In this document: positions 1 through 64,000 of the stretch, piece by piece
How the letters are laid out: each line of letters starts with the position of its first letter
Numbering within the stretch: position 1 is the first letter of the stretch
Assembly: GCF_964355755.1 (NCBI RefSeq)
Contig: NC_092674.1
Span: 17,808,501-17,872,500 of the forward strand
Source of the DNA: Antedon mediterranea
Lineage: Eukaryota > Echinodermata > Crinoidea > Comatulida > Antedonidae
Reading direction: 5' to 3'
Length of the DNA: 64,000 bases
Program-made: the position numbers and the translations under genes
Notes under the pieces: model-generated
Told to the model about the DNA's origin: nothing
The model's input: only the letters and a program-made list of their open reading frames with translations
The model's database searches: none

Positions 1-3000
1 ATAACTCCTTGTGATTGTAGTGGATCAATATTTTTTTTTTTTAGTTATCCGCTTAGTAGCGGATAACTCCTTGTGATTGTAGTGGATCAATATTTTTTTT
101 TTTTTTTCTGTATTATTCTTATTTCTTTCCCATTTTTTTGTGAGTCACGTTTCTCTAAAATGTGTAAACATAACATTTTATAACTTTGACAACATGTGGG
201 CATTTACGTGAAGTTGTGCATCTCCTATTTTGAATGACGTCAGAGTTGCGCAACGTGACTTGCGTGCGATTTTATGATTTTTTATGATTGATCATAGACT
301 AAAAACCAAGCATAAATTTGTTTTGACACTTCGTGAAAATTTAAGTCATATCAAGGGCAAACTTTTTGTGGATTAAAAATGCCATGTTTTACAAGACGTT
401 ACGCGCGCACGCGCATTTCTCCTCTAGTTTTGTGTCTCGCGTATCTCAAAAACGTGTAAACATAACATTTCATAACTTTGTCAACATATGGGCATTCACG
501 TGAAGTTGTGCACCTCCTATTGTGAATGACGTCAGAAATGCGCAACGTGACTTGCGCGCGATTTTATTAATTTCGCGTATTTAACATTGATTTAAAACCA
601 TATAACAATTTAAATTGAAACTTAGCAAAAGTTTAATTTATATCATGCGCTAACTTTCTGTGGAAAAAAAATTGCGTGTTTTACACAAAGTTACGCGCGC
701 ACGCGCATTTAAAATTCAAAAAGCGCAAAATTAATTTTTAATCAACTTTCTACGCTGATCATGACATTTTGAGCATGTCAAAATTTCCCACGCGCGCGAA
801 CAAGTTCATGCGCGTGGTGCGCACGTAGCGCTAAAAGTTTTTTTTTATTATTCAATTATGTTTTTCCAGCCTTTTATAGTAATTTTACCAATTTTAAAAC
901 AATTTCGACTTACAATTACGTCATACGGGCACGTTGAATTGGATACTTTACGTGCGTTTTTTATGAAAAAGTTAAAAAAATTGTCAAAATTATGCCTTTT
1001 TTTAAACAATCATAGATTCTAAACAACGTGGTGAACTTTTTTTTAATTACATATTCTGGAAGTTGATGAGTTGTAGAAATCGGATCATGAATCAATATGG
1101 CTAACCGGACATTGTGACGTCATCTTATGGCCACACGAATGTAAAATATATGATTTTTGTCTCTTTCGTTTATTGCTCATCACATTAAATTGAGCGCATC
1201 ACGCTTATCTGTATTCCTTTTTCTCCGAGATTTTAATATTATCTAGGTCAATCAAATATCTTACGCATGAGTTAAAAATATTTTAATTTTTATGACGTCA
1301 TCATGCCTAAAAATTTTAATTAACAGCGTCATTAATTTCATCTTTACAGTAAATTTTAATCTGTTATAGCTCGTAAGAATAAAATGTGATAATCACGATT
1401 AAAACGTTTTCAGGAAGCTATGGGATTGTAGATTCGAAATCATGTGAACTTTTCCAGAAAACGTTTTAATCGTGATTATCACATTTTATTCTGATGAGCT
1501 ATAACAGATTAAAATTTACTGTAAAGATAAATATAAGTGACCCACGTTATTTACATTTTTAGACATGATGACGTCATAAAAATTTTAAAAATTTTTACTC
1601 ATGCGTAAGATAGTTGATTGACCTAGAAAATTTCAAAATCTGGGTTAAAATGGAATACGGATAAGTGGAGAGGCGCTCTATTAAATGAGATGCGCTATGA
1701 AGAAAGATACAAAAATCCTATATTTTATATTCGCGTGGCCATACGTTGACGTCACAATGTCCGGTTTGCCATATCAATGCATGATTCCTTATCTACAACT
1801 TATCATCTTCCTGGATATGTAATTTAAACAAAGTTCACCTCGTAGTTTAGAATCTATGATTGTTTAAAAAAAGGTATAATTTTGACAAATTGTTGAACTT
1901 TTTCCTCAAAAACGCACATACATTATCCAATTCGACGTGCCCGTATGACGTAATTTGAAGTCGAAATTGTTTCAAAGTTGGTAAAATTACTATAAAAGGC
2001 TTGAAAACATAAATCACGAGAGAAAAATTGTTTTCAACGCTACGTTCGCACCGCGCGCGTAAAAAAAAGCGCGCGCGTGGGAATTTTTTACATGCTTAAA
2101 ATGACATGAAACGCGTAGAAAGTTGATTAGAAATTGATTTTTCGCAATTTGAAATTTTAAACGCGCGTGCGCGCGTAACTTCGTGTGAAACATGCCATTT
2201 TTTCCCCATAGTCAGTTAGCGCAAGATATAACTTAAACTTTTTTTCAGTTTCAATTTAAATTGTTATATGGTTTTCGATCTATGTTAAATACGCGAAATT
2301 CGGAAAAACGCGCGTAAGTCATGTTGCGCAACTCTGACGTCATTCAAAAATAGGAGGTGCACAATTTCATGTAAATGCCCACATGTTGACAAAGTTATGA
2401 AATGTTATGTTTACACGTTTTTGAGTTACGCGAGACACAAAAATGACAGAAAGAAAGAAGAATACAGAAAAAAAAAAAAAAAAAAAAAAAGATGATGAAA
2501 CAGGACAGTTACAAGGAGTTATCCGCTCAATGCGGATAACTAATAACGTGGGTCCCCTATTTTCATCTTTACAGTAAATTTCAATCTGTTTTAGCTTGTT
2601 AGAATAAAAAGTGATAATCATGATTAAAACGTTTTGTGAAAGCTATTGGATTGTAGATACGAATTCATGTGAATATTTTGCCAATCAGATGTTGTGACGT
2701 CATCATATGGCCAGTTGAATTCAAAAAGTCATATTTTCATCTCTTGCGTAAAAGTTCATTGCGTTTAAACGAGAGTGCATCTCACTTTTATGTGCCCACA
2801 ATTCTTCAAATTTGTAATAATGTAATTATTTAGATAATTATCTTCTAAAATAGTTATTTTTATATGTCAATTTGATGACGTCATCATGTTAATAATTGGA
2901 TTTAAAAGATGGGTCTCGTAATTTCGTCTATGCTACACTGTATATAACATAATACAGTGTATTCTGTAAATACTGTAATATGCTGTATGCTACAAAATAG

Positions 3001-3142
3001 GTACAATTCAGCACTGTAAACATATTTAATTCATGTCATAGGATGGCATAATAATTGTCGGCGTTCATATATTTTAAACGTATGTGCATGTTGCGTTTGC
3101 GCGGATAACCCGAACTAGTCAAAGTGATGAGTTCAAATCTAG
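1..3142 (+). mobile_element. Helentron-like (Helitron2) non-autonomous element, rearranged copy
   Basis: The left end carries two tandem copies of a 5' terminus (GTTATCCGC...GCGGATAAC followed by TCCTTGTGATTGTAG). The right end has the sub-terminal GCGGATAACCC, a hairpin (AACTAGTC/TGATGAGTT) and a terminal CTAG at 3139-3142. A 5' inverted repeat matched by one placed before a 3' hairpin is the layout known for Helentrons and their non-autonomous derivatives. No Rep/helicase coding is seen. The body holds CG-rich words (GCGCGCACGCGC) and many TGACGTCA octamers. Positions 2555-3142 match the 3' half of the copy at 37237-38844. The copy is expanded internally by an inverted duplication, listed separately. 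The family call is structural, not from a transposase. Confidence 0.6.
43..2541. repeat. Large inverted repeat (head-to-head Helentron halves)
   Basis: The left arm (43 to about 1416) and right arm (about 1452-2541) are reverse complements over most of their length, with indels and a central spacer of about 35-45 nt. Both outer ends carry the same GTTATCCGC-type terminus, and both inner ends carry the AATCACGATTAAAACGTTTT block. The arms have diverged noticeably, so this is an old palindrome rather than an assembly fold-back of one molecule. Confidence 0.8.
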
Positions 3143-4288
3143 TTTTTCTATGTTCTTCTTTCTTTCCACGAATTTTGTTCGCAGTGTATCTCTAATTCTG
3201 GCCACCATATGATTGTATAACTTTGTCAAAAGATTGCCCTGTAGCTGTAGATGTGCAAGAAACTTTTTTTTATGAATTTTGAGTCGCGCAGTGTAAGTTA
3301 CGCGCAATTTTATGAATTTCAATGATTGATCATAGATTAAAAACCAAAAGTCATTTTGTATTGAAACTTGGTGAAAATTTTAGTTATATCAAGCGCAAAG
3401 TTTCTATGGATTAAAAATGGCATGTTCAACAGAAAGTTATGCGCGCACGCGCGTTTAAAATTTCAAAATGCGAAACATCAATTTCTAATCAACTTTTTAC
3501 GCGTTTCATGTCATTTTGAGCATTTCATAAATTCCCACACGTGCGCAATTTTTTAACGCGCCCGTGCGCACGTAGCGCAAAGACATCATTTTTTTGCTTG
3601 ATTTTTGTTTTTTCTGTCTTTTATAGTATATTTACCAATTTTCAATCAATTTTGCCTTAAAATCACGTCATACGAGCACGTAGAATTAAAGAATTTGCGC
3701 GCAATCTTGATGAAAAAGTTCAAAAAAATGTCAAAATTATGCCTTTTTTTAAACAGTCATAGATTCTAAACTATGTGGTGAACTTTTTTATAATTACATA
3801 TTCTGATAGTAGATGAGTTGTAGATATCGAATCATGCATCAATATGGCTAACCGGACATTGTGACGTCATCGTATGGCCACTCGAATTTAAAATATAGGA
3901 TTTTTGTCTCTTTCCTCATAGCTCGTCACATTTAATAGAGCGCATCTCCACATATTTGTTTTCCATTTCCCCCCATTTTTTTATATTGTCTAGGTCAATC
4001 AATTATCTTTCGCATGATTCAACATTTTTTAAATTTTTATGACGTCATCATGTGCAAAAGCGTAAATAACTTTGGTCACTTATTTTCACCTATTCTGCAC
4101 TGTATGTAGTACGTATACAGTATAGTGTATACTGTATATACTTAGACGTGTCACAAAATAGAGGGCGCACTAACATTTTTTCAATGGAAAAATCGTTTCT
4201 CTGCGCCCAATATTCTAACGTATGACGTGCACGTGGCTTTTGCGCTGCGGATAACCTAACTCGTCCGTAGTGACGAGTTCAAATCTAG
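3143..4288 (+). mobile_element. Second Helentron-like unit in tandem, 5'-truncated
   Basis: It begins directly at the T that follows the CTAG end of the previous unit and contains the same succession of blocks, including GCGCGCACGCGCG near 3440 and CCGGACATTGTGACGTCATCGTATGGCC near 3855 (only part quoted: GTGACGTCATCG). It ends with GCGGATAACC, the hairpin AACTCGTC/GACGAGTT and CTAG at 4285-4288. The 5' terminal hairpin is missing. Head-to-tail tandem copies are common for rolling-circle transposons. Confidence 0.6.
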
Positions 4289-4429
4289 TGACATATTCTG
4301 TCTGTTTGACATATTATTGAATTTAGACGATTTTCAAGAATTAAATTACTTATAATGTAGGTTGTCTAGAGCAAAATAAGGTTAACTTGCAGATACACTT
4401 TAACTTTGTTTAAAAATGAACGGCAACCT

Positions 4430-5849
4430 CAAAAGAATTCACAAGTAAAAACAATCAACAAGTGATAACGCGAGTGGTAACCACCGATTTAGGGGGAAAA
4501 CTGATCACACACATCCACCATCCCATGGGAAAGTGAACGCTGACAAAGTAAAAGAGGCAATAAAGAGAAGAGCAACCACAACTAATGAAACACACAGCAG
4601 ATCTTAATGGCAACACGTCTCCGAAGAAGGTAGGCTAGCTCTTCCAGAAGTAAATAACATGCGAAGAAACATTCAAAGGCATAGGCAGATGAATAACCCA
4701 CAGGTGTGGCTGATTCAGGCATGGCTGACCCAAATCGTTTCCTCCTGTTTGCCACAGAAAGAAATCTTTAGGTATAAGCTTTTCCTAAATTATATAATCT
4801 TTAAAGTCATAAAATGTATTACACAAACACAGCAATCAACACATGCATGCATAATGCGTCTTAAGATTGATTATTTATTGTGGTTTTTATTTATTTATAT
4901 TTATAGATATATTATTTTAGATGAAATAAAATTGGTTTTTGTTTGTACATATAAGTAGGTGGGACTAAAAGATTTTTATCATCGGGAAATATGCGTAAAC
5001 ATTTGTGTGTGTATAACATTTAAAGTAGGCCTATGCATGGAGGTTACATAAGAAAAGTTAAATAATTATAATTTAGTTGGACGTTCTATTAACAGAGATT
5101 CTACTGGGCAATAATATTATTGGTTTGTTCTTCGTTCAAGGTCCTATCAGCAGCTAATTCGCAGACGGAACATTTAAGGTCGTCCCAATGATCTTTTTCC
5201 AGCTCTGGACCATTCATGGTGTATATGAGGGCCATGTATTTCCCCTCGTCTACGCACTCCTGCGAAACAAGACACAAGTGATGTACACACGTGTGTTGGA
5301 AGCCATTCGGGAACATGGTGACTTCATCCCACATCAATTTGCATCGATTCTGAAATGGCAGCAAAAAATGCTTTTGTGGTTGTATTCCCGGATGCAAATA
5401 CCAAGGGATGCCTCTTTCATCTTTGTCAGAGAATTCATGAAAGGGTAAAATAAATTGTAACATCTTCCTTCCCAAAAATAGTAAAATAAAACAATTTTAC
5501 ACAATTAATAATATATAGATGGTTTGCATTTACGTTAACAAAAATATAAAGATACCGAGCAGTGCTTCCAGGCTCTGGTGAGTATGGTGCAACCACAGCT
5601 TCTTCCTATTCTCAATTATTTTGAGGAAACATACATCGGCAGGCCTCAAAGAAATTAGGTCCCACGGTTTTCACCAAGAATGTGGAATGTACATACAGAA
5701 ACACTAGCTGGTGAGGCGCGCACGACCAACAACGTCGAAGGATGGCACAGTCGCTTCCAAATTGGTGTTGGAGCTGACCATCCTACTTTTTGGGTGTTCC
5801 TTGATTGCCTTAAGCGAGAACAGGCAACAAAAGGAGTCTATATATAAAT
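4430..5849 (+). pseudogene. Relic of a FLYWCH/MULE-type (Mutator-like) transposase
   Basis: Three blocks read on the + strand in family order. Near 4500-4690 is the end of a FLYWCH zinc finger (DHTHPP) followed by a basic helix (RRNIQRHRQ). Near 5140-5450 is the MULE core: FADGTFKVVP, QLWTIHG, then, after a frameshift at about 5370, KGCLFHLCQRIHERV, the typical GC-FH-Q block. Near 5575-5849 is the C-terminal block with YFEETYIG and TTNNVEGWHSRF. MULE proteins are DDE transposases of Mutator-like elements, some of them domesticated. The copy is dead: in-frame stops near 4605 and 5658, at least one frameshift, and no continuous ORF. The open frame on the opposite strand at 5101-5475 is antisense to the core. 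No terminal inverted repeats were recognised. Confidence 0.8.
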
Positions 5850-6334
5850 AATATATAATAATAATATTTAGATTTAAAATTTGACTCCCTATATAATAAC
5901 TCATCATCATAGGCCTATATCATGAGTCAAATTTTAAATCTAAATCTGGCAATTTAACATCGTAACTTATAATGCATTAAACTACCTCACTGACTTAAAA
6001 TGTTACTTTAATGGTTAATTCAATTTTAGATTGTCATCTAAAAATATGATTATAATAAAGTGTTTGTGAAGGTTACATTATAAAGTACTCTTATTTTAAA
6101 GGCCAAATAAAGTGTTATCTATCCAGTACACCCTATGCAAAATATTATTTAAGATTGAACATGTAATGTAATTCAATATATTGGCCTAAATATTTCGATT
6201 TTAATGATACTTTTTTATGTTAAATATACTTATACATCAGTTCAGGCAGAGTCTTTTCACTTTTGATTAAAAAGTAATCAATTTAGTATGTAAAGTGTAT
6301 TCCTAAATATATTAGCTTTGCAGTTTCTTGTGGA

Positions 6335-7050
6335 TGTGATGAGCGTGTGAATCAACTTGAAATCAGCCATGCAGAACTGGTCAACAAAGTGACATCCATC
6401 GAAGAAATCCTAAACCAAATTCTCGTTACAAATCAGGCTGAATTACTCGCCAATTTTTCACAACTTGCCACTCATCAACCAACACAACATCATCACCCAG
6501 CACAAACCAACCAACACAACACCACATCAACCAAAACCACATCACCACCCAGCACAAATCATCCAACCAACACCACATCAGCCAACACAACATCATAACC
6601 CAGTACATCTTATAAATATCGGATTATCATCACGAGTAATGCTAACTGCCGGTCCAGATGGAGTCATTATGTTAGGTGGTGAGTTACCCGTTGCAGAAGA
6701 GAAATACCGCCGTGCTGCTCTCGCTGGGAACACAGCAACATCATTTACCAGACAATTGTTAGACTGTGTGTGTTCCATCCACACATATTGGCGAAATTCA
6801 ATTTACAGGGGAAATCAACCAGAGTTAATGGAAAAGTATTCAATTGGGATCCATTGCTGCTGAACGAGATGAGAGCAATATTTAAGCAAGTGGAGTCAAA
6901 ATTTCCTGGCTCTACCTCTCATCAAGAAAGGGCAATCAAGGAAGCGGTAAATGCCGGGCGCATCGCGCTGGACGCCAAACTGAGCTAAGTTTAATGTAAA
7001 ATGTTATATATGACTTGTATGTATGATTTGAATTGTGTTTTTTTAATAAA
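6335..7050 (+). pseudogene. BEN-domain protein gene, frameshifted
   Basis: An apparent acceptor (ttagctttgcag) precedes a predicted coiled coil (CDERVNQLEISHAELVNKV) at 6335-6430. A low-complexity His/Gln/Pro/Thr stretch follows at about 6470-6600, then a segment starting ELPVAEEKYRRAALAG, then a BEN-like core at 6760-6988 containing LLDCV, KFNLQGKSTRVNGK, WDPLLLNEMRAIF and a TAA stop. BEN domains bind DNA or chromatin partners and also occur in mobile or viral genes. The frame shifts once in the His/Pro repeat and once at 6765-6772, where an extra TG in a TG run breaks the start of the BEN core. A polyadenylation signal AATAAA lies at 7045-7050. It follows the MULE relic on the same strand and may be a second gene of the same element, or a host gene copy. 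Confidence 0.65.
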
Positions 7051-7139
7051 TGAAATCTTGTTTATACTAAATTGTTGTTCTTTGTTTAATTAAATACCGG
7101 TATATATTACACAAATAATAATATTAATGTTTATGAGTT

Positions 7140-7250
7140 GAATGGTGCGAATATTTCATTCGTTAAAAGATTGACTGCTCTATTTAACAAGGCGGAGCTG
7201 AGTTAAAAAGAGCAGTCAATCTTTCAACGATTGAAATATTCTCTCCATTC
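7140..7250. repeat. 49-bp near-perfect hairpin
   Basis: Arms 7140-7188 and 7202-7250 are reverse complements with only a few mismatches; the loop is 13 nt (AAGGCGGAGCTGA). It starts about 90 bp after the polyadenylation signal of the BEN-like gene. Candidates are a fold-back element, a terminal inverted repeat left after an internal deletion, or a small-RNA precursor. The sequence alone does not decide. Confidence 0.85.
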
Positions 7251-8483
7251 GGAGAATACAAAACATTAATTATTTGTTTTACAGCACGATATGTAATTAA
7301 CATAATTAATTACTATGAAGTCCGTGTCTCAGAATGTAGTGGAAATGAACATTCATTGACAACTACATTTACTTACGAACAAACGGCTACTTTTGTTGTT
7401 TACCGCCGTGTAGCAAACTTGGCAAAAGATCAAAACAGATCACGGCGGAGTAGCGAACGCGCTTGCTGAATTTCTATTTATAGTACAGGTGAATTTACAG
7501 TTAGTATCTTCTAATAAAACTCAAGAGGCTTGTGTCTACTGTTCAAACTTGTTTGCAGTCGCGGGAACAACCTCATTACCCCGTACCGTCTTTAAAGTTA
7601 ATACTCACATAATTATTTCATAATTCTCATCGTTACATTCAACGTTTGTAATAGTAAGGTATAACAACATTGTATAAATCGAAATTGTAACAAACCATCT
7701 CTAAAATTGAATAATATCGTCATTCAACACTTAGTGAACTATTTAATTGTTCTGTGCTAGTTAGTAAACATGAATTTGTTCACTATCATTATTTTTTTTT
7801 TTTTTGCCTTTGTAAGAAATTACACCCGCCTTAATTTTCCCAATTATTTTATCCTACAAATTAACTAGAATAATGGAAGATTCAGAACCGAACACTGATT
7901 TATTAATGTTTCTTGCACATTTTTAATATGTCCGTTTTGATCATTTTCTTTCATTTGTACGGTAATATTTAGCATATTTTAAGCATAGTTTACTTCAACC
8001 ATTTAGACTTTTTCCAGGCTTTTTATGACATTTTTAAGAATAATTAAAAGCGATTTTAAAGGCCAGACTAGGTTGGCGGCTGTTTCAGTTTTTGCCCCGG
8101 ACCAAATATCGCTGATTTTTTTAATCTCTTCACTTTTCATCTTTTTGAGGGAAAGCAAAGTTTCAACAAAATGAGTACCTGTATTTACTCTATCTACTGT
8201 ATCTATATATAAATTATGGTTAATTCTGACATAGGCGAGCACAATGGAAAAACTTTGGTACAAATCTCTGCCTTGGATACCTACCTGATCTATCTCAGAT
8301 GTACCGTGAAATGTAAATTTGATAACATTAGTTTTCACTATTACGATATTGTTCCATATTTCTATCTTAGGAAAATATTATAAAGAGTTTTTAAAGAAAA
8401 TTTCTGATTTAATCGGTAGATTTTCAACTCAATTTCAATTGTATGCGGGTCAAAGTAATTTCCGGGTTCACGATGAGTTCACC
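7251..8483. other. No recognisable gene
   Basis: AT-rich sequence with a short T run near 7790-7806. Short open frames at 8003-8338 (-) and 8319-8501 (+) have no recognisable motif. I see no domain, splice pattern or RNA gene that I can support. Confidence 0.5.
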
Positions 8484-8531
8484 TTGCAACCAGGGAGGTG
8501 ACAAAATATTTGTTATACCTCCCTGTTGCAA
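8484..8531. repeat. Short imperfect hairpin
   Basis: TTGCAACCAGGGAGGTG on the left is mirrored by TACCTCCCTGTTGCAA on the right around a short AT-rich centre (ACAAAATATTTGTTA). The stem is about 22 bp with one bulge. Function unknown. Confidence 0.7.
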
Positions 8532-11419
8532 CAACCTGGTTTTAACTAAGTCGGCCGTTATTTTTGTTTATTTTCGGAACGGACCGCGCGTGTGAAGGTA
8601 CAGTAGTTTAAAAATAAAAATTATACTGCAAATTAATAAAGATCAAATTAAATATACGCCATAAAGCATCGGAAATGTGGGGAATAGTATTATAAAATTA
8701 CATAAGATTAAGATCTGATGATAAGACATTTTGTTTAAAATCGAATGAAATCCCGATAGCCGAGTTTATTGAGTAAGCTGGCAGGATTAACTGTAGGCTA
8801 TCTTTGTCCCGTTAGGACCGGGATGTCTGCCCATGTTGCAAACCGTCTAAAACGTCTTCTTTCTTGGGCCGAAACTTTGTCGCGTAAGTTAGTTTCAAAA
8901 GATGTTTAATATAAATAATGTATTAATTATTATGATGGTATTTATTTTAATAAACGTCTCCCCAAAAAAACATCACTTTGAAAAATAATCCCCAGCCCCT
9001 CAACCCAACTATCTAATAAACGCCCATCCACATTTATACACACAATATTGTATTATATTTATAATAACACAATTATACTATTTGTAGTAGAATTCATCGC
9101 ACTATTATCTACAATTTACCAAGCATTTGTTATTCTTTTTTACCACTTTTCAAATCTATTAGAGGATTTCATTTGATTTTAAATGTTACCATATTATTAA
9201 AACTAAAAAATTAAAAATATCCCTCTAATAATCACCTCCCTCAAATGAACTCCACCTCCCCACTTCCGCCCTATAAGGGCCCTACCAAACAATAAACACT
9301 ATACTTTAATTTGTTATTAATCATCTAAGACACTGTGAAACAGAGTAAGGTTAGTTTTACGAATGTCAAGCATTTTCAATAATGGTAACCGACAGAAAAC
9401 GTACAAGGAGAACGTCCTTCTTAAACCTTTTTACCCGAGTCATTATCATTCCGAGAACCATCGTCTATACTTCCTAGAGGGGGAGCGAGCAAACCCTCTA
9501 TTTAGAAGTAATTCGGTAAATCGCGCCTAACTTTTAGAATTTTTACTTGATGGTATGTAAAGTTGGTTCGTACTTTCGGTACTGATTTTAACCACCTGAT
9601 GTAACCCTGTTTACTAATTAAATTAAGTTAGATAATTAGTTATTGACGATTAAAACGAATTTAGGTTCAACAATTTGCCCCAGATAGGGGTGTTTTCCGA
9701 TCGTGGTATACACTGTCTAATGGATGTCCATCTTGAAAAATACCCGCCACAAAAATGCGAGGAGGCTTCGCATTTTCCTATCTCCTCCTACGATAATTGT
9801 TTTTAATAGCTGAAAACCGGTTGAACAGCTCGAGTACAGTATCATAATGTTGAAGACAGGCCGATTTTCTTAAAAAATACTATTTTGATAGATTTAATAT
9901 ACGTTTATACAAATGTATTGATTTGCGATGAATGGAACATTCCAATCTCTGTGTCGTTCCACAAGTGTCTATTCCCTCAGGCGTCGTAAAGGAAAGTACT
10001 GTATATTCATAACAGAAATTCGATCCATTTTTTTTTCAATCTGTGCTGCAGAGGTTGGATATAATTTTTTTTCACAAATTGTTTAACATTATATATAAAC
10101 ATACGTCGTAGTGTATCGTTACATGTACTGTACTATTTCAATCGACTACGACGGTGATAGTTTCAACAAAGTATTACATCGCAATGTTTTACTGTGTTTT
10201 AGTGGTATATTATTTGTAAAACATGTCAATTAATATTTCGTTACAAAATAAAGAATATATTTAAAAATTGTTCCTCTTTGCACCCATCCTCTTCCCCATC
10301 TCTCAACCATAATGTTACATACAAAACACAAATTAAGTTTGTTTAAATTTGACTTAAACAATTGGTCTCATTTTGTGACAACTTTCTCTTTCGGAAGTAA
10401 TTCCCAGTGTGCTAATTTTAGTTGAGTACATAAATCACAGTGTCTATTTAATCGTTCCTGTAAACGACATGTATTATTGTCCTGCATTATTGTACATTTG
10501 AAATCGCCAGTTTTTTAACGCTGAAATTACTGTGTATTCGAGAACCATCTGTGGGCACGACCATCTAGTTTGCCTAATTTACATATGTCCTTGTAACCTT
10601 GTTTGTTTATCAAAATAGGATCATGTTATTATGTAATAATCGAATGCTTTGTTCTGAAATAAAATGGATATTTCATGGAGAGATTATTATTTCTCCAGGA
10701 TTATATGCAACATTTGTAATTAATTATTTTGCTGCAACAATTTATTTGTACAATTCCTCCATGGAGGGAATCAGACTTAGGCCCTGTTCAGACCCATGGC
10801 ATTATAGCTTTTTAGGCTGACATATCCTGTATCATCGATGTGAGATGTGATTCAACAACACAAAAAAGGCCAGAATAAGGCCTAACTAGACTACAAACAA
10901 CTGATTACCATTATTAACAAATGAAATAAATAAATGCACCTTGTATTTAAACATAGGGACTACGATCCTGTCTCCTTAGGCCTAGCTAAATAAAAAAACA
11001 AGAACAAATTCAGTACACAAGGGGAGCTGTGTCTTTTTACTTGCAAGCTAGGGTTATTTTCAACCGACCAATCACAATCAATTTTTTTCTTTCTGGTTAA
11101 CACATTCTCACATCTCCATGCATGAGGTCTGTTTATTTTCATAACAACACAAGAGCCTGGGGGAAATGTTTTTTACTACAAAATAAAAACAAGAGAAACA
11201 TAAATTTAGCTTTACTATATTTAAAAAAAAATGCTGAGGTATGTTTTTTTACTGCAACATTTTACAAGGTCATATTGTCCTAATTTTTTAGGCGGTGGAC
11301 ATCGAGTCACATCTTCCACAGGAGCACCACGCTTTACTGTTTTTTTGCCATTCTCTATCATGTTCTTGGCCTTCTACCACATTATCATCATCTGTATCAT
11401 TTCTTGGCTTTCCTGTGAG
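8532..11419. other. Long stretch without recognisable gene
   Basis: AT-rich, mostly unique-looking sequence with scattered short open frames (for example 10599-10820 + and 10960-11142 -). None shows a domain motif or a splice pattern that I can link to gephyrin. The missing upstream G-domain exons of gephyrin were looked for here and not found. Confidence 0.5.
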
Positions 11420-11736
11420 GGCGTGTGGCGCAGTGTGTTGGACGTTGGACTACCGATCGTCAGACCTAGGTTCGAATCCAACTCTCGCCGCATTGCTTGT
11501 ATCCGTAGGCAAGATACTTTACTTACGTTGCCTCTCTCCACCCAGGTGTATAAATGGGTACCCAGTTAGATCTAGACACAACTTTGCACTGGTTACCGGC
11601 TGCATTACGGGAGTATGTTTCCATACGTGTTTGATCCCAAAAAATACTGGGGTAATAATCCTTGTAAAGCGCCTTTGAGCATGATTATTCATGAAAAGGG
11701 TGCTATATAAATGTGGTATTATTATTATTATTATTT
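11420..11736 (+). mobile_element. tRNA-derived SINE
   Basis: The head has a pol III A box (TGGCGCAGTGTGTTGG, 11426-11441) and B box (GGTTCGAATCC, 11469-11479) at tRNA-like spacing. A unique body follows, then a 3' part reading TTGTAAAGCGCC...GTGCTATATAAATG and an (ATT)n tail to about 11736. This is the standard plan of a tRNA-headed SINE with a LINE-type tail and simple repeat. It is not a tRNA gene, because no intact cloverleaf with an acceptor stem follows the B box. Confidence 0.85.
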
Positions 11737-11812
11737 TCATCTTGGCTCTAGTACTAGACCGTATTCCATTATTTTTTTGCTGATGATCTTTAAACTGTTT
11801 TACTAAATCTAG

Positions 11813-11930
11813 ACGATGAGATCGAGAATTTCAAACTGTGTCCCAGCGTGGAGGATGTGGAAGCGAAATCGAGCACCTTCAGTAATGTCAGTCTCGTTTT
11901 TGTTGACAAGATGTCTGACCATATAAATTT
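11813..11930. other. Unassigned coding-like island
   Basis: Base composition here is much less AT-rich than the flanks and both strands are open. The - strand gives a 38-codon frame from an ATG at about 11925 to a TAG at about 11812 (starting MVRHLVNKNETD, ending EILDLIV). The + strand gives an open frame continuing into 11848-12141. I recognise no domain. It may be the eroded end of an old element or of a gene. Confidence 0.25.
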
Positions 11931-12398
11931 TATTTTAAAATTGCTTTATATATGTTACCAATTCTTGATCACATCGTGTTTATTACATGTTATTTATTTG
12001 TCAATGTGCTTCATTCAGCATTCCTTTAATGAAATATATACTACATTAAATAATAATAAACAAGAAATATTTCTTACAAAAAACGCTGATCGACATTTTA
12101 AAATTAATCATTGTTCTTTCTTCAGATATATTTATGATTAATTATTAAAAAGATATCCTTTAATCACAAAAATACATACAAATCAAAGATAGTTCCCTCT
12201 AGAGACAACGTGACTTCACAAAAATTCTTCCCAGTCTGTTGATTCGCGTCAACCAATCAAAGGGCGAGAATCCAAAATTGTTCAACTTTTTGGGTCCAGC
12301 AGCTGGGATCTATAAATTATAGTCAAGTTTGCAAAGTCGCAAAACTGTCGGCCTTAGGTACTATAACTGCTGCTTGCTTTGAGTAGTGAGTAGTCCTC

Positions 12399-12432
12399 AT
12401 AGGACGTAGCTGGTTAGAGCAGCAGCGTGAAA
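12399..12432 (+). repeat. tRNA-like fragment (A box) with A run
   Basis: GACGTAGCTGGTTAGAGCAG resembles the A-box region of a tRNA or SINE head and is followed at once by an A run. No B box follows, so it looks like a truncated retroposed fragment rather than a tRNA gene. Confidence 0.3.
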
Positions 12433-12792
12433 AAAAAAATAACAACTTAGTAAAATAGTTAGAATATTACAGATCATTGAAAAACTACAGTTTTTTTTAA
12501 TCATTTTCGAGATTTAAAAGATAGGTTTTGTTGAGGCTCCAAAAAAAAAGTCCTTTGATATCTAGTAGTAACAAAATTCAAAGCTTTCAACTCATTATTG
12601 TAAAATTTATAACCTTAAATAATGCTTCCAATTTTAACTGCAAAAAAAAATTGTTTTTTTCACTCACCGAAACATACTTTTGAATATATATAATTGGATT
12701 TAAATCATATAATAATTAATTTTTTCATTGGGATATCAATTTTTAATTTATTTTGTTTACAGTTTATACAGTAATCAAATTTATCTCTGTAG

Positions 12793-12906
12793 GAATGTCT
12801 AGAAATGGTACTTCCTTGTTTGAAGCATGCAGTTGATCAATTGAATGGTGATAGAGACCAGATAGTAGCATCTCATACATCCTTATTTTCTTCAAACAGC
12901 AGGCAG
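12793..12906 (+). CDS. GPHN: Gephyrin exon: end of the MogA-like G domain
   Basis: Bounded by an acceptor (ttatctctgtag) and a donor (CAG|gttggt), this exon is exactly 38 codons, phase 0 at both ends. It begins ECLEMVLPCLKHAVDQL, which fits the C-terminal helix of the MogA/gephyrin G domain; the human protein has ECFQFILPALPHAIDLL at the same place. The rest (DRDQIVASHTSLFSSNSRQ) looks like the start of the disordered linker. Gephyrin scaffolds inhibitory glycine and GABA-A receptors and its domains catalyse molybdopterin adenylylation and molybdenum insertion. The preceding G-domain exons were not found upstream. An open frame on the opposite strand is spurious. Confidence 0.85.
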
Positions 12907-12952
12907 GTTGGTAATTTTCTCTGTATAAGAATTTAATATCATTACCATCAAG

Positions 12953-13095
12953 CATGTTCTGTGTTTGGCATTTTTTTGGTTGATAATTTACTGTAGTTCT
13001 TCAGGTAGAAAAATTAATCAACTCCCTTGTACATGACATTTTCACGCTATTACAAACATATTTAACACACCAACAAGAAGTGTGTTGTACAACAC
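12953..13095 (+). repeat. Partial copy of dispersed intronic repeat
   Basis: It starts about 50 bp after the gephyrin exon with TTTGGCATTTTTTTGGTTG and continues with TTACTGTAGTTCTTCAGGTA, the same block order as at 17275-17345 and 30575-30650. The later part of the repeat is missing here. Confidence 0.6.
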
Positions 13096-13206
13096 TAAAG
13101 AGACTCTGTAATGAGATTTTAATTGAGAATAAGTCCACTTGGTTGAATCATAAACATTTTTTCTGTTGGCGTGATGGTGTTCCTAGGTTATTGTTTTGAC
13201 ATCACA

Positions 13207-15708
13207 TTAAAGATGTATTGTCCCCCAAAAAATGAAAAATAAAGATGAAAAAAATCAAATTTTGAATAGACCGTTTTGTAGTTAACATAAAGTTATTCAC
13301 TTCCACCGAAAAAAAATCCGAAAAAAATATGGATTTCGCTTATAAAAAAATCAAAATAAGTTTACCATTTTTTCGAACTCATCGGCTCAGAAATTAGGCC
13401 GGTAGAGCTAACTCATACATATGCATGATATGTTAATGAGCATCCACACAGCAGAGATCTGATCTAACAATGGACGATGCACGTTGTATGTACACAACAA
13501 CACCACCAGAGATCGACGCGACTCGACTGTGGGTTTCCCTGGCCTGATCGTATAAATATGTAAAGCTGAGCTGTTAATTTGTCGGTAAGTAGGCCTAGAC
13601 GGTTATTTTAAATATAATAATATATATAACGCAATAATAACAGGAAGGTAAATTAATTAACTTAGCCTGGGATTTTTTCAGTTCAGGGCTAGGCTAGAAT
13701 AATTGATACATGCTGCTGCATATTACTAGGCTAGTAGCAAGCAGACTGTGACAATCGGGTCCCTGCAGAAGATGCCCAGCTAGGCCCTATACATTGTACT
13801 CTTCATAGACTGGCCTAGGCTATATGCCATCAATCTTAGCTACATTCCGAAAATACAGCCAGCTTGCTGTACCATATATATTTACAGTTGAAGCTTGTTT
13901 AACTAATTTTTATGATAAAAATAAAACAAACATTTTTCAGGGAAAATGGTTGCAATACAAGCCTGAAATTGAGAACCTTCCAGCAGCACTGTACAAGTAG
14001 TCAGAGGGGAAAAGCCAGCTTAGCCATTTTACAACACAAACAAATGTTCTCTGTACTGTAGTAAGTCAAATATTTATTTTCAATTTTTATAAGTTATAAC
14101 ATTATAAGTAATGTGTTTTAATTACCTTAGAAAGGTAGTATACTTATTTGACTATTTCAAAGTAAGCAATTTCACTAGCCTAATTTTGCACTAAATATGC
14201 ATGATCTATTTTTTCCAGATTTTCATACTTTGCTTTTACTTTTTTAAAGACGTTGAGCTGATGAAGACTGGAACAGAGGTTACCCAAAGACAACAATGAT
14301 AGACTCGGTATTGGAATATGATTGGATATTGCAGGAAAAATATTTCTGACTCTCCTGCTGCATTCGGCCAATATGTTCTTGTCCAGCTTGTAAAATATTG
14401 TATAATTTTTTTTGTATTATATGTACAGTATATTATTTTGTAAACATAACATTCAATAAATAAAAAAAAACTACTACAACAGTACACAGGATAAATTCTT
14501 CAAATTTACTTACACTTCATAATTTTACTGTAAATATTACAGTGCAAAAGGAGTTAATAAAATATATATATACAGTATATCTTATTGAATTCCTGTATTG
14601 TTTTTTGTGTCAATTTGTCTACTAATTATCAATGTGTTGATTGTGGCAGTAATTACGACAGCTATAGTCTTCTAAGATCGCTCACATCCATTACAAAGTG
14701 TCATTTTAATAGTAAGAAACGTTTCAATAAATTGTGAATGTTGCCACTGTACGATACATTTTATGTTTCTCACTACTTGCTCTTATTGTTCAATCAATCA
14801 ACCTAAAAAAAAAAAGAAATTTGTGTCAAAATATCTGCATAAAATGTTTATTTGCGGAATGTTAATTTGAACCTATTGCATTTGATACAGAAAATATTTT
14901 TAAAATATTGCATCAGTAAAACATCCAAAACAATATTTAGATTTTCTTTTTTTTTTAATTTTCACTGCCGAATAGATAGTTGAAATCTTTAAAAATTAAA
15001 CCAATTCATCATGATAGAAACAAAAATACATCCCTTCTGGTGGTGGCCTACTGTAGCCCTAGCTAGCAGTGTACTGCCTAGGCCTAGGCCTACTACACTC
15101 TACTTCTAGAGACAGAAGTAGGCAGCAGAAAGTTAGGCTACTCGAGACTGTCAGTGCTAGTAGTAGTAGTAGCTAGAGTAGTAGACTAGGCCTAGTAGTA
15201 CAGTAGCAGCAAATTCGGGCCTAGGCCTAGCTAGGCCTCTCCTGTTAGCGAAACAAAAACTCACCTAAATGAATAAGATTCAACATCAAAGTTACCAACT
15301 GTAATTCTAACTTAGCATTCTGCTAGCTATAGTTTCTGTGTTTTCTTCAAGATTCGTCTCGCATCACTACTCGACTCTCTCGCACGCATGCATTGCTATC
15401 GTTGTTGGCTGTTGATTTGGAATTTGGAAAGCATCATCATCCACACGATGTATCCATCCATACAATATGAATATTTATGAGCTAACTCAGGTCAAGGGTT
15501 AAATTAAACCGGAACACATTTGTCTTCCAGACAAATAGCTTCCGGTTGGTTAATTTTTGCATTAAATTGCGATTTTCCCATGTAAAAAAATTATTTTTTT
15601 CAATCCAAATTGAGGTCAAAGTGAATAACTTTTATGTGCAATTAAAATGGCCTATTCAACAAAAATATTGAAAAAAAAAAATTTTTCAGGGGGACAATAC
15701 ATCTTTAA
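13207..15708. mobile_element. TTAA-flanked element with long terminal inverted similarity
   Basis: The ends are TTAA-AGATGTATTGTCCCCC (left) and GGGGGACAATACATCT-TTAA (right). Inside both ends the sequence continues as inverted, diverged copies of the same AT-rich tract (...GTTATTCACTT... and ...GTGAATAACTT...). TTAA target duplications occur in the piggyBac and Kolobok superfamilies. No transposase is visible, so this is a non-autonomous element of about 2.5 kb. It is related to the 0.3-kb MITE at 17696-18023. It contains a possible spliced transcript (next entry) and a patch rich in CCTAGGCCTAGG words at 15050-15240. Confidence 0.65.
13530..14475 (+). ncRNA. Possible spliced non-coding RNA inside the TTAA element
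   Basis: Three consecutive exon-like blocks carry good signals. A first exon of unknown start ends at 13584 before gtaagtag. A 120-nt middle exon (13941-14060) lies between catttttcag and gtaagtca. A last exon starts at 14219 after ttttttccag and ends near the AATAAA at 14455-14460, followed by an A-rich stretch. The longest frame through the middle exon meets a stop at the next junction, so coding potential is poor. The evidence is splice-site and poly(A) signals only; expression data would be needed. Confidence 0.35.
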
Positions 15709-16214
15709 ATAAAAGTATATGCTGTGAAAAATCTAGTTAGATAGTTATGCTTTTTTGCATATTGTAACCAATTAACATTAAACGCTAAAAGAAAACAAAT
15801 TAGCATAGTTTTATCCTGATTTAAAATTTTGTTTTGTTTTCAAATTTCAAAAGAAGATTTAAAAATCAATAACTCAACAAACTAAATATTAAACGAAGTA
15901 TCATCCTTTAATCCTTAATAAACACATATTAATCGATAATGCATATGAGTATATACATGAGGAAAATACAACTTTGGATTATGAACCTACAGTATAACAC
16001 TACACAGATAAAATTGAATAAATTCATCTCCTTCCCAAAAATATTTTTAGAATCAAATTTTCGTTTCTAGTGAAGGACAAATTAACGTTGAACTTACCAA
16101 CGTTTCGTGCATTAGCATCGCACTTTTTCAAGGTAGTGGTGTCAGCTTGATTTGCCGACACTGATCATGGCATAGTCACGTGATGTTGTTGTGATATGCG
16201 CCCTCTCTGAGTTT
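15709..16214. other. Spacer; 3' region of adjacent Penelope-like fragment
   Basis: 15709-16030 holds nothing recognisable. 16040-16214 is the stretch downstream (- strand) of the Penelope-like ORF. On the - strand it includes GTGC-loop-GCAC-GAAACGTTGG at 16098-16123, a degenerate hammerhead-like arrangement whose CUGANGA core is not intact. Confidence 0.4.
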
Positions 16215-16785
16215 TTACTTGAATACATCTGGGTGAATCCCAGAGGGGTCCGCCCCGACCGGCCGTCTCACTTCTAACAGGTCATCATATATGTGTGGCA
16301 GCCACTTTCCTCCTTGGTTTCTGTTCATGTTGTTATCAGTTTTTCTAATTAAAATTGCTTCTTGCCATCCTCTCTTGTTTATGTTTCCATCTTTCTTTAA
16401 CACTTTTGCCTCCCAATTAGGTGTATGGTTTTCCTTTATAGCATGGTCTGTAATTGCAGATTTATGTGTAATGTTTGATTGTGACATTCTGCTTGACCTT
16501 GTCATAACTCCTTTCATGTGATCTTCTACATCTTTTTTATGTTCTTTTATTCTGTTTCCCAGTTTTCTCCCGGTTTCTACCATGTATATTAGGTTAAAAT
16601 TCATACAGGGTACACCATACACTACTGTCCTCCGGCTTAATTTTATCTTTTGGGTGTACTAGATGTGAACACTGCACAGTATTACGATTTCTTGTATAAC
16701 TGCAAAGTTTTTTGGGGTTTGACCTCGGTCCCTGGAATATGCCAAAAATGAAAGACATGTTCAACACCGTATAAACACAGCCCAA
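16215..16785 (-). pseudogene. Penelope-like element fragment (GIY-YIG endonuclease end)
   Basis: The - strand frame at 16785-16594 ends in a block with LVHPKDKIKPEDSS. After a one-step frameshift near 16600 the frame 16622-16215 continues with YGVPCMNFNLIYMVETGRKL, a GIY-YIG-type nuclease start, then RIKEHKKDVE, ITDHAIKENH, and ends RRPVGADPSGIHPDVFK. This is the C-terminal endonuclease domain of Penelope-like retroelements, which follows their reverse transcriptase. The RT itself is absent, so the copy is 5'-truncated, which is usual for this class. Confidence 0.8.
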
Positions 16786-17189
16786 AGTGAAACCCGAGCA
16801 TTCAAATGTATAATGTATAATAGTAATGGAACAACCTTAATCTGTAGCTAATATTTATATCATTTATATAATAAAAATAGAATTTGTTTTGATCTTACTA
16901 AAATCTTTTTGGACAAAAAAAATTGACCCACTAGATCAAAAGTTATGATACAAAAACTGCCAAATTTTGTGGTTTTCCAGCATATCCGAGCTTCCGCTAA
17001 GAGTGCCTCAAAACTTTTCAATATGTTGTTAGTTAATCCAATTTTAGTTAAGATCTATGTTTGTACTCGGTATCATGGGCACAAAAGAATAACAGTTGGT
17101 TTCAACCAAGTTGTTAACCCAGGATAAACAAGCTAAATTTAAAACAATACAATTTACACTTCATTTAGAATTGTTATACTCTATTTTTT

Positions 17190-17695
17190 AGAATAAATTT
17201 TTTTAATTCAAGTGTTTTAGCACGAGTGGAATATTGCATCGTTAATACTCTTGTTTATAAATAGGTTCTGTTTTTGGCATTTTTTTGGTTAGTGATTTAC
17301 TGTAATTCTTCAGGTATAAAAATTAATCTAACCCTCTTGTACATAAAATTGTTCCTGCCGAATTTGGGAGGTGGGATTACACTGTACCCACCTTGTGCAA
17401 GAACCTAATGAAGATTTTCCTGAACAATTTCTCTACAATCTAGCAGCCTATTCAAAGCTCTGTCTACACTATCAAATGTTATGTGTCAAAAAAATGTGAT
17501 GTGGCCAAATATGGACATCATGATGTCATATCACTACCATACCGTATTTGACCATATAACTACCATATATGAACACATCATTTGTCCCATAAAAAAAGGC
17601 TTAAAGCTTTACCAGATCATTCAAATTGAATGGAACAACCTTAACCATAATTTTTTTATTTCAAAAGTGTTTAGCACGAGTCGGATATTGCATCA
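17190..17695 (+). repeat. Dispersed repeat, copy A
   Basis: About 430 bp (17205-17635) match 30508-30955 closely in the same orientation, through blocks such as TGTTTATAAATAGGTTCTGT, CCTGCCGAATTT and CAAAGCTCTGTCTACAC. A second partial start of the same repeat follows at 17640-17695 and resumes after the MITE at 18024. It has no coding capacity. It is probably a non-autonomous element, but no clear termini were identified. Confidence 0.75.
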
Positions 17696-18023
17696 TTAAA
17701 GATGTATTGTCCCCCTGAAAAAATAATTATTTAAATTTTTTTTGTTGAATATGCCATTTTAATTTCACATAATAATTATCCACTTTTACCAAAAATTAGA
17801 TCGAAGAAAAAAAAAAAATTTACCTGAAAAACTGGAATTTTATAGCAAGAAATGGTCAAATTGGCTGCCAGCCAATGGATTTTTGGTTGAATTTTACCAT
17901 TTATTATGTCATTTTATAAGTGACAACATTATTTTTTTCAGTTTTTTTTTTCAGTAAATAACATTCAAAGTCTAATTTAATTAATCTTCATTTTCATGTT
18001 TTTGGGGGACAATAAATCTTTAA
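17696..18023. mobile_element. MITE with TTAA target duplication
   Basis: The ends are TTAA-AGATGTATTGTCCCCC and GGGGGACAATAAATCT-TTAA; about 328 bp with inverted ends. It sits inside a copy of the dispersed repeat, whose uninterrupted form (GCATCGTTAATACTCTTG at 17237-17254) has a single TTAA at exactly this point. This shows directly that the insertion target is TTAA. Confidence 0.85.
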
Positions 18024-18137
18024 TGCTCTTGTTTATAAATAGCTATATTTGCAATTCCTGCCCTATGTACAAAAGCTTGTACAAAATTGCCTTCTGTTTG
18101 TAATATATAAACTTAATCATTGGTTTATATCTTAAAG

Positions 18138-18189
18138 CATTCTTATTCAACTGATGGTGACATGGATAAACTGAAATTTCAACAACTAC
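18138..18189 (+). CDS. GPHN: Gephyrin exon: short linker exon (probable)
   Basis: This 52-nt exon is bounded by ttggtttatatcttaaag and the strong donor gtaagtat. It reads HSYSTDGDMDKLKFQQL plus one base. Its start phase (0) matches the end of the exon at 12793-12906. Its end phase (1) matches the start of the exon at 32336, so the three join in frame. The residues are not conserved enough to recognise alone; the call rests on signals, phase and position between the G and E domains, where vertebrate gephyrin has an alternatively spliced linker. It could be a cassette exon. Confidence 0.6.
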
Positions 18190-18369
18190 GTAAGTATAAA
18201 ATACTTTTGGGATACTATAAAGACGTTTGATAGTTCCCTGTTCTGTAACTAGTTCGAGACTGTAACCATGTATGCCATTCTCTCCATATTTTTTTCCAAG
18301 TTACATATTTTAAAAGGTGTATATTTAAACTTTCCAACAAACTTCACTTGCTTTTCAATCAAAACTAGA

Positions 18370-18455
18370 AAGCCACTCCGAGAGTGCATACCTCCGCCTA
18401 CTGTAAAATTCTCCTACATAAGATTTCTCCGGGAAAAAATATATATGTATATAAA
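18370..18455 (+). repeat. Partial MITE (CCTCCGCC family)
   Basis: CTCCGAGAGTGCATACCTCC and GCCTACTGTAAAATTCTCCT match the left part of the fuller copy at 48410-48606; the right end (GGCGGAGGT) is missing here. Confidence 0.6.
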
Positions 18456-18490
18456 TAAAATAACAGCAGAAAACTTGGTTACTTCATTGT

Positions 18491-18556
18491 TTTAATCACT
18501 ACAAATTTGTTTCGTACGACCAGCATGTAGCTGGCCGCACTCTTCAGGTGAAATAT
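18491..18556 (-). ncRNA. Hammerhead ribozyme (type I) of a Penelope-like element
   Basis: Read on the - strand: stem I strand (TTTCAC), then CTGAAGA (18547-18541), then stem II of 11 bp (18540-18514, G-U pairs allowed, loop TACAT), then GAAAC (18513-18509), then a very short stem III in the palindrome ACAAATTTGT, then GTA as the cleavage triplet, then the returning stem I strand (GTGA). These are the conserved hammerhead core elements CUGANGA and GAAA with a UH cleavage site, in the correct order. Penelope-like elements are known to carry hammerheads with minimal stem III. It lies downstream of the Penelope-like ORF at 18830-20210 on the same strand. Confidence 0.85.
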
Positions 18557-18829
18557 AAAGCATAAGTGACACAGTTGTCTCATAGTGCTTAATGGAAGTG
18601 AGTCATCAGGAAGTCGTATACAATAGCCTATTGTTTTAGATAAACTATTTGGATCTGCAATTTAGTAAGAATTTTTTTCTATGTCTACAAGTAGAGACTA
18701 ACTCGTTCTAATATGGTTCAGTGAGCATAGCTCTGGTTGACATATAATAATATACTTTTCATATATACATAAATTACATCTTTTGTTAATATTTGAGTAA
18801 GGTTTGCATTTCTTTATAATTTTCCATTT

Positions 18830-20210
18830 AATTGAGTAATTTGTTTTAGAGTCTTTAAGTGTCCATATATATTTACTGAGTTCCGTTGCGTTTCTTAGTT
18901 TTTCGTTCCGGAATGAAGACGTACAGTATGGTTTCTGTATCTGGTTTTAAACTGGTTTTCAGTTAGTCCGACATATGTTTCTTCTTTTGATGAATCTTCA
19001 CTCTTTACTGGTAAACTACACCTTTTGTTAGGCAGTTACCTGGGAGCGGGCATTCATTGGGATTGCGGCAGTTACATCCGCTTGTTTTCGCGTTGGTTTC
19101 AGTAGACTTTTCTTTGGCTATCACATATTTGTTGTGTGCGTTAATTACTTTGTCTACGCTGGGCATGCAACTGTAGCTTAGTTTCAAGGTATTTCTGTTA
19201 AATATTTTTCTGAGCTTGTTGCCGGCAGGAAAACAATCTTCTACTATAGCTAAAAACTTGTGGCCGATGTTGGTTGCTACGTTTTTGCTGAATGGTGGGT
19301 TAAACCAAATTATGTTTCTGGTACGTGATTTTTTGGGCTTCTGCTGTTCAGCATTGAACTCAAGTTGATGATTGTATCCGCTTTCTTTGAGGGCTTCCTG
19401 GTATAGGGGTGCAGATGCATGAAATGTATCTTTGTCTGATGAGATGTCAGAAAGGTGGGAAGTGGGATGTTGCGGATAATAGACGGAGGATAGTTGCTGT
19501 CATGGTGCACGTAGGTTGGTTTGTTATTAGGCTTAGTTAAAGGTCGGAAGATCCCTGTCCTTAGGTCGAACGTTACATCCAAATAATTGACTATTTTCTT
19601 GTTAGCATCAATTGTTAGCTTGAGGTTGTTCTCCTGGAAAACCTTACAAATATCTTTCTTGATTAGCTCAATCGTTTTGGCTGATTCGCGAAACGCAGCT
19701 AGGCCGTCGTCGCGGTATAGACCAATTTGGTTGCCACATTTGTTAGACAGTTGCGACAAAAGATATGTACCTACGATTTCACAGGTTTCAGCACCGTCAA
19801 AGCTTCCCATTGTGACGTCAAACACAGGTTGGTTTTCAGTTCCTTTTTTGCACCATGTAGCGTTATCATGGAAAAGGAGTGACTGTTTCGCTTGGATAAT
19901 AATATTTGTTTCTTCATCGGAGATTGCTTCAAACTCGGAGGCGAATTCAAGGGCTTTTTTAAGTAGGTCAATGGTTGTTGACGGGTAGAAATCAACTATG
20001 TCGAAGCAAATAAACGAGTGCTTCTCCTTGTTTTGAATGTTCTTTATACCATTCGATAACAGAATTAGTGTTCTTCCATTGATTTAATCCTGTAGACGCT
20101 ATTATTTTCTTATTTATTCTTTCAAGGATTTGTTTACTTACGATGCCAATTTCTGATTTCGATGGGTTGATCAATCTACATGTCGGGTTGTTCTCGAAGT
20201 TGGGTTTTTG
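18830..20210 (-). pseudogene. Penelope-like retroelement (RT and GIY-YIG), decayed
   Basis: On the - strand the order is: a thumb/finger block with [19 protein letters not shown] (about 20170-20110); a palm block with FDIVDFYPS (about 20020-19990); [17 protein letters not shown]; the catalytic YRDDGLA near 19700; and NYLDVTFDL near 19580. A linker with the Cys-rich CNCRNPNECPLPGNC (about 19075-19030) follows, then a GIY-YIG block (GVVYQ ... EETYVGLTENQFKTRYRNH) near 19020-18920. Frameshifts near 20000, 19800, 19310 and 19005 break the frame. Penelope-like elements encode an RT related to telomerase RT, plus a GIY-YIG nuclease. The downstream hammerhead ribozyme supports the family call. Confidence 0.85.
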
Positions 20211-20444
20211 GTATATACAGTATATATATTTGTGTGTGTCTTAATGCTGTTCGTGATTTAGGCTAATTTCACTACAAGCATGTGTATGCGAGTTTGGTGT
20301 AATGGTTATGTAACAAGCCTTTCAATTAACAATAGCTTCAGTTGACTAACAATAGAACAGCAACGCGAAAATCAAACGAGTGAATTTGAAAAGAAATTGG
20401 TTTTTTAAACTACTCGCATCAAAAAAGGTACACATTAAATCAAA

Positions 20445-21043
20445 TGTAATATAGTGTTGTGTTGAGGTACTAATGAAGACTCTTACTCGCTTAACTGTCG
20501 TAACACATATTGTTTATTCAGTATAATACTTCAGTACAATATACAACTATAAGTATAGATAAGGAACGGAGGATCAGTGATGCTGTCGGTGAAGTGTGTA
20601 GGTCTGCTTCTGAAGAAGTGGCTGTAAGGTGTGTGCTCCGTGAGGTGGCTGTAAGGTGTGTCTGGGCCCTTCTGAAACTTGGGGGTATATTGGCTTCGGT
20701 TCATTTGCATATGTCACTACGTAATCTGTGAGGGTAACGATTGGCCCTAAGTTGATCCAGGGGTGTTTAAGTGGGAGTGATTGATCTTATCTGGGGAGGT
20801 TACAATGATGAATTGGCCCTGTCGAATCTCTGCTAAAAACTGTCAATATCTAATTGTTTTACGATGGGAACAGTCACAAAGTTAAGCTAAGTGTTTTCTT
20901 TAGGGATTCTATTATAAACTAAATGGTCATTAAAACATCTGGACAAACTCTCCTCTGGACTTTCTGGGTCAAGTTTGTGAACTTATTTGAATTCTGATAC
21001 AAAGGTCGATTTCTTAATTATAAAAGTATATCGTTATATTACA
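20445..21043 (-). repeat. 3' LTR of copy 1
   Basis: 599 bp, TGTAATATA at one end and TATATTACA at the other. It is about 45 bp shorter than the LTRs of copy 2 because it has one fewer internal unit of the ACAGCCACTTC tandem repeat. The purine-rich tract next to it (AGGGAAACAGAGGGA on the - strand, 21044-21062) fits the plus-strand primer of LTR elements. Confidence 0.92.
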
Positions 21044-21443
21044 TCCCTCTGTTTCCCTTTTTTTGTTTTTCTAATCTATTTAAAATATAAAAATGGTTAT
21101 AATAGTGGCATGCAAAATTTAAAGTTATATAAAAGAAAAAAAACATTATTATAACATATATGCAAAATTGAGTTAGCCAAAACCATTGACTCTGAAGTGT
21201 AACCTTATCACTTTCACTCTCTCTCTCTTGATATAAATTTGAAAAAAAATGTATAAAAAACAAAAGTGTTCTTCAAGATCGACATAATTGTGGGTCCGTT
21301 GCTTTGGAGGCATGCTACACTCGGATTACCGAAATATAGACATCACAACGGTTGGGTTTCCCTAAAGAACATCAGTCCAGAAGTCGTCTCTCGTTAATTA
21401 TTTGAAATTGAAAAAAAAAAAATTTATAAAGGATAAATTGAAA

Positions 21444-22335
21444 TCAATCGGTGGGTTTATATAATCGATAAAAACGGGATGCACTCCACGGTATGTCCAA
21501 CATGTAGGTAGTGGTGTAAGGGATCTCATTGAAATATACCATACCGCAATTCAAGCATTGGTATCCCTTGTTGAAGGATATTTGTTGGCAATTTTGGTGA
21601 ATAAGTGTGCCGCAGCATTTGTTGATTGTACAATCAGTATGAAAGTTTTTAATTTCGGGGTTACATTGACAAATTTGGCAGGGGGTATCTTTGTATTTAT
21701 TTTCCAGGTACTGCATGTTACGGATGTGCGAATATAGTTTTTTCTTATATTTAGTTACAACATATCCAAATGGTGAGTGTTCGCTAGGTTTTAATTCGTC
21801 TTGGGGTATGATGCCTGTTTGTTGTCGGACTCTTGAAAAAAATGTTGTGCATTGTGGGGTTTTGATGTCTTTTGTAACTGCTAAGAGCAGGAGGGTCATA
21901 GAATAAATATGTTGTCTGTGAAATTCATGTGTGTTTGGTATACAAGTGGCGATGCCGTCTAAATTAATGGAAAGGTCGATTGTGGAAAAGTCAAGTAGGG
22001 CTGGTTCAGTCTTATGCTTCCAAATGTAGTCTATAATGGGGGAGGACATTTTGTTGAAACAACATAAATAACTGCCAATGTGTAAAAGGGTATTTAATTT
22101 GAGGTTAGTCAGTTGGTCTGCTGGACGAATGTCGCAAAGGAATAATAAAACTCTTTTCAAGGAACCTAAAGTAAATGGCATCATTTTGGTAATATAGAAT
22201 TACGTTTTGTTCGCTTTGGTAAAGGATTATCTTCTTTATAAGGGCACATTCTGTGGACAGGGGCGTCATTGGAATTTTGTGTTTTAAGCATAACTGTGTA
22301 ACGTCAAGCTTTTCGGATTCCATTTTAGGGGGCAA
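21444..22335 (-). CDS. Extra ORF of copy 1 with PHD-like Cys/His cluster
   Basis: Two overlapping - strand frames, 22335-22105 (76 codons, starting MPPKMESEKL) and 22184-21444 (246 codons, starting MMPFTLGSLKRV), lie between pol and the 3' LTR. They may be one gene broken by a frameshift near 22150, or two overlapping genes. The C-terminal third has a Cys/His series that fits C4HC3: CQIC, then HTDC, INKCC, LIHQNC and YQCLNC, as in PHD or RING-CH fingers. No signal peptide or transmembrane helix is apparent, which argues against an envelope protein. The rest matches nothing I know. The region is absent from copy 2, where homology resumes on both sides of a gap of about 1.3-1.4 kb. Confidence 0.65.
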
Positions 22336-23266
22336 TTTGGAATTGACTAGAATTACGATAAATAAAAATTAAAATGTATTTAAAATAAACAATATCGAAC
22401 TAAATAAACGATATAAAACTCAAACAATAAAATTTCAAGTTCAACTATTATAACAATCTCACAAAAGTAAATTAACTTATAATTCGACAGTAAATACTGT
22501 ATATTTGATATGCTCGTGCGACTTATTTATAGTCTGCCCATCCGGTTGTTTTTATATATAGCTCGTAATTGGCTCTACTCCTCCCTCGAGCGTTAATTGA
22601 ACGTCAATTGGTCAAATTTTAAAAAAATTCAAAACTTAAAGAATAATATGTACAATGAATATATATCAAATAGCGCGACAACTTATCGCGTTCTAATGGC
22701 CTTCAAACATAAATCAATCAAATCAAAACATGAAACTCAAGAAACTGTGGCTGATTAGCCTAAAATCAAAATATCAAACTTAATCACTTAAAACTTTGAA
22801 GAAACAAATGTGTGTCCCGTTGACACAAACTTATCCATAATATATCGTTATCGTCACAAATTTATGGATTTAAGCATTTATATTTACAGGTAATTACGAT
22901 TTCAATCAATTGACAAATTCGACTTTTGTACTCAATGTCAAAAAAAGTTACAATTTAAAGTACTAAGAAAATCTCCTGTTCTTGTATCAATTAATTAATG
23001 ATTGAGATTAACGACTCAAAGGTTAAACAAAATGTTTGTTACAAAATGATTGTCGTTCTTTTCAATATCTCAATATATCGATCATTCAAAATTCAAAATT
23101 AATCATTATCAAACTTGTTACAAATCAATACTTAAACATAAATTCAATTCTCTTTTAACTGAAATCACATCATTACTAAACAAATCTCATCAAAAATACG
23201 TAGACTATGCTATTATTAATTTAGCAAATGTCGTAATTTAAAAATAATCTTGCAAAAAAAATTAAA

Positions 23267-23854
23267 TCAGTAACTTGTTGCATTATACAAACGTTTTATG
23301 AATCGTTTTGGCGATCCACTTATCGGTATCTGTTTATCATTAATGATCTCTTTAATTAATTTATCTGTATCGTTATATCTGTCAATATTCCACCAAAATT
23401 TGCGATCATTAGATTCTTGTTTTGTTTTATCAATGTTGCGTTTGACTGAAGTCAGTTTAGAATATGAAACTAAAACTTGGAAATGTCCTGCTTTAAATCT
23501 ACCTCGGTTTAATGTCATATTTGAATCATTAGGTGCTGTCATAATTAGATTAGTTTGTTCCTTAATTTGTTCTTCTTTCATTTGGAATGGGGCTGCTAAT
23601 CCTATGTTATTCTCTACACAGTCAATGTAAGGTTGCAAGTTAAGGGGTTCTACTTTAGTTGGATGTGTAAGGGTATCTGATTGCAATTGGGTGGGTGTCC
23701 TATCATGTTCGTCTACAAATTCGACATTGGTTTCGTCATTTACTACATTAATGGTGTTTTGGATTTTCTTATTATTATCATTAGTGGGTTCATTCAACAA
23801 TTGTTTAAGTTTTTGGAGATGTGTAAAATTTTTGCGTTCTTTGGGTGTTCTCAT
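23267..23854 (-). CDS. C-terminal extension of copy 1 pol
   Basis: This 195-codon frame, starting MRTPKERKNFTHLQKLKQ, corresponds to the tail of the copy 2 pol frame beyond the integrase core. It contains an acidic stretch (NDETNVEFVDEHD) and ends with a well-conserved block (NRGRFKAGHFQVLVSYSK ... FWWNIDRYND ... SGSPKRFIKRLYNATSY). It is not a chromodomain that I can recognise. Similarity between the two copies is high, so it was maintained until recently. It is separated from the rest of pol by a frameshift near 24000. Confidence 0.7.
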   Translation of the reverse strand: MRTPKERKNFTHLQKLKQLLNEPTNDNNKKIQNTINVVNDETNVEFVDEHDRTPTQLQSDTLTHPTKVEPLNLQPYIDCVENNIGLAAPFQMKEEQIKEQTNLIMTAPNDSNMTLNRGRFKAGHFQVLVSYSKLTSVKRNIDKTKQESNDRKFWWNIDRYNDTDKLIKEIINDKQIPISGSPKRFIKRLYNATSY

Positions 23855-23989
23855 AAAACAAGGTTTCAGTCTGTTATAATTGAATATGTCGCGAAGTATT
23901 TCTCCTTTAATCGTCGCTAGGATGTAGTGTGTTCTGTCTAGTACTTCATAAATTACTAATGGTCCGACCCATTCTGCGGCGATTTTCTA

Positions 23990-26900
23990 TGAATTTGCCG
24001 TTAGTGATGATGATGTTGGCTTGTATAAATATACGAGTTGTCCTACTGAGTAAATTGGATTTTTTCTAAGCGTTGGGAAATCTTTGAGTTTTGGACGTTT
24101 TGTTGTGTTCGCTGTAATTGTAGCATTGTCTGTGAAATGTTTTGAAATTTCTTCTTGAGGTGTTCAAATTCTTCATAGGAATGAGACAATCCTGAAATAG
24201 GGTTAAATGCTAATGAGGTCAAACTTGGAGGTTGGCGGCCAAAAACTAATTCGTAAGGGGAGTGGTTTCCTAGATGTGGGGATGAAAACGAGTTATAAGC
24301 ATAACATGTTGTTGATACAAATCTAACCCAATCTGTTCCGAATTGGTTAAGGTTGACCTTTAACAGGTCCGATACGGTGCGGATATGACGTTCAACTTGT
24401 AAACTACCGTGATTGTGGACGCTGATGATTTTCCTATCAATATTAAGGGTGTTACATAGTAGTGTTAATAATTTTCCTGTAAGGGAGGTTGCTGCATCTG
24501 AAATAAGACGAGATGGGGGTCCAAAAATACTGATTACCTTTTGAATTAGTGCTTCACAAATTGTTTCGGCATCAATGGATTTCAAAGGTACACAAATCAA
24601 AAACCTAGTTATTTCATCACATACTACCATAATATGTTTAAAACCTGAAGGTGATGTTGGCATACTCTTAAAATCTAGACTGAGTGTATGAAAGGGACGG
24701 TAAGTTGCTGGTACTCGATCGTGTAAAGGACGTAATTTATCGGTTTTGGGACGAAATTGTTGACATCTAAGACACGCTTGGGTATAATTGTTGACTTTCT
24801 CGAACATAAGGGGCGTGTAAAATAATTTCCTAATAGTAAGGTAAGTACGCATCGTACCTTGGTGGCTACTTAACAAATTGTCGTGATACTGAGAAATAAC
24901 AGTCTCTGCTAAGTTTTCAGGAACAGATACAAATTCTCCACCTTTATCTTGGAAAAATAAACGGAATAGTAAACCGTTGCACAATATGTACTGCTCTGAC
25001 TTATTCTGAACTGCACGAGCTGCTTTCTTATCAGCTGGAAGGATATCATGAGCTAAATAATCGTAAACTGGCTTAAAAAATGGTGAAGTTTTTTGTTCAA
25101 CACGTAGTTGTTTAACATCTACTGGGAGGTTATAATCCAAGTCTTGTTGTTTTGGGATGTGTGCTGATTTAAATTCAGTTATGTTGGGTACTAGTGGTTT
25201 GGGCGATGTATACAATTCAACTGGTACATTTCGATGTGTAGTATCTTTGCTTTGCTTATTTTTGTCTACTAGTCGTTCCTCTGGAGGTTGTCGAATGTTT
25301 ACATTACGTATTGGGGGTGGTGTTACGATGGGTGGCATTATGATAGGCGGTGATCGATGTGCGTTTGTTTGTTGTCTCGTGATTATCTGTGGTGTAGCGG
25401 TAAGTTGAGGTGTAGGTCGCGTGTTTGTTGTCACTGGATTTTGATTAATGACGTGCGTTTGTTTGGGTTTGGGTTTATGTAGGTCAGGTATATTTATTCC
25501 AATTTTCTTGGCGTATGACCTTGTTACTGGTCTGCTAGTAGATGTGTTTGTAATCGGGTTAAGAGATTCAGTCTCTGTAATATTAAATGCAATGGGTACA
25601 ACTTGATCAATTTCGGAATCGTCGTCACGAGGGGCTCGGGAGAGGAAATCTGCTAAAACTAATTCAGTTCCTTTCTTATAACCAATTTGGAAAATGTATC
25701 CGGACAATCGTAATATTACTGTAGTTTCTGTAAACGGGGTGTACATGGCTGATCTTTTGAATTCCAAATTTGTACAATTGCTGAGTGGTCTACGAATGCA
25801 TCAAATTCGCAACCCTTTAGTAAGTGTCGAAATGCTGAAACATTGATGTAAAGTCCAAATAACTCTAATTCTGTGACGCTATATCGTTGACAGGCTTGTG
25901 GTAAGATTTTGGAATAATAACCTATTATGTGTTCTTTACCGTTTACTGTTTGTGGTAAATATGAACCTGTTGCGGTTCATGAAGTGTCGCTATATAGCGT
26001 AAATCTACCTTCTTTTCTAGGCATTTGAAGAGTAGGTGGTTTAACCATTAATTGTTTAATTTCGTCAAATGCTTTCTGGTGTTCAGTAGACCAAACAAAC
26101 TTTCGACGTTTACTTGCGAGTGTATGTAACGGGCGTAAAATTGATTGTATTTGAGGGAAAAAATGGGATACATAATTTACTGCACCAATAAATCGTTTAG
26201 TTTCTTTATGGGTTCGTGGGACTGGCAAATTTCGGATAGCTGCACACCTGTCGCCTAATGGTGTTATACATGCGTGTCCTGAAGAATTAATCAGGATGGT
26301 GTGTCCCATATATTGCACTTTATTCTTGAATATCTTACATTTCTTTGGACAAATTCTAAAACCATTTAATTGTAGGGCTTGTAAAACGGAAACAAGGTGC
26401 TGCTTATGAGCAAATTTGTCTTGGCTAAATAAAATAATATCATCGTGATGGGCGATACAGAATTCTCTAGAATTTGGGATTTCATTTAAAATTTCGTCAA
26501 TCTTTGCTTGAAATATACCTGGCGAAACGTTTAATCCTTGTGCTAATCTCTTATAATAATAATGTTTTCCACCATGATATGAAGCTATACCTGTGTATTG
26601 TTGGGCATGTTCGGCTAATGGTACACAGTGGAACGCTGATTTTAAATCAATTACGCTAAGAATCTGTGCATTAGCGTTACCTATTGTTTTCAAAGTTTCG
26701 GCCAATAAGGGGAATGGGTGATTAATACGTTTTATCCTGGAATTTAGATAGCGAAAGTCTGTGACAACTCTTTTATCTTTCGAATTTTTCTTTGAAACAA
26801 GAAGGACGGGGGAAGTATACGATTGGTATCCTACTGCTAAGATTCCTAGTTTGACTAATTTGTTCAATTCGGCCTCAATAACATGTTTGTCTTTGTCTGT

Positions 26901-27931
26901 CGCGAAGTATGGTCGAATAAAAAATGGTTCATCGTTAGAGAGGTGTATGTCAGCTTTGAAGTTTGGGCAGCTAGATAGTTCACCATATAGTGAAAATGCG
27001 TTTCTGTTTTGTTGTAATGTTTTATACAAATCTTCTTTTTCTCTATGTGTTAAAACGCTGTCTGTTAAATCAACTTGTTTTCTAATTATTTCTTCCTCGG
27101 TTAAAGTTAGCAATGGGTCTGTACGTTCTAAATGTGGGTACTTGTTTGCGTTGTCATTGGTCAACTTTATTCTATCAATTGGTAGGTCGTTAGTAACTGT
27201 TACAAGGTTGGTTAAGTGAAGGCTCGCGATAGGTTGATGTGTATTTAGAGATACGTTTCTGTTTGTGTTGTTAGTGATATCAATGTTGGTTTCTCCTCTG
27301 TGTAATTTTACTAACATATCTGATGGACAAAGTTTTGAAATATGGGTGGTTGCATGTAGAACAACATCAGAATTGCGTACAAAGGCGAAAAGCCTTCCTT
27401 TTAATTTAACTGTTTTGGTATCACCGGGTTTAAGAAAAATCTTGTGGACAGGACGAAAGCTAAAAATCTTTGGTCTAATGCGAAAGGTGTTTTCCTTAAA
27501 ATTTAAAGTACCGTCGAGTTCAGACAATGTTTCGGTTCCAAGTATCAGGTCAATACCTGTCAAATTTTTAACGATTAACGCTGAAATTTTAAATTTGTGT
27601 CCTTGGATAAATAATTCGTATTGCACTAAGTGGTTGGAATATAAGAAGTCACCGTTACCTATCTAAATTTAGTTGTGTTCACTTTAATTGGCTTTTGACG
27701 CGATAAATAAAGTGAGGAATTAACGTACGATTGTGAGATTATAGTTCTAGTTGAACCACTGTCAAATAAAGTTAAAACATTTCTACCATCTGGTAAATTT
27801 CCTTTAACGTAATTTCTGTCGTTAAGTAACAAATCGATCTTATCTGAATTCCCTAAGTATTTTGCCTTAAAATTGTCGTATTTTGTATGGGGGGCCAGAT
27901 TATAGGCGGCATCTAGTTCCCTTTTTAAAAA
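23990..27931 (-). pseudogene. pol polyprotein of copy 1 (PR-RT-RNase H-IN), broken
   Basis: From the gag-pol overlap at about 27930 the frame runs through an aspartic protease (LFDSGSTRTII), then RT with SVIDLKSAFHCVPL and AHHDDIILF (catalytic DD, with His where Tyr or Val is usual). RNase H follows (TLYSDTS), then an integrase HHCC finger (YHDN, SSHQG, CLRCQQ), the DDE core (LSLDFKS, LISDAATS, QVERHIR) and a downstream domain. Lesions by comparison with copy 2: a 1-nt deletion near 27665; TGA at 25977-25979 in RNase H; a 5-nt insertion near 25720; a 39-nt in-frame deletion near 25130; and a frameshift near 24050. Pol would normally make DNA from the genomic RNA and integrate it; this copy cannot. 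Confidence 0.9.
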
Positions 27932-27934
27932 TCC
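27921..27934 (-). promoter_or_regulatory. Likely gag-pol -1 frameshift site
   Basis: On the - strand the end of gag reads GAG GAT TTT TAA AAA. Slipping back one base on the T run gives GGA TTT TTA AAA AGG, which enters the pol frame and avoids the gag stop. The same run is present in copy 2 at 52062-52075. A -1 shift is a common way for LTR elements to make Gag-Pol; no downstream stimulatory structure was evaluated. Confidence 0.55.
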
Positions 27935-28885
27935 TCCTGGTGGCTAGGGTAATAATTGTTTGAATGTTGGTATGGGTATGGCGGGGGATAATTTCCGTAA
28001 GAACGGTTTTGTTGTCGGCAGTGCCTTGCTATGTGGCCTGGTTTCCCGCAGTAATAACAGGTTGGGGGAGGTTGTCTATATCTTGGGGTCGGTGTGGTCT
28101 GGAATCGGGGTTTGTAGGGGCTTGGGCTTCGGTTTTGTCTTGGGATATAATTTCGGGTGGGGGAACATGAGCGTCGAGTATCATCATTAAGGGATCGTTT
28201 TGTTGTGGCTATATCTATACTTAAGAGAATTTATCTCATGTTGGAGCGATTCGAGACTATTATCTGTTTCCTTATTGACCTTGAATGAAACTTCCCGTGT
28301 GGCATCATCTACGGAAAGGTCAAGGTAATTTTGTGTGCTATTTACGATATTGTCAATAGTGGCATCGATTGGGGTGGACATGGCTACAGCTGCTCTACAT
28401 TTTGGTGGAAGGGTCGAAATAAATTTATTCTTTATCTGCTGGTCAGCGTATCCAATTCTGTCTGCGGCTTGTTTGATTTTGGTTAAGTGTTTTTCGGCGT
28501 TGTCGCCAGTGGTGTAAGTAATTGAATCGTATTCTCTTATGTGCGCATAGATTGATTTGTTTTTACTAAACCTGTTGATGAATTGGGTTTTTAAGGATTC
28601 CAGTGAATCGAACTGCTTTCCCTCAATCCAGAGTCTAGCTTGGCTCTGAAGGCTACGTTTGAAAATACTTATTACATTAATTAATTGGGCATTGTTTACA
28701 GGGTTTTCTAAAGTGTGGGCCTCAAGGTAGTCGGTAAACGATAAGTAGTGTGCACTACATTGGTCGTGATCGGTTATGGAACCGTCATATCTTTTGGGAA
28801 GGAAATCGGTTTGTCTTAGGTGGGGCACGGGGTGAGGATTGACGGGCTCATTTAAAATTACTTCGTTATCAACAACGTCGACCAT
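27925..28885 (-). pseudogene. gag of copy 1, frameshifted
   Basis: The frame starts MVDVVDNEVILNEPVNPHPV and contains a capsid-like region (RYDGSITDHDQCSAHYLSF, ARLWIEGKQFDSLESL). A 2-nt insertion near 28208 shifts the frame. Beyond it the sequence still encodes an Arg/Ser/Pro-rich stretch and a CCHC zinc knuckle (CYYCGKPGHIARHC, near 28040-28000), and runs to a stop in the TTTTTAAAAA run. Gag forms the particle and binds the RNA. Compared with copy 2 it keeps six residues (RIGYAD) that copy 2 lost. Confidence 0.88.
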
Positions 28886-29461
28886 ACTTTATAATATTAA
28901 TTATCAAAATATCAAAAACAATTTAGTGTATATATATGTAAATTCTCACTTTTCAATCAAGGTTACAAATCAAAAATCAAAATGGTTTTGACTTACCCCA
29001 AATGCTTCGGATCCAATTAAAAATGAATTAAAGGAATGTTAAAAGTGCTCATCAATGTTCAAATTTTCAAACAATGAATTAAAAAAAATGCGAAAGGGTT
29101 TCATCAATGTTCAAAATGTTAAAAAAAACGATCGAAAAAAACGGCGTGAAGTTGAAAGTGTCCAAACAAAACAGTTCTTGTCCGCTTGCTTCTGTTTTCC
29201 GTTTTGATTCTTCTTGTGTCTTCCTCGATTATCTTCTTTGTCTTCATCCAATGGTTATAATTTGATAAAATTTCTGCTTGTCTCGATCTCATTCAAATAT
29301 AATTTCAGCTTGTCTTTTGTGTAAAAGTAAATTTCTGGTTTTCTCCTTTCAAACAAATATGGTTATTTTTGTCTTCGTCTTCGTGTCTTGTTAGGTGTTT
29401 CTTGTTTTCTTGTTATTCTGTTTTCTCACTCTGTTCCTTATAAAATTTGGGTCTTCCACCA

Positions 29462-30065
29462 TGTAATATAGTGTTGTGTTGAGGTACTAATGAAGACTCT
29501 TACTCGCTTAACTGTCGTAACACATATTGTTTATTCAGTATAATACTTCAGTACAATATAACTATAAGTATAGATAAGGAACGGAGGATTAGTGATGATG
29601 TCGGTGAGGTGTGAAGTGTGTAGGTCTGCTTCTGAAGAAGTGGCTGTAAGGTGTGTGTTCCGTGAAGTGGCTGTAAGGTGTGTCTGGGCCCTTCTGAAAC
29701 TTGGGGGTATATTGGCTTCGGTTCATTTGCATATGTCACTACGTAATCTGTGAGGGTAACGATTGGTCCTAAGTTGATCCAGGGGTGTTTAAGTGGGAGT
29801 GATTGATCTTATCTGGGGAGGTTACAATGATGAATTGGCCCTGTCGAATCTCTGCTAAAAACTGTCAATATCTAATTGTTTTATGATGGGAACAGTCACA
29901 AAGTTAAGCTAAGTGTTTTCTTTAGGGATTCTATTATAAACTAAATGGTCATTAAAACATCTGTACAAACTCTCCTCTGGACTTTCTGGGTCAAGTTTGT
30001 GAACTTATTTGAATTCTGATACAAAGGTTGATTTCTTAATTATAAAAGTATATCGTTATATTACA
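29462..30065 (-). repeat. 5' LTR of copy 1
   Basis: 604 bp, TG...CA. Directly inside it on the - strand lies TGGTGGAAGACCC (29461-29449), starting with the TGG expected of a primer-binding site that pairs with a tRNA CCA end. I cannot name the tRNA. Confidence 0.92.
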
Positions 30066-30339
30066 CAAATTATGTTTTAAAATTACAAATCACCAATTAT
30101 AACTCTTGCCTCTTGTACAAAAATGAAGTTTTTTGGACATGAAGTTCTCGAGAAAATGCAATTTCAGTTTACTTGTTACTTTAAGACTGCTCGCCGGCTT
30201 TTGAAAAATTCTGTCCTATCTTTTAACACTAGCAGGTCTGAAAACTATACTAAAAAGTGGTCCAGAATTCTGACCATGGTACCAAATGGTCTGAATGGAA
30301 TTTAATTTAATGGTCCTTGACCACATATCTATCTGTATA

Positions 30340-30460
30340 TTCATTTTGGTAAAGATCTTGTAATTACTTTTTGAGTAATTCCTGCTAACAAACAAACAGA
30401 GAAGACAAACAAACAAACACACGCGATCGATTACACCTCGTTGGCGGAGGTAAACAAACA
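30340..30460 (+). repeat. MITE remnant ending in GGCGGAGGT
   Basis: A CAAACAAACA-rich stretch followed by CACCTCGTTGGCGGAGGTAA resembles the right end of the MITE at 48410-48606. The left end is not clear. Confidence 0.4.
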
Positions 30461-30504
30461 GCAACACATAGGAATATGGGTATGTGATGCCTTGATATAC
30501 ACCC

Positions 30505-30960
30505 TTTTTAATTCAAAAATGTTTTAGCATGAGTGGAATATTGCATCAATAATACTCTTGTTTATAAATAGGTTCTGTTTATGGCATTTTTTTGGTTAGT
30601 GATTTACTGTAATTCTTCAGGTATAAAAATTAATCTAACCCTCTTGTACATAAAATTGTTCCTGCCGAATTTTGGAGGTGGGATTACACTGTACCCACCC
30701 TGTGCATGAACCTAAAATGAAGATTTTTCTGAACAATTTCTCTACAATCTAGTAGCTTATTCAAAGCTCTGTCTACACCACCAAACGTTATGTGTAAAAA
30801 AAAAAAGTGATGTGCCCAAATATGGACATGATGATGTCATATCACTACCATATTTGACCATATAACTACCATACATGGACACATCAAATTTTTTGTCACA
30901 TAAAGTTTGATAGAGTATAAAAGGCTTAAAGCTTTACCCGAGCATACAAATTGATAGGAT
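30505..30960 (+). repeat. Dispersed repeat, copy B
   Basis: This is the same block order and orientation as 17205-17635, roughly 90% alike by eye (TGTTTATAAATAGGTTCTGT, TGCCGAATTTTGGAGGTGGG, GCTCTGTCTACACCACCAAA). It begins about 440 bp beyond the 5' LTR of copy 1. Confidence 0.75.
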
Positions 30961-31124
30961 TATCAATGAAGTATTTGTACACAAATTTATAATCATATTT
31001 TTTCATTAAAATTTAATGTTAAAATACAAATACCTTATAAAAACAACAACAACAAAAATATTATGCAAATACAACTTAACAGTGTGAGACAAATAACTGA
31101 TATGCAAATTTATTCATTAGGCGA

Positions 31125-31325
31125 TGTTGTCCGGGTGGGAGTTGTTCTAAGGGGGTAGTTGTCCTAGAGGGTAGTTGTCCTAGAGGGTAGTTGTCCTAGT
31201 GGGTAATTGTCCGGGTGGTAGTTGTCCTAGAGGGGTCATTGTCCGGGTGGTAGTTGTCCTAGAGGGGTCATTGTCCGAGTGGTAGTTGTCCGGGTGGTAA
31301 TTGTCTAGTAGGAGTAGTTGTATAC
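31125..31325 (+). repeat. Minisatellite, about 16-17 bp units
   Basis: Repeated variants of GGGTAGTTGTCCTAGA, with forms such as GGTAGTTGTCCGGGT and GGTCATTGTCCGGGT, run for about 200 bp. Units abut without spacers, so this is a tandem repeat and not a CRISPR array. It is non-coding. Confidence 0.85.
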
Positions 31326-31389
31326 GCCTCCTTCATCGGGATCAAGCCTTCTTTCAATGTTACTTTGTCATATTATGTATCACCTTTTA

Positions 31390-31925
31390 TTTTGTTACCA
31401 TGACATTGAAAGAAAATAAATGTTTAAATGCTAAATTAGTCTTAATAAAATGCCAGTATATTTGGAAATAATATTGGATATATATTCTGTGTGATTAAAC
31501 CATGTCAGTGTTTCATCTATAATTATGCCTAAAAATTTAGTATGGGAGACCTGTGAAATAGTAGTATTGTCAATCATAATTTGAATATTGTGATTTTGTT
31601 TGTTTTAAGTGTATTGAGTGATAATTTATTAGATTTGAGCCAGGAGGAAACTTTATTTAGTTCTTGATTTACTGTCATGATGAGTTTGATATTTTTATCG
31701 GAAACTACTATGTTGGTGTCATCGGCATATAAATAAAATTAGAAATTATCGGAAATAAAAACAATATCGTTTAAATAAATTATAAATAATAATGGACCCT
31801 TGTGGAACCCCGCAACAAATTATACTAGTTATTGATTTATGATTGTTGTACACGGTGAATTGGGATCTGTTTGTTTAAATAACTCTTGAACCACTTCACT
31901 TTTTATCTTCTTGCGAAGAGTCAGT
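31390..31925 (-). pseudogene. LINE reverse transcriptase fragment
   Basis: The - strand shows CGVPQGSILGPLLFIIYLND (about 31830-31770), YADDTNIVVSD near 31720, a block ending SWLKSNKLSLNTLKT near 31630, and TKFLGIIIDETLTW near 31530. These are RT motifs in the order of APE-type non-LTR elements of the CR1/L2/jockey kind. Stops and frameshifts are present and the 5' part is missing. The downstream sequence to about 31340 may be its 3' end. Confidence 0.8.
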
Positions 31926-32335
31926 TACTCAATGAGAAATCTATTCATCTTACAGTATAGTGGCATATTGCTTTAGGCCTGTTGAATGACTAAAATAAAC
32001 ATGACTAATTATAAACTTACAAGAACACTTTAAAAGTATTAAAAATAGAACAAGCAATTCTACATGTCATCTATTCTGACAAACTATGAGCATGGCTTTC
32101 CTTGCCCAACACTACTGAAGCACACCTATGGGAGGACCAGAAGGCCAAAACACATACGAATCTTACTCAGGTTCTAGACTAATAATAAAAATATGATAAA
32201 ATTAGTAAAATGCAGACAGTACGACACCAAAATGATAAAATATAAATGTAATAATGAATAAAATAATATAAATTAATCAATTGTGCATGTTAGCCATCTT
32301 AACCAACATACTGTTTCTATATTTTTGTCATATAG

Positions 32336-32464
32336 ATCATGATGTTACAAAAGTAGCAAGAAGAATGCGTTTTTCTTCCTATCCAATGATTAGTTTTGAA
32401 GATGCTTTAGCAGTAGTTACAGATAATGCTTACAAAATGGAAACAGAAGTTACTAATTTGCAAG
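32336..32464 (+). CDS. GPHN: Gephyrin exon: start of the MoeA-like E domain
   Basis: This 129-nt exon lies between the acceptor atttttgtcatatag and the donor CAAG|gtatca, phase 1 at both ends. It reads HDVTKVARRMRFSSYPMISF and continues through EDALAVVTDNAYKMETEVTN. Human gephyrin has [20 protein letters not shown] at the start of its E domain, so the match is clear. The E domain dimerises and binds receptor loops at inhibitory synapses; in cofactor synthesis it inserts molybdenum. Its first base is supplied by the exon at 18138-18189. Confidence 0.93.
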
Positions 32465-33414
32465 GTATCATTTTTAACTTTTATTCAAATTTAAGTTTAA
32501 AGATGGTCCTCGGAATGTTTAATAATGACTCTGGTAAACTTGAGCCTCACAGTTTGTAGAAGGGTGTTCTGATCCACGTTTTTGCCAATTTTTGGATATC
32601 ATATGTACTTTATAATTGTATAATTTGCAATGATGTAGTACATGGACAGTGTTTCTATATTGACTATGATTTTTTTTTTAGGAGATCAAAACATAAAAAA
32701 AAATAATAAGTTACTTAATAAACTTCTAGAAAAGCCAAATACAGCAGCTGTGTTTAAGCCTCTTTCCAGTTGACGTTATTCAATGCTATCATCGTTGATC
32801 GTTAAAAGTTCAACGACAAACGTTTAAAGAAGATCAATTGAAATACAGTAATAACAATCGCGCAACAATTTCATTTATATAAGTGTTGAACGTTACAGTT
32901 GAAACTCCTGTCTCTAAACAGAGACCATGGGTTAGAATGTAAATGATACATGGACTTCTATGTTTAACGCCATTCATATAACGAACACCTTGGTATTTTA
33001 ATCTGTGGATTACGTTACCATTTGCATAAGCCGATCCAGTCTTACACCGTACGAGTTAAGCTGTTTAACCCGATTATAGCTATTAAAAACAATTATTGTA
33101 GAAGGAGATTGGTATATTCATATTATTGTATTTATGTTTTGATTTTGGAATGCTATTTCATTCCCTTTACTCAAATTATATTATTTATATATTGTTTATA
33201 TATTGATTATGTTTGTTTTATAATTAGCATATAGTTTACAGTGCATTGTAGTCCACACACAATACAAAGACGATAGAATGTTATGTAGTTGAATATAATT
33301 GTGCCCATGAATGTATGAACCCACTTTCTAAACCATTGAGAAAAAGGTTATGCGTGATTTACTGAAATTTGTACTTGATACGAATTCGAATAAAACTTCA
33401 CGTCCTATAAAAAC
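32465..33414. other. Gephyrin intron, no feature recognised
   Basis: AT-rich intronic sequence up to the start of the LINE fragment; the short frame at 33022-33234 has no motif. Confidence 0.6.
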
Positions 33415-35025
33415 CTATGTCTTCAAAATGTATACCGGTACATACAAACGCTCTTGCAATTGCCCAGATGGCTCTCGGATACAGGAACTTTGATATAAAT
33501 AAATGGAAATTGTAAAAATGTACACCGAGCGAATGAATACAAAAACGATGTAATTCCGTAGCCAAATATTTTATTTTTAAGACCAACAGCAACAAAAGCT
33601 GCGAAAGCTAACCTTTCATGCTCAGGTACATAAAGCAAATACATAAAGCAATAACCCTTCATCTTGGATCCACATCCCAACGAACAATCAATCAATTTAT
33701 TTCTAGGATCATAAGCTTTTGAGAAGTCCACGAAAATATTAAATAACTTAAGTACTTTATGAATTGCATAGTTTTTAAGCAGACGTAAATTTACAATATG
33801 TTCCAATCATCCTCTACGTGGTTGAGCGCCTGCTTGTGCTCTATCAGGAGTAATCCACAGCATTAACTGATTGAGAATGGCGTCACAAACTTTTGCAATT
33901 ATGTCCATATTTGTAATACCACACCAATTTGAGCATACCATTCTATTCCCAGATTTTAAAATAGTTATCAAATGAGCATAACACCATTGAGTTGGGAACT
34001 GAGCAAGTAGAAATATCGTATTAAATAGATTACATAAGAAGACGATCCAGACTGGTGATAGCTGTTTTAGCATTCCTGCTGGTAATCCTGAGGGCGGCAT
34101 GAAGCCTTTGACTTTGTAATGGCTTCTTCAACTTCACGTATCTAGATTGGGTCATCTAGTATTGGAATGTATGTACCTCTGCAATTTCTTATAACATTGG
34201 TATCGACCGTATGCACATTTAGTAATTTTGTGAAATGATCGCAAAAATCCTTATCTGTCTGTCGTTCAATATTAACAATTTCGTTCACTGAACCATTCCA
34301 ATTGATTGCATCCCAAATCTGTTTCCTATCATTACTTTGAATCAAAATATTCCAGCAGTTATCGTCTGGCAATTGGTTTTCTGCATTAACGTGTTCGTTT
34401 TTTGGATTTGCTTGTGCACAATGTAATCGTTTCGTTGAGCACATTAACTGCAGCCTCAATCGAAACTTCTAATGTGTTATTACGGATCAAAGTTGCATTA
34501 AATGCAACCATGTCGATAGAATACATTCTAATCTGTTGGTTGTTTAGTTTTTTTAGCAGACTTGTCCATTAGGGTCGCATGTTTTCCAAACTCAGAAGAC
34601 CTTTGCAATAATGCATTCATACGGCCAGTAACAGACAGCTCACTCTTATAAAGTTTTAGAGTGATATGTGCGTGATTAGATGGTAGCACTGTATTCTGAC
34701 AGGCAGAGAAGTGTCGAACAGCAGGAATAATGTCAGGTGATACATAACAGCAGTCCAAGTCGGAAATCCAATGTTTTCCCCTCTGAAATGTAAGTGGGAT
34801 TTGGAATGTATTATTTCTCAATTTTAAATTGTTCAAGAGTATCATGCTGTCTAGCGCAGACATTATTTGTCGAGCATTACTATTGGGTGTGATACACTTT
34901 ATATCCATCGATTCCTCCTTGTATTTCCAAACTTAGTGTTCATATCCCCCATTATTATTAGCCTCTTATTAGCTAAATTTAGAGTGTTCAGGTGAGCGAA
35001 TGCCTCTGAATCGTGGTAAGGTGGT
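33415..35025 (-). pseudogene. LINE fragment (endonuclease end plus RT)
   Basis: On the - strand: an endonuclease block RLIIMGDMNTKFGN near 34960; a frame at 34908-34528 continuing the endonuclease (KHWISDLDCCYVSPD); a linker at 34459-34142; RT finger GLPAGMLKQLSPVW near 34080; FPTQWCYAHLITILKSGN; QAGAQPRRG near 33810; and FVDFSKAYD near 33720. The element belongs to the APE-type non-LTR group and differs from the other LINEs in this window. Several frameshifts and stops separate the blocks, and both ends are truncated. It sits in the gephyrin intron 32465-41197, antisense to the gene. Confidence 0.8.
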
Positions 35026-36784
35026 TAAAATCAGTGCCGAACGAATTTATATACCATCGACCAAAAATTCTAGAAGTAACGCACGATTTACAAATTTTTG
35101 CCCTTACGTAAATTCATATATTTAATACATTGTTGTGATTGGTCAATTTTGAACTTTGACCCCTTATATCTCGAAAAATCTTCCTATCCTGATCGATTAC
35201 CTGGTCTCGAAAAGTTTCGCCGTCGGCCTCCGGACTATTAATACAATCAACAGTTTAATTTCTATAGAAACATAGGCATAATTAAAAAACTCAAACATCT
35301 ATTCCTTCAACAAATCTTACTCGCATTACAATACTAGTTTTACTTAATCTGTCATATATCAATTTATGTTTGGCCGTTACTTTAGATAAGTTAAACACAT
35401 TGTGCCCATGGCTTAGACCATGAGGCTATGCATTGTATTTGTGCAGGGCAAACTTATAGATCAGTATATTCCGAATTACTTTTTGAAAAGTTTAATGTTC
35501 TAAACATTTATGGTTTAAATAAGCTTCAGATATCTATGCTTACATTCCGCTTTCAGGGGTTTTTTTCTACAGAAGTGATACCTTGGTTAACTACAAAATG
35601 ACTTTAATATTAATTATTTATTATAATTTAATTTATTAATCTTCATTTTTCATGTTTTTGGGGGAAAAATACACTTCTTTAACATGAAAATCAATTAACA
35701 TCTCTTGTTTTTCTAATATTTAAATCTAAGTAATTTGTTAAGCGCCAGGTATTAAAAAGATCATAAGGTTCTGTATTGTTTATTGTGCAACATATAGTAG
35801 AGTGTTAGTGTCTTCTGGAGGGTCTCTTCATCCTTGGATATGCATTTTCATTCTCTGCTTTATATATTTACAAATTAGATTATAGATTTAAAGTTTCCCA
35901 AAGAGAATCAAGGCTTGTTGTTACGTTGTTTACTGTAAATAACAGAATCTGGCAATTAGTAAGTGGTATAATATATTAAAACCCTAGACTAATATTATTA
36001 ATGATCGAGGTCAGATAACCTATCAACATTTAGTAGTTATAGTTATTAACTATATCTACTACAGCAACGGGTGGAATAGTATGTAAAGGCCTTAGGCATG
36101 TATGCTGGTTTTGGCAAGTGCTGTACCTTTTATGAGAATTCATATTTTATATAGTAACTAATTTGTTGAAAACGACACTCACTGTCATCTTCATTGCTGC
36201 AAGGTGTACCATGCGGTTAACTTGCTGGACTAAAACGCCAACCCAATTGGTTGCCGAGAGCAAATAATTATTTCTCATGTATTGTTTATTCAATTAGGAT
36301 TAATCGACAGTTTCTTGATTTAACTGTTAAGTGTTATGGTTAGTTTTATAGATGGTGATATTATTGTTTATTTTTCTTGTTTATTTTTCTTGTTTAGTAA
36401 TTTAAAGGTTGATAGTGACTCATAGGTTGATATCCAGTTTGTGAAATTCTGAGTGGCTGCATGGCTGGGGTATTAAAGTCATAAATATTAAATATAAGGC
36501 TTAATAGTTAACACCTATAAAATGTATTTGATCCAGATGTCAAAAAACTTCAGATATTTTGTATGGTACTTGTAATTCTATGCTTTGTGATGGAATTAAA
36601 GTAGAAGTGTCTGCCTACAATAGCTATGTCAAGGTGTTGTTGTAAACTAGAATTAACAACTCTTTGTTGATGGTTTATAATTACCTGATCACATTGGTTG
36701 CAATTATTGCAGGAGTGTTACTTACTCAACCGAACGATGTAAACATGTTACGCACTCTGTTGGCCGCTTAACTATCATCAACAG
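35026..36784. other. Intron; one MITE-like end
   Basis: Mostly featureless. Near 35635-35695 the words ATCTTCATTTTTCATGTTTT and TGGGGGAAAAATACA resemble one end of the TTAA-type MITE of 17696-18023. No gene was recognised. Confidence 0.5.
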
Positions 36785-39016
36785 TGTACTTTTCTCTACT
36801 CATCGATTAACTCCCTAAACACACCTCAATTTACAAATTTATTCCAACCAAACGCATCTTTTCACAATTATAGAACTCGAACTGTACAGGATATGCATAT
36901 CCCTCTTCATAAAAAAACTTCATTTCAATATAACATAAGATTTAGTGGACCTAAACTATGGAATAAACTACCTTCAAATATTAAAGTTGCTGTATCTAAG
37001 AAAAGCTTTTCATTTAAACTTAAAAGATATATCACATCCAAGTATTAATTTTTATTATATTACATTTTATGATAATAATTTTAATGATGAGTAACAAGAA
37101 GACGACGAACCAATTCTTTATTTATACCAAAATTGTTTTTGTTTTTTTGTTTGTTATTTTACTTATTTAGTTTAACCCCTGTTATGTAAATTGTTTATAT
37201 TGTTATTTATTTATTTGTTTAATTTATTTATTTATTGGTTATCCGCAACGAAGTTGCAGGATAACCTCTTGTGATTGTACGAAATCATCATCATCATCAT
37301 CATCATCATCAACTTTTTATTCTTCTTCTTTCTTTCTGTATGATTTTTGTGTAACGCTTTTCTCTGAAACTTGCAAACATAACATTTTGTTAACTATGTT
37401 AACATTTTGACATTTATGTAACGTCGTCAAGCGAAGCTTTTCATGATATTTACAATTGCGCAACGTGACGTACGCGCGATTTAACGATTTTCTCGTATTT
37501 AACATATGTCGAAAACCAAATAACATTTCAACTTGAAACTTTGCAAAAGTTTAATTTATATCATGCGCTAACTTTCTGTTGAAAAAAAATTGCGTGTTTT
37601 ACACAAAGTTACGCGCGCACGCGCATTTAAAATTTTAAAATGCGCGAAATTAATTTATAATCAACTTTCTACGCGTTTCATGTCGTTTTAAGCATGTCAA
37701 AAATTCCCACGCGTGCGCACATTTTTACGTGTGCGGTGCGCACGTAGCATTGAAAACGTATTTTTTTCGCGTGATTTATGTTTTTCCAGCCTTTTCATGT
37801 AATTTTACCAAATTTTTAACAATTTCGACTTAAAGATACGTCATACGAGCACGTCGAATTGGACAATTTGCGCGCGTTTTTTATGAAAAGGTTAAACAAT
37901 TCGTTTAAAATATGCCTTTTTTTAAACAGTCGTAATTTCTAAACTAGACGGTCAACTTTTTGTGGATGGCATATTCTGGAAGTAGATGAGTTGTAGATAT
38001 CGGATCAGGTATTAATATGGCTAACCGGACATTGTGACGTCATCGTATGGCCACGCGAATATAAAATTTAGGATTTTTGTATCTTTCGTCATAGCTCATC
38101 ACATTGAATAGAGCGCATCTCCACTTATCCGTTTTCCATTTTCACCCCGATTTTGATATTGTCTAGGTCAATCAACTATCTTTCGCATGAGTGAAAAATA
38201 TTTTAATTTTTATGACGTCATCATGCCTAAAAATTGAAATCACGTGTGGCATCAATTTCATCTTTACAGTAAATTTTAATCTGTTATAGCTCGTAAGAAT
38301 AAAATGTGATAATCACGATTAAAACTTTTTCTGGAAGCTATTGGATTGTAGATACGAAATTATGTTAAAATGTTGCCAATCGGATGTTGTGACGTCATCA
38401 TATGGCCAGTTAAATAAAAAAGGTCGTATTTTCATCTTTTGCGTCATAATTCATTACATTTAAAAGAGCGCGCATCAATATTTCACGTATTCAAATTTCT
38501 TCTACACGCTAATACGTTGTTGCTGAGATAATTTCCTTTCGGAATTGCTACCTTTGCGTTTCATTTTAAAACCGTCAACATGTTAAAAATTGCAATAAAT
38601 AGCGGGTCCCGTAATTTCACCTATTCTACACTGTATGTGATATGGATACAGATTATACTGTGTATACTATATATGAATTTAAACAATAAAATTCAGCAAT
38701 AACAACATATCATATTCTTCAGTTCAGGTCATAATGCCAACGTGAACACTTCCTTTTGTCCTCAACCTATCCCCTTAATGTTAATGTTGCACCACTTGCG
38801 CGGCGGATAACCAAACTCGTCAAAGTGACGAGTTACATGTCTAGTTTATTTTCTTTTTCTGTGTTGTTTTTATCTAATCTTTGTTTAGGCATGTCTGTCA
38901 CAAGCTTTTTGCTTTTTTGATCATGCCTTCTTCAATCATATTACCTTTCTTTACACCATTTTGTTGACTGTTTTATTTTGAAGAAAATAAATGTTACTTT
39001 GAATGAATGAATGAAA
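36785..39016 (+). pseudogene. LINE 3' end, split by a Helentron
   Basis: The + strand frame at about 36785-37048 encodes the C-terminal block of a non-LTR ORF2 (FHNYRTRTVQDMHIPL, FSGPKLWNKLPSNI, KSFSFKLKRY, stop). An AT-rich 3' UTR follows up to 37236, is interrupted by the Helentron at 37237-38844, and resumes to an AATAAATGTTACTT and (GAAT)n tail near 38985-39016. The earlier RT domain is absent (5' truncation). Confidence 0.7.
37237..38844 (+). mobile_element. Helentron-like element, best-preserved copy
   Basis: The 5' end is a hairpin (GGTTATCCGCAAC/GTTGCAGGATAACC) followed by TCTTGTGATTGTACG and a (CAT)n run at about 37267-37310. The 3' end has GCGGATAACC (about 38803-38812), a hairpin AACTCGTC-AAAG-TGACGAGTT and a terminal CTAG at 38841-38844, followed by T. 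It is 1.6 kb without coding capacity, hence non-autonomous. The flanks are T on both sides and no target duplication is seen, as expected for rolling-circle insertion. It shares its body with 43-4288. Confidence 0.75.
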
Positions 39017-39315
39017 GTTTTCGAATAAATTGAATATAAAATTACGTTTTTTTTTGTAATTTATTTATATATTATATCAACATTGTCAATATCAATAAAA
39101 TACGGATTGTTAAACACCTTTAAAAACGTGTTAAATACAGAGATTTTTCAGTTTTAAATGAATGTCTATGTTGTCCTGATCAATTAAAACAAATCAACCC
39201 TCCGTCATTCACCGCCTTCATATGCAAATGAGCATAAATATGCAAATTAGCTATAAAACCCATATTTCACGATATCTCCTAAACTAATAATCCCTTTAAA
39301 ATATTACAATTTTTT

Positions 39316-41035
39316 TAGGCAAACCCTATGTTTTCATACCCAATGAACACATTGAAAGCATTTTCAGTGACCAAGTACCGTGTTTAAGTCACACTTGAGT
39401 GATTTTGTCCAAAAATCACTTTTTTTTTAAAATTTAGCTTCTAGATAATTTACTTTTTATTGTTTTTATGAACCACGAATATTATTAGCAGATCACTAAT
39501 GACCTTGTGTATGTGATTTTATTTGTAAATTGCATCATACTGACTGAAATGTATGTGATACAGATATACCGTAAAACTTTGAAACGAAGCCTATCTTTGA
39601 AATCAAGCCCACTGGCCTATTTAATTTAATATTTCATACGCATCTAACAGCGAGTAACTCACCAAAATACAAGATAAAGTATTTTATAATTTATTGTGCT
39701 TATAAATCGTGCTTAAGTCTCATTTGAGGCTTAGGGAGTGGATTTGAAAGAGTTATGAGTTACAACCCTGGACCTTTGGATTGGTAGGCAAGCATGTTCC
39801 CCACCAAGCTACATCTCCACTCCAATGGAGTTTTCAAGATAGTATGGGCTTCTTTTTCGAGATAGACTGTTTGAATCAAAGAAACAAGGGAATTTAGTGC
39901 CAGATAAACTTGTGATGCAGATATAATGGATGATCGAGTTTATATTCATACCCATTCATTTATTTTACATTTTAAAATGGTATTTTAAATGGTATTTTTT
40001 TTAAAACAGACATAAAAACATATCAATGTTTCCATTTAGTTTATTGCCAAAGGATATGGTATCACATTACTGACTTTTTAACTTCTGGAATGTCTCACAG
40101 ACATGAAACATTTTAGGACTTTTTATGCCTGTCTGAATGGTCAATAAATCATAATAACCCTCCCACCTAATTGTAGTGAACCCTTCTGTCACCCCTACCA
40201 ATTATGAATCTTTATTTGTGTACAGTAATTGATCATGTACATCTTCTGAACAATTAATTGTGGTATGATGCCATGTGTCATGTCTTTTGTACTACACTTT
40301 TCCTTTAGCTCGACGTCTTGATTTGTGTTTATTTTGGTTCCTTCATCTGAATTCATCAAAGGCATATAAAGATTGATGATGTTTTTATTTTTCTGTAATT
40401 ATTTGTTAGAAATCATGGTAGGTAGCAGATTTTGAACAGTGTTATAGGGTATAGATTTCCCAAGAGCATTTTTTGGTAATTTCCACAAATAATTAATCAT
40501 TCAATGATTAAAAGGCAATTTTGAAATAGAAATGATCGCTAAATAAGTACTGAAAGTTAACAAAAACGAATAAAAGAGGAAAATAAACATTTGTCCCGCC
40601 GGACACCAAACATGTATTTTGAAACTATGTTTTGGGGATAAGAAATAAGAAATTATAAAGATGCGATGTGATGGTTATTGACACAAATTATTTCATGCTC
40701 TTTCGTTAGTATCGCAAGATTATGATGGTTAAAATTTTATTTCCGTATCAGAAGATTCTGTCATTCTTTTCTGTGATGCAACACATGTCTTAAATCGACA
40801 GGCTAGGAAAAGGCAAATTATTGTTTTAAACTATAACTGTATAAAATTACAGCTCCTAACATGGTTAGAATTATAATGGGATACCATATCTTTTGGAAAT
40901 AACCTTATTGGAAATATAACTTCACTAATTTTGGATAAAAATCACTCAAGTGTGCGTTTTCACCTGTTATACACGGTATTTGATCATTGAAATTGCTTTC
41001 AGTGTATTTATTGGGTATGAAAACATAGGGTTATA
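39316..41035. repeat. Inverted repeat arms flanking intronic DNA
   Basis: 39316-39417 (AACCCTATGTTTTCATACCC ...) is the reverse complement of 40933-41035 with moderate divergence. The match continues inward as 40028-40070 against 40877-40925 (CCAAAGGATATGGTATC and its mirror). The left arm is therefore interrupted by about 610 bp. It is probably an old non-autonomous DNA transposon; no coding sequence lies between the arms. The right arm ends about 160 bp before the gephyrin exon at 41198. Confidence 0.7.
39756..39829 (-). repeat. Degenerate tRNA-like region, possible SINE head
   Basis: On the - strand, GATGTAGCTTGGTGGGGAAC resembles an A box and CCAGGGTTGTAACTC, 40-odd bases later, resembles a B box. 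It lies within the 610-bp segment that interrupts the left inverted-repeat arm, which suggests a retroposed insertion. Confidence 0.4.
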
Positions 41036-41197
41036 TACATTCATTTAAAACCAAAAAACCTTTGCCTACAATTTTGTCCTAGTTCACCATATTTTTTAGC
41101 TAGATTATGTAGCCTAATTGTACCTGCCATAATAGCTTTTGTATGGTATAAAAGAGCATGGAAAAAAACAAATAATGGTTACATTTTTATTTCCTAG

Positions 41198-41290
41198 ATG
41201 CTTTAGGTCGTGTCTTGGCAAATCAAGTTTTAGCAAAAAATCCAGTACCACCTTTTCCTGCATCAATAAAAGATGGCTATGCAGTTCTCG
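41198..41290 (+). CDS. GPHN: Gephyrin exon: E domain, substrate-loop region
   Basis: This 93-nt exon lies between the acceptor atttttatttcctag and the donor CTCG|gtaaga, phase 1 at both ends. It reads [20 protein letters not shown] then [10 protein letters not shown]. The PPFPAS-KDGYAV block is the hallmark of MoeA/gephyrin E domains; human gephyrin has NLPPFPASVKDGYAVR. It joins the previous exon through a split GAT codon and the next through a split GCA codon. The intron before it is 8.7 kb and the one after it 18.7 kb. Confidence 0.96.
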
Positions 41291-41639
41291 GTAAGAAAAC
41301 TCATTTACATTTGCTGCTCCATTTCTTTTTAACCAACTTCCTAAACATGTTAAATGTGCAACTTTACTGAGCTCCTTTATATCAAAGCTTAAGACTTTCA
41401 TCATCAGCTAGAGTTTGTCCACCAACTCTATATTTTGGATGATGTTGGATGAATAATGGTGTTAAATTTAACTAAATAAACTTCACTGAAATCTTTTACT
41501 TTTTTGGTTTATATTCTCGCAACGTTTGTCTATCCTTCTAACTTTTAGACATAGGGTCTTAATTTTCAACTTGAAATGTAAATTTCAATTTTAACTTATC
41601 AGCATTTTTTTTATTTTGAACCATCTGTCTGAGCATTTG

Positions 41640-42540
41640 GCCATAAAACAGTTGAATTAGAAAAGTCATATTGTGGAGATAATGCATCAGCGGCAGCATT
41701 GCTTTTACCGGGGCGATAATGAATAGAAAAATTAAATTGGCTAAGGTCGGCTACACAGCATTGGCCAAAATAGCATCCAATTTGGCTGAGCTTAACACAT
41801 ACACTAAAGGATTATGTCTGTAAAAACTTTAAAATTTGTCCCCAGCAAGTAGTCGCGAAATTTTGATGTGACTGCCCACTTTAATAAAGTAAAAAATTCT
41901 AGCTTTATGTGCAGTATAGCGAGTTTCTGGTCTAAGTCCTCGGCTAGCGTAAGCAAGGACGTGTTGTACCCCGTCATGCATTTGAAACAACACTGCTCCC
42001 AACCCTGTTCCCGATGCATCCGTTTCTAGGATAAATGGTTGCGAATAATCTGGATAGTCAAGTATCGGAGCAGTAGTTAAACGGCTCTTTAGTAAGAATC
42101 AGAAGTCCAATTAAATAAAGTAGGCGATTTACGGGCATAACGTTTATGTTTCTTTGTGTTACAATCCCCTGATGTGAGTGAATATAAGAGTGCTGCTAAT
42201 GAAGAAAAGCATCCTTTTTATTCACAATAACCATGGGTAAAGCATACGGACTGTCGCTAGGTGTAATAACATTTTATCGATTTCATCAAGAACCGCAGAG
42301 TATGCGTCGAAATGGTGATCGGAAGGGTTGATTTTCAATTAATGGAATATGGTGTTTAACAGATTTAGTATGCCTAAAGTCTTTATCGGAAGTTGAAAAA
42401 ACATCGGCATATTGTTCCAAAAGGTTTTTAAGTGCAGAGTGTTGTTCATTTGACGTATCAAAATTTGTTAAAACAATATTCGGTGCTTGGCTTATAACTT
42501 GACTAAATTATTAACACAGGCAATCTGTGTTAAATTTGCA
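41640..42540 (-). pseudogene. Decayed Ty3/gypsy pol fragment
   Basis: On the - strand: QYADVFSTSDKDFRHT and HIPLIENQPFRSP near 42420-42310 (start of RT); PSDSPYALPMVIVNKKDA near 42250-42200; then, after a deletion of the RT centre, RNase H with [18 protein letters not shown] near 42040-41990 and [19 protein letters not shown] near 41950-41890. It is distinct from the two complete LTR elements here and has no LTRs. Stops and frameshifts throughout. Confidence 0.75.
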
Positions 42541-42611
42541 ATTGGTGTGTTTGGTTTAATAAAAATATGGTAATCGGAAACATTTAAAATTCGAACAGTT
42601 ACCTTGTTTCC

Positions 42612-43627
42612 TTAAAAAATATGTGAAATAAAGCCACGAGTGATAGAAACACCAGAAATAAGCTCATCTGACACCCGCGAAATCAGAAGATCCAACGTAT
42701 GACCATCACGATGCGTTACTTCGTGGACATGTTGACATAGTCCACAAGAGTCCAGCAGATCCAGAAACCGCTTAGCATCAGTATCCGATGCATCATCGAC
42801 ATGGAAATTGAAGTCTCCAGCGATCAGTAGTCGACTAGGAACAATGGTGAATGTCTCAAGCAGCTCTGAGAATTCAGCTAAGAACATGTTTACTGTCAAC
42901 TTATTCTCGGTCGATGGTGGAGGGCGATACACCGTGATAAGTCTGAGCGAAGATGATCCAGAGGAGACAGAAGTATCCATGTATTCAAGTATTCAAATGA
43001 TCGGAAACTTTGTCTATCATTGAGTCTAACAACTTTGAATCCTCGATGTATTACCAAACAGAGTCCACCACCCCGACGATTTTCTCGAGAAATATGATAA
43101 ACATCAAAATGTGGCAGAGAATTTGTGATGTCGGCAGCTAGTATTTCGTCGCACTGATCACCCTTCGCCCATGATTCAATAATCGCTAAAGCCTGTAACT
43201 GCTCATCTACAATTAGGTCAACGATAGATGTTACTTTCTTCTTCATAGAACGGGAATTCCAGATGGCAATGGATCCTTTTATTGACGAAGTTGTGTTTGG
43301 ACGAGCTCTACCAGCTCCAGGAGGAGCGACAGGTAACTCTACAAGATAGCGTTCATCGGCAGGTGGCCTTTGCAACACTTTACTTTCTGATTTATGTCCA
43401 TCATTGGGCGTGATAACTACACTGATGCGGCGTTTCTTGGCTTTACCTGCGCGGCAACCACAACATGTTTTCCTAGCAATACCGTTATCGTTCAGAGTAG
43501 TCCAGATCGATGAATCAAGTGGTTTATCGATATTTTGTTTATCACACTTCTGTCGCAAATCAATCAGGATTTCCTCACTGTAGGATTCGTGGAGGCAAAT
43601 AATAAATAAACGAAGTACTGTTACCAA
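42612..43627 (-). pseudogene. LINE ORF2 endonuclease fragment (CR1/L2-like)
   Basis: The frame 43627-42990 has a Cys/Lys-rich N-terminal part (CCGCRAGKAKKRR), then the start of an APE-type endonuclease (IAIWNSRSMKKKVTSIVDLI, ENRRGGGLCLVIHRG). After a frameshift near 42985 the frame 42980-42612 carries LRLITVYRPPPS, LLIAGDFNFHVDD and DGHTLDLLISR. These endonucleases nick the target to prime reverse transcription. The RT part is missing: the copy stops at 42612, next to the gypsy relic. Confidence 0.82.
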
Positions 43628-43663
43628 GTCAATGCCCTATGTGAAAAACTTTGGTGTCAAATT

Positions 43664-44165
43664 CAAATAGCATAGCGATATAGTTAATAAAACAGTCTTA
43701 GACGAAGATACAGCAATTCAAATGTCAAAAATTGTAAATAAAACAATGCACAAAGGTACTCACAATAGCTCAATGATATTAAAATACGAAAAGATTAAAC
43801 ACACAAATGTCCAATCCGTTGAGACCCCTCAGAGCCACTCCCGACACGCAGCCTGCCGATTTTTAGATGGCACAATCTTATATTATTGCAACACCTCCGG
43901 CGAAAGGTCTTCGCCAAAGACTGGCTGTAGTACCTGCATCGAATAGCATAGCGATACACGACAAAATGGCAATAGCAGAAATGTTCATAAAACAGTTTTA
44001 GACGAAAATATAGCGATTCAAATGTCAAATATTGTTCATAAAGTGATACACAAAAGTACTCACAGTAACTCAATAATATTAAAATACGAAGAAAAAACAC
44101 ATATATGTCCAAATTGATAAGATTTTCCAGAGCTACTCTGACATGCAGCCTGCCGATTTGGAGGC
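43664..44165 (-). repeat. Two direct copies of a unit of about 200-220 bp
   Basis: 43664-43868 and 43943-44165 align in the same orientation through ATAGCATAGCGATA, GATTCAAATGTCAAA, AGTACTCAC, AATATTAAAATACGAA and GCAGCCTGCCGATTT. The distal unit overlaps the last codons of the adjacent decayed gene. The two may be promoter-type monomers of the LINE at 42612-43627, or a duplicated 3' end of that gene. Confidence 0.75.
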
Positions 44166-47100
44166 CGCTATCTGTTTGGTAGTAGCCTTTCCTGTGTCGA
44201 AGTTTTCTTTTGATGATTCTGTTTTGTCATCCATCTCAAACGGGTTGCAGGAATCTTCTATGACTTTTTTCAAGTCAACAATGTCACGTTCAATTCTTTC
44301 AGGTCTTAGTTAAACATCATTCTTGTCGATCAATCCCGCCATCTCATGAACTAGGCTTGTAAACGAAGCACGAGTAGACTTTGTGATCATCCATCGCAGG
44401 CAAGCCGAGTAACTGTTGGTAGCGGATGTCATCCCAGTGAGCCGAGACGCAGCATCAGTATTTACTGTCTGCTCCAAAGTTAGATCCACAGGTACACGAC
44501 TAAAGGCATGCTCAGTTCTGCGTACTGTGAATGCTCCTTCCTCAAGAACTTTTTTAAGTCCAGAGTGCGATTCTTCTAGATTCATCAGGTCAAGTTGGAA
44601 GTTTGTCATCCAACTGGAGTAATTTAAATAGTTTGTCGCAAAGAAAAGGCCTATGACAGAGGTCAATGTGTATATATATAACCCAATATCATTGGTCCTA
44701 GTAGCCTTTTCTAAGTAGTGATACAAATGGATGTAATCAACATACATCATCCAGAATTGAGCTGTTTGTTTTGTCTGTGTACTTGGTATAGGCAGCAGCA
44801 GCGGTGATCAAGACATCTGATTCCCCCAAAGATTCGAGTGCAGTTTCTCCATTGTCCACACTTTCGATGATTTCTTTGATCTTGACTTTGCCATCATATG
44901 CCTTCGTGAATTTCTGGAAATGGAGGATTTCAAAGGCAAGAGCTAATATTGGGTGGAGCCGTTTGCAACAGTTAAAATGCTTGCCAGATAGAAAGCCATT
45001 CAATGAACCTGTGGCAAGAACATCTGTGCCTGTTCAAGCCCGTAGCCAGGGGGTTCGTAGGGTTCGAACGAACCCCCCCTTTTCCTGAAGTGCCCTTTCA
45101 AACCAGACTAGCCTATCTAGCCCATATGATGATTTGTTTGCCTTTTCTGTAGTATAGCCAGCAGCAGGCAAATGTTACTTCTTATTACTAAATAGCAAGA
45201 TCGTATCATAAAATAGCTTGTAATCCTGCCATTTCCAGTGTATTTTCAATTTTCTAATTTATTTTACAAAGAAAATTCGTGATTTTACATCATTTGCCGT
45301 CTCTGACTATAGTAGCCCCGCAGAAAAAGCTAGTTCATTTTAGTTGCACTGCACATGTGTTGCTTTCGTAGGGGGAACGTTCGCCATGCGTGGTGTGTAG
45401 AGTGGTATGGTTATTCTAGGCCTGTTTACATAGGGAGTTCTAATTAACAACTCCTTGCTCCTTCTTGCATAGGTCTCCTCTTTGTGACCATCACTCTTTT
45501 TACACAATAAAAGGGAATTTCCGAAAGCGATCAGTCCATTGCCTGCGCGAACCAGCAATTAGCGTCGCCAAAGGGGATTCCCCATTCACCTGCCTGCTTT
45601 TCTCTTCAAGGGCCAATTTACTTCCATTACCTCACAGTGTATCCAACAAATGCGGTGTCACAGAAACACCTCAAGAGCAAGCAGAACAAGTACCAACCAA
45701 ATGGTTTCTTTTATTAAACAAAGCAATTTTTATGTAAAAAATATAGTTAATAAAAACAAAATTTAATAGTAGGCCTAAATAATGTGTAATAATTGGATAG
45801 AGATTCTTCACTTCTGTCTTTGATGATTCGTTTCCCCGAAAAAGGTCAACCATGGAGGTAAACTCCATGGGTCAACCATTTTGGTTACTAAAATACAGTG
45901 GAAAAACATGTGCTGTCATCCTTCCAGCTGCTGCTCTATCTTCTAGAGCCATCATCGCGTGTGTGACAGCCCTTTGTAAACACAGCCAATTGACAATCAA
46001 ATAACCTTTTAAGGCACAATATTAACTTTAAAATGATACTTTGTAACTTATTATCATTATTTTGTTGACTATTGCTTGTTAGATTTGTATTAGTGAAATA
46101 CAAGTAAATAACTCCACATTTTCTGTCCGATTTTTTAGGCCAAGAATTAGACCATGGCCTTATTTCTTGTTTTGTACGACTGTAGTACGTTTTGTACGAC
46201 TGTTGGACTGTATCCTTATTTCCTCGAAAACACAAGGGGAGCAATTTAGTGCTCTTCTGCCTTTTCCTTATGTGATGGACTGAAACATGCAAGCTTGTGT
46301 AGGGCACAGCATGTCGGACAGCAACAGTTGGCTTTGGTGCGGTGTACAGTAGTATCAGGCATATTTTCTACCAAACATAGCCTGATATTCTCTAAGTATA
46401 ACACTAATTTCCAAGCATATAGCGCTCTATCTTTTCCAATTTTTCTTACCTCAGCCGCAACCACGGTGGAGCCAAGGTCCTGGGCCAGGAAACTCTTAGG
46501 GGATGGGGGTGCTCTTGTGGCTGGTGACCAGCAGCATTGGTGTTTTGATATACGTTTGATATTAAATCTTATAAGGCAGTCAATGGGTGGGGGAGGTTAC
46601 ACCGGAGGGTAATTCCCATAAGGGGAGAAGTGCCTTTTTTGGGGAAAAAAGAACCCCCCTGTAAAAATCCTGGCTACGGGCTTGCTGTTAGCATGTCAGG
46701 TCCTCCAAAATCTGAGATTATCTTTTCAACTGCCTTGAAAAAAGCCATCTCAATTTGAAATGTGCCAAGCATAACAAAAAGTTATCAAATCTGGGCTTTT
46801 CTGTGGCCTGAATTTGCATTGCAGGTTTCGCTGCGTTTAAATCATACGAAACAATGGAAAATTGTTGTTGACACTCCTTTGCACATCTTTGGGCTGTGAT
46901 GAGGGTTTCTTGGATTACGTGATGGTAATTGGCTGGAGTAAGTTCGGCATGTATCGGACCTCTTGCTTTGGCAAATTGTCTTGGTATCTACTGGCATTAA
47001 ATCCAACCCACATTAGAATATTACTCAAAGCATGGGACATCATCCAGACCAGATCCAAGTTTTTTGCTGGTCCACTGACATCTGTAAGATCGAACACATT

Positions 47101-48290
47101 TGTGCATCTGTAGCTGAAAACAGTCATTTTTTTTTTCCGATAAGGAGTCGGGAGTAAATCTTTTTCTCTTGTACTTCCTGCATTTTGGTACTATATAAGG
47201 CAATTCTACATTTGCTTCAACAGGTTGGGTCCTTTCAGATGCCTTAGGTATGTTCTGATACATAATGCCCATTGTGTAATGTAGCGTTTCTTCTCCTGAT
47301 AAAGTGTTGGTCATCTCATCAAAATTGTGAAATGCAAGACCCATAGGTTGGTACTTAATTGTACCTTCTGGACATGCAAGCTCTCTCTCTTGCAGTTTTT
47401 CAGCGGTTTCGGTTTCTAATTCCTATAGGCAGTTGTAGTTAATACAAAGACCAAACCAATTCAACACCACCACAATTTTGTTGCTACCTGTGACAGATTT
47501 AATGACTCCCATTGGTACATGCTTTGCAGGTTTGACCTTACCCTTTCTTGTAATGAACAACGCATCATCACACAATGACCTAACCCGGCGCATAGTTTGC
47601 TGTGTACAATTCTTATGATTTTGTCCAGAGTATAACATGGTGAAGAATGTAGAAAGCAAAGATGGGGGTTGTGCATCTCCTTCTTTTAGATCATCCAAAG
47701 TAGGTCTTTCAGGCAAATCCTTCTTTGGAACATTGAGTACATTCTTTCTGAGTAGGAGTGCTGCTCTGGTTACAATACGTTTATCATCAGAGGCATAGTC
47801 ATAAGCAATGCTTACTGCATCATCGACTATTTCAAAATTGTACATGATCAATCCTAATTTTTTGGAATTTAAGCTTGACCCCAAAGGTTTTTGACAAATT
47901 TCGCATTAGGCTTTGTGCACTACTGGGCGGTGTTTCTGAGGAAATTCCACACAAGTCCAAATACCTAGTATATACAGATGTAAGAAGTTCAGGCCTTTTA
48001 TTGCCTATGACTGACTGTTCAACATATGCGTGAATGTCAAGAATTACGGATGAATTGGTCTTGTTAGAAATCTCAATTCTTTCCTTGGCACGATCTTTTA
48101 CTCTTGCGGCAGGCATCAGGTACGCACTTTTGCACGAATGATGATATTTTACTTCTTTTGCAACAAAATCAATACCACTGATTTTTTTCAAAATATTTGT
48201 ATCATTTAACATCAAAGCTGCTTCCTGAATGCTTTGGCTAGCTTCGATTGTTACGCAAGCACCAGCAACCTCATGTGAACCTTTTCAAAC
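44139..48290 (-). pseudogene. Decayed gene of an uncharacterised invertebrate family
   Basis: The - strand carries ordered blocks: EAALMLNDTNILKK and KEVKYHHSCKSAYL (about 48230-48110, a Cys/His motif); AVSIAYDYASDDKRIVTRAA; SLLSTFFTMLYSGQNHKN; GKVKPAKHVPMGVIKSVTGS; GLAFHNFDEMTNTLSG; DVSGPAKNLDLVWMMSHAL; SLNGFLSGKHFNCCKRLHP near 45010-44960; then YTLTSVIGLFFATNYLNYSS, VDLTLEQTVNTDAASRLTG and MITKSTRASFTSLV near 44400, ending CMSE near 44140. As I recall, similar multi-copy proteins occur in corals, amphioxus and echinoderms without an assigned function. Lesions: frameshifts near 47870 and 47110, stops near 47423 and 44307, and a 1.65-kb transposon at 45035-46684. Confidence 0.7.
45035..46684. 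mobile_element. hAT-like DNA transposon, non-autonomous or decayed
   Basis: 16-bp terminal inverted repeats (CAAGCCCGTAGCCAGG) are flanked by a 5-bp direct repeat CTGTT (45030-45034 and 46685-46689). Removing the element and one CTGTT restores the reading frame of the surrounding pseudogene, which confirms the boundaries. CA-starting termini with 5-8 bp duplications suit hAT; no transposase domain is evident. On the - strand a frame at 46464-46246 has a Cys-rich stretch (CCCPTCCALHKLACF) that I cannot assign. Confidence 0.8.
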
Positions 48291-48324
48291 AGTTTTGTGA
48301 AAATATTCCCGATGTGGGTGGTTC

Positions 48325-49770
48325 TTTTATTTATTTATTTTTTTTTTTTGGTTCATCAAAACCAACAGCAACGAAAGTTGCCACTTAAAGGTATGAAACA
48401 GAAAACAGATACAACTAGAGGGTACTCCGAGAGTACAAACCTCCGCCTACTGTAAAATTCTCCTACATAAAATGTCGCCGGAAAATAAATATATATCTAT
48501 TTTTTTTTTTTAATTGGGTCTAAGTGTAAATAGGCTAACTGCACACACACGCAAACACAAACATACATGGGTGAAAATATAACCTCCTTGGCGGAGGTAA
48601 TAAATACTCTATATATGAAGCAAACTTAAATAAATAAAGAAAATAGTAAAAATTAGTCTATTGAGCACGATTATTTAAAAAAAGAATACAATGAGTCTTG
48701 AATGAAGAATAACTATTGAGAAAAATATCAACATTTACATTAGATTCACTTAAATAGTTATACAAAGAAGGCAAACGTGTCTGAAACCCCTTTACAAGAC
48801 ATTTACTCTATTAAACGGAACATAAAAAGTGGACTTGACTCTAGTTTTACGAGAAGGAGCATGTAAACTAAAAAGAGACTAACAGTCACAACTAAACAAA
48901 CAATTTACACTCTTATAAAAAAACATTAAATCAGACACACTTCTTCTAAACTTAAGAGGTTCAAGACAATTGACAACATCAAAACGTTTACAAAGAAACC
49001 TAACAAACTTATTTTGAACACTTTGGAGCTTTGTAGCATGATTATCAGAAATTGAATTAAAAATAACAGAGAATAATTCTAAATTAGGTCTAACAAGCGT
49101 TTTAAACAAATTAACAAGGGGTTAAGGGTAGCTAATTTCCCTACAGTGCCTCCAAATGAAGCCAACCATTCTATTACTCTTACTAACAATGTGGTCAATA
49201 TGTTTGGAAAATAAAAGTTTGGAATCGAAGAATATTCCCAGATCCTTATGGTATTGGACTTTGTCCAAGTTCTGATTATTAATTTGATAAATGGGTTTTG
49301 ATTTAAGTCATTGACTTACATTTGGAGGCATTGAGTTTCATACCCCAAGAATTAGATCACTGCAATAGATGAGACCATCCAAATCCTCATGAAGTAATAC
49401 TGCATCGTCGTTAGAAGAAATAATACGATATAATTTGATATCATCCGCAAATAAAAGAAACTTGGAAAATTTAGGAATTGTGGTAAAAAATGTTAAATAA
49501 TAAAGGACCCAACACTGAGCCCTGTTTAACACCTGAAAGAATAGGTAACCAATTTGACAATTGACCCTCAACAAGAAGTCTCTGCTGCCTTCCACTCACG
49601 TAAGATGATATTAGCTGGTGTAGTTTGCCAATTATACAAAATCTGTTCAACTTGTAGAGAAGGAACTCATGTGACACCCAGTCAAAAGCATATGAGAAAT
49701 CTGTAAAAACAACATTGCTGTTTGTTGTCTCTAGAAATATACGCTGTGCTTAATAAAGTAGCCAGATTAG
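48325..49770 (-). pseudogene. LINE with 2A motif, 3' part (RT end and 3' UTR)
   Basis: This is the downstream half of the LINE at 58328-59935, separated by LTR element copy 2. On the - strand: a finger/palm block with DFSYAFDWVSHEFLL (about 49700-49655); SGVKQGSVLGPLLFNIFY near 49520; FADDIKLYRIISS near 49450; a C-terminal block LVRPNLELFSVIFNS near 49095 and SVQNKFVRFLCKRF. A 3' UTR ends near 48325 at an A-rich (- strand) tail. A MITE interrupts the 3' UTR at 48410-48606. Several frameshifts are present. Confidence 0.85.
48410..48606 (+). mobile_element. MITE with CCTCCGCC/GGCGGAGG ends
   Basis: It begins ACTCCGAGAGTACAAACCTC and CGCCTACTGTAAAATTCTCC and ends AATATAACCTCCTTGGCGGAGGT. ACCTCCGCC and GGCGGAGGT form the inverted ends. 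Partial relatives are at 18370-18455 and 30340-30460. It lies within the 3' UTR of the LINE. Confidence 0.6.
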
Positions 49771-50414
49771 TGTAATATAACGATATACTTTTATATTTAA
49801 GAAATCGACCTTTGTATCGGAATTCAAATAAGTTCACAAACTTGACCCAGAAAGTCCAGAGGAGAGTTTGTCCAGATGTTTTAATGACCATTTAGTTTAT
49901 AATAGAATCCCTAAAGAAAACACTTAGCTTAATTTTGTGACTGTTCCCATCGTAAAACAATTAGATATTGACAGTTTTTAGCAGAGATTTGACAGGGCCA
50001 ATTCATCATTGTAACCTCCCCAGATAAGATCATCACTCCCACTTAAACACCCCTGGATCAACTTAGGACCAATCGTTACCCTCACAGATTACGTAGTGAC
50101 ATATGCAAATGAACCGAGGGCCAATATACTCCCAAGTTTCAGAAGAGCCCAGACACACCTTACAGCCACTTCTTCAGAAGAACATCTACACCTTACAGCC
50201 ACTTCACGGAGCACACACCTCACAGCCACTTCTTCAGAAGCAGACCTACACACTTCACACCTCACCGACAGCATCATTGATCCTCCGTTCCTTATCTATA
50301 CTTATAGTTGTATATTGTACTGAAGTATTATACTGAATAAACAATATATGTGTTACGACAGTCAAGCGAGTCAGAGTCTTCATTAGTACCTCAACAACGC
50401 AACATTATATTACA
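49771..50414 (+). repeat. 5' LTR of copy 2
   Basis: 644 bp, TG...CA. The second half has imperfect tandem units around ACAGCCACTTCTTCAGAAG (50160-50240), one unit more than in copy 1. AATAAA at 50336-50341 is a likely polyadenylation signal. Directly after the LTR, TGGTGGAAGACCC (50415-50427) is the presumed primer-binding site. Confidence 0.94.
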
Positions 50415-51137
50415 TGGTGGAAGACCCAAATTTCATAAGGAACAGAGTGAGAAAACAAGAAATAAACACTTAACAAGACACGAAGACGAAGACAAAAATA
50501 ACCATATTTGTTTGAAAGGAGAAAACCAGAAATTTACTTTGACTCAAAAGACAAGCTGAAATTATATTTGAATGAGATCGAGACAAGCAGAAATTTTATC
50601 AAATTATTACCATTGGATGAAGACAAAGAAGATAATCGAGGAAGACACAAAAGACAAGCTGAAATTATATTTGAATGAGATCGAGACAAGCAGAAATTTT
50701 ATCAAATTATAACCATTGGATAAAGACAAAGAAGATAATCGAGGAAGACCCAAGAAGAATCAAAACAGAAGCAAGCGGACAAGAACTGTTTCGTTTGGAC
50801 ACTTTCAACTTCACGCCGTTTTTTTTTCCGATCGTTTTTTTAACATTTACTTTTTTTGAACATTTATGAACACCTTTCGCATTTTTTTTTTTAATTCGTT
50901 GTTTGAAAATTTGAACATTGATGAACACTTTTAACATTTTTTTAATTCGTTGTTTGAACATTTAAACATTTTTGAACACTTTTTGCATTCCTTTAATTCA
51001 TTTTTAATTGGATCCGAAGCATTTGGGGTAAGTCAAAACCATTTTGATTTTTGATTTGTAACCTTGATTGAAAAGTGAGAGTTTACATATATATACACTA
51101 AATTGTTTTTGATATTTTGATTAATTAATTATAAAGT

Positions 51138-52004
51138 ATGGTCGACATTGTTGATAACGAAGTAATTTTAAATGAGCCCGTCAATCCTCACCCCGTGCCC
51201 CACCTAAGACAAACCGATTTCCTTCCCAAAAGATATGACGGTTCCATAACCGATCACGACCAATGTAGTGCACACTACTTATCGTTTACCGACTACCTTG
51301 AGGCCCACACTTTAGAAAACCCTGTAAACAATGCCCAATTAATTAATGTAATAAGTATTTTCAAACGTAGCCTTCAGGGCCAAGCTAGACTCTGGATTGA
51401 GGGAAAGCAGTTCGATTCACTGGAATCCTGAAAAACCCAATTCATCAACAGGTTTAGTAAAAACAAATCAATCTATGCGCACATAAGAGAATACGATTCA
51501 ATTACTTACACCACTGGCGACAACGCCGAAAAACACTTAACCAAAATCAAACAAGCCGCTGACCAGCAGATAAAGAATAAATTTATTTCGACCCTTCCAC
51601 CAAAATGTAGAGCAGCTGTAGCCATGTCCACCCCAATCGATGCCACTATTGAAAATATCGTAAATAGCACACAAAATTACCTTGACCTTTCCGTAGATGA
51701 TGCCACACGGGAAGTTTCATTCAACATCAATAAGGAAACAGATACTAGTCTCGAATCGCTCCAACATGAGATAAATTCTCTTAAGTTAGATATGGCCACA
51801 ACAAAACGATCCCTTAATGATGATACTCGACGCTCACGTTCCCCCACCCGAAATTATACCCCAAGACGAAACCGAAGCCCAAGCCCCTACAAACCCCGAT
51901 TCCAGACCCCACCGACCCCAAGATATAGACAACCTCCCCCAACCTGTTATTACTGCGGGAAACCAGGCCACATAGCAAGGCACTGCCGACATCAAAACCG
52001 TTAA
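51138..52004 (+). pseudogene. gag of copy 2, one nonsense codon and a 7-nt deletion
   Basis: It starts MVDIVDNEVILNEPVNPHPV after a leader of about 720 bp. Relative to copy 1, TTA has become TGA at 51429-51431 (after FDSLES), and an in-frame 18-bp deletion near 51560 removes RIGYAD. The C-terminal part is rich in Arg, Ser and Pro (RRSRSPTRNYTPRRNRSPSP) and ends with one CCHC knuckle (CYYCGKPGHIARHC, about 51946-51987). A 7-nt deletion near 52002 creates an early TAA and separates gag from the downstream frameshift run at 52062-52075. The role of Gag is particle formation and RNA binding. Confidence 0.9.
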
Positions 52005-52067
52005 ATTATCCCCCGCCATACCCATACCAACAGTCAAACAATTATTACCCTAGCCACCAGCAGGATT

Positions 52068-55000
52068 TTTAAAAAGGGGACTAGATGCCACCTATAATCT
52101 GGCCCCCCATACTAAATACGACAATTTTAAGGCAAAATACTTAGGGAATTCAGATAATATTGATTTGTTACTTAACGACAGAAATTACGTTAAAGGAAAT
52201 TTACCAGATGGTAGAAATGTTTTAACTTTATTTGACAGTGGTTCAACTAGAACTATAATCTCACAATCGTACGTTAATTCCTCACTTTATTTATCGCGTC
52301 TAAAGCCAATTAAAGTGAACACAACTAAATTTCGATTAGGTAACGGTGACTTCTTATATGCCAACCACTTAGTGCAATTCGAATTATTTATCCAAGGACA
52401 CAAATTTAAAATTTCAGCATTAATCGTTAAAAATTTGACAGGTATTGACCTGATACTTGGAACCGAAACATTGTCTGAACTTGACGGTACTTTAAATTTT
52501 AAGGAAAACACCTTTCGCATTAGACCAAAGATTTTTAGCTTTCGTCCTGTCCACAAGATTTTTCTTAAACCCGGTGATACTAAAACAGTTAAATTAAAAG
52601 GAAGGGTTCCCGCCTTTGTACGCAATTCTGATGTTGTTCTACATGCAACCACCCATATTTCAAAACTTTGTCCATCAGATATGTTAGTAAAATTACACAG
52701 AGGAGAAACCAACATTGATATCACTAACAACACAAACAGAAACGTATCTCTAAATACACATCAACCTATCGCGAGCCTTCACTTAACCAACCTTGTAACA
52801 GTTACTAACGACCTACCAATTGATAGAATAAAGTTGACCAATGACAACGCAAACAAGTACCCACATTTAGAACATACAGACCCATTGCTATCTTTAACCG
52901 AGGAAGAAATAATCAGAAAACAAGTTGATTTAACAGACAGCGTTTTAACACATAGAGAAAAAGAAGATTTGTATAAAACATTACAACAAAACAGAAACGC
53001 ATTTTCACTATATGGTGAACTATCTAGCTGCCCAAACTTCAAAGCTGACATACACCTCTCTAATGATGAACCATTTTTTATTCGACCATACTTCGCGACA
53101 GACAAAGACAAACATGTTATTGAGGCCGAATTGAACAAATTAGTCAAACTAGGAATCTTAGCAGTAGGACACCAATCGTATACTTCCCCTGTCCTTCTTG
53201 TTTCAAAGAAAAATTCAAAAGATAAAAGTGTTGTCACAGACTTTCGCTATCTAAATTCCAGGATAAAACGTATTAATCACCCATTCCCATTATTGGCCGA
53301 AACTTTGAAAACAATAGGTAACGCTAATGCACAGATTCTTAGCGTAATTGATTTTGAAATCAGCGTTCCACTGTGTACCATTAGCCGAACATGCCCAACA
53401 ATATACAGGTATAGCTTCATATCATGGTGGAAAACATTATTATTATAAGAGATTAGCACAAGGATTAAACGTTTCGCCAGGTATATTTCAAGCAAAGATT
53501 GACGAAATTTTAAATGAAATCCCAAATTCTAGAGAATTCTATATCGCCCATCATGATGATATTATTTTATTTAGCCAAGACAAATTTGCTCATAAGCAGC
53601 ACCTCGTTTCCGTTTTACAAGCCCTACAATTAAATGGTTTTAGAATTTGTCCAAAGAAATGTAAGTTATTCAAGAATAAAGTGCAATATATGGGACACAC
53701 CATCCTGATTAATTCTTCAGGACACGCATGTATCACACCATTAGGCGACAGGTGTGCAGCTATCCGAAATTTGCCAGTCCCACGAACCCATAAAGAAACT
53801 AAACGATTTATTGGTGCAGTAAATTATGTATCCCATTTTTTCCCTCAAATACAATCAATTTTACGTCCGTTACACACACTCGCAAGTAAACGCCGAAAAT
53901 TTGTTTGGTCTACTGACCACCAGAAAGCATTTGACGAAATTAAACAATTAATGGTTAAACCACCAACTCTTCAAATGCCTAGAAAAGAAGGTAGATTTAC
54001 GCTATATAGCGACACTTCAAGAACCGCAACAGGTTCATATTTAACACAAACAGTAAACGGTAAAGAACACATAATAGGTTATTATTCCAAAATCTTACCA
54101 CAAGCCTGTCAACGATATAGCGTCACAGAATTAGAGTTATTTGGACTTTACATTAACGTTTCAGCATTTCGACATTTACTAAAGGGTTGCGAATTTGATG
54201 CATTCGTAGACCACTCAGCAATTGTACAAATTTGGAATTCAAAAGATCAGCCATGTACACCCCGTTTACAGAAACTAATATTACGATTGTCCGGATACAT
54301 TTTCCAAATTGGTTATAAGAAAGGAACTGAATTAGTTTTAGCAGATTTCCTCTCCCGAGCCCCTCGTGACGACGATTCCGAAATTGATCAAGTTGTACCC
54401 ATTGCATTTAATATTACAGAGACTGAATCTCTTAACCCGATTACAAACACATCTACTTGCAGACCAGTAACAAGGTCATACGCCAAGAAAATGGGAATAA
54501 ATATACCTGACCTACATAAACCCAAACCCAAACAAACGCCTGTCATTAATCAAAACCCAGTGACAACAAACACGCGACCTACACCTCAACCTACCGCTAC
54601 ACCACAAATAATCACGAGACAACAAACAAACGCACATCGATCACCGCCCATCACAACGCCACCCATCGTAACGCCACCCCCAATACGTAATGTAAACATT
54701 CGACAACCTCCAGAGGAACGACTAGTAGACAAAAATAAGCAAAGCAAAGACACTACACATCGAAATGTACCAGTTGAATTGTATACATCGCCCAAACCAC
54801 TAGTACCCAACATAACTGAATTTAAATCGGCACACATCCCAAAACAACAAGACTTAGATAGATTAATGGATGTTATTCAAAGAAAGATAATTAGAGATTA
54901 TAACCTCCCAGTAGATGTTAAACAATTACGTGTTGAACAAGAAACTTCACCATTTTTTAAGCCAGTTTACGATTATTTAGCTCATGATATCCTTCCAGCT

Positions 55001-56781
55001 GATAAGAAAGCAGCTCGTGCAGTTCAGAATAAGTCAGAGCAGTACATATTGTGCAACGGTTTACTATTCCGTTTATTTTTCCAAGATAAAGGTGGAGAAT
55101 TTGTATTGCAATTAGCTGTTCCTGAAAACTTAGCAGAGACCGTTATTTCTCAGTATCACGACAATTTGTTAAGTAGCCACCAAGGTACGATGCGTACTTA
55201 CCTTACTATTAGGAAATTATTTTACATGCCTCTTATGTTCGAAAAAGTCAACAATTATACCCAAGCGTGTCTTAGATGTCAACAATTTCGTCCCAAAACC
55301 GATAAATTACGTCCTTTACACGATCGAGTACCAGCAACGTACCGTCCCTTTCATACACTCAGTCTAGATTTTAAGAGTATGCCAACTTCACCTTCAGGTT
55401 TTAAACATATTATGGTAGTATGTGATGAGATAACTAGATTTTTGATTTGTGTACCTTTGAAATCCATTGATGCCGAAACAATTTGTGAAGCACTAATTCA
55501 AAAGGTCATCAGTATTTTTGGACCCCCATCTCGTCTTATTTCAGATGCAGCAACCTCCCTTACAGGAAAATTATTAACACTATTATGTAACACCCTTAAT
55601 ATTGATAGGAAAATCATCAGCGTCCACAATCACGGTAGTTTACAAGTTGAACGTCATATCCGCACCGTATCGGACCTGTTAAAGGTCAACCTTAACCAAT
55701 TCGGAACAGATTGGGTTAGATTTGTATCAACAACATGTTATGCTTATAACTCGTTTTCATCCCCACATCTAGGAAACCACTCCCCTTACGAATTAGTTTT
55801 TGGCCGCCAACCTCCAAGTTTGACCTCATTAGCCTTTAACCCTATTTCAGGATTGTCTCATTCCTATGAAGAATACTTTGAACACCTCAAGAAGAAATTT
55901 CAAAACATTTCACAGACAATGCTACAATTACAGCGAACACAACAAAACGTCCAAAACTCAAAAATTTCCCAACGCTTAGAAAAAAGTCCAATTTACTCAG
56001 TAGGACAACTCGTATATTTATACAAGCCAACATCATCATCACTAACGGCAAATTCAAAGAAAATCGCCGCAGAATGGGTCGGACCATTAGTGTTTCATGA
56101 AGTACTAGACAGAACACACTACATCCTAGCGACGATTAAAGGAGAAATACTTCGCGACGTATTCAATTATAACAGACTGAAACCCTGTTTTATGAGAACG
56201 CCTAAAGAACGCAAAAATTTTACACATCTACAAAAACTTAAACAATTGTTGAATGAACCCACCGATGACAATAACGAGAAAATCCAAAACACCATTAATG
56301 TAGTAAATGACGAAACCAATGTCGAATTTGTAGACGAACATGATAGGACACCAGCCCAATTGCAATCAGATACCCTTACACATCCAACTAAAGTAGAGAA
56401 CCCCTTAACTTGCAACCTTACATTAACTGTGTAGAGAATAACATGGGATTAGCAGCCCCATTCCAAATGAAAGAAGAACAAATCAAGGAACAAACTAATC
56501 TAATTATGACAGCACCTAATGATTCAAATATGACATTAAACCGAGGTAGATTTAAAGCAGGACATTTCCAAGTTTTAGTTTCGTATTCTAAACCGACTTC
56601 AGCCAAACGCAACACCGATAAAACAAAACACGAATCTAATGATCGCAAATTTTGGTGGAATATTGACAGATATAACGATACAGATAAATTAATTAAAAAG
56701 ATCATTAATGATAAACAGATACCGATAAGTGGATCGCCAAAACAATTCATAAAACGTTTGTATAATGCAACGAATTACTGA
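52068..56781 (+). pseudogene. pol of copy 2 (PR-RT-RNase H-IN plus tail), two frameshifts
   Basis: Domains in order: protease (LTLFDSGSTRTIISQ at about 52225-52265; LILGTETLSE near 52460); RT fingers (TSPVLLVSKKNSKDK, VVTDFRYLNSRI near 53235); RT palm (AQGLNVSPGIFQ, AHHDDIILFSQ near 53550); RNase H (RFTLYSDTS near 54000, VTELELFGLY near 54125, DAFVDHS near 54205); integrase zinc finger (QYHDN, SSHQG, CLRCQQF near 55270); integrase core (LSLDFKSMP, LISDAATS, LQVERHIRTV); and a conserved C-terminal tail ending RLYNATNY. Lesions relative to copy 1: a 1-nt insertion near 53352, within the first RT aspartate motif, and a 2-nt insertion near 56398. Confidence 0.92.
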
Positions 56782-57682
56782 TATAATTTTTTTTGCAAGA
56801 TTATTTTTAAATTACGCTAAATTTGCTAAATTAATAATAGCATAGTCTACGTATTTGATGAGATTTGTTTAGTAACGATGTGATTTCAGTTAAAAAAGAA
56901 TTGAATTTATGTTTAAGTATTGATTTTTTAACGAGTTTTTTGATAAAAGATTAATTTTGAATTTTGATGATCGATATATTGAGATATTGAAAAGAACGAC
57001 AATCATTTTGTAACAAATATTTTGTTTAACCTTTGAGTCGTTAATCTCAAGCATTAATTAATTGATATACAATAACAGGAGATTTTCTTAGTACTTTTAA
57101 TTGTAATTTTTTTTGACATTGAGTACAAAAGTCGAATTTGTCGACTGATTGAAATCGTAACTACCTGTGAATATAAATGCTTAAATCGATAAAGTTGTGA
57201 TGATAACGATATATTGTGGATAAGTTTGTGTCAACGGGACACACACATTTGTTTCTTTTAAAGTTTTAAGTGATTAAGTTTGATATTTTGATTTTAGGCT
57301 AATCAGCCACAGTTTCTTGAGTTTTATGTTTTGATTTTATAATTTATGTTTGAAGGCCATTAGAACGCGATGAGTTGTCGCACGATTTGACGTATGTTCA
57401 ATGTAACATACTATTTTTAAGTTTTGTATTTTTATTTTTAACTGATTTATGTTTGATTTACGCGAATTTTATACCAAATTCATTTTTATTAAGAGAGAGA
57501 AGAGAGAGAGTGAAAGTGATAAGGTTACACATCAGAGTCAATGGTTTTGGCTAACCCAATTTTTGCTTATATGTATAATAATGTTTTTTTTCTTTTATAT
57601 AACTTTAATTTTGCATGCCACTATTATAACCATTTTTATATTTAAAATAGATTAGAAGAAAAAAAACAGGGAAACAGAGGGA

Positions 57683-58327
57683 TGTAATATAACGATATAC
57701 TTTTATATTTAAGAAATCGACCTTTGTATCGGAATTCAAATAGGTTCACAAACTTGACCCAGAAAGTCCAGAGGAGAGTTTGTCCAGATGTTTTAATGAC
57801 CATTTAGTTTATAATAGAATCCCTAAAGAAAACACTTAGCTTAATTTTGTGACTGTTCCCATCGTAAAACAATTAGATATTGACAGTTTTTAGCAGAGAT
57901 TCGACAGGGCCAATTCATCATTGTAACCTCCCCAGATAAGATCAATCACTCCCACTTAAACACCCCTGGATCAACTTAGGACCAATCGTTACCCTCACAG
58001 ATTACGTAGTGACATATGCAAATGAACCGAGGGCCAATATACTCCCAAGTTTCAGAAGAGCCCAGACACACCTCACAGCCACTTCTTCAGAAGAACATCT
58101 ACACCTTACAGCCACTTCACGGAGCACACACCTCACAGCCACTTCTTCAGAAGCAGACCTACACACTTCACACCTCACCGACAGCATCATTGATCCTCCG
58201 TTCCTTATCTATACTTATAGTTGTATATTGTACTGAAGTATTATACTGAATAAACAATATATGTGTTACGACAGTCAAGCGAGTCAGAGTCTTCATTAGT
58301 ACCTCAACAACGCAACATTATATTACA
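57683..58327 (+). repeat. 3' LTR of copy 2
   Basis: 645 bp, preceded by a purine-rich tract (AGGGAAACAGAGGGA, about 57668-57682) suited to plus-strand priming. Nearly identical to the 5' LTR. Confidence 0.94.
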
Positions 58328-59935
58328 TTAGTTTGGCATGATCTCCCCAGAGTAAAGCCGTGTTGAGATTCACTCAAAAGGGAGAAACATGCTGAGATAT
58401 ATGATTATAAATCATTATCTCAAATACTTTGGAAATAGTACAAAGGAGTGATACGCATGGTGTGTAGTTCTTTACATTATTCCGAGCACCTCCTTTGAAT
58501 ATTGGGCAAATGTTGGCCGTTTTCCATATATCTGGAAAAGTTTCCTCCACAAGTGAACGATCAAAAATCATCTTACATGGAAGTGAAAGTGAGGATGCCC
58601 CGGTGACAAGAAGAGTGTTACTTACACCATCTGGGCCAGAGGCCTTGCGAGGGTCAATTGTCTTAAGCTCCCTTTCAATCTCCGCCCGCGTAAAAGATAT
58701 AAATGATAATTGATCTGCAGTATACTCGTACTTTAATCTAGACTTTTTTTTTAAATTACTTCTTGCCATCCTAAAATTTTCTATATAAAGCCTATTCCCC
58801 CTTTTCTTTTTTATTCTGAAATAACTCTCTTTTGTTTTGAGCATAGTGTAAATCATGATCATACCATGGGGGAAATTTTCGCTTGGGGCGACTCACAGAC
58901 TTTAATGGCACATTCAACTAACGAATAAAACATCTGTAGCATCATTCACATCTAAAATTAACATCAAAATTAAGAATGTCCCAAGGAACATATTAATAGG
59001 AAAGAGTTGTATTGAAATCATTCACATTTAGTTTTTTTAAATTGTACATTATTCTCGAACTATTGCAACTATTTCTATGATTCTGATTGTTTAAAATGGG
59101 GAAATCGATACTTAAAGAACTATGATCAGAATCAAATATATTAAGGTCCGTTGTTACATTATTGCACAAATTATTGTTTGATAAAACAAGATCAAGAACA
59201 TGATCAGAACAAGTAGGAAAAAATTTCATTAAAACAGATGACAAGAATTCAAAACAGTGTCAATAAAAAGTTGACCTTTGGAATTGTTAGATGCATGACA
59301 TTGTAAAACATCCTTATTCCATATAATTACATGTAAGTTAAAGTCTCCAAGGAGAATAACGTCATGTGTACGAGATTCAAACTTGTATTGCATGTTTTCA
59401 ATGGCTTTAGAGATGTTAACAATCGAGTTGAAACCTTCAGATGGTGGTCTATAGTAAACACCAATTATCACATTCTTACCAGGAAGCTTCACCTTTACCC
59501 ATAGAAGTTCCTGCTGGTCATCTTCAAGCTCAAACACTCGCATGGATTGATACACATTCCTAACCAGAAGCAAAACACCTCCACCACGCTTTCCACTTGC
59601 ACGATCCCTTCTAAAAAGCGTGAAATCTGCAAGTGTAACCTCAGCGTCCAGCACATTATCGTTGAGCCATGTCTCAGATGACGTCAACATATCTTAGTAA
59701 AGTATGGCTATATAATTCAGTGTGGAAGGTTTCCATTTTATTTTTCAGACTTCTTAAATTCTGATAGTAGATGGATAATGATTTGGTGCGATTACTAAGA
59801 GTTGAATCATTACGGGTACCAGTACTATATGGCTATGTTGATCAGGTGGTCCCGGATTAATTTCTATGTCACCACATTCCACAAGTGATTTCACATTGAA
59901 TGCCTTAATATCATTACTGTAATATTGCACTTCAG
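58328..59935 (-). pseudogene. LINE with 2A motif, 5' part (endonuclease and RT start)
   Basis: On the - strand: an N-terminal 2A-like motif near 59880-59847; LSIYYQNLRSLKNKMETF near 59770; the endonuclease frame 59690-59229 with SSETWLND, RGGGVLLLVRN, IGVYYRPPSEGF and VILLGDFNLHV; an endonuclease end with NIFDSDHSSLSIDF near 59130; then RT start in 58862-58374 with DPRKASGPDGVSNTLL, FPDIWKTANICPIFKGG and VFEIMIYNHIS. The frame continues in the segment ending at 49770 once the LTR element is removed. CR1/jockey-like elements of this plan use target-primed reverse transcription. Stops and frameshifts make it inactive. Its 5' end lies about 60 bp from a gephyrin exon. Confidence 0.85.
59847..59882 (-). 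other. 2A-like ribosome-skipping motif in the LINE
   Basis: The - strand codons read VECGDIEINPGP (59882-59847), matching the D-x-E-x-N-P-G-P consensus of 2A peptides, at which the ribosome skips one peptide bond between G and P. It is in the same codon phase as the endonuclease frame at 59690, although small frameshifts now lie between. N-terminal 2A sequences are known in sea urchin and other non-LTR retrotransposons, where they can release or target the N-terminal part. Confidence 0.8.
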
Positions 59936-59995
59936 AGATATTTCACATTTTCATCTATAAGCTACATAATATAATTTTTACATTTATTTTCAAAG

Positions 59996-60171
59996 CATCT
60001 GATGGTTGTGGAATTCGTTGTGTACTGAATGATAGCATTGCAGGTTCTGTTCCAATTAATAGAGTTACCTCAGGGTTTTGTGTTAGAATAACAACTGGGG
60101 CACCAGTACCCGATGGCGCAGATGCAGTTGTACAAGTTGAAAATACAGAGTTAGTCAAAGAAGATAATGAT
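59996..60171 (+). CDS. GPHN: Gephyrin exon: E domain with [13 protein letters not shown] motif
   Basis: This 176-nt exon lies between the acceptor tttacatttattttcaaag and the donor GAT|gtaagt; it starts in phase 1 and ends in phase 0. It reads SDGCGIRCVLNDSIAGSVPI, then [20 protein letters not shown] and NTELVKEDND. The TTGAP-P-GADAVV block is diagnostic of MoeA/gephyrin E domains (human: [20 protein letters not shown]). The upstream junction joins AVL-A-SDG through a split GCA codon, the same place as AVRAADG in the human protein. The next exon was not found before 64000. A LINE ends about 60 bp upstream on the other strand. Confidence 0.96.
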
Positions 60172-61454
60172 GTAAGTATTAATACTCTGATGTTAAAATC
60201 TGAAACCAAAACATTATGTGACATGGCATGTCAAGCGTTTGCTGGTTGCGGATCTACAAGCTATCTCCCCCACCATTTTTATAAATATAACACAATCATG
60301 ATTTCAAATTAGCCATTCCCGTTTGTTCCATTAATCCTGCGAAATTTAGAATTGCATTTGCAGATGTCTATTTAGAATAAGCTTTCTCTTAGATTAAGAA
60401 TGAATAGATCAAGGAATGTTTTCTAATAAACTTTATAGAACTATTGTTCATCGCACTTTTGCATATTTTAACTTTTTCCATTGATATTGTGTTTTCACTC
60501 TACTGCTTTAGCCAGCTACATCCTAAGAGGACTACTCATTCAGAAGCTGAATGCAAGCAGCAGTTATAGTTCTAGAGGCCGACGTTTTTGGTTTTTTGTA
60601 TACTAGGACAGGTCATGCTAAAATTACAAGTCCCAAAGCATTTCTGGTATTTACAATGAGTCCCATTTGAGTGTCAATCTAGACTGATATTATAATACTG
60701 TAATTCCCTGTCAGATAATCATTGAATTATTATCAAAACAGTCCATTAAAGTTTTTGTTTTTAATAGGATACTTCACACTTGATGTATCAAGGCTTGATG
60801 AAGTGACCCACAGACTTGGCCTTAGCAATAAAATAAAATAAACTAAAGTGACAGAAATTGAGTCTGTTACATATCAAAGTATGAATTCTCGTTGTATTTT
60901 ACTTCAAATACAAGTTATTCACTTCTGTAACAAAAAAAAAAATATTTATTCACGTATAAAAAGAGAAAAGAAACGTTTGATTATAACCCAAAAACCATTT
61001 TCTGACAGACAATTTAAGTATTTTTTGCTTTAAATTACATTATTTTCAGGTAAATAATTGTTTGGTTAACGTGAATAACTTTTATGTGACAATAAAATGA
61101 CGCATTCAAAAACAAATTTGAAATAAAAAATATTTTTCAGAGGGACAATATATCAACTGTTACGTCAATAAGCGAGCAGCGTTTTTTGTAAGAAATATTT
61201 CTTGTTAAATATGTTTACATACATATTTTAGATTTTATTTTGTAATAGTTAATTAAGATATTATATTTTCGTATTAACAATTTTTTTTTAATTATCCACT
61301 GTTTCTTCATTTCTTTGCATCAATTTTTTTAAACAAAAAATGTTCATTAACATATAAATCCAAAAGCAAATTAATGAAAAAAATGACAATGCTGTGGGTA
61401 TCAGTAGCTGGATCTCAATGGAGGTGACAACAAAAAAGCGAGAAGCTAAATCAA
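60172..61454. other. Gephyrin intron; remnant of a TTAA-type MITE
   Basis: No gene or exon recognised. At about 61060-61165 the words GTGAATAACTTTTATGTG and TTTTTCAGAGGGACAATATA match the right end of the TTAA element at 13207-15708. A short LINE- or MITE-like tail may be present near 60770. Confidence 0.5.
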
Positions 61455-61481
61455 AATATATATATATATATATATATATAT
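61455..61481. repeat. (TA)n microsatellite
   Basis: Uninterrupted TA repeats of about 27 bp, directly before the first recognisable Penelope-like codons. Confidence 0.9.
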
Positions 61482-63135
61482 CATGATATCATCATTAAAC
61501 CCGCTGATAAAGGTTCTGCCACTGTTGCTATGGACATCAAATTTTATGAAATGGAGTCCTTAAGACAGCTAAACAATCCTCTTTATTATCGTAAACTTGC
61601 AATGGATCCCACCCCGGAAATTGCGGATAAGGTGGCAAAATCTGTTTCTGTGATGGTAAAAAAAACACTCCATCGATAAGATTGGACCTCATTTGGCACA
61701 GGTTAATCCAGTTCCAGGCAGATTTTATTTCCTACCTAAAATCCACAAAGCAGGCAATCCTGGTAGACCCATTATTTCGGGCAATGGCACTGCTACAGAG
61801 AAAATTTCTGAATATGTGGATGATTTACTTAGACCATGTGACTGATCTCCCTTCATACATTCAAGACTCCACGGACTTTATCCGCAAAATTAACCAAATT
61901 CAAAATTTACCTAATAATTCTATTCTGGCTACATCAGATGTTTTAAATTAAACAAATTCCAGGCAAAATGCCTACTAAAGCTCATTTACGAGAACTGGTC
62001 ATGTTGATTTTAACCAACAACAATTTTGTTTTTGGAAATGACCATTACCTTAAAATTCATGGCACAGCGATGGGCACAAAAAGGGCGCCATTTTTTGCAA
62101 ATTTATTTATGGGACAATTTGAGGCCAATTTTCTGTCCCTCCAACCTAATAAACCACTTGTTTGGTTTAGATACATTGACGACATCTTCATGATCTGGAC
62201 CCATGATGAAGATAATTGGATTCTTTTCTTCTCAATATTAATTCAGCCCTCCCAACTATCAAATTTACACTCGGCTACCAAATACACTAGTAGCATTGAT
62301 TTTTTGGACACTATAGTGACCATAGAAAATGGTACACTCAAAACCGACCTATTCCGTAAACCCACGGATAAAACTATGTATCTGCTCCCAAGCAGTTGTC
62401 ATCCCCGACACTGTACTAAAAACATACCGTCAAGCATTACGTATCAGACTTATCTGTTCTTCAGATTTAGATTTTCAGAATCGTACCGAAGAACTAACTG
62501 GACATCTCTGGAATAGAAATTACAAGAAGGAATACATCGAAACTGCTATAAAGAAAGCAAAAGATATTCCTTGATGTCAAACACTGACGTACAAACCACG
62601 TCAGCCAAATTCGACCAGATTGCCATTGGTCACAAGCTATCACCCTAGGTTGCCTCCATTACGGGCTATTATTGAGAAACGTATGACCATTCTACAGTCC
62701 ACAGAACGTCTTAGGACTGTTTTTCCGGAACCACCCATTATTGCATTTCGTAGACCTCCCAACCTTTGTGATATATTAGTCAGATCCAAATTTAAGAGTG
62801 AAATTAACTCTCATGACAGCCAAAATTTGGGCAGTCACCTTTGCGGCAAATCTTGCAAAACTTCATTGGTTGATTCTACTGAAAAATTTAAGAGTAACCA
62901 AACTGGCCGCATTTTTCGGATAAGACAATCAATTAATTGTGTAACCAAAAACGTCATTTATCTCATATACTGTAATATTTGTGGTAAACAGTACGTCGGG
63001 GAAGCAAAAAACATTCTCCGTATGAGAATGACACAACACAGATCAGCTATCAAAACATTAAAGCTTGATCAACCTGTAGCTGAACATTTTAATTCAACTG
63101 GTCAGAGAAACACGCCTGTAAAATCATTAATTTAA
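61480..63135 (+). pseudogene. Penelope-like retroelement (RT and GIY-YIG), frameshifted
   Basis: On the + strand: HDIIIKPADKGSATVAMD (61482 onward); FYFLPKIHKAGNPGRPIISG (about 61725-61785); YVDDLLRPCVTDLPSYIQDS; HGTAMGTKRAPFFANLFM near 62060-62115; the catalytic RYIDDIFMIW near 62168-62200; SIDFLDTIVTIENG near 62300; SSDLDFQNRTEELTGHLWNR near 62460-62515; a linker with LSPRLPPLRAIIEK and PPNLCDILVRSKF; and a GIY-YIG nuclease (KNVIYLIYCNICGKQYVGEA, about 62947-63006; RMRMTQHRSAIK). Frameshifts lie near 61675, 61955, 62400 and 62580. It retains most of both domains, more than the other two Penelope-like copies, and represents a different lineage from the one at 18830-20210. Confidence 0.88.
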
Positions 63136-64000
63136 GGATTCTACTTCTTTAAAGTACTGAGGTATACTTCTAAGGTGTGGTATTCACACGATAAAGTTAT
63201 CAAATTTGGATTCAAAATACAAGCAAAGGAAACTAGCGCCAGGTTTATCAGTACGTACATGGACAACAATAAATCAAAATTGTTCGTAATATACCCATCC
63301 TACTAAAACAGGAATAGTGTATTATTAATATTACACCAATTATTATTATATCAAAATTGATTAAATTATTTTCTATATAGGCCTCTAGGTTAGGGCTAAG
63401 CATATTAAGTAATGTTTAATTTTAGGCCTAGTATTACAATTGTGGGACGTAAGTCTTTTTCACATGCTCCAGAATTCTCTCGCAATTTTTTTCTTTGCAA
63501 CATGTTTATTTGATCGGCATATCAGTTACCTTTTATTCACCGCCAGTTATTGAACTTGTCGTGGCCATTGCTGTTCACCTTATTTGCGAGAGAGGTACAC
63601 GTGTTGATTTCCTAGAGAATGGAATGTCAAAAATGTCTTTGGCACGCCGCTCAGAGAGAAGTCTGTCCGTTGCTGCTGAAATCACGTGCTATAGGAGGGG
63701 GGAATCGCCACAAGGCCGAATCCTCTCAGGGCAGAATCATTCCGCTACCGCTATAACAATTATTGTTTATCAAAAGTTGAAGACTGTCGTGTTTTTTTTT
63801 TTTAAATATGGCGCATACGGATGCACAACTTTTGAACAGTTTGGGCACTTTTGTAAAAGTAAAATTTGACACGATATATATGACTTGAATGAAAAAAACA
63901 ATCGTTACATCAAATGGAATACACAAATCTATTTAGATACGCTAGGCCTATTATAAAAATATAAACTAAACTATAAACTATATGCCTGCATGCCTCGCAC
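63136..64000. other. Intron or flank, no gene recognised
   Basis: The + frame 63495-63869 and - frame 63726-63926 have no recognisable domain. 63550-63760 is less AT-rich than its surroundings but shows no splice or motif pattern that I can support as a gephyrin exon. Confidence 0.5.

What the first reader, a model, noticed from the sequence alone, without database searches (positions are those of the whole stretch)
21260..22640. LTR element copy 1 carries an extra PHD-like ORF that copy 2 lacks
Between pol and the 3' LTR, copy 1 has about 1.3-1.4 kb absent from copy 2, with clear homology on both sides. It encodes frames at 22335-22105 and 22184-21444 (-), ending in a C4HC3 Cys/His series (CQIC, HTDC, INKCC, HQNC, CLNC). 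The position is where envelope or accessory genes sit, but no signal peptide or membrane helix is apparent. Either a captured or an ancestral accessory gene, lost from copy 2. I know of no described Ty3/gypsy accessory protein with this architecture.
Basis: partly seen in the sequence, partly recalled or inferred. Interest (0 to 1): 0.78.

Follow-up and report, generated by a model that had tools for sequence, protein, structure and literature searches.

The report
Jumping gene's extra zinc-finger gene
One of two near-identical retrovirus-like jumping genes in this animal genome carries an extra, otherwise unknown gene with a zinc-finger-like end that the other copy lacks; this is probably an accessory gene of the element, but only one copy could be seen, so its history and function are not settled.

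Summary
Two young Ty3/gypsy (Metaviridae) elements lie in the window. Copy 1 (minus strand, 30065-20445) has 1396 nt (22622-21227) between pol and the 3' LTR where copy 2 (49771-58327) has 67 nt. The segment is coding: its 251-codon frame exceeds 2000 of 2000 shuffles, and codon usage hands over from frame A (22323-22105) to frame B (22184-21444) near 22200. It looks like one gene, broken here by a frame change. Frame B ends in a C4HC3 cysteine/histidine array; no membrane helix or glycosylation site is evident. No significant relative was found in the protein, viral, prokaryote, phage, plasmid, Pfam, PHROGs, NCBIfam or PDB searches run, and AlphaFold gave no usable model. PHD and RING readings are both unproven. 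Clean gain or loss is disfavoured: the 78 nt left of the junction differ at 17 sites, against 30 of 564 further out. I read a 3' module exchanged between element lineages. The genome-wide search that would decide was unanswered in 24 of 24 tries. Accessory ORF3s in LTR elements are a known kind; this protein type in one did not turn up in my literature searches.

The parts
20445..30065 (-). Copy 1, full-length Ty3/gypsy (Metaviridae) element, TG..CA ends, target duplication TTTG (4 bp; 3 bp not excluded, since a T follows all four LTRs)
29462..30065 (-). 5' LTR of copy 1 (604 nt), followed by TGGTGGAAGACCC, a primer-binding-site-like stretch identical in copy 2
   Evidence: function inferred
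27925..28888 (-). gag of copy 1, two overlapping open stretches; zinc knuckle CX2CX4HX4C
   Evidence: zf-CCHC E 3.5e-6
23267..27662 (-). pol of copy 1 (RT, RNase H, integrase), open in three stretches 27662-25977, 25800-24043, 23986-23267
   Evidence: RVT_1 1.1e-27, RT_RNaseH_2 1.4e-6 (28.7 bits, just below its cut-off of 29.8), Integrase_H2C2 4.4e-16, rve 3.1e-8
21227..22622 (-). 1396-nt segment of copy 1 that stands where copy 2 has 67 nt
   Evidence: blastn ends
22496..22531 (-). possible internal promoter: TATAAATA at 22531 and ACAGT starting 31 nt further on; one of 3 such pattern matches in the window (0 on plus, 3 on minus)
   Evidence: function inferred
22347..22370 (-). possible splice acceptor (T-rich tract ending in CTAG), 23 nt before the frame A start
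   Evidence: sequence reading; function inferred
22105..22323 (-). frame A, 72 codons, start in good context (TAAAATGG)
   Evidence: codon usage favours this frame in 4 of 5 scan windows starting 22358-22226
21444..22199 (-). frame B, 251 codons open (246 from ATG 22184)
   Evidence: codon usage favours it in 15 of 15 windows starting 22193-21731, in 0 of 8 starting 21698-21467
21546..21680 (-). C4HC3 Cys/His array, residues 169-213 of frame B
21044..21063 (-). polypurine tract before the 3' LTR
   Evidence: sequence reading
20445..21043 (-). 3' LTR of copy 1 (599 nt)
   Evidence: 8 differences in 597 aligned sites to the 5' LTR
49771..58327 (+). Copy 2, same family, without the extra gene; target duplication TTAG; LTRs differ at 3 of 644 sites
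57434..57500 (+). 67 nt of copy 2 that stand where copy 1 has 1396 nt

Best explanation
The segment is a 3' accessory-gene module of a Metaviridae element. It holds one gene of about 300 codons (seen here as frames A and B, broken in this copy by a frame change) and its own leader, and it entered the element lineage of copy 1 by recombination between packaged element RNAs rather than by a clean insertion. Shown here: coding character, position, absence from copy 2, Cys/His array, no membrane or envelope hallmarks, diverged left junction. Inferred: the Cys/His end folds as a two-zinc cross-brace finger (RING/PHD-like). The protein would be made from a separate message (internal promoter or spliced RNA) and act inside the cell on host or element factors, as a ubiquitin-ligase-like or chromatin/transcription accessory protein, not as an entry protein.
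For: Frame length above 2000 of 2000 shuffles, and a codon-usage hand-over between A and B. Both copies are young (LTR differences 8 of 597 and 3 of 644), and pol evolved under constraint between them (50 synonymous and 35 nonsynonymous differences over 1376 codons, pN/pS 0.195), so they descend from replicating lineages. The left junction is diverged (17 of 78 against 30 of 564, p=7e-6) and no target duplication bounds the segment (reading), which fits exchange between element lineages. C4HC3 array. No membrane helix or glycosylation site. Frame A has a good start context, with TATA and CAGT elements and an acceptor-like tract upstream.
Against: Only one copy of the segment was seen. No significant relative was found by any search run. 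No selection test on A/B was possible. Codon usage does not favour frame B over its Cys-rich end (0 of 8 windows starting 21698-21467; another frame scores a little higher), and in 1 of 5 windows frame A is beaten too. In gag the copies differ by 7 nonsynonymous and 0 synonymous changes over 224 codons, so constraint is not uniform. Third-position G+C of frame B (0.41) differs from pol (0.28-0.30), though gag is 0.43. The right flank is also more diverged than gag-pol overall (15 of 177), so the left-flank excess may partly be fast change or alignment noise in AT-rich noncoding DNA. TATA-like strings are common in 35% G+C DNA.
Confidence: 0.5

Rival explanations
1. Ancestral accessory gene, lost from copy 2 by a plain deletion.
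For: Weak similarity of copy 2's 67 nt to both ends of the segment (best split alignment places the break at 22590/21261; no chance control was run). Copy 2 is younger by its LTRs. A degenerate repeat at the right edge (21218-21249 and 21387-21418, 75%) could have helped a deletion.
Against: A recent plain deletion should leave flanks about as similar as the rest of the element; the 78 nt at the left differ at 17 sites.
Confidence: 0.25
2. A host or other viral gene fragment picked up by this one copy (transduction), with no role in the element.
For: Seen once; plant LTR elements are reported to transduce host genes in one or few copies (PMC7264820, passages); third-position composition differs from pol.
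Against: The segment keeps a start in good context and a long sense frame in the usual ORF3 position. No host-like domain or homologue was found. No poly-A tail or target duplication seen at its edges (reading); only short AT-rich repeats, none read as terminal inverted repeats.
Confidence: 0.17
3. Remnant of an envelope gene.
For: Position between pol and 3' LTR; envelope proteins diverge fast (recalled).
Against: No hydrophobic segment above mean 1.27 in 19 residues and no N-x-S/T site in either frame.
Confidence: 0.05
4. Chance open frame.
For: No homologue in the searches run; codon usage does not favour frame B over its last third.
Against: 0 of 2000 shuffles reach its length, and codon usage tracks frames A and B over the first two thirds.
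Confidence: 0.03

Closest known systems
ORF3s of bdelloid rotifer LTR retrotransposons (PMC5408684; outline, abstract and passages seen)
   Same: Non-envelope sense ORFs downstream of pol, gained repeatedly and shared between element lineages; typically expressed from spliced messages according to the paper
   Different: Those are GDSL esterase, DEDDy exonuclease, coiled-coil or membrane proteins; the term search gave 0 hits for zinc and RING and 1 for PHD, whose passage I did not see
Additional ORFs of plant LTR elements, e.g. Grande gene23 (PMC7264820, passages; the Grande paper only as cited there and in PMC8220671)
   Same: Extra gene between pol and 3' LTR, own promoter and a nuclear protein reported for Grande
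   Different: Grande's gene is antisense; plant hosts; 0 hits for zinc finger, PHD or RING in the review
MDG1-group sORF2/FAST-like proteins (PMC11952523, passages)
   Same: Accessory ORF in Metaviridae, in some Lepidoptera downstream of pol
   Different: 63-107 residue membrane proteins; frames A and B have no membrane segment
PHD fingers in LINE ORF1s (PMC4120745, search listing only; otherwise recalled)
   Same: A retroelement protein with a PHD-type finger
   Different: Non-LTR elements and ORF1 position; no sequence comparison made
RING domain of RCHY1 (PDB 2ecm, 2jrj)
   Same: Same H-xx-C-x10-C-xx-C second half; best sequence match, E 0.022
   Different: Not significant; T stands where the RING's fourth ligand (H) is, C185 and C190 would have to take over (reading)
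Foamy virus Tas/Bel accessory genes with internal promoter (recalled, no call)
   Same: Post-pol accessory genes with their own promoter
   Different: No sequence link tested

Membership tests
Metaviridae (Ty3/gypsy) | LTRs with TG..CA ends and 4-6 bp target duplication | tested here: met
   TGTAATATAACG...TATATTACA in 4 of 4 LTRs; TTTG and TTAG duplications. Caveat: a T follows all four LTRs, so 3 bp cannot be excluded
Metaviridae (Ty3/gypsy) | RT-RNase H-integrase order in pol and CX2CX4HX4C gag knuckle | tested here: met
   Pfam hits in order; RNase H just below its cut-off because the frame is cut
Troyka LTR elements | CG..CG ends and CX2CX8-10HX4C knuckle (PMC12440569, outline and parts 1-2 of 5 read) | tested here: not met
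   TG..CA ends, CX2CX4HX4C knuckle; the 3-bp duplication of Troyka is not decisive here
PHD finger | Significant Pfam profile match | tested here: not met
   No PHD family listed up to E 10 (HMMER filters drop most weak matches); best are VWC2L 0.0064 and zf-C2H2_3 0.01, both below cut-off
PHD finger | C4HC3 order with PHD spacing (last loop 11-46 as I set it) | tested here: not met
   Order met, last loop is 10 residues; spacing limits recalled
RING finger | C3HC4, RING-H2 or RING-CH ligand pattern | tested here: not met
   Three pattern tests negative (patterns recalled); other C4HC3 RING variants remain possible
Zinc cross-brace fold | Confident structural model | tested here: inconclusive
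   Single-sequence AlphaFold pLDDT 36.1 (246 aa) and 36.8 (78 aa)
Retroviral/errantiviral envelope | Membrane anchor and glycosylation sites | tested here: not met
   on frames A and B apart
Accessory ORF3 of LTR elements | Present in several copies and under selection | not tested
   The genome search unanswered in 24 of 24 tries; absent from the one other copy in the window

The most novel reading that the evidence does not exclude
A Metaviridae lineage of an aquatic invertebrate carries a third gene with its own internal promoter. The gene encodes a roughly 300-residue intracellular C4HC3 zinc-finger regulator (ubiquitin-ligase-like or chromatin-acting) of a protein family not yet described, and it moves between element lineages as a 3' cassette, an invertebrate analogue of complex-retrovirus accessory genes.
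Probability: 0.25. Interest if true: 0.65.

Novelty: new variant of a known kind. Interest (0 to 1): 0.42.

Why it matters
LTR retrotransposons generally encode gag and pol, and additional genes are the exception (PMC12440569, introduction). An intracellular zinc-finger accessory gene would show that complex-retrovirus-like regulation or host counter-measures arose in Metaviridae too, and that the slot after pol is a swappable cassette. The claim can be tested by counting and comparing copies in the same genome.

Tried and rejected
Homology: 84 candidates shared words with frame B in the 5.8-billion protein set, none at E 1 or better. A second search drawing words from residues 115-225 had 1 candidate, none at E 10. 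These searches reach only relatives that share exact five-residue words. Viral contigs with frame B, the RT frame, the integrase frame and an RT alignment: 3, 4, 3 and 19 stretches matched a pattern, none confirmed. Prokaryote genome contigs with the RT alignment and frame B: 24 and 33 stretches, none confirmed. Phages and plasmids by tblastn: no match. Pfam, PHROGs, NCBIfam: no family above cut-off for frames A or B. PADLOC was not run.

Structure: both single-sequence AlphaFold models are unusable, so no fold search was run on them.

Troyka membership was considered and rejected on LTR ends and gag knuckle (PMC12440569). An envelope gene and a chance frame were disfavoured as above. A clean nested transposon was considered: no target duplication seen, only short AT-rich repeats.

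Literature: the listings of 9 answered searches and the passages seen of six papers (PMC5408684, PMC7264820, PMC12440569, PMC11952523, PMC6338049, PMC8220671) showed no Metaviridae element with a PHD- or RING-type ORF after pol. The library holds only open-licence papers and I opened six, so this is not proof of absence.

Errors of mine: a tblastn of frame A used a start one base off and is void; frame A was read correctly. The first window of the identity profile (29400-29208, 78%) is a slicing artefact; one search aligns 29214-29403 with 50461-50650 at 97%. LTR slices were off by one or two bases at the ends; corrected coordinates are. The first dN/dS script stopped on a zero (after printing the indel counts) and was rerun.

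Full report
What is there. The window holds two elements of one LTR family: copy 1 on the minus strand (30065-20445, target duplication TTTG) and copy 2 on the plus strand (49771-58327, TTAG). The four LTRs begin TGTAATATAACG and end TATATTACA. A T follows all four, so the duplication could be counted as 3 bp. Pfam finds a gag zinc knuckle, RT, RNase H (just below cut-off) and integrase in copy 1 in Ty3/gypsy order. With the 561-residue RT frame as query, 124 proteins reached E 1e-10 among 7993 scored candidates, 120 of them listed. The best three are unnamed ENA proteins at 59-61% identity over 93-100% of the query; the named ones are from Patella caerulea (48% over 100%) and Apostichopus japonicus (55% over 82%). 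The host is therefore most likely an aquatic invertebrate; this is inference.

The difference between copies. Copy 1 has 22622-21227 (1396 nt) where copy 2 has 57434-57500 (67 nt). gag-pol differs at 114 of 5587 sites (2.0%). The LTR pairs differ at 8 of 597 sites (copy 1) and 3 of 644 (copy 2), and LTRs between copies at 18 of 602 and 14 of 599. In pol, the copies show 50 synonymous and 35 nonsynonymous differences in 1376 codons (pN/pS 0.195); in gag 0 and 7 in 224 codons. The lineages thus replicated under constraint on pol, though gag does not show it, and inserted recently.

The junction. Left of the segment, 17 of 78 sites differ, against 30 of 564 in the rest of the post-pol noncoding region (Fisher p 7e-6). 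Right of it, the first 40 nt have 1 mismatch, the next 40 (21186-21147) have 10, probably around a local shift, and the whole right flank has 15 of 177. I saw no target duplication and no terminal inverted repeat that I would credit; the repeats in the segment are short and AT-rich. A clean recent insertion or deletion should leave flanks about as similar as the rest. I therefore favour exchange of a 3' module between diverged relatives, but the weak alignment of copy 2's 67 nt to both ends of the segment (no chance control) keeps a deletion possible.

The gene. The longest frame (251 codons) exceeds 2000 of 2000 dinucleotide shuffles of the segment (max 191). Codon usage trained on the element's own gag-pol, in 99-nt windows, favours frame A in 4 of 5 windows starting 22358-22226 and frame B in 15 of 15 windows starting 22193-21731; over the last 8 windows of frame B (21698-21467), which hold the Cys-rich end, another frame scores somewhat higher. 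So A and B look like one gene with a frame change within their overlap (22199-22105), and the Cys-rich end has no support from codon usage; its support is the unbroken frame and the Cys/His pattern. Copy 1 and copy 2 differ by 13 indels in gag-pol, 8 of them not a multiple of three, so one frame change is unremarkable; a programmed shift is possible but was not tested. Frame A starts in a good context. TATAAATA at 22531 and ACAGT 31 nt on resemble an arthropod-like core promoter (consensus recalled; 0 matches on plus and 3 on minus in the window), and a T-rich tract ending in CTAG lies 23 nt before the start. No AATAAA or ATTAAA lies between frame B and the LTR, while the 3' LTR has AATAAA at 20518, so the LTR would end any message.

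The protein. Residues 169-213 of frame B hold C169, C172, C185, C190/C191, H196, C199, C210, C213. A loose C4HC3 pattern is met in 3 of 100000 residue shuffles; a looser 8-ligand pattern in 225 of 100000; in both cases this is the only hit among 330 window ORFs. The patterns were set after seeing the sequence. Strict PHD, RING-CH, RING C3HC4 and RING-H2 patterns are not met. The RCHY1 RING aligns at E 0.022, VWC2L at 0.0064 below cut-off. A C4HC3 spacing like that of FANCL or listerin is recalled, not tested. No significant homologue was found in the collections searched, and the AlphaFold models have mean pLDDT 36.1 and 36.8.

Mechanism. Shown: coding, position, no membrane signal. Inferred: separate message, intracellular protein with a two-zinc C-terminal finger, acting as a ubiquitin-ligase-like or chromatin/transcription accessory factor. 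RING-like residues (CxIC) and a PHD-like aromatic two before the seventh ligand (YxC) are both present (sequence reading against recalled consensus), so I do not choose between them.

Comparison. Sense ORF3s without envelope features after pol are known in bdelloid rotifers (PMC5408684, outline and passages), and additional ORFs in plants (PMC7264820, passages). Downstream accessory ORFs also occur in some Metaviridae of Lepidoptera (PMC11952523, passages). An annelid survey (PMC8220671, passages) treats sense aORFs as envelope-like. PMC6338049 had no hit for PHD, RING or zinc finger. PHD fingers in LINE ORF1s are known (PMC4120745, listing only; otherwise recalled). None of the passages seen describes a PHD/RING-type ORF3 in an LTR element. 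So the kind is known and the variant appears new within the searches named.

Limits. The genome search was unanswered in 24 of 24 tries, so copy number, gain or loss, and selection on the gene are untested. Everything about function rests on one copy.

Noticed in passing
49338-49749 and 58374-58892: LINE reverse-transcriptase-like fragments on the minus strand on both sides of copy 2; copy 2 seems to have inserted into a LINE (reading of translations).
   Followed up: no
16215-16658 and 19005-20083: Penelope-like-looking RT (YRDDG motif) and GIY-YIG-like frames on the minus strand (reading); only a weak RVT_1 match (E 0.051).
   Followed up: partly
42612-43636: LINE endonuclease in 42612-42992 (PF14529 E 5.5e-8) and an upstream frame without a Pfam match.
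   Followed up: partly
31140-31321: Minisatellite of about 16-nt units, consensus AGTTGTCCTAGAGGGT.
   Followed up: no
50541-50758: 103-nt tandem duplication in the leader of copy 2; none is listed in the leader of copy 1.
   Followed up: no
21218-21249 and 21387-21418: Degenerate direct repeat (75%, 169 nt apart) at the right edge of the extra segment; may have served as a recombination or deletion site.
   Followed up: no
51128-56784 and 23267-28888: Copies differ by 13 indels in gag-pol, 8 of them out of frame; either decay or assembly errors.
   Followed up: no
136-4091 and 37346-38502: A dispersed repeat family in direct and inverted order, 63-89% identical.
   Followed up: no
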